From Leucobacter soli (lineage in GTDB: Bacteria > Actinomycetota > Actinomycetes > Actinomycetales > Microbacteriaceae), in contig NZ_CAJVAP010000018.1 in NCBI RefSeq assembly GCF_910593785.1, positions 1 through 64,000 of the forward strand: 64,000 nt of DNA, written 5' to 3'. Below, one piece after another: positions 1 to 64,000 of this stretch; position 1 is the first letter of the stretch; the number at the start of each line of letters is the position of its first letter. Position numbers and translations under genes: made by a program. The notes under the pieces are model-generated. The model had not been told where the DNA came from. It saw only the letters and a program-made list of their open reading frames with translations, and did no database searches.

Positions 1-69
1 CCGGCCGAGATCGAGGGTGCGTACTGGGCGACCCGTCAGCCCTCACTTGCCCTGTCCAAAACCAACTAA
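1..69 (+). mobile_element. possible 3' end of an IS3-family transposase (partial)
   Basis: The first frame reads through the left edge and stops after 22 codons with residues PAEIEGAYWATRQPSLALS near the end. A PAE-x-E-x-AYW pattern just before the stop is typical of the C-terminus of IS3-family OrfB integrases. Only this tail is visible, so the family call rests on one short motif. It abuts a separate transposase fragment on the other strand, which fits a composite graveyard of IS remnants. It could also be the end of an unrelated gene. Confidence 0.35.
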
Positions 70-77
70 AGCACTCT

Positions 78-338
78 CTACGAAACTCGACACTTGACAC
101 TCCGGCGGAACGAGCGCCCGGTCTGGGTGCCGTCGATCTCGGGCTGTGAGTGCTTTCCGGTGAGCCAGGATACGAACTCACGCAGTTGCTCACGCTGGGT
201 GAGGTCGGGGCGTTTGCGAACTGAGGAGGTGCCGCATTGCGTGCATCTCCACCGTTGGGTGCCCGAGGGGTGTTTCCCGTTCTTCACGAGCTTTGCCCCG
301 CATAGCAGACAACGAGTCGTGTTCAGGGTGTTCGGCAC
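78..338 (-). pseudogene. N-terminal fragment of an IS1249-type (IS256 family) transposase
   Basis: The 86-residue frame starts MPNTLNTTRC and has a CxxC...CxxC zinc-ribbon (LLCGAKL, RWRCTQCGT), followed by KRPDLTQREQLREFVSWLTGK, as in the N-terminus of IS1249-like transposases. After about residue 76 (the GRSFRR segment) the sequence departs from the family, and the catalytic domain of roughly 300 residues is absent. This is therefore a 5' stub, not a working transposase. An imperfect element end lies just upstream of the start: a 6-bp inverted repeat, CGGCAC/GTGCCG, at 333-338 and 347-352. The family call is from recalled motifs, not a search. Confidence 0.7.
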
Positions 339-502
339 AGTTAAGGGTGCCGGGGAATGACGGGCCCTGTTTTACGGCGTGATGATGCGGCTAGACCGGG
401 TTTCCATCCACTCTTTTTGGCCTATAACCCGCTTCCGACGTATCCGACCGCCGTGGCCCGAGCGCGCCCGGACACCCCGCGCCTCCGGCTCCGCAGCTCC
501 GG

Positions 503-573
503 ACTGTACGAGATCGTCGGGGCTGTATGAGATGGATGCACGATTCCCTACCGCGCCGACGATCTCGTACAGT
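503..573. repeat. palindromic intergenic repeat, copy 1
   Basis: Two perfect 18-bp arms (503-520 and 556-573, beginning ACTGTACGAGATCGTCGG) surround a 35-bp centre. Inside the left half a second degenerate copy of the unit occurs in direct orientation (GGCTGTATGAGAT), so the element is two tandem units followed by an inverted one. A related element with the same layout lies at 37904-37988. Both copies sit just past the 3' end of a minus-strand gene, so they could act as terminators or be REP-like mobile repeats. Confidence 0.75.
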
Positions 574-633
574 GTCGGTCAACAGGCGAAAAGTACCGCC
601 GCCTTGGCATGCACCCCGTCAGTCCGCCGTCCG

Positions 634-1455
634 TCAGGCGGCCGCCGCAGGCGGCTCGAGCCCGGGGCGCAGCTCGCCGGCCTCGATGCGCACCGGCAAC
701 CGGTTCTCCGGCGGCGGGAACGGGCAGGTCGCGCTCGCGGAGTAGGCGCAGGGCAGGTTCGCCGTGCGGTTGAAGTCGATCTCGACCGTTCCGTCCCCGA
801 CGGACCGCACCGATACGGCGCGCGTCGAGGGGAAGGTCAGGTCTGCGCCGCTCGCGTCGGCGAAGATCGCGCGCAGGTCGCCGTCGTCGACCGAGCCGAA
901 GAGGGTGAGGCTCAGCGGTTGCCCGTCGATCTCGAACTCCGCCGTTCCGGGGGAGTCGTAGTGCTGGGTCTTGTCGGCTCCGGCCGCCGAGGCGATCTCG
1001 ACCTCGGCGCGGGGCGCCGGGACGAAGCGGGCGGCGATCACCCAGTGCTCGCTCGGCGGGAAGACGGCGGTGCCCCGGTAGTCGACGCGATCGGGCGATG
1101 CCGGATCGCGAGGGCGCAGGATCACGTGACCGCTCCGGGCGGCGAGCTCGATCCGCCGCTCGCCCCAGTCGAGCACGAGCCCCGAGAGCCCCGTGAGTGG
1201 GCCGAGCCGGATCGTCCCCTCGAGCAGTCGACCGTCGCGCGTCACCCCCTCCGCCGCAGAGAGCGTCGCGGTCACGAGACCTTGCGCGTCGGCGCTCCAT
1301 GACCCTGGCACCGCATCGAACGTCTGCGGTTCGTCGGTCAGCCAGTGCAACGCGACCGCGCTCAACGGGCCGAAGGGCGCGGTGCGACCCGCCTCGACCT
1401 CGGCATGCCAGGCGGCGTGCGCGGCCGCGAACTCCTCGGGTGTCGTCTCGCTCAT
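634..1455 (-). CDS. DUF1684 domain-containing protein
   Basis: This 273-residue protein belongs to the DUF1684 family, whose biochemical role is not established. The diagnostic C-terminal block is present: FNRTANLPCAYSASATCPFP followed by PPENRLPVRIEAGE, matching the family pattern F-N-x(4)-PCAY-x(4)-CP-x-PP-x-N-x-L. The N-terminus has a helix with W and H (AAHAAWHAEVEAG) and the WLTDEP segment usual in this family. I chose the ATG that gives MSETTPEEF because GAGGAG lies five bases upstream; the 18 residues before it in the open frame have no ribosome site. No signal peptide is visible. It is monocistronic, with a palindromic repeat beyond its stop. Confidence 0.85.
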   Translation of the reverse strand: MSETTPEEFAAAHAAWHAEVEAGRTAPFGPLSAVALHWLTDEPQTFDAVPGSWSADAQGLVTATLSAAEGVTRDGRLLEGTIRLGPLTGLSGLVLDWGERRIELAARSGHVILRPRDPASPDRVDYRGTAVFPPSEHWVIAARFVPAPRAEVEIASAAGADKTQHYDSPGTAEFEIDGQPLSLTLFGSVDDGDLRAIFADASGADLTFPSTRAVSVRSVGDGTVEIDFNRTANLPCAYSASATCPFPPPENRLPVRIEAGELRPGLEPPAAAA

Positions 1456-1645
1456 GCTGCTCCTCACCTCACACCGCCTCAACGTCGCCGGGCGGGATGA
1501 TGTTCCCATTCGAGCACATGCGGGCCGATCCCTGCAGTGATCGCGTCACCCCGGGTAATGGAGGCCGGATCCTGCTCGGCATGTTCCCAGAAGCTCTGGG
1601 CGAACATTTCGCATATTCATGCCCTGATCTGCGGTTTCCGCTTAC

Positions 1646-1664
1646 TCAGCCAAGCCTAACCTTG
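1646..1664. promoter_or_regulatory. putative DtxR/IdeR iron box upstream of dps
   Basis: The minus strand reads CAAGGTTAGGCTTGGCTGA, which matches 14 of 19 positions of the DtxR consensus TWAGGTTAGSCTAACCTWA and 12 of 15 of its core. It sits on the edge of a plausible promoter (TTGCTT or TTGCGG near 1662-1671, TACAGT at 1688-1693). Binding here would affect dps initiation. The left half-site is strong and the right half-site is degraded. Confidence 0.5.
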
Positions 1665-1750
1665 CTTGCGGATCCTGCTGCGGAGCGTACAGTGGGGATT
1701 ACGAAGGGCGTGGATCCGAGGCCACGCGAACGAAGAGAAGGAGAATTCGT

Positions 1751-2239
1751 ATGACGACTCCGCAGGTTCAGGTTCCGGCGGCGCAGGGCGATCTCGCTCG
1801 CCCGAGCGGCGTGGCCCAGTATCTCACCCCGGTGGTGCAGGATCTGGTCGCTCTCGCGGTGAACGGCAAGCAGGCGCACTGGCACGTGCGCGGGCAGAAC
1901 TTCGTCGGCGTGCACGAGTTCCTCGACGAGGTCGTCGCGCACGCGCAGGCGGGTTCTGACGAGGTCGCGGAGCGGATCGTCGCGCTCGGCCTCCCCGTCG
2001 ATGCGCGCATCGGCACGGTCGCGGCGCGCGCGACTACGCCCGAGCTCAGCCCGGGCTTCCAGCAGTCGACCGTCACCGTGCGCGAGGTCGTCGCGCAGCT
2101 CGACGCCGTGCTCGGCACGATCTACGCGGCGATCAAGGGACTGGACGACATCGATCTGGTGAGCCAGGACATCGTGATCGGGATCGCCGAGCAGCTCGAT
2201 AAGGATCGCTGGTTCCTCTACTCGCACTTCGCCGAGTAG
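1751..2239 (+). CDS. dps: Dps-family ferritin-like DNA-protection protein
   Basis: Dps proteins form dodecameric cages that oxidise and store ferrous iron using hydrogen peroxide and protect DNA. At 162 residues this one has the family length. The inter-subunit ferroxidase ligands are in register with Dps: His43 (KQAHWH), His55 and Asp59 (VHEFLDE), Asp70 and Glu74 (SDEVAE). The start is fixed by AAGGAG ten bases before the ATG. It is transcribed alone and ends at a strong hairpin. An iron-box-like site in the promoter suggests control by an IdeR/DtxR repressor. Family assignment is secure; DNA binding itself cannot be judged from the sequence. Confidence 0.93.
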   Translation: MTTPQVQVPAAQGDLARPSGVAQYLTPVVQDLVALAVNGKQAHWHVRGQNFVGVHEFLDEVVAHAQAGSDEVAERIVALGLPVDARIGTVAARATTPELSPGFQQSTVTVREVVAQLDAVLGTIYAAIKGLDDIDLVSQDIVIGIAEQLDKDRWFLYSHFAE

Positions 2240-2260
2240 AGCGAGCAGACACGGATCGCT

Positions 2261-2292
2261 GCGGGGCCGGTGCCTTCGGGCATCGGCCCCGC
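2261..2292 (+). terminator. intrinsic terminator after dps
   Basis: A 14-bp stem with one G-T type mismatch (GCGGGGCCGGTGCC against GGCATCGGCCCCGC) closes on a TTCG tetraloop and is followed by a short T run. It lies 21 bases past the dps stop and just before the yajQ promoter. Confidence 0.8.
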
Positions 2293-2316
2293 GGCATTTC
2301 GTCTACGCTGGGGCGT

Positions 2317-2805
2317 ATGGCTGATTCTTCATTTGATGTTGTGAGCAAGCTCGACTCGATGGAGGTCGAGAACGCGGTGAACCAGGCCCGCAAGGAGGTC
2401 GAGCAGCGCTACGACTTCAAGGGCGTCGGTGCGGAGGTGACCCTGAAGGACCAGGTGATCCTGATCCGGGCGAACACGGAGGAGCGGGCGCTCGCCGTGC
2501 TCGATGTGCTGCAGTCGAAGTTCATCAAGCGCGGGCTCTCGCTCAAGGCGCTCGACAGCGGCGAGCCGTTCGCCAGCGGCAAGGAGTACCGCATCGAGTC
2601 GAAGCTCAAGGAGGGCATCGACCAGGCCACCGCGAAGACGCTGAACAAGCTGATCCGCGACGAGGGCCCGAAGGGCGTGAAGAGCCAGATCCAGGGCGAC
2701 GAGCTACGCGTCAGCTCGAAGAGCCGGGACGACCTGCAGGCCACGATCGCGCTGCTCAAGGATGCGGACGTCGATACCGCACTGCAGTTCGTGAACTTCC
2801 GCTAA
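2317..2805 (+). CDS. yajQ: YajQ family nucleotide-binding protein
   Basis: The 162-residue protein matches the YajQ family (two ferredoxin-like folds; some members bind cyclic di-GMP) over its whole length. Characteristic segments are the N-terminal SFDVVSKLDSMEVENAVNQA, RYDFKG near residue 33 and the central GLSLKALD, with GKEYRIE following. The ATG is preceded by TACGCT with a seven-base gap and no ribosome site, which suggests a leaderless mRNA. Ligand binding in this organism is unknown. The next gene follows after 26 bases on the same strand. Confidence 0.93.
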   Translation: MADSSFDVVSKLDSMEVENAVNQARKEVEQRYDFKGVGAEVTLKDQVILIRANTEERALAVLDVLQSKFIKRGLSLKALDSGEPFASGKEYRIESKLKEGIDQATAKTLNKLIRDEGPKGVKSQIQGDELRVSSKSRDDLQATIALLKDADVDTALQFVNFR

Positions 2806-2831
2806 CGGCCGGCGGTTCAGGAGACGCATCG

Positions 2832-3248
2832 ATGATCGGCGAGAACCTGCTCGGACCCGAGCCCACGCTGCTGCCCGAGGAACCGGAGGTCGCGGCCGCG
2901 CTCGCCGCGGGGGAGGCGCCCGACGTAGTCGCGCGTGCGCACCCCGATTCCCCGCGAGCCTGGGCGGAGCTCGCCGACCTGGCGGATGCCGAGGGCCGCG
3001 AGCTCGATGCCTACGCCTTCGCGCGAGTCGGCTACCATCGCGGCCTCGACGCGCTGCGCAGGTCCGGCTGGCGGGGCGCCGGCCCCGTGCCGTGGTCGCA
3101 CGAGCCGAACCGCGGCGTGCTGCGCGCGCTCTACGCGCTGCGCCGCGCGGCCGACAGGATCGGCGAGCACGCCGAGGTCCGGCGTCTCACCGAGTTCCTC
3201 GAGGGTGCGGATCCGACGGCGATCGCCGCGATCGAGGCCGGGGCGTAG
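2832..3248 (+). CDS. DUF3151 domain-containing protein
   Basis: This 138-residue protein is a DUF3151 member, an actinobacterial family of unknown function. The hallmark central block is GYHRGLDALRRSGWRGAG followed by PVPWSHEPNRGVLRALYAL (residues about 63-100). The sequence looks soluble and largely helical, with no membrane segment. AGGAGA lies nine bases before the ATG. It probably shares a transcript with yajQ. A degraded copy of the last 40 bases of this gene, including a stop codon, occurs about 470 bases downstream. Confidence 0.88.
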   Translation: MIGENLLGPEPTLLPEEPEVAAALAAGEAPDVVARAHPDSPRAWAELADLADAEGRELDAYAFARVGYHRGLDALRRSGWRGAGPVPWSHEPNRGVLRALYALRRAADRIGEHAEVRRLTEFLEGADPTAIAAIEAGA

Positions 3249-3823
3249 GACCCGAGTTGACCGCTTCTCTTTGATTCCGGTGTTCTGGGTGTCGGGATCG
3301 GCGTGATTATGCGGAAGTTTCTCGGGTAGCGGGGCACTCACGGGCGAGGTTCGTGCGCTGTCTGCATGGTTGAGTTCGTGCGTCGCGTGCGGACCGCGTC
3401 GGGAGCGACTGCGGTGCTCGATCCAGTCCGCAACCCCGGTCTTCGCTGCAGCACGAGTCGCCCGACGCCGGTAAGCCCAATCCACCCCGCCCCCATCCTG
3501 CGAGAGGCGGGAAATGGTGGAAATTCTCCCGCAGAAGAACCTTTTTCCGCCTTTCACCGAGGCATGCACGGGAACGGAAGTGCGGGGAGAGCGTAGGCGC
3601 GTCACCGGGAGAGGTACGTGAACTATTGACACGGCCCGGCGGCTCGGGAGCGGGGCACCAATTCGGTCGACTCAGCGGATCCGGCGGCGATCGCCGCGAT
3701 AGAGGCCGACAGGTAGGCCTCTTGCGGCCGGCCGCGGACCGATCCCGCCGGATTCCATCAGGATCGCGGCGGCCGCGCAGGCCGCGCAGGCCGGGCGACC
3801 TGACGGCGCCGGCGCGAGCGCGA
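3249..3823. other. 575-bp gene-free stretch with a duplicated gene tail
   Basis: No convincing gene is present on either strand. Bases 3677-3716 match the last 40 bases of the DUF3151 gene (3209-3248) at 34 of 40 positions, including GGCGATCGCCGCGAT and the stop codon. This suggests an old insertion or tandem duplication whose middle has decayed. A short plus-strand frame at 3366-3596 has no recognisable motif and an atypical composition, so I do not call it. Confidence 0.6.
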
Positions 3824-5034
3824 TCAGCGCGGCACGACGACCACGCCGCGGTAGGCGGGATCGCCCCAGCGCGTGATGAGGTCGACGCCGGCGAGCGGGA
3901 TCGGCAGGGCGCTCGTATCCACCCAGCTCTCGCCGTGCTCGGCCTCGACCCACGGATCCGAGACGATCAGCACGTCATCGATCACGTCGTGCGCCAGGAT
4001 CCAGTGCGGGGCGGGGTCGCCGATCAGGGGAGCGAGCGCGATCAGCAGGAAGACGTCGGCGCCCCCGACGACGAGATCCCGGATCTCCTCGACCGGCACC
4101 CAGCGCCGTTCGATCTCGACACCGAGCTCCGCCGCCTGCCGCAGAGAGTCGTGCTGCAGCTGCTCGCGCAGGCGCCGCTCGAACGGCTGGTCCCTCCACT
4201 CCTCGAGCAGGACCAGCTCTTCGGTGCTGAGGATCACGCGAGGCGTGCGGAGGGTGAGCCCGGTCGTGCCGATCTCCCCGGCGGTGGCCACTGCCAGGCC
4301 GATCGGCTCGCACGCGGGCAGATTGGTGGCGCGCCGCCAGAAGTCGAGTTCGCGGTTCTGGTTGTCGGATGCGTCGCCGCCGGCGTCGTCGGGGCGGAGA
4401 CGGCCGAGGCCGCTGCGTTCCAGCGACATGAGGGCGGTCACGGCGCCGCACGTCACGTCGGTGGTCTGCCCGTAGTAGGGAGCAGGGCGGGTGGGTGCGG
4501 CGCCGAGCCACTTCGACCAGGACCTGGTGAATGCGTCGGATCCGGGGCGGGTGCTCGGCACGGAGGGCAGTGGATCCGGATCGCGGACGAAACCGAGGTC
4601 CGCGAGCATCGCCTCGCGCTCGGCGTCGAGCGGGGCGAGTGCGGGATGCTCCTCGAACTTCACGACGATGGGCGCCGGGCGGGATCCGTCGACGGCGGTC
4701 GGGGCGTCGTCCGCCGCCGCGGCGACGGCAGCGCGGAATGCCGCGGCGTCGATCGCCAGGACGTCGACGATCTTGCGGTAGGCCGCGTGCGGGCGCCCGG
4801 CGGTGAGGGCCGTGGCGACGATCCGCCCGGAGGCATCGGTCACCCGCACGGTGCGGGGAGCCCAGAGATCCCGCTCGATCCGCCACAGCGCCAGGCGCGC
4901 CTCGCCGGGCATCGCGCCCGACCCGTCGGCGAGCACGCCGCTCGACGCGTCGATCGATGGCTCGGTCGATAATGCCGGGAGCGCAGCGCCGTCGTCGATG
5001 GACGCGGCGAGTGGCGCCGTGGATGCGGTCTCGT

Positions 5035-5038
<4 letters not shown>
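3824..5038 (-). CDS. C39-like peptidase family protein of a peptide-transport operon
   Basis: The 404-residue protein combines an N-terminal region resembling the GNAT-associated part of this family (to about residue 160, with VVKFEEHPALAPLDAEREAM) and a C-terminal papain-fold peptidase domain of the C39/DUF3335 type. The nucleophile motif is YYGQTTDVTCGAVTALM with Cys at about 197; a histidine follows in the HWILAHD segment and an acidic residue in VSDPW. No signal peptide or membrane segment is seen, so it is probably cytoplasmic. Its start overlaps the stop of the double ABC ATPase by four bases (ATGA), so it is translationally coupled as the last gene of the uptake operon. Processing of imported peptides is a reasonable inference, not shown. 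Confidence 0.8.
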
Positions 5039-6938
<1,900 letters not shown>

Positions 6939-6942
<4 letters not shown>

Positions 6943-7820
6943 TCGAGCCCCCGTTCCCGCAGGCGTTCGCCCAGCTGGTCGCCGATCAGGTTGATCGCCA
7001 TCGTCACGAGGATGATGAGCAGCGCGGGCACGAGCAGCATCGCCGGATTGTCGGCGATCAGCGCGCGGCCGTCGGAGATCTGGCGTCCCCAGTCGGGGGT
7101 GCCCGGGGCCACGCCGATCCCGAGGAAGGAGAGCGAGGAGAGCGTGACGAGGGCGATGCCGATGTTGAGCATGAGGTTGGTGAGGATCAGCGGCCACACG
7201 TTGGGCACGATGTGGCGGTACATGATCCGCCGCCGCGAGAGCGAGAGCATCTGCGCCGCCTCGACGTAGGGGCGCGGCGCCTGCTCCGTCACCCCGGCGC
7301 GGACGATGCGGATGTCCGAGGGGCAGAAGAGGACGATCAGCATCGCGACGGTGACCCAGTAGCCGGCGCCGAAGATGCCCGCGACCACGATGGCGACCAG
7401 CATGACCGGCAGCGAGAGCAGGATGTCGACGATGCGTCCGATCACGGTGTCGACGGCACCGCCGAGGTAGCCGGCCAGCGTGCCGAACACGACCGCGAGG
7501 ATCATCGATCCGACGGCGATCGCCACCGGGCCGGCGACGGCCGAGCCGGTGCCGGCGAGCGTCAGCATCAGTACGTCGCGTCCGAGTTCGTCGGTGCCGA
7601 GCGGGTGGCCCGGGCTGCCGGGAGGCAGCAACGAGTCGAGGATGCTCTGCGACGTCGCCGCGTCGGTGAGCAGCGGGGAGACGAACGCGAGGAGCGCGAC
7701 GGCGATGAGCAGGACCGCCGAGGCGCCGGCGACCCAGTCGCGCCGCGGCCGCCAGGCGGGCGATCCGTCTGCGGCGAGGCGCGGCGCCCGGGCGCGCGAG
7801 GGGCGGAAGACGGCGCTCAT
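6939..7820 (-). CDS. ABC transporter permease, DppC/OppC type
   Basis: The 293-residue inner-membrane permease has an N-terminal segment and about six hydrophobic helices typical of the DppC group. GHPLGTDELGRDV is the family's conserved block near residue 90. The coupling loop (EAAQMLSLSRRRIMYRHIVPN) contacts the ATPase. The start MSAVFRPS overlaps the previous permease's stop by four bases. Together with its partner permease it would form the channel for substrate delivered by the binding lipoprotein. The substrate class (peptide, nickel or another oligomer) cannot be read from the permease. Confidence 0.93.
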
Positions 7821-8776
7821 CGGCTCAGCTCCTTCGTGCGCACGCGCGGGTCGAGCGCGAGGTAGCTGAGATCGACCGCGATCGTGATGACCGCGATGAT
7901 CGCCGCGACGAGCAGGGTGACGGCCTGCACGACGGGCAGATCCTTGAAGAACACGGCCTCCTGCAGCAGCGAGCCGATGCCGGGCAGGGCGAAGACCGTC
8001 TCGACGATGATCGTCCCGCCGACGATGAAGGTGAGGATGAGGCCGGCGCCCGTGACGATCGGGATGAGCGCCGAGCGCAGGGCGATCCGGCGCACCTCGC
8101 GTTCGCCGATCCCGCGCGCCCGGGCGAAGGTCGTGGCGTCGCTCTGCAGCTCGCGCAGCACCGCGGCGCGGGTGATCCGCTGCAGGATCGCGCCGATGCC
8201 GGCGGCGAGGGCGACCGCGGGCAGCACGAGGTGCCAGAGCGTGTCGAGGGCGCCGGATCCTCCGCCGTAGACGGGGAAGATCGGGATGAGCATCGCGAAG
8301 AGGTAGAGCAGCAGGATCGCGAGCGCGAACGAGGGCGCGCTGAGGCCGAGCAGGGCGAGTGCGCTGAGGATCCGGTCGCTGCGCCGCCCCTCGCGCGCGG
8401 CGCTGAGGATGCCGAGGGGGATGGCCGTGACGGCGGCGATGGCGAAGGCGAGGAGGGCGAGGGTCGCGGTGTTGCCCATCCGCGATCCGATCGCGACCGT
8501 CACCGGTTGCCGCAGCCGGATCGAGGTGCCGAAGTCGCCGCGCAGCACCCCCCACAGCCAGTCGAGGTAGCGGACGAGGAACGGGTCGTCGAGGTGGTAC
8601 TGCGCCCGGATCTGGGCGATGGCCTCGGGCGTGGAGGGCCGCGTGCCGAGCAGGTTCTTCACCACGTCGCCCGGTGCGAGGTAGACGAGCGAGAAGGTGA
8701 GGAACGAGATGAGCAGCAGGATCACCAGCACCCCTGCGAGCCGGATGGCGAGGGTGCGCGTGAGCATCCCCGCCAT
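7817..8776 (-). CDS. ABC transporter permease, DppB/OppB type
   Basis: The 319-residue permease has the DppB pattern: an N-terminal transmembrane helix, the LAPGDVVKNLLG segment, PSFALAILLLYLF, and a C-terminal coupling loop (RARGIGEREV) followed by LPGIGSLL. The start MAGMLTRTL lies 13 bases after the binding-protein stop; an ATG three codons later is an alternative. It heterodimerises with the DppC-type protein encoded immediately downstream, with a four-base overlap. Confidence 0.92.
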   Translation of the reverse strand: MAGMLTRTLAIRLAGVLVILLLISFLTFSLVYLAPGDVVKNLLGTRPSTPEAIAQIRAQYHLDDPFLVRYLDWLWGVLRGDFGTSIRLRQPVTVAIGSRMGNTATLALLAFAIAAVTAIPLGILSAAREGRRSDRILSALALLGLSAPSFALAILLLYLFAMLIPIFPVYGGGSGALDTLWHLVLPAVALAAGIGAILQRITRAAVLRELQSDATTFARARGIGEREVRRIALRSALIPIVTGAGLILTFIVGGTIIVETVFALPGIGSLLQEAVFFKDLPVVQAVTLLVAAIIAVITIAVDLSYLALDPRVRTKELSR

Positions 8777-8789
8777 CCGGCCGCCGCGG

Positions 8790-10412
8790 CTACTCGGCGA
8801 CCTCGGCGGCATAGAGCTGCGCACCCCAGGGGCCGAGGAACGTGAACGGGCTGAAGTCGTGCACGCCCACCCCGTTGGTCAGGTAGGTGATGGTCTTGCC
8901 CCACCAGAGGGGCGCGTTCACGGTCTGCTCGGCGCTGAGCGTCTCGAGCTCGAGCAGGGTCGCGATCCGCTCCGCCGGATCGGTGGCGGCCCCTGCGGCG
9001 TCGACCAGCGCGGCCGCCTCGTCGCTCGCGAACTGATTGGGGTTCTCCGGGCCCACGAGGTAGCTGTTGACCTCTGCCGGATCGCCGGTGGTCGAGAAGT
9101 ACCACATGAAGCTCAGGCCGTGCTCGCCGTCGCCGATGGTGCTCAGCCACTCCTCGATGGGGATCTCGCGGACGGTGAGCGTGATGCCGATCTGCTTCAG
9201 GTTCTCGGCGAGCGCCTGCGCCGCCGTGCCCAGCTGGGGGCCGGTGTTCGGGTAGGTCAGCTCGGCGGTGAAGCCGCCGGCGCCCGACTCGTCGAGCAGC
9301 TGCTTCGCCGCGTCGAGATCGAAGGCGTGCTGCGGCACCCCGGCCAGCAGCTCGCGAGCCTCGTCGGCGTCGTAGGCCTGGCCCAGCGACTCGGGGGTCA
9401 TGATCGCGGTCGCGACCTCGCCGTAGCCGCGCAGCAGCTTCTCGGCGACGGTCTCGCGGTCGAAGGCCTGCGCGATGGCGGTGCGGACCTTCGGATCGTC
9501 GAAGGGCTCGACCTCCTGGTCGAACATGAGGCCGACGTACGAGAGGTCGTTGACCGCCTCCAGGCGGCCGTCGGAGATCTTTTCCCACTGCTGGGCCTGG
9601 TTTATCGGTACGTTGAACGCGACGTCGATGTCGCCCTTCTGGGCGGCGAGCAGTCGGGTGTTCTCGTCGGGGATGAAGTCGACGCGGATCTCCTTCGCCT
9701 TGGGCAGTTCGCCCCACCAGGTGTCGACCCGCTCGAGCGTCACGTGCGAATCGGGTGCGAACTCGGTGACCTGGTAGGGGCCGGTGCCGAGCAGCAGCGA
9801 GTCGGCGGTCCCGACCTCGCCGTCGTGCTCCTCCCAGAACTCCTGCTGCGTGACGACGAGAGCGCCCACGTTCGCGAGCGTCGACAGGAACGCCGCGTCG
9901 GGCTTGGTCGTGGTGATGGTGATCTCGCGGTCGCCGGTGATCTCGGCCGAGTCGAGCGTGCTCAGGTACCACGAGGTGCTCGGCGACGCCTCGGGGTCGG
10001 CGGCCTGCTCGAGGCTGAACACCACGTCCTCCGGGGTGACGGGGTCGCCGTTCTGGAACTTCGCCTCGTCGCGCAGGTGGAAGACGTAAGTGTTCGCGTC
10101 GGGCGTCTCCCAGGTGTCGGCGAGCGCGGGCACGAACTTGCCGGCGCTGTCGATCCCGACGAGGCCCTCCTGGACGGTGGCGGCGAGGTAGTAGTTGAGG
10201 ATGCCGCCCTCCTGCCCGACGTAGAGGTTGGCGAGCGAACCGGGGAACGCGACGGTCAGGCTGTCGATCTCCTGACCGCTATCGGCGAGCTCGGTCGGCG
10301 CCGACGGCTGGTCGGCGCCGCCTGCGCACGCGCTGAGCACGAGGGCGGCCGCCGTCGCGAGGGCGGCGAGCGCCGTGCGGCGGACCCGCGGCGGGTTCGG
10401 GGTCGATGACAT
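8790..10412 (-). CDS. ABC transporter substrate-binding lipoprotein (SBP family 5)
   Basis: The 540-residue protein has a lipoprotein signal peptide with lipobox LSAC at about residue 29, then a family-5 binding domain for peptides, nickel complexes or similar oligomeric solutes. Family segments include YVFHLRDEAKFQNGDPVTPEDVV and LLGTGPYQVTEF. It would be anchored on the outer face of the membrane and pass substrate to the permeases. It is first in the operon. A -10 box (TAGCCT on the minus strand, 10470-10475) lies about 57 bases before the ATG, with GGAGTG as ribosome site. The specific ligand is unknown. Confidence 0.93.
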   Translation of the reverse strand: MSSTPNPPRVRRTALAALATAAALVLSACAGGADQPSAPTELADSGQEIDSLTVAFPGSLANLYVGQEGGILNYYLAATVQEGLVGIDSAGKFVPALADTWETPDANTYVFHLRDEAKFQNGDPVTPEDVVFSLEQAADPEASPSTSWYLSTLDSAEITGDREITITTTKPDAAFLSTLANVGALVVTQQEFWEEHDGEVGTADSLLLGTGPYQVTEFAPDSHVTLERVDTWWGELPKAKEIRVDFIPDENTRLLAAQKGDIDVAFNVPINQAQQWEKISDGRLEAVNDLSYVGLMFDQEVEPFDDPKVRTAIAQAFDRETVAEKLLRGYGEVATAIMTPESLGQAYDADEARELLAGVPQHAFDLDAAKQLLDESGAGGFTAELTYPNTGPQLGTAAQALAENLKQIGITLTVREIPIEEWLSTIGDGEHGLSFMWYFSTTGDPAEVNSYLVGPENPNQFASDEAAALVDAAGAATDPAERIATLLELETLSAEQTVNAPLWWGKTITYLTNGVGVHDFSPFTFLGPWGAQLYAAEVAE

Positions 10413-10567
10413 GGTGGCACTCCTTCGCGAAGGGGCCCGGCCCCTCGTCGGATACGGCTGATCGGTTCCAGGCTAGTACCGCCGGTGAGGTTTCTGCTCC
10501 GGAGATCTCCTCATGTTTCACATGCCGCCCGCTTATCGGTCGGTCGGCCTCGGCGGGCCGGGGCGGC

Positions 10568-10573
10568 TAGACT
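10568..10573 (+). promoter_or_regulatory. -10 box of the purA promoter
   Basis: TAGACT lies about 39 bases before the purA start codon, in the divergent interval between the binding-protein gene and purA. The leader contains AAGGAAAGGGG close to the ATG, so purA has a normal leadered transcript. Confidence 0.5.
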
Positions 10574-10612
10574 GGGGCGGTATCTGCCCAGGCAGCAAGG
10601 AAAGGGGCTGAG

Positions 10613-11899
10613 ATGCCCGCGGTACTCATCACCGGCGCCCAGTGGGGCGACGAGGGCAAGGGTCGCGCGACCGACCTGCTCGGGAGTCGCGTCGACTACG
10701 TGGTCAAGTTCAACGGCGGCAACAACGCCGGCCATACCGTCGTCGTCGGCGACGAGAAGTATGCGCTGCACCTGCTCCCCTCGGGCATCCTGACGCCGGG
10801 CGTCACCCCGGTCATCTCGAACGGCGTGGTCGTCGACCTCGAGGTGCTGCAGGGCGAGCTGGAGGCGCTGACCGCCCGCGGCGTCGACGTCTCGCGGCTG
10901 AAGATCAGCGCGAACGCGCACGTCATCACCGCCTACCACCGCACGCTCGACAAGGTCACCGAGCGCTTCCTCGGCAAGCGCCAGATCGGCACGACCGGTC
11001 GCGGGATCGGCCCGGCCTACGCCGACAAGATCAACCGCGTGGGGATCCGGATCCAGGACATCTTCGACGAGGGGATCCTGCGGCAGAAGGTCGAGGCGGC
11101 GCTCGACTTCAAGAACCAGGTGCTGGTGAAGATCTACAACCGCCGCGCGATCGGCGTGGACGAGGTCGTCGACGATCTGCTCGGCTTCCGGGAGCTGCTC
11201 GAGCCGATGGTGTGCGACACCGGCCTGCTGCTGCACGAGGCGCTGCAGGCGGACAAGACGATCCTGTTCGAGGCCGGTCAGGCCACGATGCTCGACATCG
11301 ACCACGGCACGTACCCCTTCGTGACGTCCTCGAACGCGACGGCGGGCGGGGCGAGCACCGGCTCGGGTCTGCCGCCGCACGCGATCGACCGCGTCATCGC
11401 CGTGGTCAAGGCCTACGCGACGCGCGTCGGGTCGGGCCCGTTCCCGACCGAGCTCTTCGACGAGTCGGGCGAGTACCTGCGCGCGCAGGGCTTTGAGTTC
11501 GGCACCACGACGGGCCGCCCCCGCCGCTGCGGCTGGTACGACGCGCCGATCGCCCGCTACGCGGCGCGCATCAACGGCGTCACCGACTTCGTGCTGACGA
11601 AGCTCGATGTGCTCTCGGGCCTCGAGACGATCCCGGTCTGCGTCGCCTACGACGTGAACGGCGTGCGGCACGACGAGATGCCGGTCAACCAGAGCGACTT
11701 CCATCACGCGACGCCGATCTACGAGGAGTTCCCGGGCTGGAGCGAGGACATCTCGGGCGCGCGCCGATTCGAGGATCTGCCGGCGAACGCCCAGGACTAC
11801 ATCCTCGCGCTCGAGGCGATGAGCGGCGCGCGGATCTCGGCGATCGGCGTCGGACCCGAGCGCGAGCAGGTGGTCGTGCGCCACGACCTGCTGGACTAG
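10613..11899 (+). CDS. purA: adenylosuccinate synthase
   Basis: PurA joins IMP and aspartate using GTP to give adenylosuccinate, the first committed step to AMP. The 428 residues match the usual length. The N-terminal P-loop [11 protein letters not shown] contains the catalytic Asp, and [11 protein letters not shown] carries the catalytic His. Later blocks [36 protein letters not shown] and GVGPEREQ are conserved. A -10 box and ribosome site precede the ATG. It stands alone, followed within three bases by a palindromic repeat that may terminate it. There is nothing unusual in the protein. Confidence 0.97.
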
Positions 11900-11901
11900 T
11901 C

Positions 11902-11996
11902 CGTCATCCTGCGTTGCGCAGCAAATCGCAGGATCCATCCCGAGCCCATGGAGTAGATTCTGCGACTCCGGGCGACGCCCTTCGCGCAGAATGACG
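11902..11996. repeat. double-hairpin REP-like element between purA and chorismate mutase
   Basis: The outer ends form CGTCAT/ATGACG (11902-11907, 11991-11996). Inside are two adjacent hairpins with perfect 8-bp stems: ATCCTGCG/CGCAGGAT and ATTCTGCG/CGCAGAAT. The element fills nearly the whole interval and supplies the ribosome-site region of the following gene. A partial relative (CGTCATTCTGCGC) occurs at 43641, at the end of ribD. Confidence 0.65.
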
Positions 11997-12009
11997 AGAG
12001 GGAAGCACC

Positions 12010-12342
12010 ATGACCGAAGAGACGCCCGAGGCCCGGCTGGCGACCCTGCGCGCGAGCATCGACAACATCGACGCCGCGCTGGTCCACATGCTGGCGGAGC
12101 GCTTCCGCTGCACGCAGGAGGTCGGGCGGCTGAAGGCCGAGCACGCGATGCCGGCCTCCGATCCCGACCGCGAGGCGCGCCAGACCGCGCGCCTGCGCTC
12201 GCTCGCCGAGGACGCGCATCTCGACCCGGAGTTCGCCGAGAAGTGGTTCAACTTCGTGGTGGCCGAGGTCATCCAGCATCACACGCGTCTGGCCGGGGCC
12301 GCGCAGGCGGACGGGCCCGGCACCGACACCGGCACCGCCTGA
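12010..12342 (+). CDS. chorismate mutase (AroQ class)
   Basis: The 110-residue all-helical protein fits the AroQ fold, which rearranges chorismate to prephenate on the way to Phe and Tyr. Recognisable positions are RASIDNIDAALVHMLAERF, with the N-terminal Arg and Asp, then EVGRLKAEH with the catalytic Lys, and a C-terminal helix FNFVVAEVIQHH. Residues 43-70 keep the DPDREARQ region. GGGAAG precedes the ATG by a few bases. It has no fused prephenate dehydratase or DAHP synthase domain, and actinobacterial versions often need DAHP synthase as partner; that partner is not in this window. Confidence 0.9.
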   Translation: MTEETPEARLATLRASIDNIDAALVHMLAERFRCTQEVGRLKAEHAMPASDPDREARQTARLRSLAEDAHLDPEFAEKWFNFVVAEVIQHHTRLAGAAQADGPGTDTGTA

Positions 12343-12358
12343 ACCCGCGCCGCGCGGA

Positions 12359-13273
12359 CTACGCGGCTGCGCGCGCGTGGTGCGTGCGCGCCGTCGCGAT
12401 GGCTTCGAGCACGCGCACGCGCAGGGCGTCGCCGCGCTCCGCGAAGCCCCGCTGCAGTGCCGCATAGCTTCGCTTCCCCTCGGCGGTCTCGATCGGGATC
12501 GGCTCGAGCGGCCGTCCGTCCGCACCGCGGTAGCCGCTGACGTCGTAGGGCGAGGCGCGCATGTCGACCTCTCGGATGTCGCGGGCGAGCGCGAAGGCGT
12601 CGAGCAGCGTCTCGCCCGGCACGACCGGGCCGAGTTTCGCCGCCCACTTGTAGACGTCCATGCCCGCGTGCAGGCAGCCGGGCTGCTCGAGCTCGGGCTG
12701 GGAGTCGCGCGTCGGACGGATCGCGTTCAGCGGCGCCGCGTCGGGGGTGAAGAAGCGGTAGGCGTCGAAATGCGTGCAGACGATGCGATGCGTCTCGACG
12801 ACGCGGTCGGTGGCGTCGTGGCCGATCCGGAGCGGAAGGCCGACGTGGCGCACCTGCGCGGGGTCGAGCCGGTAGACCATCGCCCACTCGTGCAGGCCGA
12901 AGCAGCCGAGCTGGGGTGTTCGGGCGCGCGTGGCCAGGAGCAGGCGCGCCACGTAGTCGACGGTGCCCGCCCGCTTGGCGAGAAAGGCGTCGAGATCGAC
13001 GGAGGCGGCCCCGGCCTCGTCGATCGCGTAGTACCTCCAGCCGGCTCGATCCGGTGCATCGACGAGGGAGAACCCCGCCCCCGGGTGCCAGCGCCGGAGC
13101 TCGTTCGGCTTGACCGAGTAGTAGGTCCAGAGGAAGTCCTCGACCGGGTGGCGCTCGCCCCGTCGCTGCCGCTGCCGGTGGCCGGCGGTCAGCGCGTCGA
13201 CTCGGTCCTGGTGGGCGCGCTCGCGTTCCCGCCAGGCGGCGATCGCGAGGGCCGTGAGGCGCGGCGGTGTCAC
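12359..13273 (-). CDS. actinobacterial conserved protein (often labelled 3-methyladenine DNA glycosylase)
   Basis: This 304-residue protein contains HPVEDFLWTYYSVKPNELRRWHPG, FGLHEWAMVY, THFDAYRFFTP and QPGCLHAGMDVYKWA, a set of motifs characteristic of an actinobacterial family usually annotated as 3-methyladenine DNA glycosylase. I see no helix-hairpin-helix or other known glycosylase active site, so that label should be treated as inherited, not demonstrated. Several conserved His, Asp and Cys residues could bind a metal. The GTG start is placed by TACCCT six bases upstream, a leaderless arrangement. It converges on the chorismate mutase gene with 16 bases between stops. Confidence 0.75.
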   Translation of the reverse strand: MTPPRLTALAIAAWRERERAHQDRVDALTAGHRQRQRRGERHPVEDFLWTYYSVKPNELRRWHPGAGFSLVDAPDRAGWRYYAIDEAGAASVDLDAFLAKRAGTVDYVARLLLATRARTPQLGCFGLHEWAMVYRLDPAQVRHVGLPLRIGHDATDRVVETHRIVCTHFDAYRFFTPDAAPLNAIRPTRDSQPELEQPGCLHAGMDVYKWAAKLGPVVPGETLLDAFALARDIREVDMRASPYDVSGYRGADGRPLEPIPIETAEGKRSYAALQRGFAERGDALRVRVLEAIATARTHHARAAA

Positions 13274-13468
13274 CCCACCAGGGTATCGACGTCGACCCGT
13301 CGGTTCAGTGAAGGGTGCGGAATGGAGTGCGAGGATGCTAGGTTTGCATTGGGGAGATAAAGGTACTTGTTGTCTGCTTGCTCGGCGGATGCGGGAATCG
13401 GCTCGTTCGCGCGCCGATTTTCAGCGATCGCGAGCCGACGGTGTCTTGCCGACTAACAGGGGAAGTAA

Positions 13469-16400
13469 ATGACGAAGCGCACTTCTGCACGACCGATCCG
13501 ACGGGCGAGCCGTCGACTGCAACTTCGGAAGTGGGTGTCCGCCGTCGCCGCGACCGCGATGGCCGCGGGCATGTTCAGCGCCGCGATCCTGCCGGCGCAG
13601 GCCGCTGACCCGACTCCGCCTGTGCTCGAGATCACGAAGTCCGTGATCGTGGACGGAGTCGAGTACGACGTGCCTGTCGCTCCCGAGGTGGAGATCGGCG
13701 AGGAATTCCAGTGGCGTATCGAGGTCGTCTGCCACCAGTACGACGAGTACTGCGTGAATGCGACGCTGACGGACGTCATTCCCGATGAGTTCGATATCGT
13801 CACGAACTCGATCAACTCGTCGGCGACCGCAGATATCTCTGTCAGCGGCCAGACGGTCTCGATCGCATTCCAGGTGCCGCTGACCGACCCCGCAGGCTCG
13901 GTCGGCCTGAGCGCCGGTGCCACGGTGCTGATCCCCGTGAAGCTGAAGCCCATCGACCAGTCGAATAACGGCCGCGTCATCTCGAACTCGGCCACCATCG
14001 CCGCCGATAACGCGGATTCGAAGTCGGATGACGCTGAGGTGACGGCAATCGTTCCGCTCGTCGTGCTCGCCGAAGCGACGAAGAACTTCGACCCGACGAC
14101 TACTCTCGCGACACCCGGCGAGCCCATCGACCTGACCTTCGGCGGGATCAACCAATCGAACGGCGCGGTCGATCGACTGGTGATCCAGGACCCGGCCGAC
14201 CCGGCGGCCGACCCCAACATCTTCCAGCAGTACCTGCAGATCGAGAGCCTCGAGGACACCGCCTGGCCCGAGGGCGCCACCGAGGCCGTCGTCTCGGTCA
14301 CGACAGACGGCACGACCTGGACGGCGGCCGACCCCGTCACGGCCGAGGGCGACCTCGCCCTGCCCACGGGTATCGATCCGCATGCGATCCGCGGTATCCG
14401 CATCGCCTTCACGGCCCCGAACGCGGCGATCCCTGCGAACGCCGCGACGAGCGTGCAGCTCGCCCTCTCCCAGCGCAGCACGGTCACCGGCATCGCCTCC
14501 GACACCACCCTCACCAACACCTCGACCGCGCAGACCGGCGTCGATACGAGCGAGTCGCCGGTCGACGAGCAGGACGCCGGCGTCGTGCTGCGTCCGGCGG
14601 GCACCTCCGTCACAGCCTCGAAGAGCTTCTCCCCCGACGAGATCGCCGTCGTCGGTGAGACCACGACGAGCACCGTCACGCTCGGTGCGACGAACTCGGG
14701 TACGATCCCGCTCTCGAGCCTCACGATCAACGAACCGAGCGACCCGGCCGACCTCTCCTCGGGCAACCTGCTCGCTCCCGCATTCTCGGGCGGCGGCGTG
14801 ACGTTCCAGGGCTTCGGCGCTGCCGAATGGCCGCATGAGGCCCAGTCGGTCGAGATCACCTACTACTTCGACGACGGCAGCACCGAGACCCTCACGAGCT
14901 CGGTGCTCGACGAGATCCCGGCTGCCACCGATCCCGCGAAGCGCGTCACCGGCTTCAGCATCACCTTCACCGGCGACATCGTGGAGAGCGCAGAGGCGAC
15001 CGTGCCGTTCACCGTGGAGGCGCCGCCGTCGCTCGACCTCGGTCAGCGCACCGTCACCGGCACGAACGAGATCACCGTCACGGGCGAGACCCCCGGCACC
15101 AGCACGCCGAACCCCGACCCGGACACGGCCGACGACGACCTCACGATCTTCGCGGAGCAGATCAACCTGACGACCGAGAAGACGCTGACGCACGACGAGC
15201 TGTGGGCGGTGCCCGGGCAGTCGACCACGGCGCAGCTGACCACGACGATCGCCGAGTACCCCTACACCACGACCAACCCGACCGAGGTGATCGTCGACGA
15301 TCCCTCGAGCCTCGGCCCCGGCGTCGAGCCCTGGTACGAGTACTTCGATGCGACGGCGATCACGCTGACGCAGATCCCCCAGAACGCGACGCTCACCGTG
15401 CAGTACCGCGATGCCGCGGGCGACTTCCACGACATCCCCGGAATGGTCGGCATCTCCGGCGCGACGAACGGCATCTTCAGCGCGAGCATCCCCGCAGAGC
15501 TGCGCGAGGACATCGTCGGCATCCGCTTCATCTACCGCTCCGACGACGGCTTCACCCCGGGGCAGACGCTGAAGTCCAATGTCACTTTCACCACTCGCGC
15601 CGATGAGCGCACGAGCGGCGATCCGATTCCGAGCTCCAACGCCGACCCCGACGACGACACCCCGATCGCGATCGTCGAGAACTGCTCGGCGGCCGAGGCC
15701 AGTGCCGGCACCCTCGAGTCGGATCGGGCGGTGGTCGATCCGCCGTGCCCCACGGCCACCCTCAACCCGATCGGCCCCGGCTCAGGGCCCGATATCGAGA
15801 AGGACTGGGATCCGAACCTCGCCTTCAGCCATTCCCGTCAGAACACCGCGGTCACCCTGAACTGGTCGGTCGGCGGCGTGCAGGGCCTCGATCAGGTGAT
15901 CATCGCCGACTCGGAGACCGACCCGGCGACCGGCGCCCCCGCGCAGCTCGGCGCGGCGAGCGCGTTCGACGCCTTCAACCTGACCGCCATCGGTCCGATC
16001 ACCGATCCGGGCTTCGCATTCGACCAGGTTCAGGTGCAGCTCTACAACGGCAGCGACTGGGTCGACACGACCGTCTGCACCGCGGCCGCACCCTGTTCGG
16101 GAACCACGATCCCGGTCATCAACCTGACGACGACCGAGCAGGCGACCACGCAGGCCGTCCGGTTCATCGTGACCGAGAAGCCGGGCCGCACCCAGGCCGA
16201 TCCCTCGGATCCCGCCGCCGGCACGGGCGTCTCGCTCGGCGGCGGCCGCCAGATCCCGCTGACCCTGCAGCTGCGCGACGCGCTGCGCTCCGACGCGAAC
16301 CACCCGGTGGTCGAGGGCCCGACGTACAACACGGGTGTGGCGAGCCAGGTGCGGAACACCAGCTCGATCGAGGGCTACGTCGGCGGCGATCGCGAGTATC

Positions 16401-19400
16401 GCGACGCCGACAGCGAGACCATCACGATCACCGACACCGAGCTCGGAGTCTCGACGTCGAAGACCTGGGCCGGCGGTCCCATCGCGATCCCGCAGGACTG
16501 GGACGCCCAGGATCCGCCCTCGACCCGCGTCACCCTGTCGGCGACCAACCAGACCGTCGGCGGGAACGTCGGCGGCCAGGACATCCCCGGTCTCGTCAAT
16601 GAGCTGCGGATCACCGAACCGGGCGCGCACCCCGGAGACACGGCCCACTCGCCGTTCGAAGCCTTCGACTTGACCGGCTTCTACGCGCTGACCGCGCCGC
16701 TCGGCACCACGGGCATCCGCGTCGAGTTCGCGGGCGCGGGCGCTCCCGCCGACGTGACCGGGACGACCGCTGCGAACACGCTGGCCGCGCTGCAGGCGCT
16801 CGACCCGAACGAGCTCCGCAATGCGACCGGAGTCACCGTCGTCTACACCGGCAGCATCTCGGCCGGCACGGCGAACGGCACCGGTACCGTGGCCTTCGAC
16901 CTCGAACTGCGCGAGGACGAGCGCACCTCGGGCGATCCGGTGACGACCGCGGACTCGCCGGTGCGGAACACCGTGCTCGGAACGGTCAGCGACAAGCGCT
17001 GGGACGACGACGAGGACGACTTCACGGATGAGACCCTGAGCGACGACGCGTCCGCCCAGGTGCAGCTCAACGCGCAGAACATCTCGGTCACCCCGGGCAA
17101 GACCTTCAACCCGACGACGGAGTCCGAGCCCAACAACAACCCGATCACGATGACGCTCAGCGGCACCCCGGGCGGCACCGAGCGCACGATCGCGTTGACG
17201 CTCACCGATGACCGCGCAACGTTCTGGAACGCCTACGACTACCTCAACATCGGCAACGCGTTCAACCTTCCCTCATTCGCGCCGAACGCCAACCCGCTGC
17301 AGGTCCAGTTCAGCGTCTGCACCGGCCGCGACTTCGAAACGTGGGAGGCGGACGGAGCGCTGGCGACCGCGGGCTGCGAGGCCACCGGAGGCACCTGGTC
17401 GGCCTGGTCGGCAAAGCTCAACGTGACGCAAGCGCGTGCGTGGGCGCCGGCCGACGCCTCCGCGGTGGAGGGTATCCGGATCCGGATCACCCGCGACAAC
17501 GACACCCAGTGGCAGAACCCTGCCGCGCCGACGATCAACGTGCCGATCATGGTCGAGCGACGCGTCGACCTGCGCACCGGTGACCCGGTGCCGTCGACGT
17601 TGAACGATGGCGGATCCGCCGCTCCCGGTGAGCCGACCAAGGGTGTGACCGTCAACACCGTGCGCGCCGACGTGGTCGGCGCGTGGGGCGGCACGGCGAA
17701 CAACTCGGTCGATCGCTCGGTCACCTATCAGCACGCGAACAACGCCGTCGAGGTGCAGAAGCAGCCCACGGGAGTGAAGAGCCCCGGTACGCTGTTCGAC
17801 TACACCCTGACCGTGCGCAACACCGGCGCGCGCGACATCATCGATCCAGTCATCACGGATCGGCTGCCGTGGAACTCCGCGCTCGGAACCCTCGTGCAGT
17901 TCGACCCGGACGATGAGGACACGAGCGATAACTACACCTACGCGCTGAGCGGCACGAACCCGACCGAGGGTACGCCGATGCCGACCGACGCGGCCCAGGT
18001 CGCCGTCGCTGAGGATCTGGCGAGCTCATCCCCGACGATCGCCTTCACCTTCGCCCCGGGCACGCGCCTCGCCCCCGGGCAGACCTACACCATCACATTC
18101 AAGATGATGTTCGTCGCGGGTGTCACCGAGGGGCTACCGGTCACCAACTCCTTCGACATCAGCGCCGACCGCGTCTGGGACGCCTGCACGGCGCCGACCG
18201 GCAGTACGGCGACGCTGAGCGGCGATGCGACCAGTTGCGCAACGACCGCGACCGTGACGCCGCAGCGCCTTGCCGCGATCCGCGCGGTGAAGTCGGTGCG
18301 CGCCAACGGCGGGGACGGCAGTTTCAACGACCACGGCTTCGTCGACCCGGCCGTCTGCACTCCGACCCGTGTCGACGCCGATGAGTTCGTCTACCAGCCG
18401 TGCGTGCCGCGCACGATGCCGGGCCAGACCGAGGACTGGCGTCTGACGGTCACGAACACCGGCACGACTCCGCTCACCCGGCTCGTCGTGGCCGACCTGC
18501 TGCCGACGCCCGGAGACACCACGCTGATGGTCAACTTCGTGCGCAACTCGCAGTGGACGCCGACGCTCACGGGTGCAGAACCGACGGCCAGCATGAGCTT
18601 CACCGGCGGCACGCTGACGAGCTACGCCACGACGGCGGCGAAGGCCGATATCTGCATGTCGGTCATCAGCAATCCGACCGATGCGAACTTGGCGTCGTGC
18701 CTCGGCTCCACCGCGGCCGACGCTGCGACGAAGTTCATTCCGTTCACCATGATCGAGGACTACGCCGACGTGACGGCCCTGCTGTTCGTGGTCGAGACCG
18801 CGGACGGGATGCGCATTCAGCCCGGCCAGGTCACGCGGATCGACTTCGAGACCGAGACCGGCCCCTACAGCCAGCAGACTGCTGACGCCGACCCGCAGGC
18901 GCACAACTCGCTGACGGTGTCCGCGAGGTATCTCGACGGAACCGCTGTGCGATCGCTCACCGGACGCGACCAGTCGAACGTCGGCGTCGCCCTGATCACC
19001 GGTTCGGTCCGGATCCAGAAGCTGATCACCGGTGATGCGGCCGGCTTCGTGCCGAGCGGGCAGGTGTTCACCGGCACCCTTGAGTGCACCTCGCAGGGCG
19101 TGGAGATCCCGGATCGCTCGTTCACCGTGGTCGCAGGGACCCCGACCGTGATCGACCATCTGCCGGCCGGCGCCGTCTGCACGGCGACCGAGACGGCGGC
19201 CTCCGGCCAGACCTCCTACGGGGTTTCCGCCGCGGTGACCGTGCCCGACGGCAGAACCGTCGCGGCCCCCGCGGACCTGCCGGCGCTCACGATCACCAAC
19301 GTGTACGAGCTGACCGAGCTCGCGGTTCGCAAGACCGTGGATACCGATGCGGACGAGTTCCCGACCGGATTCTCCTTCACGGCGAGCTGCACCTTCCTCG

Positions 19401-21193
19401 GACAGCCGATCGAGCTGGACCCGGACGACGCGGAGTTCACCCTGGACCACGACGGCGAGCACGTCATCAGCGGACTGCCGGTGAACGCGTCCTGCACGAT
19501 CACCGAGACCGGCGCGCGCGGCGCGGACTCGACCACGGTCGAGGCCGAATCGCTCGACTCCGAGGACGAGCCGCACGGCACGGTCGTCGAGTCGGGGACG
19601 TCGGCGACGATCACGGGCCTCGCCCGGATCGACGGGACGAACAGCGTCGAGTTCACCAACGTCTACGGCGAGCAGGCGGCGGTCCGCGTAGAGAAGTCGC
19701 TCGTGGGCGGCGCGGCGGACATCGCTGCAGACAAGAGCTTCGTCATCGAGGTGCTCTGCACCTTCGAGGGCGAGACCCTGCTCGACACCACGCTGACGCT
19801 GCACCGCGGCAACGGCTGGGGCGAGACGCTGTCCTCGCTCGTCGCGGGCGCCGAGTGCACCATCACGGAGCCGAGCCTGAACGGCGCCGATGAGGTCATC
19901 ATCACGCCGAACGACGGCACGGACACGACGACCGGCACGATCACGATCCCGACGGAGGCCACCGAGCCGGTGCTGGTCGACGTCACGAACCGCTTCCTCG
20001 CGGGGTCGCTCGAGGTGACGAAGTCGGTGACCGGCGACGGCGCCCAGCAGTACGGCACGGGCGACTTCACCGTCACCCTGGTCTGCACGCTCGACGACGA
20101 AACGGTCCGCGTTATCGACGGCGCCGACCGCACCGTCAGCGCCGCGGATCCGGTCGCCGAGTACACCGGGCTGCCCAACGGCGCGGAGTGCACGCTGACC
20201 GAGACGAGCACCGCCGGCGCGACCGAGAGCCGCATGCGGCTCGACGGCGACGAGTGGACGTCGATCGATCCCGGCATCACGTTCACCGTGGTGGCCGACC
20301 CCGCCGAGACGGCGGACGACGATCAGGCGCAGGCGCCGATCGAGGTGGAGAACCGCTTCGACCTGGCCGAGGTGTCCGTGACCAAGACGGTCGAGAGCGA
20401 TGCGGTGGACGCGGACGGCGAGTCGATCGGCTTCGGCCCGTTCGAGATCCAGCTCGGCTGCACCTTCCTCGGCGAGCCGATCGAGGTGGCCGACGCGGTG
20501 CGCAGCATCGAGGACGGCGAGACCGTGACCTGGATCGACCTGCCCGCGGGCGCGATCTGCGCGGCCGAGGAGACCGACACGGCCGACGCCGACGAGGTCT
20601 GGTTCGCCCAGCTCGCGAGCGACAGCACCGAGGTGCGCACCGACGGCGCCGTGCTGGAGTTCGCCCCGCTCGTCGCGGTCGGCGGCGAGGACGCGAACGA
20701 GGCCGAGCTCGTGAACCGCTTCGACAGCACCGCGCTGACGATCGCGAAGGTGGTCGACGGCGACGATGCGGCCTCGGCCGCCGGTGCCGTGTTCGAGTTC
20801 GAGCTCGTCTGCACGCTGACCGATGCCACCCGACCCGACGGTGCCGAGGTCTGGAACGGCACGCTCGAGGTCTCCGCAGCCACGGACTGGCGCGCAGAGG
20901 TGCCGGCCCTCGCGACGGGCGCCGAGTGCGAGATCGTCGAGACCGAGACGGGCGGTGCGAACCGCACTGCGATCGCGATCGACGGTGAGCGCATCGGCGG
21001 CGACAGCGCGAGCTTCACCGCGGACGAGACCGAGATCGAGCTGACGGTGACCAACACCTTCCGCGCCGACCTCCTGTCGACGGGCGCCGCAGGCCTCGGC
21101 GCGCTCGGCGCGCTCGCTCTGCTCGCGCTCGTCGGCGGTATGGTCGCGATCCTGGTCGCGCGCCGCCGACGGGAGACGAGCGGGGCGGAGTGA
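13469..21193 (+). CDS. giant secreted surface protein with six DUF5979 repeats and a C-terminal anchor
   Basis: At 2574 residues this is the largest gene in the window. An Arg-rich N-terminus and hydrophobic core ending AQA at about residue 45 form a signal peptide. Residues about 50-1840 are Thr/Asp/Pro-rich beta domains of the DUF11 or isopeptide-forming fimbrial kind; the clearest is at about 1427-1560, with FDYTLTVRNTGARDIIDPVI. Residues about 1845-2531 hold six DUF5979 repeats, each with a V-x-K start, one CT-F/L strand, L-x-x-GA-x-C-x-x-x-E and a closing NxF/NVY. The C-terminus is LLSTGA, a hydrophobic helix and RRRR, which looks like a variant sortase signal. No sortase or pilin partner is nearby. 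AGGGGAAG sets the start. A role in adhesion is inferred. Confidence 0.88.
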   Translation: MTKRTSARPIRRASRRLQLRKWVSAVAATAMAAGMFSAAILPAQAADPTPPVLEITKSVIVDGVEYDVPVAPEVEIGEEFQWRIEVVCHQYDEYCVNATLTDVIPDEFDIVTNSINSSATADISVSGQTVSIAFQVPLTDPAGSVGLSAGATVLIPVKLKPIDQSNNGRVISNSATIAADNADSKSDDAEVTAIVPLVVLAEATKNFDPTTTLATPGEPIDLTFGGINQSNGAVDRLVIQDPADPAADPNIFQQYLQIESLEDTAWPEGATEAVVSVTTDGTTWTAADPVTAEGDLALPTGIDPHAIRGIRIAFTAPNAAIPANAATSVQLALSQRSTVTGIASDTTLTNTSTAQTGVDTSESPVDEQDAGVVLRPAGTSVTASKSFSPDEIAVVGETTTSTVTLGATNSGTIPLSSLTINEPSDPADLSSGNLLAPAFSGGGVTFQGFGAAEWPHEAQSVEITYYFDDGSTETLTSSVLDEIPAATDPAKRVTGFSITFTGDIVESAEATVPFTVEAPPSLDLGQRTVTGTNEITVTGETPGTSTPNPDPDTADDDLTIFAEQINLTTEKTLTHDELWAVPGQSTTAQLTTTIAEYPYTTTNPTEVIVDDPSSLGPGVEPWYEYFDATAITLTQIPQNATLTVQYRDAAGDFHDIPGMVGISGATNGIFSASIPAELREDIVGIRFIYRSDDGFTPGQTLKSNVTFTTRADERTSGDPIPSSNADPDDDTPIAIVENCSAAEASAGTLESDRAVVDPPCPTATLNPIGPGSGPDIEKDWDPNLAFSHSRQNTAVTLNWSVGGVQGLDQVIIADSETDPATGAPAQLGAASAFDAFNLTAIGPITDPGFAFDQVQVQLYNGSDWVDTTVCTAAAPCSGTTIPVINLTTTEQATTQAVRFIVTEKPGRTQADPSDPAAGTGVSLGGGRQIPLTLQLRDALRSDANHPVVEGPTYNTGVASQVRNTSSIEGYVGGDREYRDADSETITITDTELGVSTSKTWAGGPIAIPQDWDAQDPPSTRVTLSATNQTVGGNVGGQDIPGLVNELRITEPGAHPGDTAHSPFEAFDLTGFYALTAPLGTTGIRVEFAGAGAPADVTGTTAANTLAALQALDPNELRNATGVTVVYTGSISAGTANGTGTVAFDLELREDERTSGDPVTTADSPVRNTVLGTVSDKRWDDDEDDFTDETLSDDASAQVQLNAQNISVTPGKTFNPTTESEPNNNPITMTLSGTPGGTERTIALTLTDDRATFWNAYDYLNIGNAFNLPSFAPNANPLQVQFSVCTGRDFETWEADGALATAGCEATGGTWSAWSAKLNVTQARAWAPADASAVEGIRIRITRDNDTQWQNPAAPTINVPIMVERRVDLRTGDPVPSTLNDGGSAAPGEPTKGVTVNTVRADVVGAWGGTANNSVDRSVTYQHANNAVEVQKQPTGVKSPGTLFDYTLTVRNTGARDIIDPVITDRLPWNSALGTLVQFDPDDEDTSDNYTYALSGTNPTEGTPMPTDAAQVAVAEDLASSSPTIAFTFAPGTRLAPGQTYTITFKMMFVAGVTEGLPVTNSFDISADRVWDACTAPTGSTATLSGDATSCATTATVTPQRLAAIRAVKSVRANGGDGSFNDHGFVDPAVCTPTRVDADEFVYQPCVPRTMPGQTEDWRLTVTNTGTTPLTRLVVADLLPTPGDTTLMVNFVRNSQWTPTLTGAEPTASMSFTGGTLTSYATTAAKADICMSVISNPTDANLASCLGSTAADAATKFIPFTMIEDYADVTALLFVVETADGMRIQPGQVTRIDFETETGPYSQQTADADPQAHNSLTVSARYLDGTAVRSLTGRDQSNVGVALITGSVRIQKLITGDAAGFVPSGQVFTGTLECTSQGVEIPDRSFTVVAGTPTVIDHLPAGAVCTATETAASGQTSYGVSAAVTVPDGRTVAAPADLPALTITNVYELTELAVRKTVDTDADEFPTGFSFTASCTFLGQPIELDPDDAEFTLDHDGEHVISGLPVNASCTITETGARGADSTTVEAESLDSEDEPHGTVVESGTSATITGLARIDGTNSVEFTNVYGEQAAVRVEKSLVGGAADIAADKSFVIEVLCTFEGETLLDTTLTLHRGNGWGETLSSLVAGAECTITEPSLNGADEVIITPNDGTDTTTGTITIPTEATEPVLVDVTNRFLAGSLEVTKSVTGDGAQQYGTGDFTVTLVCTLDDETVRVIDGADRTVSAADPVAEYTGLPNGAECTLTETSTAGATESRMRLDGDEWTSIDPGITFTVVADPAETADDDQAQAPIEVENRFDLAEVSVTKTVESDAVDADGESIGFGPFEIQLGCTFLGEPIEVADAVRSIEDGETVTWIDLPAGAICAAEETDTADADEVWFAQLASDSTEVRTDGAVLEFAPLVAVGGEDANEAELVNRFDSTALTIAKVVDGDDAASAAGAVFEFELVCTLTDATRPDGAEVWNGTLEVSAATDWRAEVPALATGAECEIVETETGGANRTAIAIDGERIGGDSASFTADETEIELTVTNTFRADLLSTGAAGLGALGALALLALVGGMVAILVARRRRETSGAE

Positions 21194-21248
21194 TCCACGC
21201 CTGACCCGCTCGTGCGGCGTTGTCGGCTGCAGCCGATAGCCTGAGTGC

Positions 21249-22529
21249 ATGGACTTCTGGGGCGAGATCGTCGGGCAGGGCGCAGCCGTCGCCGCGCTCG
21301 AGCGCGCCGCATCGCCAGAGGGCGAACGCGAGCTGGCGCACGCCTGGCTCATCACCGGCCCGCCCGGTTCCGGTCGCTCGAACCTGGCGCTGCGCTTCGC
21401 CGCCGCGCTCGTCGCACGCGCCCCCGAAGACCGTGAGCAAGCCTATGCGCAGGTGCAGGCCCGGGCGCACCCCGATGTGGCGCTGCTCACGACGCAGAAG
21501 GTCATGATCGGCATCGACGACGTGCGCGACATCGTCACCACGGCTCACTACGCGCCCGCGACGGGCCGATATCGCGTGATCGTGATCGAGGACGCGGATC
21601 GCATGCCCGCGCGAACCTCCAACGTGCTGCTGAAGGCGCTCGAAGAGCCGCCCGAGCGCACGGTCTGGCTGCTCTGCGCCCCGAGCGAGGCCGACCTGCT
21701 GCCGACGATCCGCTCGCGGGCCCGATCACTGCGGCTGGTCACACCGACCGCCGCAGAGGTGGCCCGGCTGCTGCACGAGCGCGACGGCGTTCCCCTCGAC
21801 GCCGCGGAGCGCGCGGCCCGGCTGGCGCAGAGCCACATCGGCATGGCGCGGCGGCTCGCAGGCGAACCCGCGGCGTTGGAACGCCGCGAACGGACCATGG
21901 AGCTGGCGCTCGGCGTAGAGACGCTCGGCGAGGCCATGGGTGCCGCGGCCGAGCTGCTGAAAGTGGCGCAGGCGGACGCCGACGCCTACACGGAGCAGCT
22001 GGACGCATCCGAGCGGGAGGACGCGCTGCGGCATCTCGGCCTCGCGCCGGGGGCCGCGATCCCGCCGCAGTTGCGCGCCCAGATCCGTGCACTCGAAGAG
22101 GACCAGAAGCGGCGGGCCACGCGCAGCCTGCGCGACGGCATCGACCGGATCCTCACCGACCTGCTCTCCCTCTACCGGGACATGCTGCTCTCGGTGCTGC
22201 AGGCCGGTCTCGAGCTCGTGAACCTCGAGCAGGGCGAGCGGATCGCCCGCCTCGCCGAGGCATGGGGCGCGGAGCGCGTCATGTCGGCCGCCGCCGCCGT
22301 CGAGCGCGCGCGGGAGCGCCTGCATCGAAACGTCACGCCCGGGCTGGTGCTCGAGGCGCTGTTCAGCGAACTCGTCGCCCGGCAGCTCGATGCCCGTCAG
22401 CCCGGTGCCGGTCAGCTCGGTGCCGGTCAGCTCGGTGCCGGTCAGCTCGGCGCCCGGCCGATCGGCGGCCCCGCATCCGCGGCAGGGGCGGCTGCATCTG
22501 CCGGTGCGCGACCCGGCGTTCGCTCGTGA
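21249..22529 (+). CDS. holB: DNA polymerase III subunit delta' (clamp loader)
   Basis: The 426-residue AAA+ protein is the delta' stator of the replicative clamp loader. GPPGSGRSN replaces the normal P-loop Lys with Arg, as expected for a non-ATPase delta' subunit. VIVIEDADRM and the SNVLLKALEEPPERTVWLL block with SRARSLRL are diagnostic. The C-terminal tail has three exact 15-bp repeats coding GAGQL, beyond the folded domain. The ATG is preceded by TAGCCT with a six-base gap and no ribosome site, so it is probably leaderless. Its stop overlaps the GTG of the next gene by four bases. Confidence 0.92.
   Translation: MDFWGEIVGQGAAVAALERAASPEGERELAHAWLITGPPGSGRSNLALRFAAALVARAPEDREQAYAQVQARAHPDVALLTTQKVMIGIDDVRDIVTTAHYAPATGRYRVIVIEDADRMPARTSNVLLKALEEPPERTVWLLCAPSEADLLPTIRSRARSLRLVTPTAAEVARLLHERDGVPLDAAERAARLAQSHIGMARRLAGEPAALERRERTMELALGVETLGEAMGAAAELLKVAQADADAYTEQLDASEREDALRHLGLAPGAAIPPQLRAQIRALEEDQKRRATRSLRDGIDRILTDLLSLYRDMLLSVLQAGLELVNLEQGERIARLAEAWGAERVMSAAAAVERARERLHRNVTPGLVLEALFSELVARQLDARQPGAGQLGAGQLGAGQLGARPIGGPASAAGAAASAGARPGVRS
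22404..22448 (+). repeat. three exact 15-bp tandem units in the holB tail
   Basis: GGTGCCGGTCAGCTC occurs three times without a mismatch, with degenerate units on both sides, and encodes GAGQL pentapeptides. The frame is preserved, so copy number can change without breaking the gene. Confidence 0.9.
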
Positions 22530-24085
22530 CCAGACGCGTACTCGTGGTGTTCGTCGCCGTGCTCACCGCGGCGGCGCTCGTGATCACGGCCTGCGCGCCG
22601 GTCATCGGGTCGCTCTTCCGCTCCCCGGCCGGCGTGCCGGAGCCGGACGCGGACTTCGCGAGCTTCGCCGAGCAGGAGCCGAGGTGGGGAGACTGCGGCG
22701 GTAGCAGCGTCTGCGCCGACGTCTACGCCCCGCTCGATTGGACCGATCCGGAGGGTGAGCGGATCACGCTGCGCCTGGTGAAGCACCCGGCGACGGGCGG
22801 CGACCCGATCGGGACGCTCTTCGTGAACATCGGCGGCCCGGGCGCCTCGACGGCCGACGCGGTCCTGGGCAACGTCGACGGGCTCGTGAACGCGCAGGTG
22901 CGGGAGCGCTACGACGTGGTCGGCTGGGATCCGCGCGGCGTCGGCAGCTCCTCGGCGGTGCGCTGTTTCGATGACGCCGGCCTCGACGAGTTCCTCTACG
23001 GCACCGGCGACCCGGAGGCCGACGGCGCGAACCTGGAGTTCGGCAGCGACGCGTGGATCGAAACGGTTCTCGAGTCGAACGCCGAATTCGGGGCGGCCTG
23101 CGCCGACGGGACCGGTGCACTGCTCGGGCACGTCGACACCGGTTCCACGGTGGAGGATCTCGAGATGCTGCGCGCGATCGTCGGCGATGAACGGCTCGCC
23201 TACCTCGGCTATTCGTACGGCACCCGGATCGGTGCGCTCTACGCCGACGCCCACCCGGAGCGAGTCGGGCGCCTGGTGCTCGACGGCGCGATGGATCCGG
23301 CCGCCGACATCACGGAGATCGCCCGCCGTCAGGTGATCGGCATCGAGGCCGCGCTGCGGGCCTACGTCGCCGATTGCCTCGGCCGGGCCGGATGCCCCCT
23401 GACCGATGATGCCGACGCGGGGATGGCGCGCATCGCAGAGCTGCTGGCCGACGTAGAGGCGGACCCGATCCGTGCGGACGACGGGCGGATGCTCTACGGC
23501 TCGACGTTGTTCACCGCGCTGGTCGCGCCGCTGTACGCATCGCAGCGCTGGCCCGAGCTCGACGTGCTCCTCGAAGAGGTCGCGGATGGGCGGGCGGAGC
23601 AGGCGTTCCGGCTCGCCGACCGCTACAACGGCCGGGTCGACGGGGTCTACCGCAGCAACCTCATCGAGGCGTTCACCGCCATCAACTGCCTGGACTACCC
23701 GCGGCAGCCCGCACAGGACTTCGACGCCCTGCGTGCCGAGGCCGAGGCGACCATGAGCCTCGCGCCGGTAACGGGCCGCTACCAGAGCTTCAGCGGACTC
23801 GGCTGCGCGGAATGGCCCGCCCCCGCGGTCGACGTGACCGGGCCGGTGACGGCGCCGGGCGCCGATCCGATCCTCGTCGTCGGCACCACCGGCGACCCCG
23901 CGACGCCCTACGCCTGGGCGGAGTCGCTCGCCGAGCAGCTCGAGAGCGGCGTGCTGCTCACCTACGTCGGAGAGGGGCACACCGCGTACGGAGAGAGCGC
24001 CTGCATCGACGCGATCGTCGACGACTACCTGCTGAGCGGCGCCGTGCCGGAGCCGGCGGCGGCCCGGTGCGAGGCGGGCGGCTGA
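22526..24085 (+). CDS. alpha/beta-hydrolase lipoprotein with TAP-like C-terminal domain
   Basis: The 519-residue protein starts at a GTG overlapping the holB stop (GTGA). Its signal peptide ends in VITAC at residue 23, so it should be a membrane lipoprotein. The serine-hydrolase triad is visible: nucleophile elbow GYSYGTRIG, an Asp in VVGTTGDPATPY and a His in VGEGHTAYG. NIGGPGAS supplies the oxyanion region. The last 90 residues match the TAP-like domain of tripeptidyl-aminopeptidase homologues, so release of short peptides outside the cell is likely. The longer open frame reaching back into holB is not a plausible start. Confidence 0.88.
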   Translation: MTRRVLVVFVAVLTAAALVITACAPVIGSLFRSPAGVPEPDADFASFAEQEPRWGDCGGSSVCADVYAPLDWTDPEGERITLRLVKHPATGGDPIGTLFVNIGGPGASTADAVLGNVDGLVNAQVRERYDVVGWDPRGVGSSSAVRCFDDAGLDEFLYGTGDPEADGANLEFGSDAWIETVLESNAEFGAACADGTGALLGHVDTGSTVEDLEMLRAIVGDERLAYLGYSYGTRIGALYADAHPERVGRLVLDGAMDPAADITEIARRQVIGIEAALRAYVADCLGRAGCPLTDDADAGMARIAELLADVEADPIRADDGRMLYGSTLFTALVAPLYASQRWPELDVLLEEVADGRAEQAFRLADRYNGRVDGVYRSNLIEAFTAINCLDYPRQPAQDFDALRAEAEATMSLAPVTGRYQSFSGLGCAEWPAPAVDVTGPVTAPGADPILVVGTTGDPATPYAWAESLAEQLESGVLLTYVGEGHTAYGESACIDAIVDDYLLSGAVPEPAAARCEAGG

Positions 24086-24196
24086 GAGGCCGTCGGAGCA
24101 CTACTTCTCAGGGGTGCGACCCGTGGAGGTCCCGGTGCGTTGTGGGCCCGCGAGCCGTGATAGAGTTTTAGCTTGTGTCGGGCATCGCCCGGCCGC

Positions 24197-24268
24197 GCCG
24201 CCTTAGCTCAGGGGTAGAGCAGTTCCCTCGTAAAGAACAGGTCGTCGGTTCAAATCCGACAGGCGGCT
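24197..24268 (+). tRNA. tRNA-Thr (anticodon CGT)
   Basis: A 7-bp acceptor stem (GCCGCCT/AGGCGGC), a D-arm AGCTCAGGGGTAGAGC, an anticodon loop CTCGTAA with CGT, and T-arm GTCGG-TTCAAAT-CCGAC give a complete cloverleaf. The encoded CCA follows at 24269-24271. The anticodon stem has one C-A mismatch next to the loop. TAGAGT at 24161-24166 is a likely -10 box. Confidence 0.93.
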
Positions 24269-24605
24269 CCACTTCGCTTCAGATGTATCTCGGGGACGGT
24301 CGAACCGACGACCTACGGTCGGCGTCGCCGTGAGCGCCGCCATGATTCGCGGCAGAACGCGTCGCGTTCTGCCGTTGGTGCGAATCATGCCAATCCGACA
24401 GGCGGCTCCACGAGTTGAGGCCCGCGCAGCGGGCCTCAACTGTTTCGCCGCCGATCGGATTTCCGAGAACCGATTACTGCGGGCGCAGAGCACCCGCAGC
24501 GCCATCGCCGCGCAAAGCGATGCTTTGCGGGAGCGGCTGGGCGCAGTTCAAATCCGACAGGCGGCTCCACTTCGCCTCATGCTCGTTGCGCATCCTTGCC
24601 GCGCG
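24269..24605. repeat. tRNA-3'-end direct repeats and hairpins (att-like scars)
   Basis: The 30 bases from the T-loop of tRNA-Thr to just past its 3' end (24248-24277) recur exactly at 24546-24575, and 20 of them recur at 24392-24411. The spacers hold no gene but four strong hairpins: 24341-24389 (a hairpin nested in a 10-bp outer stem), 24413-24441 (13-bp stem, terminator-like), CTGCGGG/CCCGCAG near 24477-24500 and CGCAAAGC/GCTTTGCG near 24514-24532. Repeat boundaries at a tRNA T-loop are typical of integrase attachment sites. No integrase remains. Confidence 0.7.
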
Positions 24606-25376
24606 TCAACCGATAGCGTGCGTATGCGCCCACACGACTGCCTGGATCCGATCCCGCACCCCGAGCTTCTGCAGGATGTTCGAGACGTGCGTCTTCACTG
24701 TCGCGTCTCCGAGAAACAGCTCTCCTGCGATCTCGGCGTTGGAGCGGCCCTCCGCCAGCAGCGACAGCACCTCGCGTTCCCGCTCGGTCAGACCCGCCCG
24801 CGCGAACGCGGCGTCGCGGCCTCCCGGGCCGGTCGTGCCATCGTCATCGCCGGGGTTCGTGACCGGCTGAAGCGCTGCCCCTGCCGTGCCATCCGCACCG
24901 GCGATCCGATCCAGCACCGCTCGCGTCACGTCCGGGCCGAGCAGCGCCTGGCCCGCGGCGAGGCTGCGCACCGCCTCGATGAGCTGCTCGGCGCGCGACG
25001 TCTTGAGGAGGAACCCGCTGACTCCGGCCGCCAGCGCATCGAAGAGGTAGGTCTCATGCCCGAAGGTGGTCAGGATGAGGATCGCCGGCGCAGGAGCTTC
25101 AGGGGCGGCACCTGAAGCGGCATCGGAGGCGGCCCCCGCGCCCGTAGCGAGGGAGCGAGCATCGGCGAGGATCCTCCGAGACGCCTCGATGCCGTCCAGC
25201 ACCGGCATCTCCACGTCCATGCAGACGACGGTGGGCGCGAGTTCGGAGGCGGCGCGCACGGCCTCCTCGCCGTTCGCGGCCTCGCCGACGACCTCGATGT
25301 CGGGTTCGGATTCGAGGATCACGCGGAAGCCCGAGCGCACCAACTCCTGGTCGTCGACGAGCAGCACCCGGATCAT
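24606..25376 (-). CDS. NarL/LuxR-family response regulator
   Basis: The 256-residue regulator pairs with the histidine kinase whose stop it overlaps by four bases. The receiver has LLVDDQ at the N-terminus, phosphoacceptor Asp54 (VVCMDVEMP), a conserved Thr (LTTF) and Lys (LLKTS). The output domain is a LuxR helix-turn-helix (LTEREREVLSLLAEG through ATVKTHVSNILQKLGVRDRIQAVVWA). An Ala/Gly-rich insertion of about 25 residues interrupts the receiver after residue 75 and is unusual. The adjacent divergent ABC exporter genes are the obvious candidate targets. Confidence 0.93.
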   Translation of the reverse strand: MIRVLLVDDQELVRSGFRVILESEPDIEVVGEAANGEEAVRAASELAPTVVCMDVEMPVLDGIEASRRILADARSLATGAGAASDAASGAAPEAPAPAILILTTFGHETYLFDALAAGVSGFLLKTSRAEQLIEAVRSLAAGQALLGPDVTRAVLDRIAGADGTAGAALQPVTNPGDDDGTTGPGGRDAAFARAGLTEREREVLSLLAEGRSNAEIAGELFLGDATVKTHVSNILQKLGVRDRIQAVVWAHTHAIG

Positions 25377-26725
25377 GCCGAAGCTCCGGCCGGCGACTCT
25401 GCGGCCGGCACCTCGGCGAGCGGCACCTCGGCGCGGACGATGAAGCCGCCCTGCTCGCGCTGCTCCGCCACGACAGTACCTCCGACCGCTCCGATCCGCT
25501 CGCGCATCCCGCGCAGGCCGGCCCCGATCCCGCTGCCGTTGCCGGCAACGGCACCGATCCCGCTCCGACCGCCGCCCGAGCCGCCGGTCCCCGTCCCGGG
25601 GCCGGCGAGCGTCTGCCGCACGCCGTTGTCCGCGATCTCGACCTCGGCGGCGTCCGCGCGGAAGCGCAGCCGGACCTCGGAGACCGCGCCGCGTCCCGCA
25701 TGCTTGCGCACGTTGGTGAGGGCCTCCTGCACGGTGCGGTAGAGGGCGACGTCGACGAGCATCGGCAGCGGGCGCGGCTCGCCGGAGACGATGAGGGTCG
25801 CCGGGGTGCCGGCGCGCTGCGACTCCGCGACGAGGGCGGCAAGCTGGGCGACTCCGATGGTCGAGGCCGGATCCTCGTTCTCGGGCGTGCGCAGGGTGTG
25901 CACGAGGCGCCGCAGCTCCTCCACGGCCGCATGGGCGCTGCTCTCGACCACTTCGAGGGCGGCAACCGCGCGCTGCGGATCCGTCTCGAGACTGCGTCGT
26001 GCCGCAGCCGCCTGAATCCCCATTACCGACACGTGGTGCGCGACGACGTCGTGCAGTTCGCGGGCGATGCCCAGCCGATCCAGCGCCACCGCCTGCGTCG
26101 CGCTCGTCTGACGCTCGAGCTCGAGCTCCCGGCCCTGCGCCTCCAGCTGCGCCGACAGTCGCGCCCCCCGCCAGGCGCGTTCGCCGAAGAGGAACGCGGC
26201 GCCGAAGTAGAGCAGGTTCGTGATGATCTGGATCGTGGCGTAGGTCGCGTACGCCGAGAAGATTCCCGATCGCGAGAAATCGGACAGGTAGCTCTGATCC
26301 GCCGAACTGACGACGAGGTTCACCAGCAGCCACACGATCATCCCGGCAGTGATTCCGAGCCGGGTCCAGAACGCGGCCGCACGATTCCGCCCCCAGGCGC
26401 CGACGGTGTAGAGCGCGAGGAAGAGGCAGATGCTGCTCATCAGCGCCTCGGGCACCCGGAACTGGCCGGTGATGAAGAAGCCGATCGCGACCAGCACCGC
26501 CACGGCCGCGGGGTAGCGGCGGCGCAGCGCAAGCGGTGCGGTGCAGAGGGCGATCGCCACGGCCCAGACCCAGGGCTCGGCCGGCTCGTCGAAGAGCCGA
26601 CTGCGCTGGTAGAGCAGGGTGGTGGTCAGCATCGCGAAGGCGAGGGCGGCGGCGAGCAGCGCATCCGCACGGATGGCGGATCGCCCGGGCAGCGGGCGCA
26701 CCCAGGTCGCGGTGGTCTGACTCAT
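25373..26725 (-). CDS. sensor histidine kinase (HisKA_3 type)
   Basis: The 450-residue membrane kinase has about six hydrophobic segments in residues 1-190, a coiled linker, then a HisKA_3 dimerisation domain with phosphoacceptor His at about 226 (ARELHDVVAHHVSVMG) and a HATPase domain (EALTNVRKHA, EIADNG, GLRGMRERI). A Gly-rich loop of about 30 residues interrupts the ATP-lid region. The ATG is preceded by TAGCCT with a six-base gap, so the mRNA is probably leaderless. It resembles the short kinases next to drug or lantibiotic exporters; the signal is unknown. Confidence 0.92.
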   Translation of the reverse strand: MSQTTATWVRPLPGRSAIRADALLAAALAFAMLTTTLLYQRSRLFDEPAEPWVWAVAIALCTAPLALRRRYPAAVAVLVAIGFFITGQFRVPEALMSSICLFLALYTVGAWGRNRAAAFWTRLGITAGMIVWLLVNLVVSSADQSYLSDFSRSGIFSAYATYATIQIITNLLYFGAAFLFGERAWRGARLSAQLEAQGRELELERQTSATQAVALDRLGIARELHDVVAHHVSVMGIQAAAARRSLETDPQRAVAALEVVESSAHAAVEELRRLVHTLRTPENEDPASTIGVAQLAALVAESQRAGTPATLIVSGEPRPLPMLVDVALYRTVQEALTNVRKHAGRGAVSEVRLRFRADAAEVEIADNGVRQTLAGPGTGTGGSGGGRSGIGAVAGNGSGIGAGLRGMRERIGAVGGTVVAEQREQGGFIVRAEVPLAEVPAAESPAGASA

Positions 26726-26847
26726 GCATCCAGGCTATCCAGGCCTCAGCGCTGCGGGCTCCACCGTGCGGCGGAACCGATTCCGCCCGGCGGCGGAGGC
26801 GCAACCCCCGCCGCTCTCGTAGCGTGGAGGTGACGGAAGGGAGAGAC

Positions 26848-27747
26848 ATGATCGAGATCGCAGGCGTCTCGCGGAGTTTCGGTGACCGGAAGGTGCTGGA
26901 CGACGTGAGCTTCGGCGTCGAGAGCGGCCGCATGACCGGCTTCGTCGGCGGCAACGGCGCGGGCAAGACGACGACGATGCGGATCATCCTCGGCGTGCTC
27001 GCCGCGCACGGGGGAGAGGTGCGCTTCGGCGGGCGGCCCATCGCCGCACAGGATCGTGCGCGCTTCGGCTACATGCCCGAGGAGCGGGGGCTCTACCCCA
27101 AGATGAAGGTCGCCGAGCAGCTGGTCTACCTCGCCCGCCTGCATGGCCTCGCCGCGGCGGACGCGAAGCGCGAGGCGGACGGGCTGATCGAGCGCCTCGG
27201 GCTCGCCGAGCGCGCGAGCGACACCCTGGAGAGCCTGTCGCTCGGGAACCAGCAGCGCGCGCAGATCGCTGCCGCGCTCGTGCACCGCCCGATCGCGCTC
27301 GTGCTCGACGAGCCGTTCTCCGGCCTCGACCCGATCGCCATCGAGGTCGTGCTCGGCGTCCTGCGCGACTACGCGGCCCAGGGCGCTCCCGTGCTCTTCT
27401 CCTCGCACCAGCTCGACATCGTCGAACGCCTCTGCGACGACGTCGTCGTCATCGGCGGGGGCAGGATCCTCGCCTCCGGCTCGCGCGACGAACTGCGTGC
27501 GGCGCACTCCGGCAGCAGCTTCGAGATCGAGCTCGGCGGTCCCGGCGCCGATGCGGGCTGGGTCCGGGATCTCGCCGGGGTCGAGGTGACCCGGCTCGAG
27601 GGCGGCTTCGCCCGGTTCGATTCGAGCGACGAGGCGGCCGCCCAGGCGGTGCTCGCGCACGCGGTCGCCGATCCGGCGCTCTCGGTTCGCCGTTTCGGCC
27701 AGGTCACCCCATCCCTCTCCCAGATCTTCAAGGAGGTCGTCCGATGA
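26848..27747 (+). CDS. ABC transporter ATPase, NatA type
   Basis: The 299-residue ATPase has Walker A GGNGAGKTT, a signature of the NatA form (LSLGNQQR rather than LSGGQ), Walker B LVLDEPFSGLDP and the H-loop SSHQLDIVERLCD, followed by a C-terminal extension seen in NatA and drug-export ATPases. GAAGGGAGAG precedes the ATG. The longer open frame upstream runs through the divergent promoter region and is not used. It overlaps the permease gene by four bases. Together they form a two-component exporter; the substrate (sodium, drug or peptide) cannot be told. Confidence 0.92.
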   Translation: MIEIAGVSRSFGDRKVLDDVSFGVESGRMTGFVGGNGAGKTTTMRIILGVLAAHGGEVRFGGRPIAAQDRARFGYMPEERGLYPKMKVAEQLVYLARLHGLAAADAKREADGLIERLGLAERASDTLESLSLGNQQRAQIAAALVHRPIALVLDEPFSGLDPIAIEVVLGVLRDYAAQGAPVLFSSHQLDIVERLCDDVVVIGGGRILASGSRDELRAAHSGSSFEIELGGPGADAGWVRDLAGVEVTRLEGGFARFDSSDEAAAQAVLAHAVADPALSVRRFGQVTPSLSQIFKEVVR

Positions 27748-28886
27748 GCGGCACCACGCCCACCACCCCTGCCGCCTCGACCGCCAGTACGGCCGGTCGG
27801 CTGAGCCCGACCCGCGCCGCCTGGCTCGTCGCGGAGCGGGAGATCACCACCCGGCTCCGCAGCAAGGCGTTCCTCATCTCGACCGGAGTGCTCCTGCTGT
27901 TCGTGCTCGGCGGCGTGCTCTTCGCCGGCTTCGCCGCCCAGAACGGGGGCTTCGGCGGGCCGGGCAAGGTCGCCGCGGTGGGGGAGGCCGCTGCCTCGCT
28001 CGACCCCGAGGCGTACGAAGTCACCGAGGTCGCGGATCGCGCTGCCGCCGAAGAGCTCGTGCTCGACGGCAGCGTCGAGGCCGCGGTGATCCCCGGTGGC
28101 GACACTCCGATCGGGCTCACCGTGCTCGCGAAGGAGAGCGCGCCGGTCGAGCTGCTCCAGGCGCTCTCCGCCTCGCCGTCGCTCGAGCTGCTCGCACCGA
28201 CCGGCACCAACCCCTTCTTCGCCTACATCATCGCCATCGCCTTCGGCATCGTCTTCATGATGAGCGCGATCACCTTCGGCACGACGATCGCGCAGAGCGT
28301 CGTCGAGGAGAAGCAGACCCGCATCGTCGAGATCCTGCTGGCGACCGTCTCCGCCCGCACCCTGCTCGCCGGCAAGATCCTCGGCAACAGCATCCTCGCG
28401 CTGGCCCAGGTGGTGGCCATCGCCGCGCTCGCCTCCGTCGGCATGCTCGCCACCGGGCAGGATCTGCTGCTCGGCGAGCTCGGCACCGCCCTGATCTGGT
28501 TCGCGGTGCTCTTCGCCTTCGGCTTCGTCCTGCTGGCCGCCATGTACGCGGCGCTCGCCGCCCTCGTCTCCCGGCAGGAGGACATCGGCTCCGTGACGAG
28601 TCCCGTCATGATGCTGGTGATGCTGCCCTACGTCGGCGTGATCATGTTCAACGACAACCCGGCCATGCTCGCGGTGATGAGCTACATCCCGTTCTCCGCG
28701 CCGGTCGGCATGCCGATGCGCCTCTACCTCGGCACCGCCGAGTGGTGGGAGCCGATCCTCTCGCTCGACATCCTCGCCGTGACGATCGCGATCGTGCTCT
28801 GGATCGGCGCGCGCATCTACGCCGGGTCGATCCTGCGCACCGGCGGGCGCGTGAAGCTCTCGGAGGCGCTTTCGAGCGCCGAGTAA
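27744..28886 (+). CDS. ABC-2 type permease, NatB type
   Basis: The 380-residue protein has one N-terminal transmembrane helix (after REITTRLRSKAFLIS), a soluble domain of about 130 residues, then five hydrophobic helices starting near residue 155. The hallmark QSVVEEKQTRIVEILLATVS with the LAGKILGN block marks the NatB/ABC-2 family. The ATG overlaps the ATPase stop. Coregulation with the neighbouring two-component system is likely but no shared site is obvious. The 185 bases after it contain only a tandem CTGACGCTGCGC repeat. Confidence 0.9.
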   Translation: MSGTTPTTPAASTASTAGRLSPTRAAWLVAEREITTRLRSKAFLISTGVLLLFVLGGVLFAGFAAQNGGFGGPGKVAAVGEAAASLDPEAYEVTEVADRAAAEELVLDGSVEAAVIPGGDTPIGLTVLAKESAPVELLQALSASPSLELLAPTGTNPFFAYIIAIAFGIVFMMSAITFGTTIAQSVVEEKQTRIVEILLATVSARTLLAGKILGNSILALAQVVAIAALASVGMLATGQDLLLGELGTALIWFAVLFAFGFVLLAAMYAALAALVSRQEDIGSVTSPVMMLVMLPYVGVIMFNDNPAMLAVMSYIPFSAPVGMPMRLYLGTAEWWEPILSLDILAVTIAIVLWIGARIYAGSILRTGGRVKLSEALSSAE

Positions 28887-29071
28887 CGAGCAGTGCGGCT
28901 TGCCTCCGGGCCGCGGATGCGGTTCGGAGGCGCCCTCGAGCGCCGAGTGGTCAGCGCTGCGGCGGCGCGGTGCAGTGTGCGGCGGACCTTCGGTAGCGAA
29001 TCTGCACAGCGTCAGCTGTTCTTCGAAAATTTCACTGACGCTGCGCAGTTTTCTGACGCTGCGCCGGCCCC

Positions 29072-29437
29072 CTACCGCTCAAAGCCGCGCAGCCGGTCGA
29101 TCTCGCGGCGTTCGCGCTTCGTGGGGCGGCCGGCGCCTCGATCCCGCACGATAGCGGCCGGGCGCTCGACCCGCGGCGGCGCGGGCGGCGTCAGATCCTC
29201 GAAGAGGGCAGCCGCCTCGGCCGCGCTGCCCCGACGGGTGCCGAGACCGGTGACGCGGTAGATCTTCTCGAAGCCGTGGAGTCGTACCCGCACCACGTCG
29301 CCTTCGCTCACCGGCTGCGCGGGCTTCGCGGTGGCGTCGCCCACGCGCACGTGCCCGGCCTTGCAGGCGGCCGTCGCCTGGCTGCGGGTCTTCGCCAGGC
29401 GCACCGCCCAGATCCAGGAATCCACACGCACGCTCAC
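29072..29437 (-). CDS. S4-domain RNA-binding protein (Hsp15-like)
   Basis: The 121-residue protein has an S4 RNA-binding motif over residues 1-60 (RVDSWIWAVRLAKTRSQATAACKAGHVRVG) and a basic C-terminal tail (GAGRPTKRERREIDRLRGF), the layout of the Hsp15/YrfH family that binds free 50S subunits carrying nascent chains. The GTG start is preceded by TAGGCT with a six-base gap, so it is probably leaderless. It is a single gene divergent from yigZ. Confidence 0.88.
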   Translation of the reverse strand: MSVRVDSWIWAVRLAKTRSQATAACKAGHVRVGDATAKPAQPVSEGDVVRVRLHGFEKIYRVTGLGTRRGSAAEAAALFEDLTPPAPPRVERPAAIVRDRGAGRPTKRERREIDRLRGFER

Positions 29438-29532
29438 GCATCGAGCCTACCCGGTGGCCTCACCCCTGATTCGGGCTCGCTCACCTCCGGGGATGCGCGG
29501 GATCACGCACCGCGGCCCGGCAGAATGGAGGG

Positions 29533-30159
29533 GTGGAGTACCGGACGATCGCACGAACCGTCGACGCCGAGATCGAGATCTCGCGCTCGCGATTCCTGGC
29601 GCGGCTCGAACGCGTGGAGACCGAGGCGGCCGCGCGCGAGTCCATCGCCGCGGCACGGGCGAGGCATCCGCGGGCCAGGCACCATTGCAGCGCGTTCGTG
29701 CTCGGCGCCGACGGCCGGGTGCAGCGGTCGAACGACGACGGGGAGCCGAGCGGCACCGCCGGTGCGCCGATGCTCGACGCGCTCGTCAGCGCCGGGCTGA
29801 GCGATGTCGTCGCGATCGTGACCCGCTACTTCGGGGGCGTGCTGCTCGGTGCCGGCGGCCTCACCCGCGCATATCGGGCCGCCGTGGCAGAGGCCGTGCT
29901 GCGGGCGATGCCCGTTACCCGCGCGCTTCGCCGCGAGGTCGCGGTCCGTTCGGCGTACGACGTCGCCCCTCAGCTCGATTCGGAGGCGCGGCGCCGGGGC
30001 TGGTCGATCGGGGCGGTCGAGTACAGCGACGACGTGACGCGGACCTACCTGGTCGGGGAGGATCAGCTCGCGCCGCTCGAGGCGCTCGCCGCCGAGCTGA
30101 GCGCCGGTTCCGCCGTCGTGACCCCGGGCGGTGCGGACTACGTCGACCTGGCACCCTGA
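29533..30159 (+). CDS. YigZ/IMPACT family protein
   Basis: The 208-residue protein has the IMPACT N-terminal domain, with HHCSAFVLGADGRVQRSNDDGEPSGTAGAP (residues 51-80) and RYFGGVLLGAGGLTRAY as fingerprints, and the shorter YigZ C-terminal ferredoxin-like domain. Its bacterial function is not settled; eukaryotic relatives act in translation control. The start is a GTG just after GGAGGGG, with a short spacing. It converges on the exonuclease gene, and the 60 bases between contain two tandem copies of CTGCACAGCCCG. Confidence 0.9.
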   Translation: MEYRTIARTVDAEIEISRSRFLARLERVETEAAARESIAAARARHPRARHHCSAFVLGADGRVQRSNDDGEPSGTAGAPMLDALVSAGLSDVVAIVTRYFGGVLLGAGGLTRAYRAAVAEAVLRAMPVTRALRREVAVRSAYDVAPQLDSEARRRGWSIGAVEYSDDVTRTYLVGEDQLAPLEALAAELSAGSAVVTPGGADYVDLAP

Positions 30160-30219
30160 GGCCGGATCCGCAGCGCGCTCTGCACAGCCCGGGCGTACTG
30201 CACAGCCCGAGCGCCCTGC

Positions 30220-31101
30220 TCAACCGAAGATCATCGGGACGTCGAAGTCGTCCTCGAACGTGCCGCCGAGCAGTGACGGGTCGATGTCGCAGATGACCGG
30301 CACGTGGTCGCTCGGCCCGTCGCCCTTGCGCTCCTCGCGGTCGATGGCGGCCCCGGTCACCGCGCCGGCGAAGGCCGGGGAGCCCAGGATGAAGTCGATC
30401 CGCATGCCCTGGTTCTTCTGGAAGCGGCCGGCTTTGTAGTCCCAGAAGGTGTACCCCTCGGGGGCGAGCGGCCGAACCACGTCTTCGACGGTCGGGGCGA
30501 AGGAGGCGAACATCGAGCGCTCGTCGGGGGACACATGCGTGGAGAGGCCTTCGACGAAGGAGGGATCGCCCATGTCGCCCGGCAGGGGGGCGATGTTCCA
30601 ATCGCCCATCAGCGCGAGGGGGAGGTCGGGATCGGCGGTCAGCCAGCCCTCGGCGTTCTCGCGCAGTGCGGCCAGCCAGTCGAGCTTGTAGGCGAGGTGC
30701 GGGTCGTCGAGAGAGCGCCCGTTGGGCACGTAGAGGCTCCAGAGCCGCAGATCGCCGACGGTCACGCCGAGCGCGCGGGCCTCGAGCGGCAGACCGTTCG
30801 GGCCGACGCCCTGCACGCCCTCCTGCCCCTTGATCGGATTGCCGAAGCCCGGCATCTCGGCGAACGAGGTCGCCGCGTCGGTCATCTCGTGGCGGCTCGC
30901 GAAGGCGACGCCGTTCCATTGGTTCAGCCCGTGAATCTCGAGCTGGTAGCCGGCGCGCTCGAAGGCGTCGACCGGGAACTGGTCGGGCCGGCACTTGATC
31001 TCCTGCATCGCCAGCACGTCGATGTCCTCGCGCACCAGCCAGTCGACCACGCGAGGGGCCCGGGTGCGGATGGAGTTCACATTCCAGGTGGCGATGCGCA
31101 T
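30220..31101 (-). CDS. xth: exodeoxyribonuclease III (AP endonuclease)
   Basis: The 293-residue enzyme cleaves abasic sites and removes 3' blocks in base-excision repair. All catalytic motifs of the Xth/Ape1 family are present: WNVNSIR at residues 6-12, MQEIKC with the metal-binding Glu near 34, YVPNG, GDWN, and C-terminal MRIDFIL and SDHVP with the catalytic His. The ATG is preceded by TACGCT with a six-base gap, so the mRNA is probably leaderless. Confidence 0.95.
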   Translation of the reverse strand: MRIATWNVNSIRTRAPRVVDWLVREDIDVLAMQEIKCRPDQFPVDAFERAGYQLEIHGLNQWNGVAFASRHEMTDAATSFAEMPGFGNPIKGQEGVQGVGPNGLPLEARALGVTVGDLRLWSLYVPNGRSLDDPHLAYKLDWLAALRENAEGWLTADPDLPLALMGDWNIAPLPGDMGDPSFVEGLSTHVSPDERSMFASFAPTVEDVVRPLAPEGYTFWDYKAGRFQKNQGMRIDFILGSPAFAGAVTGAAIDREERKGDGPSDHVPVICDIDPSLLGGTFEDDFDVPMIFG

Positions 31102-31147
31102 GGATCCAGCGTAGCGGCGGCTCGCGGGATCGGAGAACGCGGACGCC

Positions 31148-31315
31148 TCAGATCGCCAGCAGGAGGATCGCGACGGCGATGACGCACACCGTCAGCAGTG
31201 CAGTCGCGAGCGACAGCACCATGCGCGCCAAGCGGCGCAGACATGTCGTGAAACCCGAGCCGTTCTCGCGCTGCTCGATGACGACGATCACTCCGTCGGG
31301 CGCCTCTGTCCTCAT
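31148..31315 (-). CDS. small single-pass membrane protein (55 aa)
   Basis: A short frame encodes a polar, acidic start (MRTEAPDGVIVVIEQRENG), a CLRRLAR linker and a long hydrophobic helix (MVLSLATALLTVCVIAVAIL) to the C-terminus. No family is recognised. Support for expression comes from the start: TACCCT lies exactly six bases before the ATG, the same leaderless layout as the exonuclease gene beside it and other genes here. Positive residues precede the helix, which favours an N-in topology. Function is unknown. Confidence 0.55.
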   Translation of the reverse strand: MRTEAPDGVIVVIEQRENGSGFTTCLRRLARMVLSLATALLTVCVIAVAILLLAI

Positions 31316-31390
31316 GTCGCCAGGGTAGGCGTGACCTCCGACATCCCCCTCTGCCCGGCCACCGCAACCGCCCCAGCCACCGCAATGGCT

Positions 31391-31431
31391 CAGTACTGAC
31401 GGGTGCGACCTCGGCGCACCCGTCAGTACTG
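31391..31431. repeat. perfect 17-bp inverted repeat (hairpin)
   Basis: The arms beginning CAGTACTGACGGGTGCG (31391-31407) and ending at 31431 are perfectly complementary around a seven-base loop. The arms start with the self-complementary CAGTACTG. It lies between tRNA-Gly and the small membrane protein gene. There is no T tract, so it is more like a palindromic intergenic repeat than a terminator. Confidence 0.75.
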
Positions 31432-31551
31432 CGCAACTGCGAGTAGCGTGTCGCTGCTGGAAGCCGGAGGGCTCGGACTGCTCCCGCGCACTCGAGGCCG
31501 ATGAGCCCTACGAACTCCGAATGAAGCCTGCTACCAGGCGTTTCTCTACAG

Positions 31552-31622
31552 AGGGGCCGACGGGAATCGAACCCGCGTTCTCAGCTTGGGAAGCTGATGT
31601 CTTACCATTAGACGACGGCCCC
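31552..31622 (-). tRNA. tRNA-Gly (anticodon CCC)
   Basis: The minus strand folds with a 7-bp acceptor (GGGGCCG/CGGCCCC), a short D-arm with GGTAAG, an anticodon loop TTCCCAA carrying CCC, and T-arm GCGGG-TTCGATT-CCCGT. The CCA end is not encoded. The length of 71 bases is usual for tRNA-Gly. Confidence 0.93.
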
Positions 31623-31679
31623 GTGGCCGGTGCCGCCACAACTATAGCAGTGCGCGGAGGTCGTTCTTCTCGGCCGTTC

Positions 31680-32960
31680 TCAGCCGCAGACCGCCAGGTC
31701 TTCGAGCTTCTCCGCCTGATCCTCCGCGCTCCAGGGCACATCGGCTCCCGTCAGCGCGGCCAGCTCCAGAGCGAGCGCGCGGGCGAAGGCCGGGCCGCTG
31801 CTCGAATTGTTCAGCGAGACGACGACCGAGAGGCCGCTCTCGGGATCGTGATAGGCGGCGGTGAGGGTGCCGGTCATCGAACCGCTCATGCCCCACAGCG
31901 GACCCCGCCGCTCGAGACCGAAGCCCCAGAAGCGGTCGCCGGATCCAGCGTCTTCGTCGATCTCCTCGGTCGGCTCGCCGTTCTTGTCGCGCTTCGGGTT
32001 GTCGGTCGGCGAAGCCTCGGTGACGACTCCTGCGGACTCGCCGCCGAACGCCCCGTCGAGGTACTGCTCGTAGAAGCCCTTGAGGTCGGAGATCGTGGTG
32101 ACCGTCGCGCCGGCGCCGCTGAGCATCGACGGCGAGACCTTGGACACCGTCATGGGATCGACGTCGCACACCGCGTTCTTGCCCTTGAACTGGCGGGTGA
32201 GGCCGGTCATGACATCCGAGCCCGTGGTCTCGGTGAGGACATTCCGCGGGTACGAGCTCGAGCTCATCCCGGCCTTAGAGAACACGTGCCGTTCGAGGAG
32301 CTCGTCCACCGCCGTGCCGGTGACGGCGTTCAGCGCGCGCGCGAGCAGCAAGGTGTTCGTGTCGGCGACATGAACGTCGAGCCCGGGCCACGAGAGGGGG
32401 GAGCGTGCGAGCCCCTGGGCCAGGAGTTCGCCCTCCGGCCACTGCCGCGCCGGGTTGTTGGCGAAGATCGAGGCGATGCGCGGCTTGAAGTCGGCGAGTC
32501 CCGATTTCGCGGTGCAGAGCTGACCGTAGGTGATGCCCTCGATCCCGACCTGGCGGGGCAGATCCTCGGAGAGCTCGCGGTCGAGCTGCACCTGTCCCTC
32601 GGCGACCAGGTCGAGCAGCAGCGCGCACATGACCGGCTGGGTGGCCTGGGCGCCGCGGATCCTGGTGTTGGCGGTGACGCCGTCGCCGAAGCCCTGCACG
32701 TAGTCGCCGCCGCTGGTCCAGACGCCGACCACTGCAGCAGTCGAGCCGCTCAGCTCCATCGCGGTGCTGACGGCCGCTTCGATGCCGGCCGAGAGATCCG
32801 CGCCCACGGTGTTCGCGGTGGCATCGGCGGGGGCGAGCACTCCGCCGGCGCTGCAGCCGGCAAGACCGAGCGCGGCCGCGGAGACTGCGGCGACCGCTGC
32901 GAGGCGTGCGCGCCTTCCGAGCCGAATACCCACTGGACCGCCGATCTTTCCGAATGACAC
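31680..32960 (-). CDS. beta-lactamase-fold lipoprotein, probably catalytically inactive
   Basis: The 426-residue protein has a lipoprotein signal (GLAGC) and the overall pattern of class C beta-lactamase/DD-peptidase relatives: a helix LLLDLVAEGQVQLDRELSEDLP, TYGQLCTAKSGLADF, and a C-terminal WGFGLERRG. Where active members have SxxK (G-S-x-T-K before the LLLDL helix), this protein reads AQATQ, so both Ser and Lys appear lost; the YxN position reads DTN. A substrate-binding or regulatory role is more likely than hydrolysis. Start choice is uncertain: the GTG at 32960 lies ten bases after TAAACT; a GTG at 32933 and an ATG at 33014 are alternatives. Confidence 0.75.
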   Translation of the reverse strand: MSFGKIGGPVGIRLGRRARLAAVAAVSAAALGLAGCSAGGVLAPADATANTVGADLSAGIEAAVSTAMELSGSTAAVVGVWTSGGDYVQGFGDGVTANTRIRGAQATQPVMCALLLDLVAEGQVQLDRELSEDLPRQVGIEGITYGQLCTAKSGLADFKPRIASIFANNPARQWPEGELLAQGLARSPLSWPGLDVHVADTNTLLLARALNAVTGTAVDELLERHVFSKAGMSSSSYPRNVLTETTGSDVMTGLTRQFKGKNAVCDVDPMTVSKVSPSMLSGAGATVTTISDLKGFYEQYLDGAFGGESAGVVTEASPTDNPKRDKNGEPTEEIDEDAGSGDRFWGFGLERRGPLWGMSGSMTGTLTAAYHDPESGLSVVVSLNNSSSGPAFARALALELAALTGADVPWSAEDQAEKLEDLAVCG

Positions 32961-33082
32961 AGACCTGATGAGTTTACCGTCTGCTGCCCGCGTGCCCGGA
33001 TCCTGCCTGGGCAACGGCTGGGAGGCGTCGCCGGCCGGGTGGGGGACACACGGCGGATTCAGGCGTACATCTGATGAACGAG

Positions 33083-33101
33083 CGAGGTGAGGCGATCCTT
33101 A
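33083..33101. promoter_or_regulatory. putative DtxR/IdeR iron box at the heme oxygenase promoter
   Basis: The minus strand reads TAAGGATCGCCTCACCTCG, matching 14 of 19 consensus positions; the 15-base core matches 12. It ends two bases before TAGCAT (33103-33108), the likely -10 box. Binding would block transcription when iron is plentiful, which is how heme oxygenase genes are controlled in corynebacteria. Confidence 0.5.
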
Positions 33102-33114
33102 CTAGCATGGCAAT

Positions 33115-34164
33115 GTGAGTGAATTCGACGCATCCGTGGTAGCCGCCGTCACCGGCCATATGAATGGCGACCACCCCGAGGACAACCTGCTGATCGCCCG
33201 TGCCTTCGGCGCTCCGGATGCGCGCGAGAGCACCATGGTCGGGCTCGATGGCGCGGCGGGCGTCTGGCGCGTCGTGGACCCGGCCGGCGAGCGCGAACTC
33301 CGCGTCGAGTGGCCCGGCGGCCCCGTGTCGGAGCGCGCTGATATCCGTCGCGAGATCGTGGCCCTCTACCGCGCGTCCTGCGAACGGCTCGGCGTCACGC
33401 CGCGCGAGGAGCACCAGGCCGCGCCCTCGGGCGATGCGGCGCACGGCGCGAGCCACCCGCACGGTGGCGGCGGCCACCCGCACGGCGGCGGACACCCGCA
33501 GGCAGCCGACGACGGCTCCTTCTCGGGCGAGCTGCGCCGCGCGACCTGGGGGGATCACGGAGCGAGCGAGCATGCGACGTTCATGGAAGACGTCATGCAC
33601 GGCCGTGGAACCCGTGACGACTACGCCGCCATGGTGGCGCAGCACTACTTCATGTATCTGGCGCTCGAGGAGGCCGCCGCCGGGTTCGCCGAGGATCCCG
33701 CGTACGCGGTATTCCACCCGGCCGCCCTCATCCGCCTCCCGGCGCTCGAGGCCGATCTCGAGCACCTGATGGGCGCCGACTGGCGGGAGCGCATCGCCCC
33801 CGTGCCGGCGGTCGCCGCCTACGCCGACCGCATCCGTGCGGTCGCGGCCGAGGGCTGGAAGGCCGGAGTGCTCGCTCACCACTACACCCGCTATCTCGGG
33901 GACCTCTCGGGCGGCCAGATGATCGCCCGCGTGATGGTGCAGCAGCACGAGTTCGACGCGGCCGGCGTCGCCTTCTACGACTTCACCGAGCTCGGCGACC
34001 TGCGCGAGTTCAAGGAGCGGTACCGCGACGCGCTCGACGCGGTCGGCGCCGGTCTCGACTCCGCCGAGCGCCAGCGGGTGGTCGACGAGGTGCGCGAGGC
34101 CTACCGCTTCAATACCGAGACCTTCATCGACCTCGACAAGGCGCGCGCGGCGGCTGCAGCCTAG
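33115..34164 (+). CDS. DUF2470 - heme oxygenase fusion protein
   Basis: The 349-residue protein joins an N-terminal DUF2470 domain (residues 1-95, with HMNGDHPEDNLLIAR, as in HugZ-type heme proteins), a His/Gly-rich linker (HPHGGGGHPHGGGHPQ, about 117-132) and a biliverdin-type heme oxygenase domain. The latter has SEHATFMEDV with the candidate proximal His, QHYFMYLALEEA and the distal-helix GDLSGGQMI. It would open heme to release iron, CO and a tetrapyrrole in the cytoplasm. The GTG start follows TAGCAT by six bases, giving a leaderless mRNA under an iron box. The His-rich linker could bind heme or metal; that is inferred. Confidence 0.92.
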   Translation: MSEFDASVVAAVTGHMNGDHPEDNLLIARAFGAPDARESTMVGLDGAAGVWRVVDPAGERELRVEWPGGPVSERADIRREIVALYRASCERLGVTPREEHQAAPSGDAAHGASHPHGGGGHPHGGGHPQAADDGSFSGELRRATWGDHGASEHATFMEDVMHGRGTRDDYAAMVAQHYFMYLALEEAAAGFAEDPAYAVFHPAALIRLPALEADLEHLMGADWRERIAPVPAVAAYADRIRAVAAEGWKAGVLAHHYTRYLGDLSGGQMIARVMVQQHEFDAAGVAFYDFTELGDLREFKERYRDALDAVGAGLDSAERQRVVDEVREAYRFNTETFIDLDKARAAAAA

Positions 34165-34315
34165 CGCCGGCGCCCGGCCCTCCCGCCGGCGGCGCACCTG
34201 TGCCGGTGACGCCTTTGCTCCGGTGACGGTGACCTCCTCCCGCCGGTGATCGCCTGAGGAGTATGCTGGGCCTCCACTCGCGGACATCGCCGTCCGCTCA
34301 GGGATGGGGGATCCC

Positions 34316-35890
34316 ATGGCGCACTCGATTCTGCGACCCGCCGCCGCGTTGACGGCGATCTCGCTCGCGTTCGCTCCGGGAGGGATCTATCCCGCCCCCG
34401 CGGCGACCGCCCAGGTAGCACCGGCAGTCGCGATCGCCGCACCGACACCGGTGCGCGCGGCGGCGCTCCAGGCGGTGAAGACACAGGCGGCGAAGACCTC
34501 CTCCGCTTCGAGCGCCCTGCTGAAGGAACGGCTGCGCAACACCCGGGCGCGTTTCGCTGCGCGCTTCGTCTACGTGCCGGGAGTGCCGAAGTTCGACAAG
34601 CTCGTGAATCGCGAGGTGCGCGCGGCGATCCGCTCGACGAAGCGGAGCTACTCGCCGCAGGCCTTCCCCAGGGGCGCGGGGCTGGGGAGCCGCGGCTGCG
34701 TCGCCGGATCGGTGACCAAATGGTCGGCCAAGAAGGTGATGCGTCGCGCGGCCACGGCCCCGCCGAAGGGCCGGGGCACGGCAGTCACCTGCGAAGTGAT
34801 CTCGGCGTCGGGCTCGGTGATCCAGGTGGCGATGCGCACGGTCGCCGGCTCACGGACGAGGATCACGCGCGACGCGACCCGCACCTACTACGCCGATGTC
34901 AGGACCGGAGCCGCCGGCAAGGTCGGTGCGCTGTGGCGGTCGTCGACCCCGAAGAAGCTGTGGACGGCCGCGGTCGCGAAGCAGATCCGCCGGGCGGGCG
35001 GATCCGGAACGGACCCGATCGCCGACCCCGGGAAGGCGCAGCTGAAGCTCGCGAGGCAGGCGCTCGCCGCCGCGAAGAACCGGAGCGACGGCGACCTGAG
35101 CGCTCGCCTCCCCGCCGGGCTCGTCGCCCCCGAGCTCGCTGCTCTCGGCATCGAGCGCACGGCCGAGCCGACACCGGTGCGCATCGACGAGAAGACGGCG
35201 AACGGCTGGGCGAGCAAGGTCGGAAAGCTGCTGCGCGGGGCGGTGGGCAAGCGGTTCGTCGGCGTGAAGGCGAAGCGCTCGAGCGTGGAGCTCGACTGCC
35301 GCCTGCTGCCCTGCGTCGCGCTGACCTACGACGACGGGCCGGGCCCGTACACCGGAGCGCTGCTGAGCACCATGCGCAAGCGCGAGGCGCGGATCACCCT
35401 GTTCATGGTCGGGTCGCGCGTACCCGCCCGCCGGTCGATCGTGCGCCGCGCGGTCGTCGACGGGCACGAGATCGGCAGCCACACGATGACCCACCCGGAT
35501 CTGACCGGGCTCTCGCTCGGCGCGGCCAGGGCGCAGGTGCGGGACGCCGCCGCGGCCATCCGGTCGGCCTCGAAGAAGCGCGTGCGGATCTTCCGCCCGC
35601 CCTACGGCGCGGTGAACAGCGGGATCATCGATGCGGTCGGGATGCCGGCGATCCTGTGGAGCGTCGACACCGAGGACTGGAAGCGCCCTGGCGAACGGGC
35701 GCTGATCGCGCGCTCCGTGCCGGTCGTGAAGCCGGGCGGGATCATCCTGTTCCACGACATCCATCCCGACTCCGTGAACGTCGCGAACTCGGTGGTGTCC
35801 GGTCTGCGGGATCGCGGCTTCGAGCTGGTGACGGTGAGCCAGCTCTTCGGCGGCAAGGTGCCGGTGAAGCGGATCACGTCGCGCGGGTGA
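34316..35890 (+). CDS. secreted polysaccharide deacetylase (CE4, NodB domain)
   Basis: The 524-residue protein has an N-terminal signal peptide, a region of about 280 residues without a familiar domain (rich in Lys, Arg, Ala and Ser) and a C-terminal NodB homology domain. All five CE4 motifs are intact: TYDDGP at about 337, HEIGSHTMTHPDLT at about 384 with the zinc ligands, RPPYG, DTEDW and LFHDIH. The family removes acetyl groups from peptidoglycan or chitin-like polymers. I chose the second in-frame ATG, four bases after GGGGGATC; an ATG four codons upstream is possible. A -10 box TATGCT lies near 34262. Confidence 0.9.
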   Translation: MAHSILRPAAALTAISLAFAPGGIYPAPAATAQVAPAVAIAAPTPVRAAALQAVKTQAAKTSSASSALLKERLRNTRARFAARFVYVPGVPKFDKLVNREVRAAIRSTKRSYSPQAFPRGAGLGSRGCVAGSVTKWSAKKVMRRAATAPPKGRGTAVTCEVISASGSVIQVAMRTVAGSRTRITRDATRTYYADVRTGAAGKVGALWRSSTPKKLWTAAVAKQIRRAGGSGTDPIADPGKAQLKLARQALAAAKNRSDGDLSARLPAGLVAPELAALGIERTAEPTPVRIDEKTANGWASKVGKLLRGAVGKRFVGVKAKRSSVELDCRLLPCVALTYDDGPGPYTGALLSTMRKREARITLFMVGSRVPARRSIVRRAVVDGHEIGSHTMTHPDLTGLSLGAARAQVRDAAAAIRSASKKRVRIFRPPYGAVNSGIIDAVGMPAILWSVDTEDWKRPGERALIARSVPVVKPGGIILFHDIHPDSVNVANSVVSGLRDRGFELVTVSQLFGGKVPVKRITSRG

Positions 35891-35902
35891 TCGCGCCCCG
35901 GC

Positions 35903-37861
35903 TCAGCTCTCGGCGACCAGCAGCTGGTGCCGTGCCAGCTCGCGGTAGAGCGGCACCGTCTCGACGAGTTCGTCGTGCGTGCCCTCGCCGACGACGCGGC
36001 CCTCGTCGAGCACGATGATCCGGTCGCTGTCCACGACGGTCGAGAGGCGGTGCGCGATCACCAGCAGCGTGCGGCCGGTCGCGACCGAGTCGAGGGCCTC
36101 GCGCATGAGACGCTCGTTGACGCCGTCGAGGCTCGCGGTCGACTCGTCGAGCAGCAGGATCGGCGGCGCCGTCAGCAGCGCCCGCGCGATGGCCAGCCGC
36201 TGCTTCTCGCCGCCCGAGAGCATGATGCCCCGCTCGCCCACCTGCGCGTCGAGTCCGCTCGCGAGGCCGGCCTGCGCGGCGGCGCGATCCAGCAGCGCCC
36301 CCAGGTTCACGGCCCGGAGCACCCGCTCGCACTCGGCGTCGCTCGCACCGGGGGCGCCGAGGCGCAGGTTGTCGCGCACCGTACCGGCGAGGACCGGGGC
36401 GTCCTGCTCCACGTAGCCGAGCTGCGAGCGGAGCTCCCGCCGATCGAGGGTCCGCAGATCCGCCCCGTGCAGCGACACGGCGCCGCGATCGGGGTCGTAG
36501 AATCGCTCGATCAGGCTGAGGATCGTCGATTTCCCCGCTCCCGAGGGCCCGACCAGCGCGACGCGGGTGCCGCGCGCGACCTCGAAGCTCACGTCGTGCA
36601 GCACCGGCGTCTCCACGATGGCGGCGGGCATGGCCTCGGCGTCCCGCCGGGCCCCGCGGCCCCCGCCGCGCACGAGCTCCCGCGCATCGACCCGGTCCGG
36701 GGCGGCGGAGCGGTAGGTGAAGGCGACGTCGTCGAAGCGGATGGCCGGCGCCGGGTCCGCCCCCGGATCCGCTCCCGCACCGAGCGCCTCGACCACCGCC
36801 AGCGGCACGATCCGCCCCGCGGGCGAGAGCTCGGTATCGCGCGCGGACTCGGTGGGCAGTGCCGCGATCTCCTGGATCCGCCCGAGCGCACCGAGCGCCT
36901 GGTTCACCGCGGAGATCGCCCCGATCGCCTGGCCGAGGGGCATGATCATCATGAAGAGGAAGATGATGAAGGTGACGAGCTGCGCCACCGTGATCGAGCC
37001 GGTGGCCACGCGGAACCCGCCGATGCCGAGCACGGCCAGGAACGAGACCTGCATCGCGATGAACGAGATCGGCACGATGAGCGCCGAGATGCGGGCCACC
37101 CGGATCCCGTGGCGGTAGGCGGCCTCGGCCTCGGCCTCGATCTCGGACTGCTCGCGCTCGGCGGCGCCCGCTGCGCGGATCGTGCGGATCGAGCTGATCG
37201 CACGGTCCACCGAGGCGGCCAGGTCGCCCACCTTCTCCTGCGAGCGGGCGACGGCGGGCCGGATCCTCGCGGAGAGCGCGACGACCACGATGAGCGCGAC
37301 GGCCACGACCCCGAAGGTGACCGCGAAGAGCAGCGGATCGATGACGAGCATGCCGATGAGCGCGCCGACGAACAGCAGGGCCCCGCCGATCGCCTCTACG
37401 AGGCCCTGGGTGAGGACGGCGCGCAGCAGCGTGGTGTCCGAGCCGACCCGCGAGACCAGGTCGCCGGTGCGGCGCCGGTCGAACTCCGAGATCGGCAGGT
37501 GCAGGATCTTGCCGATCAGCCGACGCCGCGAGGTGAGCACCACGCCCTCGCCCAGACGCTGCAGCAGGTAGTGCTGGTAGCCGTTGACGAGCGCGCTCGC
37601 GACGACGAAGACCACCAGCCCCCAGAGGAGCCAGTCGAGCGGCTGCGCGTGCTGCACGCGGTCGATGACCGCACCGACCAGGAGCGGCTGGGAGAGCGAG
37701 AAGAGCGCGCCGGCGATGCTGAGGGCGACGATCCAGATGGCGCCGCTGCGCTGCTCGAAGAGGTAGGGGAGCAGCTGCCGGAACGTCGCCCGGGGGCCGC
37801 GCGGCTCGTCGCCGCGGGTCGAGGATCTGCGCCGGCCGGGTTTCGCGGTGTCGTCTGCCAC
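35903..37861 (-). CDS. ABC exporter, fused transmembrane and ATPase domains
   Basis: This 652-residue half-transporter of the multidrug/lipid exporter class has six hydrophobic helices in residues about 40-340 and a C-terminal ATPase with Walker A GPSGAGKST, signature LSGGEKQR, Walker B ILLLDEST and H-loop IAHRLS. The ATPase domain is interrupted before Walker A by an Arg/Gly/Ala-rich insertion (about residues 405-440). It would act as a homodimer, as no partner gene is adjacent. The GTG start (VADDTAKPG) is preferred because the longer frame runs into the palindromic repeat upstream. The substrate is unknown. Confidence 0.9.
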   Translation of the reverse strand: MADDTAKPGRRRSSTRGDEPRGPRATFRQLLPYLFEQRSGAIWIVALSIAGALFSLSQPLLVGAVIDRVQHAQPLDWLLWGLVVFVVASALVNGYQHYLLQRLGEGVVLTSRRRLIGKILHLPISEFDRRRTGDLVSRVGSDTTLLRAVLTQGLVEAIGGALLFVGALIGMLVIDPLLFAVTFGVVAVALIVVVALSARIRPAVARSQEKVGDLAASVDRAISSIRTIRAAGAAEREQSEIEAEAEAAYRHGIRVARISALIVPISFIAMQVSFLAVLGIGGFRVATGSITVAQLVTFIIFLFMMIMPLGQAIGAISAVNQALGALGRIQEIAALPTESARDTELSPAGRIVPLAVVEALGAGADPGADPAPAIRFDDVAFTYRSAAPDRVDARELVRGGGRGARRDAEAMPAAIVETPVLHDVSFEVARGTRVALVGPSGAGKSTILSLIERFYDPDRGAVSLHGADLRTLDRRELRSQLGYVEQDAPVLAGTVRDNLRLGAPGASDAECERVLRAVNLGALLDRAAAQAGLASGLDAQVGERGIMLSGGEKQRLAIARALLTAPPILLLDESTASLDGVNERLMREALDSVATGRTLLVIAHRLSTVVDSDRIIVLDEGRVVGEGTHDELVETVPLYRELARHQLLVAES

Positions 37862-37903
37862 GACGTTCAGCCTACGCTCAGGCGCCTGAACGTCTGCTCC
37901 GCT

Positions 37904-37988
37904 CGCCCGGACTGCACGAGATCGTCGGGACTGCATGATCGCGCGCGTCGATCGCGTACAGTCCGGTCGGTCTCGTGCAGTCCGGGCG
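37904..37988. repeat. palindromic intergenic repeat, copy 2
   Basis: Perfect 18-bp outer arms (37904-37921 and 37971-37988, beginning CGCCCGGACTGCACGAGA) enclose a nested arm pair GGACTG/CAGTCC. The left half repeats the unit in tandem (GGACTGCACGAGATCG, then GGGACTGCATGATCG), the same design as the 503-573 element. It fills the gap between the DUF5067 gene's stop and the exporter's start. Confidence 0.75.
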
Positions 37989-38011
37989 CAGTCGGCTGCT
38001 CGGCGATCCGC

Positions 38012-38854
38012 CTACTTCAGCCGGTAGTCGATCCGGCCGATCTCGCCGCCGAAGAGGCCGTCCTGGGCGACGAGCGTGACCGGCGTCGTCTCGTCGGTGA
38101 GCGTGAACGCGATCACGTTCTTCACCGTGCCGCCCTTCTTGATGTTCTGATGGCGTTTGTCGCTCTCGAGATCGAAGAGTATGGCGGAATCCAGCTCGTT
38201 CTCCGCATCCGGATCGTTGTCCTGGAACACACTCATCGAGAACACGAACCCGGAGTAGGCCTGGAGGTCCTCGCCGCTCACGTTGGTGATCTCGTACCAG
38301 AAGGCGATGACCGCCTCGTCGCCGTACTCGTTCCCCTTCCCGCCTGCGGGGACGACCTTGTGCTTCGTGATCTCGATTCTCATGTCGTCGGTGACGAGCA
38401 CGCCGTCGACGAACGAGGGGACTTCGGCCCCGGGCTCGGCATCCTCCGGCTCGATCTCGGGATCCTCGGCCGGAACCTCCTGCGTCGTAGCCGGCGGTGC
38501 ATCCTCCAAGGCCTCGTCGAGCGCGTCCTTCGCCGCGGGCGCGGCAGCCGCGAAGACCCCCGTGAGCACCAGCACGAAGGCCAGGCCGGGGCCGACGAAG
38601 CCGAGCACGATGTTGACGATGCTGCCCCACATCGGGTTCCACTTCTTCGCGGCGCCGATGATCCCCAGGATCAGCCCGGCGAGCATCAACGGCCAGCCGA
38701 TCACGCCCCACAGGGGGATGAGCGCCAGCACGAAGCCGACGACCACCAGGCCGAGGCCGACGAAGACGCCGGCGTCGATGCCGCGTGCGGGTGCGGGTGC
38801 GGGTACGGGTGCGGGTACGGGTGCGGCGGCTTCCGGCTCCATAGGGTTCGACAC
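38012..38854 (-). CDS. DUF5067 domain membrane protein
   Basis: The 280-residue protein has a Pro/Ala-rich N-terminus (PVPAPVPAPAPAP), three hydrophobic helices (residues about 28-115), an acidic linker and a C-terminal DUF5067 domain (DDMRIEITKHKVVPAG through EAVIAFWYEITNVSGEDL). Such domains are usually extracytoplasmic and often on Gram-positive lipoproteins; function is not known. The GTG start (VSNPMEPE) has GAGGAG three bases before it. It lies divergent to the following two-component system. Confidence 0.82.
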   Translation of the reverse strand: MSNPMEPEAAAPVPAPVPAPAPARGIDAGVFVGLGLVVVGFVLALIPLWGVIGWPLMLAGLILGIIGAAKKWNPMWGSIVNIVLGFVGPGLAFVLVLTGVFAAAAPAAKDALDEALEDAPPATTQEVPAEDPEIEPEDAEPGAEVPSFVDGVLVTDDMRIEITKHKVVPAGGKGNEYGDEAVIAFWYEITNVSGEDLQAYSGFVFSMSVFQDNDPDAENELDSAILFDLESDKRHQNIKKGGTVKNVIAFTLTDETTPVTLVAQDGLFGGEIGRIDYRLK

Positions 38855-39050
38855 GTTCTCCTCATTTCTCCTCTGCCCGGAGCCCCCGGAATCAGGGGAA
38901 TCGCGGTACCTGCCCAGCACAGCAGCCCCGCCGGATCCGCACCCACCTCCTTTCGGCCCGCGTCGACCGAACGAAAGCACAGGATTCCGACGGGCGGTGC
39001 GGTGCGGACGCAGGTGGGCGGTGACGGAGGGCGACCATAGGATCGGATCC

Positions 39051-40355
39051 ATGTCCATCGCACCACCGCCCGGCCATCAGCCGGGTCCGCCCGCGATCCC
39101 GCCCGCGCCGGTTCCGACGGCCGCGCCTCGGCGCCGGACGTCCGCGCGCGCCAAGTCGATCTGGCTCGTGGTGCTGTGCGCGATGCTGGTGATCTCATCC
39201 GGGAGCATCCACTCCGGCGAGACCTCGGTCTTCTCGCCGCCGCTGCGGTTCTACGCCGGCCTCGGCGTGGCCGTCATGCTGGGCGCTTCCGTGATGCTGG
39301 TCTGGCGGCATCGCTGGCCCGTGCGGATCTCGCTCGGTCTGATCATCCTGACGATCCTGATCCCCACCTCGCCGCTGCCGGCCCTGCTCGCGCTGCCCGC
39401 GGCCGCCGCCGATACGCTCGGCTTCCGGCGCTGGGGCCTGATCGTCGGCACCTTCCTCGCCACGGGCGTCTCGTTCGCCTGGGACGTCGTCGCACGCACC
39501 TCGTACATCGCGATGTTCGTCGACGAACCGGCTGCGGGGACCCCCGAACGCATCGCGCTGTTCTGGGCGGTGCCCGTGCTCGCGGCGATAGCCGTGACCC
39601 CGTTCGCCGCCACGGGCATCGCGCGCCGGTTGCGCATGGAGCGCGATACGGCGCAGTGGGAGACCGTCGCGGCCGAGCGCAACGTCGAAGCACTGCATCG
39701 CGAGGTCGAGCTCGAGCGGCACCGCCAGGAGCTCGCCCGCGAACTGCACGACACCCTTGCCGCGAACCTGTCGACGCTCTCCCTCCACGCGGGTGCGCTC
39801 GAGATGACGGTGGACGCAGACGACGCACGAGCGGCGGCTGCGGCGCGGGCGGTCCGCGAATCGGCCCAGCACTCGCTCGACGACCTGCGGCACATGGTGC
39901 GCGAGCTCCGCAACCCGGATGCGCCCAGTGGCTCGAGGACCGAGATCACCGAGATCCCCGCTCTCATCGACGAGGCGTTGCGCGCCGGAACCGACGTGCG
40001 CGTGCAGCTGTTCATCTCGGACGCGATGGCGTGCGACGCGCGCGTCGCCCACGCGGCCTACCGGCTGGTGCAGGAATCGATCTCCAACGTGCGCCGGCAC
40101 GCACCGGGTGCTCCGCTGCATCTCGACCTGCGCGGCGGCCCGGGGTTCGGGCTCACGCTGCGCACGACGAACTGGCTGGCTCCGGCGGGCCAGCCGCCGG
40201 TCACCGTCGGCGGCGGGAACGGGCTCACCGGCATGGCGGAGCGCGTCGGCCTGCTCGGCGGCACGTTCCAGGCCGGCGTCACCGCCGAGGGCGCGTTCGC
40301 GATGACCGCCTGGCTGCCCTGGGTGCCGGCGGCCGGCGCCGGCACCGGCGGCTGA
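39051..40355 (+). CDS. sensor histidine kinase (HisKA_3 type)
   Basis: The 434-residue kinase has a Pro-rich N-terminus, about five hydrophobic segments between residues 35 and 185, then HisKA_3 with phosphoacceptor His at 233 (ELARELHDTLAANLSTLSLH) and a HATPase region (QESISNVRRHAPG, GGGNGLTGMAERVGLLGG). TAGGAT lies seven bases before the ATG with no ribosome site, so the mRNA is probably leaderless. Its cognate regulator follows after 32 bases. The signal is unknown. Confidence 0.92.
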   Translation: MSIAPPPGHQPGPPAIPPAPVPTAAPRRRTSARAKSIWLVVLCAMLVISSGSIHSGETSVFSPPLRFYAGLGVAVMLGASVMLVWRHRWPVRISLGLIILTILIPTSPLPALLALPAAAADTLGFRRWGLIVGTFLATGVSFAWDVVARTSYIAMFVDEPAAGTPERIALFWAVPVLAAIAVTPFAATGIARRLRMERDTAQWETVAAERNVEALHREVELERHRQELARELHDTLAANLSTLSLHAGALEMTVDADDARAAAAARAVRESAQHSLDDLRHMVRELRNPDAPSGSRTEITEIPALIDEALRAGTDVRVQLFISDAMACDARVAHAAYRLVQESISNVRRHAPGAPLHLDLRGGPGFGLTLRTTNWLAPAGQPPVTVGGGNGLTGMAERVGLLGGTFQAGVTAEGAFAMTAWLPWVPAAGAGTGG

Positions 40356-40387
40356 GGCAGGACCCGCTGCTTCGGTACACTGGCGCG

Positions 40388-41047
40388 ATGACCGCTCCGA
40401 CTCGCATCCTGGTCGTGGACGACGACGCGCTCGCCGCAGCCGGGGTCGCCGCGGTGCTCGGCACCGCCGAGGACCTGGCCGTCGTCGGCACCCGCAGCGA
40501 CGGCGATCAGGTCGAGGACGCGATCCATGAACTGCACCCGGACGTCGTGCTGTGCGACGTCCGGATGCCGCGCGTCGACGGCATCTCGGTCGTCCGCCGT
40601 CTCGTCGGCATGCCCGGCGCTCCGAGGTTCCTGATGATGACCGCCTTCGACGACGACGGTGTCGTGCTGCAGGCCATCGACGCGGGAGCGATCGGCTTCA
40701 TCCACAAGGATGAGGATCCGCACCGGATTCTCGATGCCGTGCGCGCAGCCGCGCTCGGCGAGGCGCCGTTCTCGCCCCGAGCCGCCGTGGAGATCACCGG
40801 CTGGGCCCGTTCCGAGCGCACCTCGGCCAGACGACTCGACGCGCTGGCGAAGATGGAACGCCTCACGGTACGGGAGCGCGAGTTCGCGCTCGCCGTGATG
40901 ACCGGCGCGTCCGATGCCGAGATCGCCGCGCAGATGTTCGTCTCCGAGACGACGGTGAAGTCGGCGCTCGCGGCGATCCGGACCAAATGGGATGCTCGGA
41001 ACCGCACCGATCTCGCCGTGATCGTGGCGCACTCCGGGCTGGGCTGA
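40388..41047 (+). CDS. NarL/LuxR-family response regulator
   Basis: The 219-residue regulator has receiver motifs LVVDDD, phosphoacceptor Asp57 (VVLCDVRMP), MTAF and IHKDED, and an output LuxR helix-turn-helix (LTVREREFALAVMTGASDAEIA through ETTVKSALAAIRTKWDARNRTDLAVIV). TACACT lies six bases before the ATG, suggesting its own leaderless start besides read-through from the kinase gene. No target is evident nearby. Confidence 0.92.
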   Translation: MTAPTRILVVDDDALAAAGVAAVLGTAEDLAVVGTRSDGDQVEDAIHELHPDVVLCDVRMPRVDGISVVRRLVGMPGAPRFLMMTAFDDDGVVLQAIDAGAIGFIHKDEDPHRILDAVRAAALGEAPFSPRAAVEITGWARSERTSARRLDALAKMERLTVREREFALAVMTGASDAEIAAQMFVSETTVKSALAAIRTKWDARNRTDLAVIVAHSGLG

Positions 41048-41071
41048 GCCCTAGAATTTCGCAGACATGCC

Positions 41072-41566
41072 CTAGCTCCCCGCCTGGATCCGCCGCACCG
41101 CGAGGGCTGCATGCAGCGCGGCCTCGGCGGCCTCCCGACCCTTCGACTCGCGTGAACCGGGCAGCCCCGAGCGATCGAGCGCTTGCTGCTCGTCGTCGGT
41201 CGTGAGCACGCCGAACCCGACCGGTTTGCCGCTGTCGAGCTGCACGCGGGTGAGCCCGTCGGTCACGGAGCCCGCCACGTATTCGAAGTGCGGCGTGCCG
41301 CCGCGGATGATCACGCCGAGGCAGACCGCCGCGTCGAAGCCGCCCCCGCCGTCCTCGGCGGGGCGCAGCGCCGCCTGTGCGGCGAGCGGCAGTTCGAAGG
41401 CGCCGGCCACCCGGAACAGGGAGTGGTCGGCGCCGGAATCCACGATCGTCTCGTGGGCGCCGCGGATCAGCCCGCCCATGATCTTCTGATGCCAGCTGCC
41501 CGCGATCACCGCGATGCGCAGCCCGGTCGCGTCGACCGCCAGCTCGGGCGCTCCGTCTCCGCTCAT
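41072..41566 (-). CDS. ribH: 6,7-dimethyl-8-ribityllumazine synthase
   Basis: RibH condenses 5-amino-6-ribitylaminouracil with dihydroxybutanone phosphate, the penultimate step to riboflavin, in a large icosahedral or pentameric shell. The 164 residues match. Conserved blocks are GSWHQKIMGGLIRGA, VAGAFELPLAAQ, LGVIIRGGTPHFEYV with the catalytic His, and GFGVLTTDDEQQALDR. It is the last gene of the rib operon; its ATG overlaps the ribBA stop by four bases. Confidence 0.96.
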   Translation of the reverse strand: MSGDGAPELAVDATGLRIAVIAGSWHQKIMGGLIRGAHETIVDSGADHSLFRVAGAFELPLAAQAALRPAEDGGGGFDAAVCLGVIIRGGTPHFEYVAGSVTDGLTRVQLDSGKPVGFGVLTTDDEQQALDRSGLPGSRESKGREAAEAALHAALAVRRIQAGS

Positions 41567-42840
41567 CCCTGATCCGTCCCTTCCGCCTCGTCGGCCATCC
41601 GCTGGGGGAGGAGGTGCCCCATGCGGTCGCGCTTCGTCTTCAGGTAGTCGGTGTTCTGCTCCGTCAGGCCGACGAAGAGCGGCACGCGCTCCGTCACCTC
41701 GACCCCGTAGCCCTTGATCTGGGTCACCTTGTCGGGGTTGTTCGTGAGCAGCCGCACGCTGGTGAGTCCGAGGTCGTCCAGGATCTCCGCCGCGGCCGTG
41801 TAGTCGCGCGCATCCCCGGGGAGCCCGAGCTGCAGGTTCGCGTCGAGCGTGTCGATCCCGGCCTCCTGCAGCTGGTAGGCGCGGAGCTTGTTGGCGAGGC
41901 CGATGCCCCGGCCCTCCTGCCCGCGCAGGTAGACGACGACACCGCCGCGCTGCTGGACCAGGTCGAGGGCGGCGTGCAACTGCGGCCCGCACTCGCACTT
42001 CAGCGAACCGAATGCCTCGCCCGTGATGCACTCCGAGTGCACTCGCACCAGTGCGTCGTCGCCCGGCATCGACCCGTCGGGGGCGGCCGCGATGAGCGCG
42101 AGGTGGTCGACGCCGCTCCGCCGGTCGCGGTAGGCGCGCATGCGGAACGGCCCGTGCTCGGTGGGCACGAGGGTGTCCGCCTTCAGGCTCACCTGGCGAT
42201 GCGGGACGGGAGCCGCAGGTGCGCTCGTCGGGTCGTGCTCCTCGAGGTAGGCGATCAGCTGCTCGATCGTGACGACCGGAACGCCTTCGGCGGCGCCCAG
42301 CTCGAGCAGCCCGGGCAGGCGCATCATCTCGCCGTCCTCGGCCACGATCTCGGCGATCATCGCGACCGGCCGCAGGCCCGCGAGGCGCATCAGCTCGACG
42401 CTCGCCTCGGTGTGCCCGGCGCGTGCGCGCACGCCGCCGTCGACCGCGCGCAGCGGGAGCACGTGCCCGGGGCGCCGCACGTCGGTGGGGACGGCCTCGG
42501 GGTTGGCGAGCGCGCGCAGGGTCGTGGTGCGATCCTTCGCGCTGATGCCGGTCGTCACGCCCTCGGCCGCATCGACCGTGACCGTGTACGCCGTCCCGCG
42601 CACATCCTCGTTCTGCTCGACCATCATCGGGAGCTCGAGCTGGTTCGCGATATCGTTCGACATCGGCGCGCAGAGCAGGCCGGAGGAGTGGCGGACGGTC
42701 CAGGCCACCCAATCTCGGGTCGCGAGCTCCGCGGAGAGGATCACGTCACCCTCGTTCTCGCGGTTCTCGTCGTCGGCGACGATCACGGGGCGGCCGTCGC
42801 GGATCGCGGCGATCGCCTCTTCGATGGTGCTGATGCTCAT
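41563..42840 (-). CDS. ribBA: bifunctional dihydroxybutanone-phosphate synthase / GTP cyclohydrolase II
   Basis: The 425-residue protein holds RibB in residues about 1-205 (DDENRENEGDVI, SSGLLCAPM, GHVLPLRA, GHTEASVELMRLAG) and RibA in about 215-420 (VRVHSECITGEAFGSLKCECG with zinc Cys residues, YLRGQEGRGIGL, TNNPDKV). RibB makes the four-carbon unit from ribulose 5-phosphate; RibA opens GTP. The 3' half of the gene overlaps ribH, and the start overlaps the ribE stop, each by four bases. Confidence 0.97.
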   Translation of the reverse strand: MSISTIEEAIAAIRDGRPVIVADDENRENEGDVILSAELATRDWVAWTVRHSSGLLCAPMSNDIANQLELPMMVEQNEDVRGTAYTVTVDAAEGVTTGISAKDRTTTLRALANPEAVPTDVRRPGHVLPLRAVDGGVRARAGHTEASVELMRLAGLRPVAMIAEIVAEDGEMMRLPGLLELGAAEGVPVVTIEQLIAYLEEHDPTSAPAAPVPHRQVSLKADTLVPTEHGPFRMRAYRDRRSGVDHLALIAAAPDGSMPGDDALVRVHSECITGEAFGSLKCECGPQLHAALDLVQQRGGVVVYLRGQEGRGIGLANKLRAYQLQEAGIDTLDANLQLGLPGDARDYTAAAEILDDLGLTSVRLLTNNPDKVTQIKGYGVEVTERVPLFVGLTEQNTDYLKTKRDRMGHLLPQRMADEAEGTDQG

Positions 42841-43619
42841 ACCTGGGTTCCTTCGGGGTGGGGATCGGCGGATGCGGTGCCGGTGGAGATGCCGGTCGCG
42901 GCGTCGGAGTCCGCGCGGGCGCCGAAGCGCAGCATGCGCGCGACGTGGCGGGCGAGGATGTCGGTCTCGAGGTTCACGCGGTCGCCGGGGGCGAGCGCGC
43001 CGAGGGTGGTGGCGACGAGCGTCTCGGGGATCAGCGAGACCTCGAACCAGGGATCCGGATCCGCCGCGTCGGCGATGTCGGAGATCGTGAGGGAGACCCC
43101 GGCGAGGGTCACCGAGCCCTTGTCGACGAGCAGCGGGGCGAGCTCGGGGGCGAGCGAGAAGCGCAGTGTCCTCCAGCCGCCGGCCGTCTCGCGGTCGGCG
43201 TGACCGGCGCTGTCGTGACCGGCGCTGTCGCGCTCGGTGCCATCGTGCTCGGTGCCGTCGTGGGGCGTGACGGAGCGCAGCTCGGCCGTGCCGTCGACAT
43301 GCCCCTGCACGATGTGCCCGCCCAGGCGGCTGTCGACGCGGGCGGCGCGTTCGAGGTTGACGCGATCGCCGACGCGCAGTTCGCCCAGCGTCGACATCCG
43401 CACCGATTGCTCCATGACGTCGGCGGTGAACGTGCCGCCGGGGCCCGAGCCGTCCGCGCCCAGCTCGATGACCGTCAGGCAGACGCCGGAGACCTGGATC
43501 GAATCGCCGTGGCCGGCGTCGCTCGTGACCCGCGGACCGCGCACGGTCAGCCGCAGCGAGTCGCCGACGGGTTCGACGGCGACGACCTCGCCGATCTCCT
43601 CGATCAATCCGGTGAACAT
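42837..43619 (-). CDS. ribE: riboflavin synthase, alpha chain
   Basis: RibE dismutates two lumazine molecules to riboflavin. The 260-residue protein keeps the two-fold repeated barrel: MFTGLIEEIGEV with GVCLTVIEL, and SRLGGHIVQGHVDGTAEL followed by GVSLTISDI. Family members are usually about 200-215 residues. The extra length comes from a loop near residue 125 built of four 15-bp units (43201-43260), encoding DGTEH, DGTER, DSAGH and DSAGH, and from a longer C-terminus. AGGAGAGGGAGA precedes the ATG. Confidence 0.94.
   Translation of the reverse strand: MFTGLIEEIGEVVAVEPVGDSLRLTVRGPRVTSDAGHGDSIQVSGVCLTVIELGADGSGPGGTFTADVMEQSVRMSTLGELRVGDRVNLERAARVDSRLGGHIVQGHVDGTAELRSVTPHDGTEHDGTERDSAGHDSAGHADRETAGGWRTLRFSLAPELAPLLVDKGSVTLAGVSLTISDIADAADPDPWFEVSLIPETLVATTLGALAPGDRVNLETDILARHVARMLRFGARADSDAATGISTGTASADPHPEGTQV
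43201..43260 (-). repeat. four 15-bp tandem units inside ribE
   Basis: TGACCGGCGCTGTCG occurs twice exactly, followed by two related units CGCTCGGTGCCATCG and TGCTCGGTGCCGTCG. All are in frame and add a His/Asp-rich loop to riboflavin synthase. Confidence 0.9.
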
Positions 43620-43635
43620 GATGTCTCCCTCTCCT

Positions 43636-44856
43636 CTACCCGTCATTCTGCGCCTCTTCGCGAGATCCTGCACCGCGGGAGTCTGCTCCGCCGGATCCCG
43701 TACTACTTCCGGATCCTGCACCGTTACCGGGCGGTGCGGCCGGGCCTGCCGCACGGGCGATGGCGGCGTGCACGAGCAGATCGTCGCCCAGATGCTGGAC
43801 CTCGGCTTCTTCGAGGCGCAGGATCCCCGACATGCCGGTGATGCCGAGATCGCCGAGTGCGAGCTTCGGGCCGCCGAGCAGTGCCGGCGCCACATAGACG
43901 AGCACCTCGTCGGCGAGACCGGCGGCGACCAGGGCGCTCGCGACGGTCGGGCCGCCCTCGACGAAGAGCCGGCGGATGCCGCGCTCGCTCAGTTGCGCGA
44001 GGTGGCCGGCGAGGTCGCACCCGTCGAAGCGGAGCGGCTCGGCGGCGCCCCGAGCGGCGAGAGCCGGATGCTGCCGGATCCGGGCCTCGGCGGGGATCTC
44101 GCGCCGCCCGAGCACGACCGGCAGCGGTTGCTCAGCGGCCGGTACGAGCAGTTCGCCGCCCTCCGCGCGTGCGGTCAGCGCGGGGTCGTCGGCGAGGAGC
44201 GTGCCGGTCCCGACGAGGATCGCGTCGGCCAGCGCCCGCCGGCGATGCACATCGGCGCGCGCCTGCGGGCCGGTGATCCAGCGGCTGCTCCCGTCGCTCG
44301 CGGCCGCGCGCCCGTCGAGGGTCTGCGCCCACTTCACCGTGACGAACGGCCGCCGTCGATCCGGTTGCGACGGCTCCGGGACGGGAGTATGGCTCCGCGC
44401 CGTTCCGTGCTGCCGCGCCAGCCACGGTGCGAGCAGGGCGCGCCCCTCGGCCTCGAGCACGCCTCCGCGCACCTCGACGCCCGCCGCGCGGAGCGTATCC
44501 GACCCGCCTCCGGCGAGCGGGCCCGGATCGGCGATCGCATAGGCGACCGCAGCGATCCCGGTCTCGGCGAGACGCTGCGCGCAGGGGCCCGTCCGGCCGG
44601 TGTGATTGCAGGGCTCCAGCGTCACGACGGCCGTGAGCTCGTGCGCGCGGTCGCGCCACTCGGCGGGCAGGCGATCGAGCGCATCGATCTCGGCGTGCGG
44701 CGTACCGGCTCCGCGGTGCCAGCCCTCGGCGACGATGCGGCCGGTCGGGTCGAGCAGCGTGCAGCCGACGCGCGGATTCACGTCGTCGACGGGGCTGCGA
44801 AGCGCGAGGTCGAGGGCGCGGCGCATCGCGTCCGCCAGCAGCCCGCTCTCCAACAC
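43636..44856 (-). CDS. ribD: bifunctional deaminase/reductase of riboflavin synthesis
   Basis: RibD deaminates the pyrimidine product of GTP cyclohydrolase II and reduces its ribose. The deaminase zinc site is HAEIDAL with TLEPCNHTGRTGPC; the reductase domain has FVTVKWAQTLDGRAA, SRWITG and LFVEGGPTVASAL. About 406 residues from the GTG. The open frame reaches 45051, but its first 65 codons lie in the FMN riboswitch, so a GTG or TTG at 44856-44851, just after GGGGAAG, is the likely start. The Gly/Ser-rich C-terminal tail ends in a REP-like sequence shared with 11902-11996. It is first in the rib operon, 16 bases before ribE. Confidence 0.9.
   Translation of the reverse strand: MLESGLLADAMRRALDLALRSPVDDVNPRVGCTLLDPTGRIVAEGWHRGAGTPHAEIDALDRLPAEWRDRAHELTAVVTLEPCNHTGRTGPCAQRLAETGIAAVAYAIADPGPLAGGGSDTLRAAGVEVRGGVLEAEGRALLAPWLARQHGTARSHTPVPEPSQPDRRRPFVTVKWAQTLDGRAAASDGSSRWITGPQARADVHRRRALADAILVGTGTLLADDPALTARAEGGELLVPAAEQPLPVVLGRREIPAEARIRQHPALAARGAAEPLRFDGCDLAGHLAQLSERGIRRLFVEGGPTVASALVAAGLADEVLVYVAPALLGGPKLALGDLGITGMSGILRLEEAEVQHLGDDLLVHAAIARAAGPAAPPGNGAGSGSSTGSGGADSRGAGSREEAQNDG
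43641..43675. repeat. partial REP-like element overlapping the ribD/ribE junction
   Basis: CGTCATTCTGCGC followed by CGAGATCCTGC resembles half of the double-hairpin element at 11902-11996. It lies within the last codons of ribD, so the ribD C-terminus (EEAQNDG) derives from the repeat. Confidence 0.4.
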
Positions 44857-44913
44857 AGCTTCCCCGATCCTGCGCGCCGGGGGCTGCGGGGGCCCGACGG
44901 TGCGGGTTTCCGC

Positions 44914-45047
44914 GTTCCTCTCATCCGGACTTGCACGCGGTCTGACCCGTGCATCACCGTCGGTACCGGAATTCCACCGGATCGGCCTCGCAGGTGCGAG
45001 GTTCGTGGACTTTGACCACCGGTTCGGATTCTCACCGACCCCGGAAC
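44914..45047 (-). promoter_or_regulatory. FMN riboswitch (RFN element) of the rib operon
   Basis: On the minus strand the aptamer opens with GTTCCGGGGTCGGTGAGAAT (the RFN 5' block), continues with CCGAACCGGTGGTC, GGTGGAATTCCGGTACCGAC and closes with AGTCCGGATGAGAGGAAC; GTTCC and GGAAC form P1. All conserved junction segments are present in order. The expression platform is the roughly 58-base G/C-rich leader up to ribD, which could hide the GGGGAAG ribosome site. TACAGT on the minus strand, just upstream at about 45057-45062, is a candidate -10 box. High FMN should shut the operon off. Confidence 0.93.
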
Positions 45048-45173
45048 ACATACTTACTGTATCCCGTGGTCGACAGTCCTCTTGTCGAACCGGTTGCCGA
45101 AGGCCGAGACGGCCATCGGCGGCGTCGGCCCGCAGAGCCGAGAAATCGGCTCTGCTCGGAGGGCCTGGCCGCA

Positions 45174-45213
45174 GTTCGGATTCTCACCGACCCCGGAACA
45201 CATACTTACTGTA
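45174..45213 (-). repeat. truncated second copy of the riboswitch promoter and 5' block
   Basis: These 40 bases are identical to 45022-45061, which cover the -10 box and the first 5' segment of the FMN riboswitch. The rest of the aptamer is missing in this copy. Between the copies lies a perfect 9-bp hairpin with a GAAA loop (45133-45154). This could be a decayed duplication or an upstream tandem promoter whose transcripts run into the intact riboswitch. Confidence 0.85.
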
Positions 45214-45254
45214 CCCCGTCCCGCAGAATCTTGTTGAGCCGACAAGTAACACAA

Positions 45255-45296
45255 CGTCCCCGAGGCCGCCCGCCATCGCGGTCGGACCCGGGGACG
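45255..45296 (-). terminator. hairpin after the monooxygenase operon
   Basis: CGTCCCCG and CGGGGACG frame a long GC-rich hairpin with further internal pairing, about 20 bases past the luciferase-like gene's stop. There is no clear T run, so termination is inferred from position. Confidence 0.5.
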
Positions 45297-45316
45297 CAGT
45301 GCGCGGCAGGCCGCTA

Positions 45317-46363
45317 TCAGGCCTGGAACGCTGGCACGACGTGCTCGATGAACAGCTCGAGCGAGCGCTTCTTCTCCGCGAAGGTCAGGCTGCTGTCGCT
45401 CCAGATGCTGTACTCCGAGACGCCGAGCGACTCGTAGTGACGGACCCGCTCGATCACCTCTGCGGGGGTGCCGATCATCGCGGTGCGGTGGAGCGAGTCG
45501 AGCTCGAACTCGGGCCGATCGGCGAACTTCTCCTCCGGGCTCGGGTCGAGGAAGCCGTTGACCGGCGTCGTCTTGTTGCCGAACCATGCGTCGAAGTAGC
45601 GGTAGAAGCGGTTGATGGCGGTCGCGCCGACCTTCCAGCCCTCCGGATCGCTCTCGTCGTGCACGTAGGTGTGGCGCAGCACCATGAGGTCGGGGCGCTT
45701 CTCCACCTCGGGATGGTTCGCGATCGCGGTCTCGAACTTGCCGACGAGATCCTCGACCTCCTCGTCGCCCTTCATGAGCGGGGTCACCATGACGTTGCAT
45801 CCGTTCGCGACGGCGAAGTCGTGCGACTCGGGGCTGCGCGCCGCGACCCACACGGGCGGGTTCTTCTGCACCGGCTTCGGCACGCTCGTCGCGGCGGGGA
45901 ACTGGTACACCTCGCCGTCGTGCGCGTAGTCGCCGTCCCACAGCTTGTTCACGGTCGCGACGACCTCGTTCATGGCCTTGCCGCCATCGGTGGCCGGCAT
46001 GCCGTTCAGCATCCGGTCGAACTCGAACTGGTAGGCGCCACGGGCGACTCCGAGTTCCGCGCGGCCATTGCTGATCACGTCGAGCAGCGCGGTCTCGCCC
46101 GCGGTGCGCAGCGGGTTCCAGAACGGCGCGATGATGGTGCCCGCGCCGAGGCGGATCTTCGTCGTCAGCGCCGCGAGGTTCGCGAGCTGCGACATCGGGT
46201 TCGGCGACACGGTGTACTCCATGCCGTGGTGCTCACCGATCCAGACCGTGCTGAACCCGCCGGCCTCGGCGAGCAGCGTCAGCTCGACGAGCTCCTCCCA
46301 GTGCTGCCGGTGCGAGATCGAATCGTCGTAGCGCTCCATATGGATGAACAGCGAGAAACGCAT
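45317..46363 (-). CDS. luciferase-like (LLM class) flavin-dependent monooxygenase
   Basis: The 348-residue protein is a bacterial-luciferase-fold oxygenase that uses reduced flavin supplied by a separate reductase. Typical segments are the N-terminal beta strand MRFSLFIHME, GFSTVWIGEHHGMEY, TTKIRLGAGTI, NPLRTAGETALLDVISNGRAELGVARG and the C-terminal VIERVRHYESLGV. It closes the operon headed by the GntR gene; GAGGAGAAGGAGGG precedes the ATG. The likely reductase partner is the SnoaL-flavin reductase fusion encoded divergently. Opening of a nitrogen heterocycle is inferred from the gene set; the substrate is not known. Confidence 0.92.
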   Translation of the reverse strand: MRFSLFIHMERYDDSISHRQHWEELVELTLLAEAGGFSTVWIGEHHGMEYTVSPNPMSQLANLAALTTKIRLGAGTIIAPFWNPLRTAGETALLDVISNGRAELGVARGAYQFEFDRMLNGMPATDGGKAMNEVVATVNKLWDGDYAHDGEVYQFPAATSVPKPVQKNPPVWVAARSPESHDFAVANGCNVMVTPLMKGDEEVEDLVGKFETAIANHPEVEKRPDLMVLRHTYVHDESDPEGWKVGATAINRFYRYFDAWFGNKTTPVNGFLDPSPEEKFADRPEFELDSLHRTAMIGTPAEVIERVRHYESLGVSEYSIWSDSSLTFAEKKRSLELFIEHVVPAFQA

Positions 46364-46395
46364 GTGCCTGCCCTCCTTCTCCTCTTCGCGTACGG

Positions 46396-46605
46396 CTACT
46401 GGGCCGCGCTCGCCGCGGCGTTGCGCTCGGCGATCGTCTGGTTGCCGCGGGACCAGTGCTCGTGCTCGATCTCGCGCACGATCACGGTGATGGCGTCGCT
46501 CTTCGCGTCCACGGTCTCCTCGGCCGCGCGATGCACGGCGTCGACGAGGGCGCGGAGCTGCTCGGGCGTGCGCCCGCGGGCGATGGAAATGTCGATCAGT
46601 GGCAT
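46396..46605 (-). CDS. 4-oxalocrotonate tautomerase family protein
   Basis: The 69-residue protein begins MPLIDISIARGRTPEQLRALV; after removal of Met, Pro1 is the catalytic base of this superfamily. HRAAEETVDAKSDAITVIVREIEHEHW is the usual second half. Tautomerases isomerise enol/keto or double-bond positions in ring-cleavage products. It lies four bases after the aldehyde dehydrogenase stop and 32 bases before the monooxygenase gene, so it should act in the same pathway. Confidence 0.9.
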   Translation of the reverse strand: MPLIDISIARGRTPEQLRALVDAVHRAAEETVDAKSDAITVIVREIEHEHWSRGNQTIAERNAAASAAQ

Positions 46606-46609
46606 GGTG

Positions 46610-48094
46610 TCAACCTCTCATTACAAAGGGGTCCGCGACTGGACCCTCATCGGTATTGATCCACACGCTCTTCAGGCGCGTGTACTCGTGCATCGATTCG
46701 ATGCCGTGCTCGATGCCGACCCCGGAGCTCTTGAAGCCCTGCCGGGGGGACATCGGGGACATGGCGCGATAGGTGTTGACCCAGATCGTGCCCGCGTCGA
46801 GCCTGCGCGCCATCCGGTGCGCGCGGGCCAGGTTCTGCGTCCAGACGCCGGCGGCGAGGCCGTACTCGGTGTCGTTCGCGAGACCGACCAGCTCGTCCTC
46901 GTGCTCGAACGGCATGATCGCGGCGACGGGGCCGAAGATCTCCTCGCGCACCACCCGCATGTCGTTGTCCACATCCGTGAGCACAGTCGGCGAGTAGAAG
47001 TAGCCGGGGAGCTCGAGCCCGTCGGGCCGCCCGCCGCCCGCGTGCACGGTCGCGCCCTCCTCTGCGCCGAGCTTCACGTAGGAGTCGACCTTCGCGAGCT
47101 GGTCGGCGAAGGCGAGCGGGCCGAGCTCGGTGTCGTCGCCGAGCGGATCGCCGATCCGGATCGATCGAGCCCGCTCCGTGACGCGCTCGAGCAGCTCGTC
47201 GTAGACCGCCTTGTGCGCGAACACGCGGCTGCCCGCGATGCAGGTCTGGCCCGCGGCGGCGTAGATGCCGGCGACCACGCCCATGGCGGCGTTCGCGACG
47301 TTCGCGTCGTCGAACACGATGTTCGGGCTCTTGCCCCCGAGCTCGAGCGTGCAGCCGATGAAGCGGGCGGCCGCCTCTGCGGCGATGCGCGACCCGGTCG
47401 CGGTCGAGCCGGTGAACGAGATCTTCGCGAGCGCCGGGTGGCTCACGAGCGGTGCGCCGGCCTCTCCGCCGAAGCCGGTGACGACGTTCACCGCGCCGGC
47501 GGGGAAGCCGGCCTCGTAGGCGAGCTCGGCGAGGCGGAGCACGGTGCGCGACGTGTACTCGCTCGGCTTGATGACGACCGTGTTGCCCGCGGCGAGCGCC
47601 GGGGCGATCTTCGAGGTCGTGAGCGTGAGGGGGGAGTTCCACGGAGTGATGGTGCCCACCACGCCCAGCGGCTCGCGCTGGGTGTAGTTCAGGATCTCGA
47701 GCGAGGTGGTCGGCACCTGCGCGCCCTGGATCTTGTCGGCCAGGCCCGCGTAATAGTAGTAGTACTCGGGCAGGGAGCGCATCTGGCCGCGCATCTCGCG
47801 CAGCAGCTTGCCGTTGTCGAGGCTCTCCATCATGGCGAGCTGGTCCGCGTTCTCACCGATCAGGTCGCCGAGGCGGCGCAGCAGGTGGCCGCGCTTGGTC
47901 GCGGTGAGCCCGGCCCACGCGGGCGAGGCGAAGGCGGCCTGCGCCGACGCGACCGCGCGATCCACGTCTTCGGCGGTGCCGCGGGCGGCCTCGTAGAGGA
48001 CCTCGAGCGTCGCGGGGTTGGTGCTCTCGAAGTAGGCGCCGTCGGCGGGGGCTGCGTGCTCCCCGCCGATGAAGTGGTCGAGGCGTTCGGTCAC
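46610..48094 (-). CDS. NAD(P)-dependent aldehyde dehydrogenase
   Basis: The 494-residue enzyme shows the ALDH superfamily cofactor and active-site motifs: TPWNSPL, VIKPSEYT, FTGSTATG, general-base Glu near 251 (LELGGKSP) and nucleophile Cys near 285 (AAGQTCIAGSR), then EEIFGPV and the C-terminal SPRQGFKSSG. The GTG start overlaps the stop of the hydrolase gene by four bases. Within the cluster it would oxidise the aldehyde left by ring opening, or succinate semialdehyde; which one cannot be decided. Confidence 0.93.
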   Translation of the reverse strand: MTERLDHFIGGEHAAPADGAYFESTNPATLEVLYEAARGTAEDVDRAVASAQAAFASPAWAGLTATKRGHLLRRLGDLIGENADQLAMMESLDNGKLLREMRGQMRSLPEYYYYYAGLADKIQGAQVPTTSLEILNYTQREPLGVVGTITPWNSPLTLTTSKIAPALAAGNTVVIKPSEYTSRTVLRLAELAYEAGFPAGAVNVVTGFGGEAGAPLVSHPALAKISFTGSTATGSRIAAEAAARFIGCTLELGGKSPNIVFDDANVANAAMGVVAGIYAAAGQTCIAGSRVFAHKAVYDELLERVTERARSIRIGDPLGDDTELGPLAFADQLAKVDSYVKLGAEEGATVHAGGGRPDGLELPGYFYSPTVLTDVDNDMRVVREEIFGPVAAIMPFEHEDELVGLANDTEYGLAAGVWTQNLARAHRMARRLDAGTIWVNTYRAMSPMSPRQGFKSSGVGIEHGIESMHEYTRLKSVWINTDEGPVADPFVMRG

Positions 48095-48846
48095 GGCCGC
48101 CCTCCTTCCGTTTCGTCGATGAATGAGATCAGGGCCGAGGCGAGCGCGGGCGCGTCCTCGACGGGCATCATGTGGCGGGTGCCGGGAACGATCACCGCGC
48201 GGCCGTCCGGGATCGCCTCGGCGAGGCGGCGGGACATCTCGGGCGTGGAGCCGGGGTCGTGCTCGCCCGTGATCGCGAGTGCCGGCGCGTGGATCCCGCC
48301 GAGTTCGGGGCCGATCTCGCGATCCCCGCGCACGAACACGGTGTAGGCGTGGAGGTACGACTCGATGTCGTTCGCGAGCAGGGTCGCCCGGGTCGCGTCG
48401 ATGATCCCCTGCGGCACCGACGTGGTGGCGGCCGGATACCAGCGCTCGATCGAGGCCTCGACTCCTTCGGCGAAGTCGACGCCGGCGGTCGCGAGCCGCG
48501 CTTCGACCTTCTCCGCCTCCTCCGGGGTGCGGCGGCAGACGGAATTGACGCTGGTGAGGGTGGCCACGCGCGCGGGGGCGAAGCGGGCGATGTGCTGCGC
48601 GATCAGTGCGCCGAGCGAGAACCCGACGAGGTGCACCGGCTCCGCCGGCATGCGGTCGAGCACGTCTGCGCCGAGCGTGGCGAGCGTTTGCGCCTCGCGC
48701 AGCGGGGGCTGCGCCCCGTGGCCGGGCAGGTCGAGCGCGAGGCACGGTCGGTCGGCGGACTCGAGCGACGCGATGAGGGGCGCCCACATGGCGCGGTCGA
48801 GTCCGACGCCGTGCAGCAGCACGACGGGGGTCGGTGAGTCGGGCAT
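48091..48846 (-). CDS. alpha/beta hydrolase (RutD/enol-lactonase-like)
   Basis: The 251-residue soluble hydrolase has oxyanion motif LLHGVGLDRAMW, LDLPGHG, the nucleophile elbow VGFSLGALIAQ with Ser at about 94, an Asp in ITGEHDPGSTP and a His in GTRHMMPVEDA. It is the size of 3-oxoadipate enol-lactonase, RutD and N-formylmaleamate deformylase. It probably cleaves an amide, formamide or lactone formed after ring opening. It sits between the DUF1185 genes and the aldehyde dehydrogenase, 11 bases from the former. Confidence 0.88.
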   Translation of the reverse strand: MPDSPTPVVLLHGVGLDRAMWAPLIASLESADRPCLALDLPGHGAQPPLREAQTLATLGADVLDRMPAEPVHLVGFSLGALIAQHIARFAPARVATLTSVNSVCRRTPEEAEKVEARLATAGVDFAEGVEASIERWYPAATTSVPQGIIDATRATLLANDIESYLHAYTVFVRGDREIGPELGGIHAPALAITGEHDPGSTPEMSRRLAEAIPDGRAVIVPGTRHMMPVEDAPALASALISFIDETEGGRP

Positions 48847-48857
48847 CGCGGCTCCCG

Positions 48858-49421
48858 TCAGTCCTCGCCGAGGGCGGCCAGCCGCTGCTGCGGGCGGCCC
48901 TGCGCGGCGCCGGCGAGCGCGACGAGGATCTCGTCCGCGTGCGGCGCGTCCGCGACGCGGGCCTCGACGCTCTGGTGGTGCGAGCGGATCCTCATGTCGG
49001 TGTAGTGCTTCAGCGGGATGTCGAAGGCGACGCCGGCGGGGCCGCGCTTCTCGACGGCGGGCAGCAGCGTGGTGGCGTTCGCCGCATTGCGGAAGTGGTC
49101 GCCGAAGCGGAGGTTGTGGATGATGCCCGAGCCGTGCTCGATCTCGCCGTTCAGGCCGACGATGGCGGCCTTGCCGTAGGCCTCGAGGGGGGCGCCGAGC
49201 GCCTCGATGACGCGGGGGGCGAGCAGCGCGCCGAGATCGGAGGCGATGGAGTTGATGCCGGGGAGCAGATCCTGGACGAAGCCCTGGCCCTTCCACGGGT
49301 TGTCGAACACCGCGCCGACGATGGCGACACGGGCGATCGGGTCGACGTCGCGGCCGCCCTCGAGGGCCGTCTCCTCGACGATGGTGAAGAGCTTGCGGTA
49401 GGTGAATGCTGCGGTGCTCAC
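48858..49421 (-). CDS. DUF1185 (amino acid synthesis family) protein A
   Basis: The 187-residue protein belongs to Pfam family AA_synth/DUF1185. Conserved segments are RKLFTIVEETALEGG, VAIVGAVFDNPWKGQGFVQDL, KAAIVGLNGEIEHGSGIIHN and DIPLKHYTDMRIRSHHQ. The family's activity is not established; members often come as pairs beside luciferase-like monooxygenases. The GTG start overlaps the stop of the paralogue just upstream by four bases. The pair may form a hetero-oligomer. Confidence 0.88.
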   Translation of the reverse strand: MSTAAFTYRKLFTIVEETALEGGRDVDPIARVAIVGAVFDNPWKGQGFVQDLLPGINSIASDLGALLAPRVIEALGAPLEAYGKAAIVGLNGEIEHGSGIIHNLRFGDHFRNAANATTLLPAVEKRGPAGVAFDIPLKHYTDMRIRSHHQSVEARVADAPHADEILVALAGAAQGRPQQRLAALGED

Positions 49422-50086
49422 AGGACGATCTCCTTCAGGATCTCGGAGGTGACGGGGCGATCGGTGGCCCGGTCGCCGATGCGGGCGAAGGGGCGGGGGC
49501 CGGTCGATGCTGCGGCGAGGACGGCGATCTCGCCGGGGTGCGGCGCATCGGCGAGGTTCGCCTCGATCGTCTGGTAGTAGTCGCGCGTCGCTGCGGCGGT
49601 CTTGTGCCACATCGGCACGCGCAGCAGTTCGCCGGCGTCGGCCCGGCCGTCGACGAAGCAGATGATCGAGGTGCCGCCGAGCGCCTCGCGCAGCAGGTTG
49701 CCGAAGTAGGGGGTGTGGATCAGCGCGCCGGCGTGCTCGAGCTCGCCCGCCGTGCCCACGAGCGCGGCCTTGCCGAACGCCTCGACCTGGTCGGCGCCGC
49801 CGAGCGCGTCGAGCAGGCGATCGCTGATCAGCTTCGCCAGCAGGGGGGCGACGCGCCGGGTCTCGGGCTGCAGGTCCTCGTCGGTGCCGGTTCCGGCCCA
49901 GGGGTTCCGGATGACCGCCGTGGTGACGGCTCGGCGGATCGCGGGGGCGCCCTCCCGAGGGATCTCCTCGGTCTGGGTGAAGATGCGGCGGAGGCCGGCG
50001 GCCCGGGCGATATCCCCGTAGTCGGTCAGCGATGACCGGGTGCTGAGGTCGGTCGTTCGCGCGGCGGGTTCGGCGGGGTTGTTCAT
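49418..50086 (-). CDS. DUF1185 (amino acid synthesis family) protein B
   Basis: The 222-residue paralogue of the next gene shares the same landmarks: RRIFTQTEEIPREG, AVIRNPWAGTGTDEDLQP, KAALVGTAGELEHAGALIHT and RVPMWHKTAAATRDYYQ. It has an extra N-terminal stretch of about 20 residues. AGGAG lies six bases before the ATG, and 36 bases separate it from the GntR gene. Divergence between A and B at the HYTDMR/WHKTAA block suggests they have separate roles. Confidence 0.88.
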   Translation of the reverse strand: MNNPAEPAARTTDLSTRSSLTDYGDIARAAGLRRIFTQTEEIPREGAPAIRRAVTTAVIRNPWAGTGTDEDLQPETRRVAPLLAKLISDRLLDALGGADQVEAFGKAALVGTAGELEHAGALIHTPYFGNLLREALGGTSIICFVDGRADAGELLRVPMWHKTAAATRDYYQTIEANLADAPHPGEIAVLAAASTGPRPFARIGDRATDRPVTSEILKEIVL

Positions 50087-50122
50087 CGGTGGCTCCTGAT
50101 GCCTGGTGATCGTGTGAAGGGA

Positions 50123-50815
50123 CTATGCGTCGTCGGACTCGGCGAAGGCCGCGATGGTGGCGGACTCCCGGGTCCTCGAGATGTGGCGACGGGTGGTGAG
50201 TTCTGCGAAGAGCGGATCCTTCGACTGGATGGCGAGGAGGATCTGCCGGTGCTCGTCCATGGACGCGTCGAGGCGGCCCGGGAGGGAGAGCGTCTGCGTG
50301 ACGATGCGATGGTAGGCGAGCTGGTTCATCAGCAGCTCGTAGTGCTCGCCGAGCTTGCGGTTGTCGGCGCCGGTGACGAGCGTGCGGTGGAAGTCGTGGA
50401 CCAGGGTGGCGTAGGCGGTCCGGTCTCCGGCACGCACCGCTTCGCGCTCGTTCTCGACGTTGTGCGCGAGACTGCGCAGCTCGGGCACGTCGCCGCGGCG
50501 GGCGAGCAGGCTCGCAGCGAGGCCCTCGAGCGACTCCTTGAGCTCGAAGAGCTCGAAGATCTCCTTGCGCGTGGGCTTGCGGACGAACGTCCCGACGCGC
50601 GGGCGGATCTCGACGAGACCCTCGCGCTCCAGCTGCTTGAGCGCCTCCCGGATCGGGGTGCGGCTGACCGCGAACTCTTCGGCGAGGGCGGTCTCCGCGA
50701 GGAGTTCGCCCGGCAGGGCCGTGCCGCTGACGACGAGGCGGCGCAGCCGATCCAGCAGGGGCGCATCGGTTCCGGGCGTTGCCGGCTGCGTCGTGGTGGC
50801 CATGCTCTGTTGCAT
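50123..50815 (-). CDS. GntR-family regulator, FCD type
   Basis: The 230-residue regulator has an N-terminal winged helix (PGELLAETALAEEFAVSRTPIREALKQLEREGLVEIRPRVG) and a C-terminal FCD ligand-binding domain with metal-site His residues (LVHDFHRTLV and the RRHISR end). It heads the minus-strand operon. TACAGT lies six bases before the ATG, a leaderless layout, and palindromic TTGNATNCAA-like sites overlap both this start and the divergent one, so it likely represses itself and the divergent operon until a pathway ligand binds. Confidence 0.93.
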   Translation of the reverse strand: MQQSMATTTQPATPGTDAPLLDRLRRLVVSGTALPGELLAETALAEEFAVSRTPIREALKQLEREGLVEIRPRVGTFVRKPTRKEIFELFELKESLEGLAASLLARRGDVPELRSLAHNVENEREAVRAGDRTAYATLVHDFHRTLVTGADNRKLGEHYELLMNQLAYHRIVTQTLSLPGRLDASMDEHRQILLAIQSKDPLFAELTTRRHISRTRESATIAAFAESDDA

Positions 50816-50839
50816 ACATCAACTGTAATTTGTATACGA
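50810..50839. promoter_or_regulatory. putative GntR operators and promoter of the minus-strand operon
   Basis: Two half-palindromic sites, TTGCATACAT (50810-50819, over the GntR start codon) and TTGTATACGA (50830-50839), flank the minus-strand -10 box (TACAGT, 50822-50827). Both resemble FCD-GntR operators of the TTGTATACAA kind. Confidence 0.55.
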
Positions 50840-50906
50840 CAGGAGCGCAAGCGCCGGCCGGTTGCGCGGTAGAAATTACTGAAAATTAGGCATTTTTGCG
50901 ATGGTG

Positions 50907-50948
50907 TTGACGATCTGCGGTGATCGAATTATGATCACTTGCATGCAA
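50907..50948 (+). promoter_or_regulatory. leaderless promoter with overlapping GntR-like operator
   Basis: TTGACG (50907-50912), a 17-base spacer and TATGAT (50930-50935) form a near-consensus sigma-70-type promoter. The ATG follows seven bases after the -10 box, so transcription should begin at or next to the start codon. The perfect palindrome TTGCATGCAA (50939-50948) covers this ATG and is the best operator candidate. Confidence 0.7.
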
Positions 50949-51902
50949 CATAACATCAAGGGCGCTGTGCAGAAGGCCTGGGAGGCCGCCTGGGATCGTG
51001 GCGAGGTCGACGCCTTCGACGAGATCCTCCATCCCGACTACCGGCGAGTCAGCACGCGATCCGGCCGGATCACCGACGCCGCCTCGCTCAAGCAGGAGAT
51101 CCTCGACGCCCGATCCGCGTTCCCGGATCTCGAGACGACGATCGACCGCATCGTCGTCGACGACGATGGAGAGAGCGCCGCCGTCTTCTGGCACTCCGTC
51201 GGCACCTTCGGCAACGACCTGAACGGCGTGCCCGCGACCGGCCGCCGCGTCGAAACCCGCGGGTCCAACCTGCTCGAGCTGCGCGACGGCAGGGTCGCGA
51301 GCGAGCAGGTGACCTGGGACCAGAGCGAGCTGCTCGCCGACGTCGGCGTCCCCTCGCTCCGCTCCGCGTTCGAGGAGGCGGCCGAGGAGGTCGTCGTCGA
51401 CGACCTGAGCGGCGTCCCGAGCATCGACGCGCTCAAGGCCTTCAACCGGCAGTTCATCACCGGAGTCACGGTGGTCACCACGATCGACGAGGAGGGCAAG
51501 CCGCGCGGGCTGGCCGCCAACTCGTACGCGTCGGTGTCGCTCGATCCGCCGCTCGTGCTGATCTGCGTGCAGAAGTCGACGTCGACGCACGCGCCGCTCT
51601 ACAAGGCGACGCACCTCGGCATCAACATCATGAGCGTCGAGCAGCGCGACACCGTCGGAGTCTTCGCCTCGCGCGAGCCCGACAAGTTCGCCCGGCTCGC
51701 CTGGCATCACGGCCCGGCGGGGAGCCCGCTCATCGACGGCTCCGCGGCCTCGATCGAGGCGGAGATCAAGGAGCGGTTCCTCACGAAGACGCACACCGTC
51801 TTCATCTCGAAGGTCACCCATGCGGAGGCCGCTGAGGTCGACGCCATGATCTACAAGGCCGGCAAGTTCTTCGACAGCTCAGAGCTCAGCGAGCTCCAGT
51901 AG
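50943..51902 (+). CDS. SnoaL-like domain fused to a flavin reductase
   Basis: The 319-residue protein joins an NTF2/SnoaL-like domain (residues about 1-135, with WEAAWDRGEVDAFDEILHPDYRR and LLELRDGRVASEQ) to an FMN-binding flavin reductase domain of the RutF/HpaC type (FNRQFITGVTVVTT, GLAANSYASVSLDPPLVLICV, NIMSV, GKFF). It would supply reduced flavin to the luciferase-like monooxygenase. The SnoaL domain may bind the ring substrate or product; that is inferred. The ATG at 50943 is set by the promoter; an upstream ATG at 50931 overlaps the -10 box. Confidence 0.9.
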   Translation: MQHNIKGAVQKAWEAAWDRGEVDAFDEILHPDYRRVSTRSGRITDAASLKQEILDARSAFPDLETTIDRIVVDDDGESAAVFWHSVGTFGNDLNGVPATGRRVETRGSNLLELRDGRVASEQVTWDQSELLADVGVPSLRSAFEEAAEEVVVDDLSGVPSIDALKAFNRQFITGVTVVTTIDEEGKPRGLAANSYASVSLDPPLVLICVQKSTSTHAPLYKATHLGINIMSVEQRDTVGVFASREPDKFARLAWHHGPAGSPLIDGSAASIEAEIKERFLTKTHTVFISKVTHAEAAEVDAMIYKAGKFFDSSELSELQ

Positions 51903-51971
51903 CCCCGACAGCCCTGCTGGCTCCATCATCTCCATCGGAAACGACTACGACACGAGGAAGTGCAGATTCGT

Positions 51972-53636
51972 ATGAGCGACAACGACACGCGCGACGAGGT
52001 CCATCACGCTCCGCCGCCCGCCCCGCACCTGGGCACCGAGAGCACCGAGACGGGGTTCCTCACCTCGTCGGTCACCGTCGCCGAGGCCGAGCGGCTGAAG
52101 CACAGGCCCGGCGCGGTGTTCTGGATCTCGATCGGACTCGTCATCGCATTCACCCTGTGGGCGATGATCTCGCCCGAGACGCTCGGCGGATCGATGACGG
52201 CCGCGATGAACTGGGCGGCGGCGAGCATCGGCTGGAGCTACCTGCTGGTCACGCTGGGCTGCATCATCCTGCTCGTCTATCTGGCGATGAGCCGTTTCGG
52301 CGGGATCCGCCTCGGCACCGATGAGGATCGGCCGGAGTTCAACACCTGGGCCTGGCTGGCCATGATCCTCTCGGCAGTCATGGGCATCGGCCTGATCAGC
52401 TACGGCGTCGCCGAGCCGATCTCCCACTTCGTGACCCCGCCGCACGGTCTCGCCGAGCCCGAGACGATGGACGCAGCCGTGCGCGCCATGCAGTTCTCGT
52501 ACTTCGACTGGGGCCCGCACGCCTGGGCCGTCTTCGGCGTCTTCGGCCTCGCGATCGCGTACTCGACCCACCGCCGCCACAACACCGGTCTGGTCTCGCC
52601 CATGCTGCGCCCGATCTTCGGCGACCTGGTCGACGGCTGGTTCGGCAAGATGATCGACATCTTCGCGATCATCGCGACGCTCTTCGGCACCACCACCTCG
52701 CTCGGTCTCGGAGCCTCCCAGATCATCGAGGGGATGTCGCAGGTGTTCGGTCTGCCGACCGGACTGTTCCCGCAGATCGTCATCATCGCCGTGATCACCG
52801 TGATGTTCACGCTCTCCGCCCTCTCGGGTGTGCACCGAGGCATCAAGTGGCTCAGCCAGATCACGATGCTGCTCTCCGCAGGGCTCGGCGTCTACGTGCT
52901 CTTCGCCGGCCCGACCAACTTCGTCTCGAACCTGTTCTTCCGCTCCGTCGGCCAGTACCTGAGCGACTTCTTCCAGGTCGCGCTGCTCACACCGGCGACT
53001 CCGGACGACGTCGCGTGGATGCAGTGGTGGACCTACTTCATGATGGCCTGGTGGCTGAGCTGGGGCGCCTTCGTCGGCGTGTTCCTCGCGAAGATCTCGA
53101 AGGGTCGCACGATCCGCCAGTTCGTCGCTGGCGTCATGGGGATCCCGAGCCTCGTGTTCTTCGCGTGGTTCACCATCATGGGCGGCTCCGCCATCAACTT
53201 CGACATGGAGCGCGGCGCCGGCATCGGCGCGCGGGCGGCGGAAGACGTGAACTCGGCGTTCTTCGCGCTGCTCGGCGAACTGCCGCTCACGACGCTCACC
53301 TCGATCATCGCGATCATCCTCGTCGTGCTCTACTTCGTCTCGGGCGCCGACGCGAACACCTTCGTGCTCAGCATGCTCTCCTCCCGCGGCACGCTCGAGC
53401 CCACGCGGCCGGTGCTCACGGTCTGGGGCGTTCTGACCGGCCTCTCGGCCGTCGCGATGCTCATCGTCGGCGGGCTCTCCGCGCTGCAGCAGGCGGCCAT
53501 GCTCTCGGCGCTGCCGTTCACGGTCATCGTCGCGCTGCTCGGTATCTCCCTCGTCAAAGAACTGCAGAAGGATCACCGATTCGTCGGCCTGCACACGGTC
53601 ACCCGGGACGAGATGGATCAGTTGATCAGCAGATAG
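51972..53636 (+). CDS. BCCT-family betaine/choline/carnitine-type transporter
   Basis: The 554-residue protein has about twelve transmembrane helices. The BCCT hallmark in helix 8 is WTYFMMAWWLSWGAFVGVFLAKISKGRTIRQF, including the WWxxW aromatic box that binds trimethylammonium groups in BetP. GIGLISYGVAEPISH marks the substrate-path helix. BCCT substrates are quaternary-ammonium zwitterions, so an N-methylated heterocyclic betaine would fit this island. The ATG is chosen over a GTG four codons upstream because of GAGGAAG about 12 bases before it; osmotic regulation domains are short or absent. Confidence 0.93.
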   Translation: MSDNDTRDEVHHAPPPAPHLGTESTETGFLTSSVTVAEAERLKHRPGAVFWISIGLVIAFTLWAMISPETLGGSMTAAMNWAAASIGWSYLLVTLGCIILLVYLAMSRFGGIRLGTDEDRPEFNTWAWLAMILSAVMGIGLISYGVAEPISHFVTPPHGLAEPETMDAAVRAMQFSYFDWGPHAWAVFGVFGLAIAYSTHRRHNTGLVSPMLRPIFGDLVDGWFGKMIDIFAIIATLFGTTTSLGLGASQIIEGMSQVFGLPTGLFPQIVIIAVITVMFTLSALSGVHRGIKWLSQITMLLSAGLGVYVLFAGPTNFVSNLFFRSVGQYLSDFFQVALLTPATPDDVAWMQWWTYFMMAWWLSWGAFVGVFLAKISKGRTIRQFVAGVMGIPSLVFFAWFTIMGGSAINFDMERGAGIGARAAEDVNSAFFALLGELPLTTLTSIIAIILVVLYFVSGADANTFVLSMLSSRGTLEPTRPVLTVWGVLTGLSAVAMLIVGGLSALQQAAMLSALPFTVIVALLGISLVKELQKDHRFVGLHTVTRDEMDQLISR

Positions 53637-53666
53637 TCGCCTTACGCGTACCGGTCGCCGACCGGG

Positions 53667-53705
53667 GGTGCACCCGTCCCGCGAGATCGGCGGGACGGGC
53701 GCACC
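53667..53705 (+). terminator. hairpin between the BCCT and NCS1 genes
   Basis: Arms of 16 bases (GGTGCACCCGTCCCGC and GCGGGACGGGCGCACC) pair with one mismatch around a seven-base loop. No T run follows, so partial termination or mRNA protection is more likely than a full stop. Confidence 0.55.
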
Positions 53706-53776
53706 GAGACCACTGAGCCGTTCGCGGCACCAGCACACCCAAGAGAAAGCCCATCCGAGTGAAAGCAGAGACATCG

Positions 53777-55192
53777 ATGTCCGACACGACCCCTGGAACT
53801 GCCGAGCCGCAGTACGGCACGTCGCTCACGCGAACGGAACCGTTCGCCACCGAGCACATCCCGGTCGCCGAACGCCACGGCCACCCCCGCCACCAGTTCA
53901 CCCTCTGGTTCGCAGCGAACATGGTGCTGGCGGTGATGGTCTCCGGCTTCTTCTCCTCGCTCTTCGGGCTCTCCGTGCTGCAGGGGCTCAGCGCCGTCGC
54001 CGTGGGGACGCTGCTCGGCGCCATCGTCATGGGCGTCCTGGCCGGCATCGGCACGAAGATGGGCGTGCCGCAGCAGGTGCAGGCCCGCGGGCCGATGGGC
54101 TACTTCGCGAACTTCGTGCCGATCGCGGTGCTCACCGTCATCTCGGCGATCGGGTGGACGGCCGTGAACACGGTGTTCGCGGTCATCGCCCTGCAGATGC
54201 TCGTCGACGTGCCGTTCTGGCTGGCCGCGGCGGTCATCTTCGTCGTCCAGGCGGTCTTCGCGATCTGGGGGCACAACCTGATCCACCTGATCAACAAGAT
54301 CGCCACCGTCGTGCTCGCGATCCTCTTCGCCGTCATCACCGTGCTCTCGATGCAGCAGGTGGACTTCGCCGTCGGCGTGAACCCGGAGGCGCCGTACTAC
54401 ATGGGCGAGGTGGCCGGCTGGATCACCTTCGCCGGCTTCTTCTTCGCCTACGTGATGACGTGGACGCCGTTCGCCTCCGACTTCTCGCGCTACCTGCCGC
54501 AGACCACTTCGCACGGCAAGGTGACCTTCTTCACGGCGACCGGCACCTTCGTCGCCATGATGTGGCTCGGCGGCATCGGCGTGCTCGTGTCGAGCTTCGC
54601 CGGCGAACTCGACGCGATTCCCGCGCTCGCCGAGCTCACCGGCTCGTGGGCGCCCGTCGCGATGCTCACCGTGGTCGTCTCGACGCTTCCGGTGAGCGCC
54701 ATGAACCTCTACGGCGGCTCGCTGTCGCTGCTCACGATCCGCATTCCCGTGAACCGGATCGTCGGCGTCGTGCTGATCGCGCTGATCAGCCTCGGGGTCA
54801 CGCTGCTCATGCAGACGAACCCCTACGGCAGCTTCTACGACTTCCTCAACATCCTCGCCTACCTGGTGGTGCCGTTCAGCACCGTGCTGCTGCTCGACTA
54901 CTACCTGCGGATGCGCAGTCTGGGCCACCTCGCGACCGAGGAGCTCTTCGACACGCGCCGCTCGGTCGAGTGGGGCTTCGTGGCCTGGGTCGTCGGCTGC
55001 GCCTTCTCGGCGCTGTTCTGGACCTCGACGCTCTTCACCGGCCCGCTCGCGAGCGCGTTCGCCGGGTTCGGGGACGTGTCGTTCGTGGCCGGCGCGCTCG
55101 CGGCGACGATCGCCTACGTCGCGCTTCGCCCGTTGCCCCCGCTCTCCTCGCTGCTCCGCGGCGGGCGGGATCGCGTCGAGGCGTCGGCATGA
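53777..55192 (+). CDS. NCS1-family nucleobase/heterocycle transporter
   Basis: The 471-residue protein has about twelve transmembrane helices and the pattern of NCS1 (cytosine, allantoin, hydantoin, nicotinamide-type) permeases: QFTLWFAANMVLAVMVSG, GTKMGVPQQVQARGPMGYF, the FAYVMTWTPFASDFSRYLP block and YDFLNILAYLVVPF. It imports small N-heterocycles by proton or sodium symport. I chose the ATG giving MSDTTPGT, six codons after a possible GTG. It overlaps the amidohydrolase gene by four bases. Confidence 0.9.
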   Translation: MSDTTPGTAEPQYGTSLTRTEPFATEHIPVAERHGHPRHQFTLWFAANMVLAVMVSGFFSSLFGLSVLQGLSAVAVGTLLGAIVMGVLAGIGTKMGVPQQVQARGPMGYFANFVPIAVLTVISAIGWTAVNTVFAVIALQMLVDVPFWLAAAVIFVVQAVFAIWGHNLIHLINKIATVVLAILFAVITVLSMQQVDFAVGVNPEAPYYMGEVAGWITFAGFFFAYVMTWTPFASDFSRYLPQTTSHGKVTFFTATGTFVAMMWLGGIGVLVSSFAGELDAIPALAELTGSWAPVAMLTVVVSTLPVSAMNLYGGSLSLLTIRIPVNRIVGVVLIALISLGVTLLMQTNPYGSFYDFLNILAYLVVPFSTVLLLDYYLRMRSLGHLATEELFDTRRSVEWGFVAWVVGCAFSALFWTSTLFTGPLASAFAGFGDVSFVAGALAATIAYVALRPLPPLSSLLRGGRDRVEASA

Positions 55193-55755
55193 GCGAGCCC
55201 CGCGAACGCACGGCGAGCGCACTCGTCGTCATCGACATGCAGCACGTCTTCCGCGACGCGGACAGTCAGTGGGCGACGCCGGGCTACGACCGGGCGGCCG
55301 AGCGGATCTCGCGGCTGACCGACGCCTACCGGGGCGAGGTGATCTGGACGCGTTTCGTGCGGGATCCGCAGGAGTCGGGCAGCTGGTCCGACTACTACGC
55401 GCGCTGGAACGAGTGCCGCGAGCCCGAGGACTCGCCGGTGTGGGATCTCACCATGCCGGTCGCCGATGGCGATGACATCGTGAGCCTGCCGACCTTCTCG
55501 AAGTGGGGGGAAGAGCTCGCGGGGCTCACCAGCGAGCGGCAGCGGCTCGTCGTCTGCGGCGTCGCCACCGACTGCTGCGTGCTCTCCACCGTGCTCGGAG
55601 CGGTCGATGCGGGCAAGCACGTGACGCTCGTGGCCGATGCCTGCGCCGGCGTCACCGATCGCGCGCACGAGCAGGCGATCGAGCTGATGGGGCTGCTCGG
55701 CCCGATGGTCGAGGTCGTCACGACGGAGGAGCTCGTGGCGGCCCGGGTGGGCTGA
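55189..55755 (+). CDS. isochorismatase-fold cysteine hydrolase (amidohydrolase)
   Basis: The 188-residue enzyme has the family's Asp in VVIDMQ and the nucleophile Cys with its cis-peptide motif GVATDCCVLSTV, close to nicotinamidase, N-carbamoylsarcosine amidase and RutB. In the usual catalytic-Lys region it reads VSLPTFSKW, where K-P-x-Y-S would be expected, so the Lys seems replaced by Leu, though a shifted Lys in FSKW could serve. It would hydrolyse an amide or carbamoyl product of the pathway. It is the last gene of the plus-strand set and is followed by a terminator. Confidence 0.88.
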   Translation: MSEPRERTASALVVIDMQHVFRDADSQWATPGYDRAAERISRLTDAYRGEVIWTRFVRDPQESGSWSDYYARWNECREPEDSPVWDLTMPVADGDDIVSLPTFSKWGEELAGLTSERQRLVVCGVATDCCVLSTVLGAVDAGKHVTLVADACAGVTDRAHEQAIELMGLLGPMVEVVTTEELVAARVG

Positions 55756-55807
55756 GGCGCTCCGTCCGCCCGCACTCGCTCGACCGCCGATCCTGTCGGA
55801 TCGGATC

Positions 55808-55842
55808 CAGGACCGTCGCCGATTCGTTCGGCGGCGGTCCTG
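55808..55842 (+). terminator. intrinsic terminator after the amidohydrolase
   Basis: CAGGACCGTCGCCG pairs with CGGCGGCGGTCCTG (one mismatch) around a short loop, and TTCCGTCTCC follows. It closes the plus-strand half of the catabolic island. Confidence 0.75.
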
Positions 55843-55953
55843 TTCCGTCTCCAGCGGCCTCTCTCTCTTCATCTCTTCTTCTTCTCTCTTCCCATCCTGC
55901 GGGCCCTCGGCCTTCTCGCCGCAGTAGGGGAGAGCCGCGAGCGGGGAGGATCT

Positions 55954-56037
55954 CGCAGTTCGGGCGGAGATCTCAGTTCGGGAGGAGCCCCTGGGCGGTT
56001 TCCGTCAGCCCGATCTGCGATCTCCGCCCGAACTGCG
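55954..56037. repeat. 84-bp palindromic intergenic element
   Basis: Perfect 19-bp arms (CGCAGTTCGGGCGGAGATC and its complement) enclose 46 bases. A second degenerate copy of the unit (TCAGTTCGGGAGG) follows the left arm in direct orientation, the same architecture as the 503-573 and 37904-37988 elements although the sequence differs. The surrounding 509-bp gap (55756-56264) also holds a pyrimidine-rich tract and a GTCGCTGC/GCAGCGAC hairpin near 56069. Confidence 0.7.
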
Positions 56038-56188
56038 TGTCGTCGAAGCGTGTAGCCCCCAGATTGTGCCGCGCGCCGTCGCTGCGGATCCCTTGCAGCG
56101 ACCCGGACGGTGCCCCTGCCGCAATTCCCAGCCGGATCGCAGGAACTCGAGTCTGCGACACTGGCGCGATCGCGACCGTCCGAGTAAA

Positions 56189-56209
56189 CTTGAGTCACAT
56201 TCACTCAAG
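56189..56209. promoter_or_regulatory. HAIR operator (HspR binding site) of clpB
   Basis: CTTGAGT, seven bases, ACTCAAG is an exact match to the HspR-associated inverted repeat of actinobacteria. It overlaps a possible -10 box TAAACT (56185-56190) and lies 55 bases before the clpB start. Confidence 0.93.
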
Positions 56210-56264
56210 TTTGCGATCCGGCCGACCCGGCCGCCGCAACGCTTGCTGATCGAGAGAGGGAGAC

Positions 56265-58505
<2,241 letters not shown>

Positions 58506-58589
58506 CCCGCGCGCCGGTCGGCCGTCTGCGGCCAGGTGTACGGTGGATCGTGTCCGCGGAAGCGGTCGGCGAATCGGGGAGCGTGGCTG

Positions 58590-59897
58590 ATGGCGGGGTC
58601 GACGAAGGGCGTGCTGCTGCGCTTCGCCCCCATGATCTACGGCCCCACCGTGCTGTTCGCGATCGGCGAGGGCGCTGTCGTACCGCTCATCCCGATCCTT
58701 GCCGCTCGCCTCGGCGGAGATCTCGCCGTCGCGGGTCTCGTGGCCTCCGCTCTCGTGGTCGGACAGCTCTGCGGCAACCTGCCCGCGGGCTGGCTCGTGG
58801 CGCGCTTCGGCGAGCGGCTCACGATGGCCGGCGCCGGCGGACTCGCCCTGCTCGGCGTGCTCGGCCTCATCCTCGCGCCATCGCTCGGGCTCCTCGCCGC
58901 CGCGGTCTTCGTGATCGGGCTGTGCGCCGCCGCCTTCGGGCTCGCGCGCCACGCCTTCATGACGACCCGGGTCCCGCTCTCGTTCCGGGCCAGGGCGCTC
59001 GCCCTGCTCGGCGGCTCGTTCCGCTTCGGCATGTTCATCGGCCCGTTCCTCGCCGCACTGCTCCTCAGCCTCACCGGGACCGAGGCCTCGGCCGCCTGGC
59101 TCTTCGCGGCCTGCCTGGTCGCCTGCGTGCTGCTCGTGCTGCTGGGGCCGGATCCGGAGCGCAGTCTCGAGGCAGAGGCTTCGGCGCCGGCCGGGTCGTC
59201 GCGCGACGCCCGGCAGACGTCGCCGGTCGCCGATACCGGCGAGGCCGTGACCGGCGGCATCCGCCTGCCGGCGGCGCAGCGGAGCGAGGGGGTGTTCCGC
59301 ACCATGGCGCGCCACCGGCGAGTCCTCTCGCGGCTGGGGCTCACCGCGGCTTCGCTCGCGGCCGTGCGCTCGGCGCGCCAGGTCGTACTGCCGCTGTGGG
59401 GGCTCTCGCTCGGGCTCGAGGCGCACACGATCTCGCTCGTCGTCGGCATCGCCGGGGCGATCGACTTCGCGCTCTTCTACGCGAGCGGCCAGGTCATGGA
59501 TCGCTTCGGCCGGCTCTGGGCCTCGCTGCCCGCGATGCTGCTGATCGGCGCCGGGTTCCTGTTCCTGGCCTTCACCCACGAGCTGCCGGATGCGTCGATG
59601 TGGTTCGCCATGCTCGCAGCGGTGATCGGCGTGGGCAACGGGCTGTCGAGCGGGATCCTCCTCACCCTCGGGGCGGATCTCGCGCCGCGGCACGATCCGG
59701 CGCCCTTTCTCAGCTCGTGGCGCACGCTGACGGATGCGGGCGGCGCCGCGGCGCCGGTGCTCTTCTCGGCCATCGCGGCGATCTCGACGCTCGCGGTGGC
59801 CACGGGAGCGATGGGTGCGATCGCGCTGCTCGGCGCACTCGGCTTCTGGCGGTGGGTGCCGCGGTTCATCGGGCGGTCGGGGCCGGCGAGCGGGTAG
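58590..59897 (+). CDS. MFS transporter
   Basis: The 435-residue protein has twelve hydrophobic helices with the usual long central loop (residues about 195-240). The inter-helix motif GWLVARFGERLTMAG between helices 2 and 3 and FARHAF/RFGMFIGPFLA segments fit drug-efflux MFS proteins. GGGGAG lies eight bases before the ATG; an earlier ATG would start in a hydrophilic stretch with no ribosome site. It converges on the XRE regulator gene with four bases between stops, and both stops lie in one hairpin. Confidence 0.88.
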   Translation: MAGSTKGVLLRFAPMIYGPTVLFAIGEGAVVPLIPILAARLGGDLAVAGLVASALVVGQLCGNLPAGWLVARFGERLTMAGAGGLALLGVLGLILAPSLGLLAAAVFVIGLCAAAFGLARHAFMTTRVPLSFRARALALLGGSFRFGMFIGPFLAALLLSLTGTEASAAWLFAACLVACVLLVLLGPDPERSLEAEASAPAGSSRDARQTSPVADTGEAVTGGIRLPAAQRSEGVFRTMARHRRVLSRLGLTAASLAAVRSARQVVLPLWGLSLGLEAHTISLVVGIAGAIDFALFYASGQVMDRFGRLWASLPAMLLIGAGFLFLAFTHELPDASMWFAMLAAVIGVGNGLSSGILLTLGADLAPRHDPAPFLSSWRTLTDAGGAAAPVLFSAIAAISTLAVATGAMGAIALLGALGFWRWVPRFIGRSGPASG

Positions 59898-59908
59898 TGC
59901 TCTACCCG
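59891..59908. terminator. hairpin containing both convergent stop codons
   Basis: CGGGTAG-TGCT-CTACCCG pairs perfectly over seven bases. Its arms contain the TAG stops of the MFS gene (plus) and the XRE gene (minus), so one small palindrome ends both genes. Confidence 0.45.
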
Positions 59909-60222
59909 GCCGTGCGGCGCGTACCGCCCTGCTCGCGTCGGGCCGCGATGAAGTCGCGCGCCGTCAGCTGATGCGGGCGTCCCCCGTACTGGGCGGCCGA
60001 GATGCCGGTGACGAACGCACCCGGATCCACCTCGAGCGCCGTCGCGATGCGGATCAGCGACTCCACCGTCGGGCTCGATGCTCCGCGCTCGATCTTGCCG
60101 ATCGTGGTCCAGTTCACCTCCGCGAGCTCGCCGAGATCCTCGAGCGAGACACCGAGCTCCTGCCGGGCGGCCCGGATCCGTCGGCCGATCTCGGCGGCTG
60201 CGGCGGAATGGTACTTGGGCAC
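59902..60222 (-). CDS. XRE-family helix-turn-helix regulator
   Basis: The 106-residue protein has a Cro/C1-type helix-turn-helix at about residues 12-68 (RIRAARQELGVSLEDLGELAEVNWTTIGKIERGASSPTVESLIRIATALEVDP). A short basic tail follows. The start is a GTG (VPKYHS). It is convergent with the MFS gene and divergent from the glycosyltransferases; its targets are not evident. Confidence 0.9.
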   Translation of the reverse strand: MPKYHSAAAAEIGRRIRAARQELGVSLEDLGELAEVNWTTIGKIERGASSPTVESLIRIATALEVDPGAFVTGISAAQYGGRPHQLTARDFIAARREQGGTRRTAG

Positions 60223-60408
60223 CGGTCAAGCGTGCTCGGCGCAAGTGGGAAAAGCCAGATATCGAACGCATAGTGATCAAATGCACAGCGCGTGAACGCA
60301 TCATTCAGGTCGTCCCCGGCGCAGCGCGAGACCGTCCCCGATCTCAGCGAATAGACTGTACCCGGTCCGCGATCGGCGGACTCCCCGACCGAAGGACGCC
60401 CGCCCCCC

Positions 60409-61596
60409 GTGAGCCCTAACGATCGCCCCGACCGACTGCGCATCCTCATCGGGTGCGACACCTTCGCGCCCGACGTCAACGGCGCGGCCAGATTCTCCGA
60501 ACGGCTCGCCGCCGGGCTCGTCGAGCGCGGCCACGACGTGCACATCATCGCCCCCGCGCAGCGCTACCGGCGCTACCGGGCGGCCACGGAGGTCATCGAG
60601 GGGCAGCCCATGACCGTGCACCGCCTGCCCGCGGTGCGCTGGCTCCCGCACGACTGGCTTCGCTTCGTCTGGCCGTGGCGCTCCAAGCACTACGCGCGCA
60701 AGGTGCTGAGCGCGGTGCAGCCCGACGTGGTCCACATCCAGTCCCACATCGTGATCGGCCGGGGGCTCGCCAGGATCGCCCGCCGCCGCGGCATCCCCAT
60801 CGTGGCGACGAACCACGTGATGGCCGAGAACATCCTCGACTTCACCGTGATGCCGCCGCTCATCGACAAGCTCGTGCTCAAGCTCGCCTGGGACGACGCG
60901 CTGCGCACGTTCCGGATGGCGCGCGCCGTGACCACGCCGACCCGTCGCGCCGCGGAGTTCCTCGAGCGCACGGTCGACATCACCGGGGTCATCCCGATCA
61001 GCTGCGGCATCGATCGCCGCAACTACCGGCCGGATCCGAGCCCGCGCGAGCAGCGCCGCGTGCTGTTCGTCGGCCGGCTCACCACCGAGAAACGCGTCGA
61101 CGTCACTCTGCACGCGCTCGCCCGGCTCGATCCCGCGCTCGACGTGCGCTACGACGTGATCGGCGGCGGCGACCAGCTCAAGCACCTCGAGCAGCTCACC
61201 CAGCGGCTCGCGCTGCAGGACCGCGTCACCTTCCACGGCAGGCTGGACGACCCGCAGCTCATTGAGGCCTACTCGAGCGCCTCGGTATTCGTCATCTCGT
61301 CGATCGCCGAGCTGCAATCCATCGCCACGCTCGAGGCGATGGCATCCGGCCTGCCGGTGATCGCCGCCGACGCGGTCGCGCTGCCGCATCTCGTGCACGA
61401 CGGCGAGAACGGCTACCTCTTCGAACCCGACAACGATGCGCAGCTGGCGGACCGACTCACCGAGGTGCTCACCGCTCCGCACGAGGAGTGGCTCCGGATG
61501 CAGAACGCGTCGCTCTCCGGCGTCGCCGTCCACGACATCAACCGCACCCTCGACACCTTTGAGGCGCTCTACCGCGGCGAACCGGTCCCGGAGTAG
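60409..61596 (+). CDS. glycosyltransferase, GT4 family
   Basis: The 395-residue GT-B enzyme has an N-terminal acceptor domain (LRILIGCDTFAPDVNGAARFSERLA), VHIQSHIVIGRGLA, and a C-terminal donor domain with VLFVGRLTTEKRVDVTLHA, VIGGGDQL and the E-x7-E region SSIAELQSIATLEAMASGLPVIA. This resembles alpha-mannosyltransferases of the PimB/MgtA kind. The start is a GTG, about 50 bases after a TAGACT -10 box. It is followed after 12 bases by a second GT4 gene, so the two probably act in one glycolipid or wall-glycan pathway. Confidence 0.92.
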   Translation: MSPNDRPDRLRILIGCDTFAPDVNGAARFSERLAAGLVERGHDVHIIAPAQRYRRYRAATEVIEGQPMTVHRLPAVRWLPHDWLRFVWPWRSKHYARKVLSAVQPDVVHIQSHIVIGRGLARIARRRGIPIVATNHVMAENILDFTVMPPLIDKLVLKLAWDDALRTFRMARAVTTPTRRAAEFLERTVDITGVIPISCGIDRRNYRPDPSPREQRRVLFVGRLTTEKRVDVTLHALARLDPALDVRYDVIGGGDQLKHLEQLTQRLALQDRVTFHGRLDDPQLIEAYSSASVFVISSIAELQSIATLEAMASGLPVIAADAVALPHLVHDGENGYLFEPDNDAQLADRLTEVLTAPHEEWLRMQNASLSGVAVHDINRTLDTFEALYRGEPVPE

Positions 61597-61608
61597 CCGG
61601 GCGGCACG

Positions 61609-62847
61609 ATGAGCACAGGATCCGCCGGGCGGCCGACGCGCCTTCTCTTCGACGCGCGCTACATCCGCACCGACTTCCACGACGGCATCAGCCGGTTCTC
61701 GGCCGAGCTTGCGCGGGCTGTGCAGGACGCGGCTGTGCAGGACGCGGCGTCGGGCGCTGGTCTCGACGTCGTCTTCCTCATCCACGACGAGGCGCAGCGC
61801 GCCTCGCTGCCGGAGGGCGCGCGGACGCTCACGATCCACGCCCCCACCTCGTGGCGCGAGCCGTTCACGGCGCTGATCCTCAACCGCCACCGGCCCGACG
61901 CGGTGTTCTCGCCGATGCAGACCATCGGCTCGCTCGGGCGGCGCTTCCGGCTGATCCTCACCCTGCACGACACGATCTACTATCGGCATCGCACCCCGCC
62001 GCGCGACCTGCCCGCGGCCGTGCGGTTCGGCTGGCGGCTGTTCCACCTGAGCTACCTGCCGCAGCGGCTCGTGCTGAATCGAGCCGACGTTGTCGCGACC
62101 GTGAGCGAGACCAGCCGCCGTCAGTTCGCCGCGGTGCGGCTGACGAAGCGGCCCGTCGTCGTGATCGCGAATGCGCCGCAGGACCTCGCGGAGCTGCTGC
62201 CTGCGGGGGAGACGGGGTCGGATCGCGGCTCGGCCGTGTCGTCTGGACCGTCATCCGCCCAGTCATCCGAGCCGCCATCGACGGGGTCGTCGGCGAGGTC
62301 GTCCGCACGCTCGTCGGAGCCGCCGCGGAACGTCGTCTACATGGGCTCCTTCATGCCGTACAAGAACGTCGAGACGCTCGTGCGCGGGCTGGCCGGCCTG
62401 CCCGAGCACACGCTGCACCTGCTGAGTCGGATCAGCGCGGATCGCCGTCGCGAGCTCGAGGCGCTCGCCCCCGCCGGGGCGCGGATCGTGTTCCACGACG
62501 GCGTCAGTGATGCCGAGTACGCGGCGCTGCTCGACGATCGGGCCGTGCTCGCCACGCTCAGCCTGGACGAGGGCTACGGGTTGCCGATCGCCGAGGCGCT
62601 CGCGTTCGGGGTGCCCGCGGTCGTCAGCGACCTCGAGATCTTCCGCGAGGTGGCGAGTGACGGCGCCGTCTTCGTGCCTGCGGAGGATCCGGCCGCGTTC
62701 GCGGCTGCGGTGCGCTCGCTGGACGACGACGAGACTCGTGCTGCGCTCGTCGCGGCCGGTACGGCGCATGCGCGGAGTTTCTCGTGGCGGCGCTCGGCGG
62801 AGCGGCTGCTGGAGACGGTGCAGGCGCTGGTGTCGTCCGCACGGTGA
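61609..62847 (+). CDS. glycosyltransferase, GT4 family
   Basis: The 412-residue GT-B enzyme has RLLFDARYIRTDFHDGISRFSAEL at the N-terminus, ILTLHDTIYYRH, and donor-domain blocks VVYMGSFMPYKNVETLVRGL and ATLSLDEGYGLPIAEALAFGVPAVVSD. Two features look recently expanded: two exact 15-bp units (61717-61746, encoding AVQDA twice) and a Ser-rich linker of about 35 residues between the two Rossmann domains, built of short S-S-x repeats. It is cotranscribed with the preceding glycosyltransferase. Confidence 0.9.
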   Translation: MSTGSAGRPTRLLFDARYIRTDFHDGISRFSAELARAVQDAAVQDAASGAGLDVVFLIHDEAQRASLPEGARTLTIHAPTSWREPFTALILNRHRPDAVFSPMQTIGSLGRRFRLILTLHDTIYYRHRTPPRDLPAAVRFGWRLFHLSYLPQRLVLNRADVVATVSETSRRQFAAVRLTKRPVVVIANAPQDLAELLPAGETGSDRGSAVSSGPSSAQSSEPPSTGSSARSSARSSEPPRNVVYMGSFMPYKNVETLVRGLAGLPEHTLHLLSRISADRRRELEALAPAGARIVFHDGVSDAEYAALLDDRAVLATLSLDEGYGLPIAEALAFGVPAVVSDLEIFREVASDGAVFVPAEDPAAFAAAVRSLDDDETRAALVAAGTAHARSFSWRRSAERLLETVQALVSSAR

Positions 62848-62980
62848 AACCCGGCGCCGCCGGGTGCACCGCGCCGCCGGGTGCACCGCCGCCGGCGGTT
62901 GCGCTGCCGGGTGGGGCTAAGAGCCTACGAGCGAGGTTCGCGCCGACGGCTCGGTCGGCCGGTCGCCTCCCTGCGCTGGG

Positions 62981-63607
62981 TCAGAAGCGCCAGACGACGG
63001 CCTGGAAGCCCTCGGGGGGCTCGGGGACCCACGCGGTCTCCTTGGTGACCAGGCCGCTGCCGGTGGGGACGTTCGACTGGATGATGGTGAACGTGCCGTC
63101 GTCGTGCTTCTCGGTGATGAGCAGCGTGTGCACGCCCGACACCCAGGACGTCGGGAAGTCGAGATGCTCGTACTGGACGATGTCGCCGGGCTGCGCGTCG
63201 GCAATGGTCAGCCGGGTGGCGCCCTGGTAGCTGTTCACGGGGTCCCCGCTGCCGGTCCACGCCGCGCCTCCGGAGGTGACCCAGCGGTGCACCGACGAGA
63301 TGCACTCGCCCGGCTGGTTCCAGCCGGTCGCACGGCTCGTGCCGACCTCGCTCTCGGCGAGCGCGATCGCGGCGTCCACGTCGTAGCTGTGCGGGGTGTT
63401 CGCAAGGGCGCTCATCGCGGTGAGCGCGTCGAGCGACTGGTCGCTGATCGTCGCGACCTTGGCGTCGAGCGACTGAGTGGAAGCCGGGGCTGCCGATACC
63501 TGAGAGAAGTCCTGCGTCGGGACCGCCGCGGCGGCCGGAACCGCGCCGAAAGAGAAGAGCACGGATGAGACCAGTGCCACGATGACGGGCTTCGTAGGAC
63601 GTGCCAC
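62981..63607 (-). CDS. secreted CHAP-like amidase/peptidase
   Basis: The 208-residue protein has a signal peptide ending near AAAA (residue 28), a short helical region and a papain-fold domain with nucleophile Cys in GECISSVHRWV, GDIVQYEH, and a catalytic His in GVHTLLITEKHDDG followed by FTIIQSN. This is the layout of CHAP-type peptidoglycan amidases. The GTG start has AGGAGA before it. The leader carries two hairpins, CGTCGAAC/GTTCGACG (63636-63654) and ATACGCC/GGCGTAT (63668-63687), which could regulate the message. I see no ydaO-type riboswitch. Confidence 0.82.
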   Translation of the reverse strand: MARPTKPVIVALVSSVLFSFGAVPAAAAVPTQDFSQVSAAPASTQSLDAKVATISDQSLDALTAMSALANTPHSYDVDAAIALAESEVGTSRATGWNQPGECISSVHRWVTSGGAAWTGSGDPVNSYQGATRLTIADAQPGDIVQYEHLDFPTSWVSGVHTLLITEKHDDGTFTIIQSNVPTGSGLVTKETAWVPEPPEGFQAVVWRF

Positions 63608-63865
63608 TCGTTCTCCTGCTCACGATTTCGGACGGCGTCGAACACGGTTCGACGCAGATAGACCCCCATACGCCCCAAAAGGCGTATCCCTCGATAGTAC
63701 GTTACCGTTCCGTTACATCGCAAACCTGGTCTAGCGGATTCCCAGACAGCCGGGCTCGCGGCCCCTCGATCCGGGAGCCCTCGGCACCCGTGGACCGCGG
63801 ATCCGCCGCCCCATTGCGCCGGAATCGGCGGCGCTGCGGCTCTGCGGCTCTGTGGCTCGGCAGGT

Positions 63866-64000
63866 TCAGCGGCTGCGTTCGCCCAGCCTGCCGAGGAAGA
63901 GCGCCTCGCCCAGGGCGATGCGCCGGATCTCCTCCGGGTGGACGCTCTCGTTGGTCGAGTGGATCCGGCAGTCCGGTTCGAGGACGCCGAGCAGCAGGAT
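63866..64000 (-). CDS. M20-family metallopeptidase, C-terminal end (partial)
   Basis: A minus-strand frame open to the window edge reads GVLEPDCRIHSTNESVHPEEIRRIALGEALFL before its stop. The H-S/A-x-N-E pattern with a preceding G-x-x-E-P is the closing motif of M20 peptidases and related deacylases, where the His is a zinc-binding residue. Only the last 44 residues are present. The 258 bases between it and the CHAP gene hold only that gene's leader and promoter. Confidence 0.7.
   Translation of the reverse strand: MLLLGVLEPDCRIHSTNESVHPEEIRRIALGEALFLGRLGERSR

Follow-up and report, generated by a model that had tools for sequence, protein, structure and literature searches.

Which compound is degraded by the gene cluster at positions 45317 to 55755 of the window, the 64,000-nucleotide stretch of Leucobacter soli DNA analyzed in this study, and by what route? 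Our findings suggested, with a probability of roughly 0.6, that the cluster is an actinobacterial version of the pathway (tgn/trc) for trigonelline, a small plant alkaloid that is also present in coffee. In Acinetobacter baylyi ADP1, the trigonelline genes tgnABCDEF were reportedly described by Perchat et al. in 2018. We were fairly confident of the route itself; trigonelline was likely but unproven as the substrate, since the cluster lies on a separate branch and its luciferase-like (LLM) monooxygenase shares 47–54% identity with those of Acinetobacter and S. meliloti.

Gene Content of the Cluster

The genes listed by a sequence-only reading of this DNA were all real, each an uninterrupted reading frame that matched its family strongly in profile searches. 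The cluster and its adjoining features were arranged as follows:

41563..45051, minus strand: rib operon, directly downstream of the cluster (RibD PF01872 and RibBA PF00926/PF00925, confirmed by Pfam)
44909..45052, minus strand: FMN riboswitch belonging to the neighboring rib operon (RF00050, 77.2 bits, gathering 66.2)
45317..46363, minus strand: LLM flavin monooxygenase, TgnB-type by context (PF00296, 7e-60)
46396..46605, minus strand: 4-oxalocrotonate-tautomerase-like enzyme, Pro after Met1 (PF01361, 4e-16)
46610..48094, minus strand: aldehyde dehydrogenase (ALDH), TgnC-like role proposed (PF00171, 5e-169)
48091..48846, minus strand: alpha/beta hydrolase, TgnD-like role proposed, enamide hydrolysis (PF00561, 2e-23)
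48858..49421, minus strand: DUF1185/AA_synth paralogue 2, TgnF family (PF06684, 3e-55; PDB 2qtp, 4e-36)
49418..50086, minus strand: DUF1185/AA_synth paralogue 1, TgnF family (PF06684, 2e-50)
50123..50815, minus strand: GntR/FCD regulator (PF07729, 1e-23; PF00392, 2e-20)
50810..50819, no strand: degenerate palindrome copy with one mismatch, at the GntR start
50830..50839, no strand: degenerate palindrome copy with one mismatch
50939..50948, no strand: TTGCATGCAA, an operator-like palindrome of the TTGYATRCAA class, located at the reductase start in the divergent promoter
about 50943..51902, plus strand: flavin reductase with a fused SnoaL domain, proposed to fill the TgnA role (PF01613, 1e-34; PF07366, 4e-22)
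51960..53636, plus strand: BCCT betaine-type transporter (PF02028, 5e-168)
about 53774..55192, plus strand: NCS1-type permease (PF02133, 5e-31)
55189..55755, plus strand: isochorismatase-fold amidohydrolase (PF00857, 1e-31)

Overlaps of 4 bp were found between the alpha/beta hydrolase and ALDH genes, between the two DUF1185 genes, and between the isochorismatase-fold gene and the NCS1 stop. In the reductase frame, which opens at 50931, the SnoaL domain (PF07366) occupied positions 13-137 and the flavin reductase (PF01613) positions 173-314. This N-terminal domain had gone unmentioned in the sequence-only reading, as had the FMN riboswitch with its rib operon and a second cluster on another contig. 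The same core was present in 55 actinobacterial loci at an LLM identity of 72–93%, and the cluster is therefore no chance assembly. An AlphaFold model of the window LLM (pLDDT 84.7) had flavin monooxygenases and luciferases as its best Foldseek matches, which confirmed the fold of the proposed ring-opening oxygenase.

Relationship to Trigonelline-Type Clusters

The LLM sequences were divided into group A, a mainly actinobacterial branch that includes the window LLM, and group B, the Acinetobacter/Rhizobium group, with the LLM of S. meliloti among its members. From gene content, we presumed the Acinetobacter LLM group to be the tgn group; for TgnB of A. baylyi, PMC11354265 gives the UniProt accession Q6F9F6. 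By sequence comparison, the Leucobacter cluster is a member of a separate, mainly actinobacterial branch of trigonelline-type clusters. The window LLM was 72–76% identical to three other group A representatives and 42–44% identical to Agrobacterium/R. phaseoli-type LLMs, and certain LLM residues common to the actinobacterial and Acinetobacter/Rhizobium groups were absent from the Agrobacterium-type group. Long branches may be meeting in the LLM tree, RutA being a very long one. The actinobacterial ALDHs were 51–55% identical to Agrobacterium/R. phaseoli ALDHs and 45–47% to those of group B, the values for the window ALDH being 52–55% and 46–47%, respectively; the window hydrolase shared 30–38% identity with group B hydrolases, and the window reductase 38% with the Acinetobacter reductase.

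The cluster had been described as unassigned, but its core is that of the trigonelline-type clusters of Acinetobacter and S. meliloti pSymA. The flavin reductase, TgnC-type ALDH, TgnD-type hydrolase and DUF1185 families of the trigonelline pathway were all present in the window, their roles being predicted from family. The Acinetobacter cluster (A. baumannii, record L088) and the window both had an LLM, flavin reductase, ALDH, alpha/beta hydrolase, DUF1185 and GntR, with identities of 48% (LLM), 46% (ALDH) and 31% (hydrolase). The L088 cluster also carried an NCS1-like permease, a feature in common with the window, and a succinate-semialdehyde dehydrogenase (SSADH) above the TIGR01780 cut-off. 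Compared with the Acinetobacter tgn type, the window had in addition SnoaL on the reductase, a tautomerase, a second DUF1185, a BCCT and an adjoining rib operon, with its SSADH outside the cluster. On S. meliloti pSymA (trc region), about 9 kb from nifT, the LLM belonged to the same core of AA_synth, alpha/beta hydrolase, reductase, LLM and ALDH, accompanied by a second, SSADH-type ALDH for which SSADH models were best, below cut-off. An ABC transporter and a NIPSNAP gene stood in place of BCCT/NCS1, and among the genes listed in an incomplete table there was a single AA_synth and no tautomerase. An S. meliloti strain without pSymA did not grow on trigonelline, according to an excerpt of PMC4207669. 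The Agrobacterium/R. phaseoli-type clusters contained the reductase, ALDH, LLM, hydrolase and AA_synth genes as in the window, with an extra CMD-family gene and other transporters nearby.

The features that set the actinobacterial branch apart were the tautomerase, the SnoaL domain with the reductase, the two DUF1185 paralogues and the exchangeable uptake genes. The tautomerase gene occurred in 54 of the 55 loci, with the Pro after Met1 kept in 13 aligned sequences; none was detected in Pseudomonas loci at E 1e-5. In both DUF1185 paralogues, Glu/His/Arg pocket residues were invariant (56/56 rows each). That DUF1185 is not explained by the Rut scheme, as had been argued, was upheld, but the family does fit the trigonelline scheme, as an excerpt of PMC7913881 identifies DUF1185 as the family of TgnF, whose gene belongs to the trigonelline (N-methylnicotinate) pathway. 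The cluster supports a catabolic function for DUF1185, as an enzyme or as a helper, with Glu/His/Arg conserved in its pocket. The Pfam name for the family is still "Amino acid synthesis".

Trigonelline assimilation is a classical taxonomic test in Pseudomonas. At E<=1e-90, 167 of 298 Pseudomonas genomes had a match to the Acinetobacter LLM, and the LLMs among the matches listed were 49–52% identical to it, the level of the actinobacterial branch; no group-B-level match was found in the 298. On our reading, oxidative ring cleavage of the trigonelline type would also occur in an actinobacterial branch that is widespread and whose LLM is found in many Pseudomonas species as well. In the open literature on bacterial trigonelline, N-methylnicotinamide and pyridine catabolism, no paper title among the matches listed concerned an actinobacterial trigonelline pathway.

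Proposed Route

The sequence-only reading had proposed that a two-component LLM opens the ring before an aldehyde is oxidized and an amide hydrolyzed, in a route related to that of trigonelline, and in this it was right. The SnoaL-flavin reductase would make reduced FMN, which the LLM oxygenase would use together with O2 to cleave an N-methylpyridinium carboxylate ring, trigonelline being the likeliest substrate. The tautomerase, proposed as an isomerase of the ring-opened intermediate, and the SnoaL domain may speed isomerization of the ring-opened (hemi)aldehyde, which the ALDH would oxidize; the scheme thereby suggests a job for both. Cleavage of the enamide/enamine by the alpha/beta hydrolase together with the two DUF1185 proteins would then release methylamine, formate, CO2 and succinate semialdehyde, and an SSADH encoded elsewhere in the genome would complete the route.

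That last step bears on the description of the island as complete, which did not hold, as the window cluster contains no SSADH (TgnE) gene; one was encoded elsewhere in the same genome, above the family cut-off in a profile search. An SSADH-like second ALDH was located near the cluster in 13 of the 55 actinobacterial loci within the fetched stretch, and TIGR01780 was the best model, below cut-off, for the two of these that were scored. Two of five group-B loci (Leisingera and Gemmobacter) likewise had no annotated SSADH within the fetched stretch. Methylamine assimilation through GMAS lent no support, since none of six glutamine-synthetase-like matches in the genome exceeded the cut-off.

Substrate and Uptake

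The low LLM identity to group B, together with an ALDH nearer the Agrobacterium type, indicated that the substrate may have shifted. The same route could act on a different pyridine or N-heterocycle (nicotinate, N-methylnicotinamide, another N-methylpyridinium or an unnamed ring), a reading we considered somewhat unlikely. It would account for the divergence of the whole group, and the NCS1 plus amidohydrolase option found among the loci is in its favor. So is the second, diverged cluster of the same kind in the L. soli genome (contig 8; LLM 38% identical to that of the window), a member of the broad Agrobacterium/R. phaseoli type. It carries an ABC transporter and suggests that the family handles several substrates. 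Against it, LLM residues and product logic are shared with the trigonelline group, and none of the 24 genomes with a group-A LLM had a further match at group-B level, as would be expected were one a replacement for the other. This replacement argument is weak, as the 298 Pseudomonas genomes also lacked such a match.

Under the trigonelline reading, the BCCT and/or NCS1 transporters would bring in the substrate, and the BCCT gene favors a betaine, as was correctly proposed earlier. Each of the 55 loci had at least one uptake gene: BCCT in 30, NCS1 in 21 and both in 4. The isochorismatase gene, found in 20 of the 55, tracked NCS1, occurring in 19/25 loci with NCS1 and 1/30 without. Independent-pairs tests were weak both for BCCT against isochorismatase (median p 0.125) and for NCS1 against BCCT (median p 0.0625). 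The Asp/Lys/Cys triad, whose positions in the window protein we presume to be those of the isochorismatase fold, was kept in 14 aligned cluster sequences. It is conceivable, if rather doubtful, that two exchangeable front ends feed a trigonelline-type core, BCCT importing the acid (betaine) and NCS1 with the isochorismatase-fold enzyme importing and hydrolyzing an amide, such as N1-methylnicotinamide to trigonelline. If true, the window, having both front ends, would use a plant alkaloid and an animal vitamin B3 excretion product via one ring-opening core, revealing a new amidohydrolase activity and a fate for the common metabolite N1-methylnicotinamide.

Pyridine itself was a very improbable substrate. 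The pyridine degradation of Arthrobacter sp. 68b is said to be an LLM route that also ends in succinate semialdehyde, and the host is likewise actinobacterial; pyridine, however, is small and neutral and should need no BCCT/NCS1 importer, yet 55/55 loci encode one or the other. Rut-like opening of a pyrimidine or amide ring was less probable still. The Rut system of E. coli works alike, by flavin-dependent oxidative ring opening and then amide/enamine hydrolysis, and the LLM, reductase, isochorismatase fold, BCM-fold protein and alpha/beta hydrolase mirror RutA/F/B/C/D in kind, but its LLM forms a different, very long branch and the isochorismatase gene was in only 20 loci. Membership was rejected after comparison with the E. 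coli operon and with NCBIfam profiles, whose scores largely refuted it: RutF scored 63.8 bits against a cut-off of 254.75 and RutD 48.5 against 238.5, while RutA was absent from the best 25 of 28 matches of the LLM, as was RutB from the four matches of the isochorismatase.

Profile scores gave no sign of kinship with a sulfonate or nitronate pathway, an outcome raised earlier as contrary; the sulfonate, sulfone and nitrilotriacetate LLM families were rejected at scores far below their cut-offs (SsuD 30.5/518.2, SfnG 53/382.95, NtaA/DmoA 44/279.7 bits). For homarine, no paper title among the matches listed described a degradation operon, and an excerpt of PMC8269262 considers the TgnA/B system unlikely to act on it.

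Regulation and Neighboring Riboflavin Genes

The exact TTGYATRCAA site occurred once in the 2.87-Mb genome, at the divergent promoter of 140 bp, and recurred at cluster promoters in 35 of the 55 actinobacterial loci. Sites with one mismatch were not enriched genome-wide (14, compared with 18 in the reversed-pattern control), and what counts for the palindrome is only the single exact site, the fact that it recurs in relatives, and local clustering. Because a conserved palindrome lies between the halves and recurs in relatives, the two divergent halves are probably co-regulated, which speaks for the earlier interpretation on a point that had been named as one where it could fail. The GntR regulator would bind TTGYATRCAA and control both divergent operons, which amounts to a predicted operator for it.

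Downstream of the LLM gene, the FMN riboswitch and rib operon begin after about 270 bp, and the LLM gene was upstream of or adjoining ribD in 7/7 LLM-bearing genomes of the genus. In one Leucobacter, an NtaA/DmoA-type oxygenase lay between the cluster and the rib operon. Of 81 loci, 13 had flavin genes in the sequence surrounding the cluster, five of them confirmed by Pfam; recurrent neighbors were a rib operon, RibBA, riboflavin kinase or NUDIX genes. Although these neighbors and that oxygenase could suggest flavin or lumichrome catabolism, such a function is hardly credible: the riboflavin lyase RcaE (5w48) resembled the LLM fold only distantly (Foldseek rank 41), and some of the flavin neighbors are biosynthetic, with an FMN riboswitch controlling them in Leucobacter, which fits supply, not degradation. 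The rib operon may instead be the flavin supply partner of the cluster, in a repeated neighborhood that places a flavin-hungry two-component oxygenase beside riboflavin genes.

Gene Set and Pathway Assignment

The gene cluster at 45317-55755 works like a trigonelline-type pathway and probably is one. Its genes were real and lay where the sequence-only reading had placed them, in two arms leaving one divergent promoter:

Minus strand, outward from the promoter: GntR/FCD regulator, DUF1185 (AA_synth) paralogues AAS1 and AAS2, alpha/beta hydrolase (ABH), aldehyde dehydrogenase (ALDH), tautomerase, luciferase-like flavin monooxygenase (LLM)
Plus strand, outward from the promoter: SnoaL-flavin reductase, BCCT transporter, NCS1 transporter, isochorismatase

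By their coordinates, AAS1/AAS2, ABH/ALDH and NCS1/isochorismatase overlapped by 4 bp, which fits the expectation for co-translated genes. The genome measured 2.87 Mb in 67 contigs, and the closest LLM relatives among those fetched were from Leucobacter (93-78% identity). Contig 8 (about 47-58 kb) carried a second cluster, broadly of this type but diverged. It comprised a flavin reductase, an ALDH, an LLM (38%), a hydrolase, a CMD-family gene, genes for an ABC transporter and a third gene of the DUF1185 family, and it probably serves another substrate.

The earlier observation placed DUF1185 and the tautomerase outside the Rut pyrimidine scheme; DUF1185 does have a place in the trigonelline scheme through its homology to TgnF. 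A coumarin-degradation study describes its own DUF1185-type protein as homologous to TgnF, and TgnF as stimulating TgnE, the succinate-semialdehyde-oxidizing enzyme of trigonelline breakdown in A. baylyi (PMC7913881). AAS1 and AAS2 each retained their Glu, His and C-terminal Arg in all 56 rows, as did ten single-copy relatives; if a one-residue numbering offset is assumed, these residues align with Glu90, His93 and Arg176 of the BB2672 pocket.

A comparable core was found in other bacteria. The order in Acinetobacter baumannii, in a record without annotation across that stretch, was GntR, AA_synth, ABH, reductase, LLM, ALDH, NCS1-like permease, a 389-aa frame, succinate-semialdehyde dehydrogenase (SSADH; 690 bits against a TIGR01780 cut-off of 646) and a 127-aa frame that groups with a CMD-family gene in sequence clustering. 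On S. meliloti pSymA, AA_synth, ABH, reductase, LLM, ALDH, NIPSNAP and an ABC transporter were followed by an unlisted ALDH frame for which SSADH models were best, with scores below cut-off; nifT lay ~9 kb from the LLM. A strain lacking pSymA fails to grow on trigonelline (PMC4207669). The gene order was the same on R. johnstonii pRL10, where an SSADH is annotated. Leisingera and Gemmobacter carried the core, with no SSADH-annotated gene within the stretch fetched. Whereas the Acinetobacter, S. meliloti and R. johnstonii clusters carry SSADH or an SSADH-type ALDH, the Leucobacter cluster does not, and because of this and the LLM grouping described below (47-54% identity to the Acinetobacter type), its membership in the pathway falls short of proof.

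Monooxygenase Groups and Partner Genes

The LLMs of 13 representative loci formed three groups. Group A (actinobacteria and Pseudomonas) was 72-80% identical within itself; group B (Acinetobacter, S. meliloti, R. johnstonii, Leisingera and Gemmobacter) was 69-87% identical within and 47-54% identical to A. Group C comprised the LLMs of Agrobacterium and R. phaseoli (42-44% to A) and, at 35-42%, those of the second cluster in this genome and in a relative. Many positions were common to A and B and absent from C. The actinobacterial ALDH was closer to Agrobacterium/R. phaseoli (51-55%) than to B (45-47%), which argues against simply carrying over the substrate.

A quick LLM tree was built from 79 of 103 rows, with near-duplicates from Pseudomonas and repeated loci removed. 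In it, the six Pseudomonas LLMs formed a single clade (SH-aLRT 99) within the actinobacterial LLMs; the forks placing it had support of 82 to 96, several below 95. The program warned that long B and C branches meet, so the branching among A, B and C is not firm. Pseudomonas AA_synth was 57-61% identical to B, 55-57% to Agrobacterium/R. phaseoli and 43-50% to actinobacteria, and Pseudomonas ALDH 54-57% to B and 51-53% to actinobacteria. As these partners are not of actinobacterial type, the LLM looks, from sequence comparison, to have been transferred into a cluster with different partner genes. At four Pseudomonas loci (L035, L065, L071 and L075) the LLM did not immediately adjoin the usual partners, and at L035 and L071 it lay near ribBA and ABC transporter genes clustering with those of S. 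meliloti. A methyl-accepting chemotaxis receptor gene also lay near the LLM at L064 (5966-7591, Pfam-checked) and similar Pseudomonas loci; its sequence cluster had members in 14 loci, and a role of the receptor in substrate sensing is possible.

Pseudomonas taxonomy has classically used the assimilation of trigonelline as a variable trait. The Acinetobacter LLM matched 167 of 298 Pseudomonas genomes at E<=1e-90 (best 8.9e-128). At 49-52% identity, the matches listed, from which two genomes with weaker E-values are absent, stood at the group-A level, and none among them reached that of group B. All 24 genomes with an A-type LLM that were searched (17 via Pseudomonas-kind loci, 7 actinobacterial) had a single match at E<=1e-60.

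Proposed Mechanism and Product

In enzymes of these families, the reductase makes reduced flavin and the LLM activates O2, followed by aldehyde oxidation and hydrolysis. Gene set, conservation, palindrome and neighbours were observed directly; the substrate is one that we infer. The tautomerase and SnoaL domain would act as isomerases of a ring-opened intermediate, and DUF1185 might perform a RidA-like hydrolysis of an enamine. The DUF1185 fold is chorismate-mutase-like (PMC2954203). Several findings support succinate semialdehyde as the product: three of the five group-B clusters carry SSADH, this genome encodes one above cut-off outside the cluster, and 13 of 55 group-A loci have a second ALDH that is SSADH-like (in the two checked, TIGR01780 was the best model, below cut-off). 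A profile search of this genome gave no GMAS above cut-off.

Actinobacterial Additions and Transporters

What remains novel is what the actinobacteria have added, the front ends in which BCCT and NCS1 plus amidohydrolase can stand in for each other, the palindrome occurring once in the genome, and the flavin genes nearby. We counted 55 actinobacterial loci with an LLM of at least 70% identity and four core genes, drawn from the best 80 of 326 relatives plus one plasmid, in which contig ends can conceal genes; L005, L006 and L036 were left out as incomplete, and Pseudomonas loci were outside the count. The tautomerase was present in 54. BCCT occurred alone in 30, NCS1 alone in 21, both in 4 and neither in 0. 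Isochorismatase accompanied NCS1 in 19 of 25 loci, versus 1 of 30 without NCS1 (Fisher 1e-8, kinship ignored). That one locus, L053, held a partial NCS1 (26%), and L004 was likewise scored as lacking NCS1 despite a piece covering 25% of the query. On a 56-row tree the association appeared in a mean of 5.8 of 7 independent pairs, without a single reversal (median p 0.031, range 0.016-0.25).

SnoaL and reductase were fused in 38 loci and split in 16; the remaining locus, L010, failed the no-stop filter yet was full length in the 55-locus count. The SnoaL part was not seen on the reductase in six non-actinobacterial loci or in this genome's second cluster, where matches started at query residue 159 or later.

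Divergent Promoter Palindrome

Of 40 intergenic regions between divergent GntR and reductase genes (the window's and those of 39 loci), 36 shared one 8-mer, compared with at most 4 in 20 shuffles. The palindrome sites in the window were:

50939-50948: TTGYATRCAA, the only exact site in the window and the whole genome (reversed-pattern control, 0)
50810 and 50830: copies with one mismatch

Sites with at most one mismatch numbered 14 genome-wide, 3 of them at this promoter; as a class they were not enriched across the genome (14 versus 18 in the reversed-pattern control). Across the 55 loci (1.10 Mb), 52 of 58 exact sites fell at -250 to +30 relative to the start of a cluster gene. With an exact match required, 35 loci had such a site and 20 had none there. 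Where the GntR gene lies elsewhere (L026, L050 and L057), the palindrome precedes AA_synth and/or BCCT. GntR is the protein predicted to bind TTGYATRCAA.

Riboflavin Neighbourhood

Beyond the LLM gene lies a rib operon, headed by:

44909-45052: FMN riboswitch

Of 54 genomes in the genus, seven (this one among them) carried an LLM of at least 79% identity, and two more had matches of 37-41% only. By coordinates, ribD adjoined the LLM in all seven (~0.3 kb or less in six, ~4 kb in one), ribD being detected in 52 of the 54. The riboswitch was confirmed in all three other ribD-LLM loci of the genus searched. Outside Leucobacter, genes for RibBA, RibB or riboflavin kinase also lay near the cluster; the genera concerned were Arthrobacter, Pseudomonas, Mycobacterium and Geodermatophilus. 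Altogether 13 of 81 loci (four Leucobacter) had a flavin gene, five of them Pfam-confirmed, and 68 had none. We read this neighbourhood as FMN supply to a two-component oxygenase.

From the 5' part of the riboswitch, 38 bases were repeated identically on the minus strand (45211-45174 and 45059-45022). The partial copy preceded the full riboswitch by ~150 bp, and only the latter passed the Rfam threshold; a motif scan found the stretch once per locus in six other Leucobacter-type loci. In one genome of the genus (L112:10960-14194), the cluster was separated from the rib operon by an NtaA/DmoA-family LLM, a flavin reductase and an MFS transporter. The best PDB match of this LLM was DszA (4.5e-102), with riboflavin lyase at 2.4e-62; it is a further case of an FMN-dependent oxygenase adjoining the rib operon.
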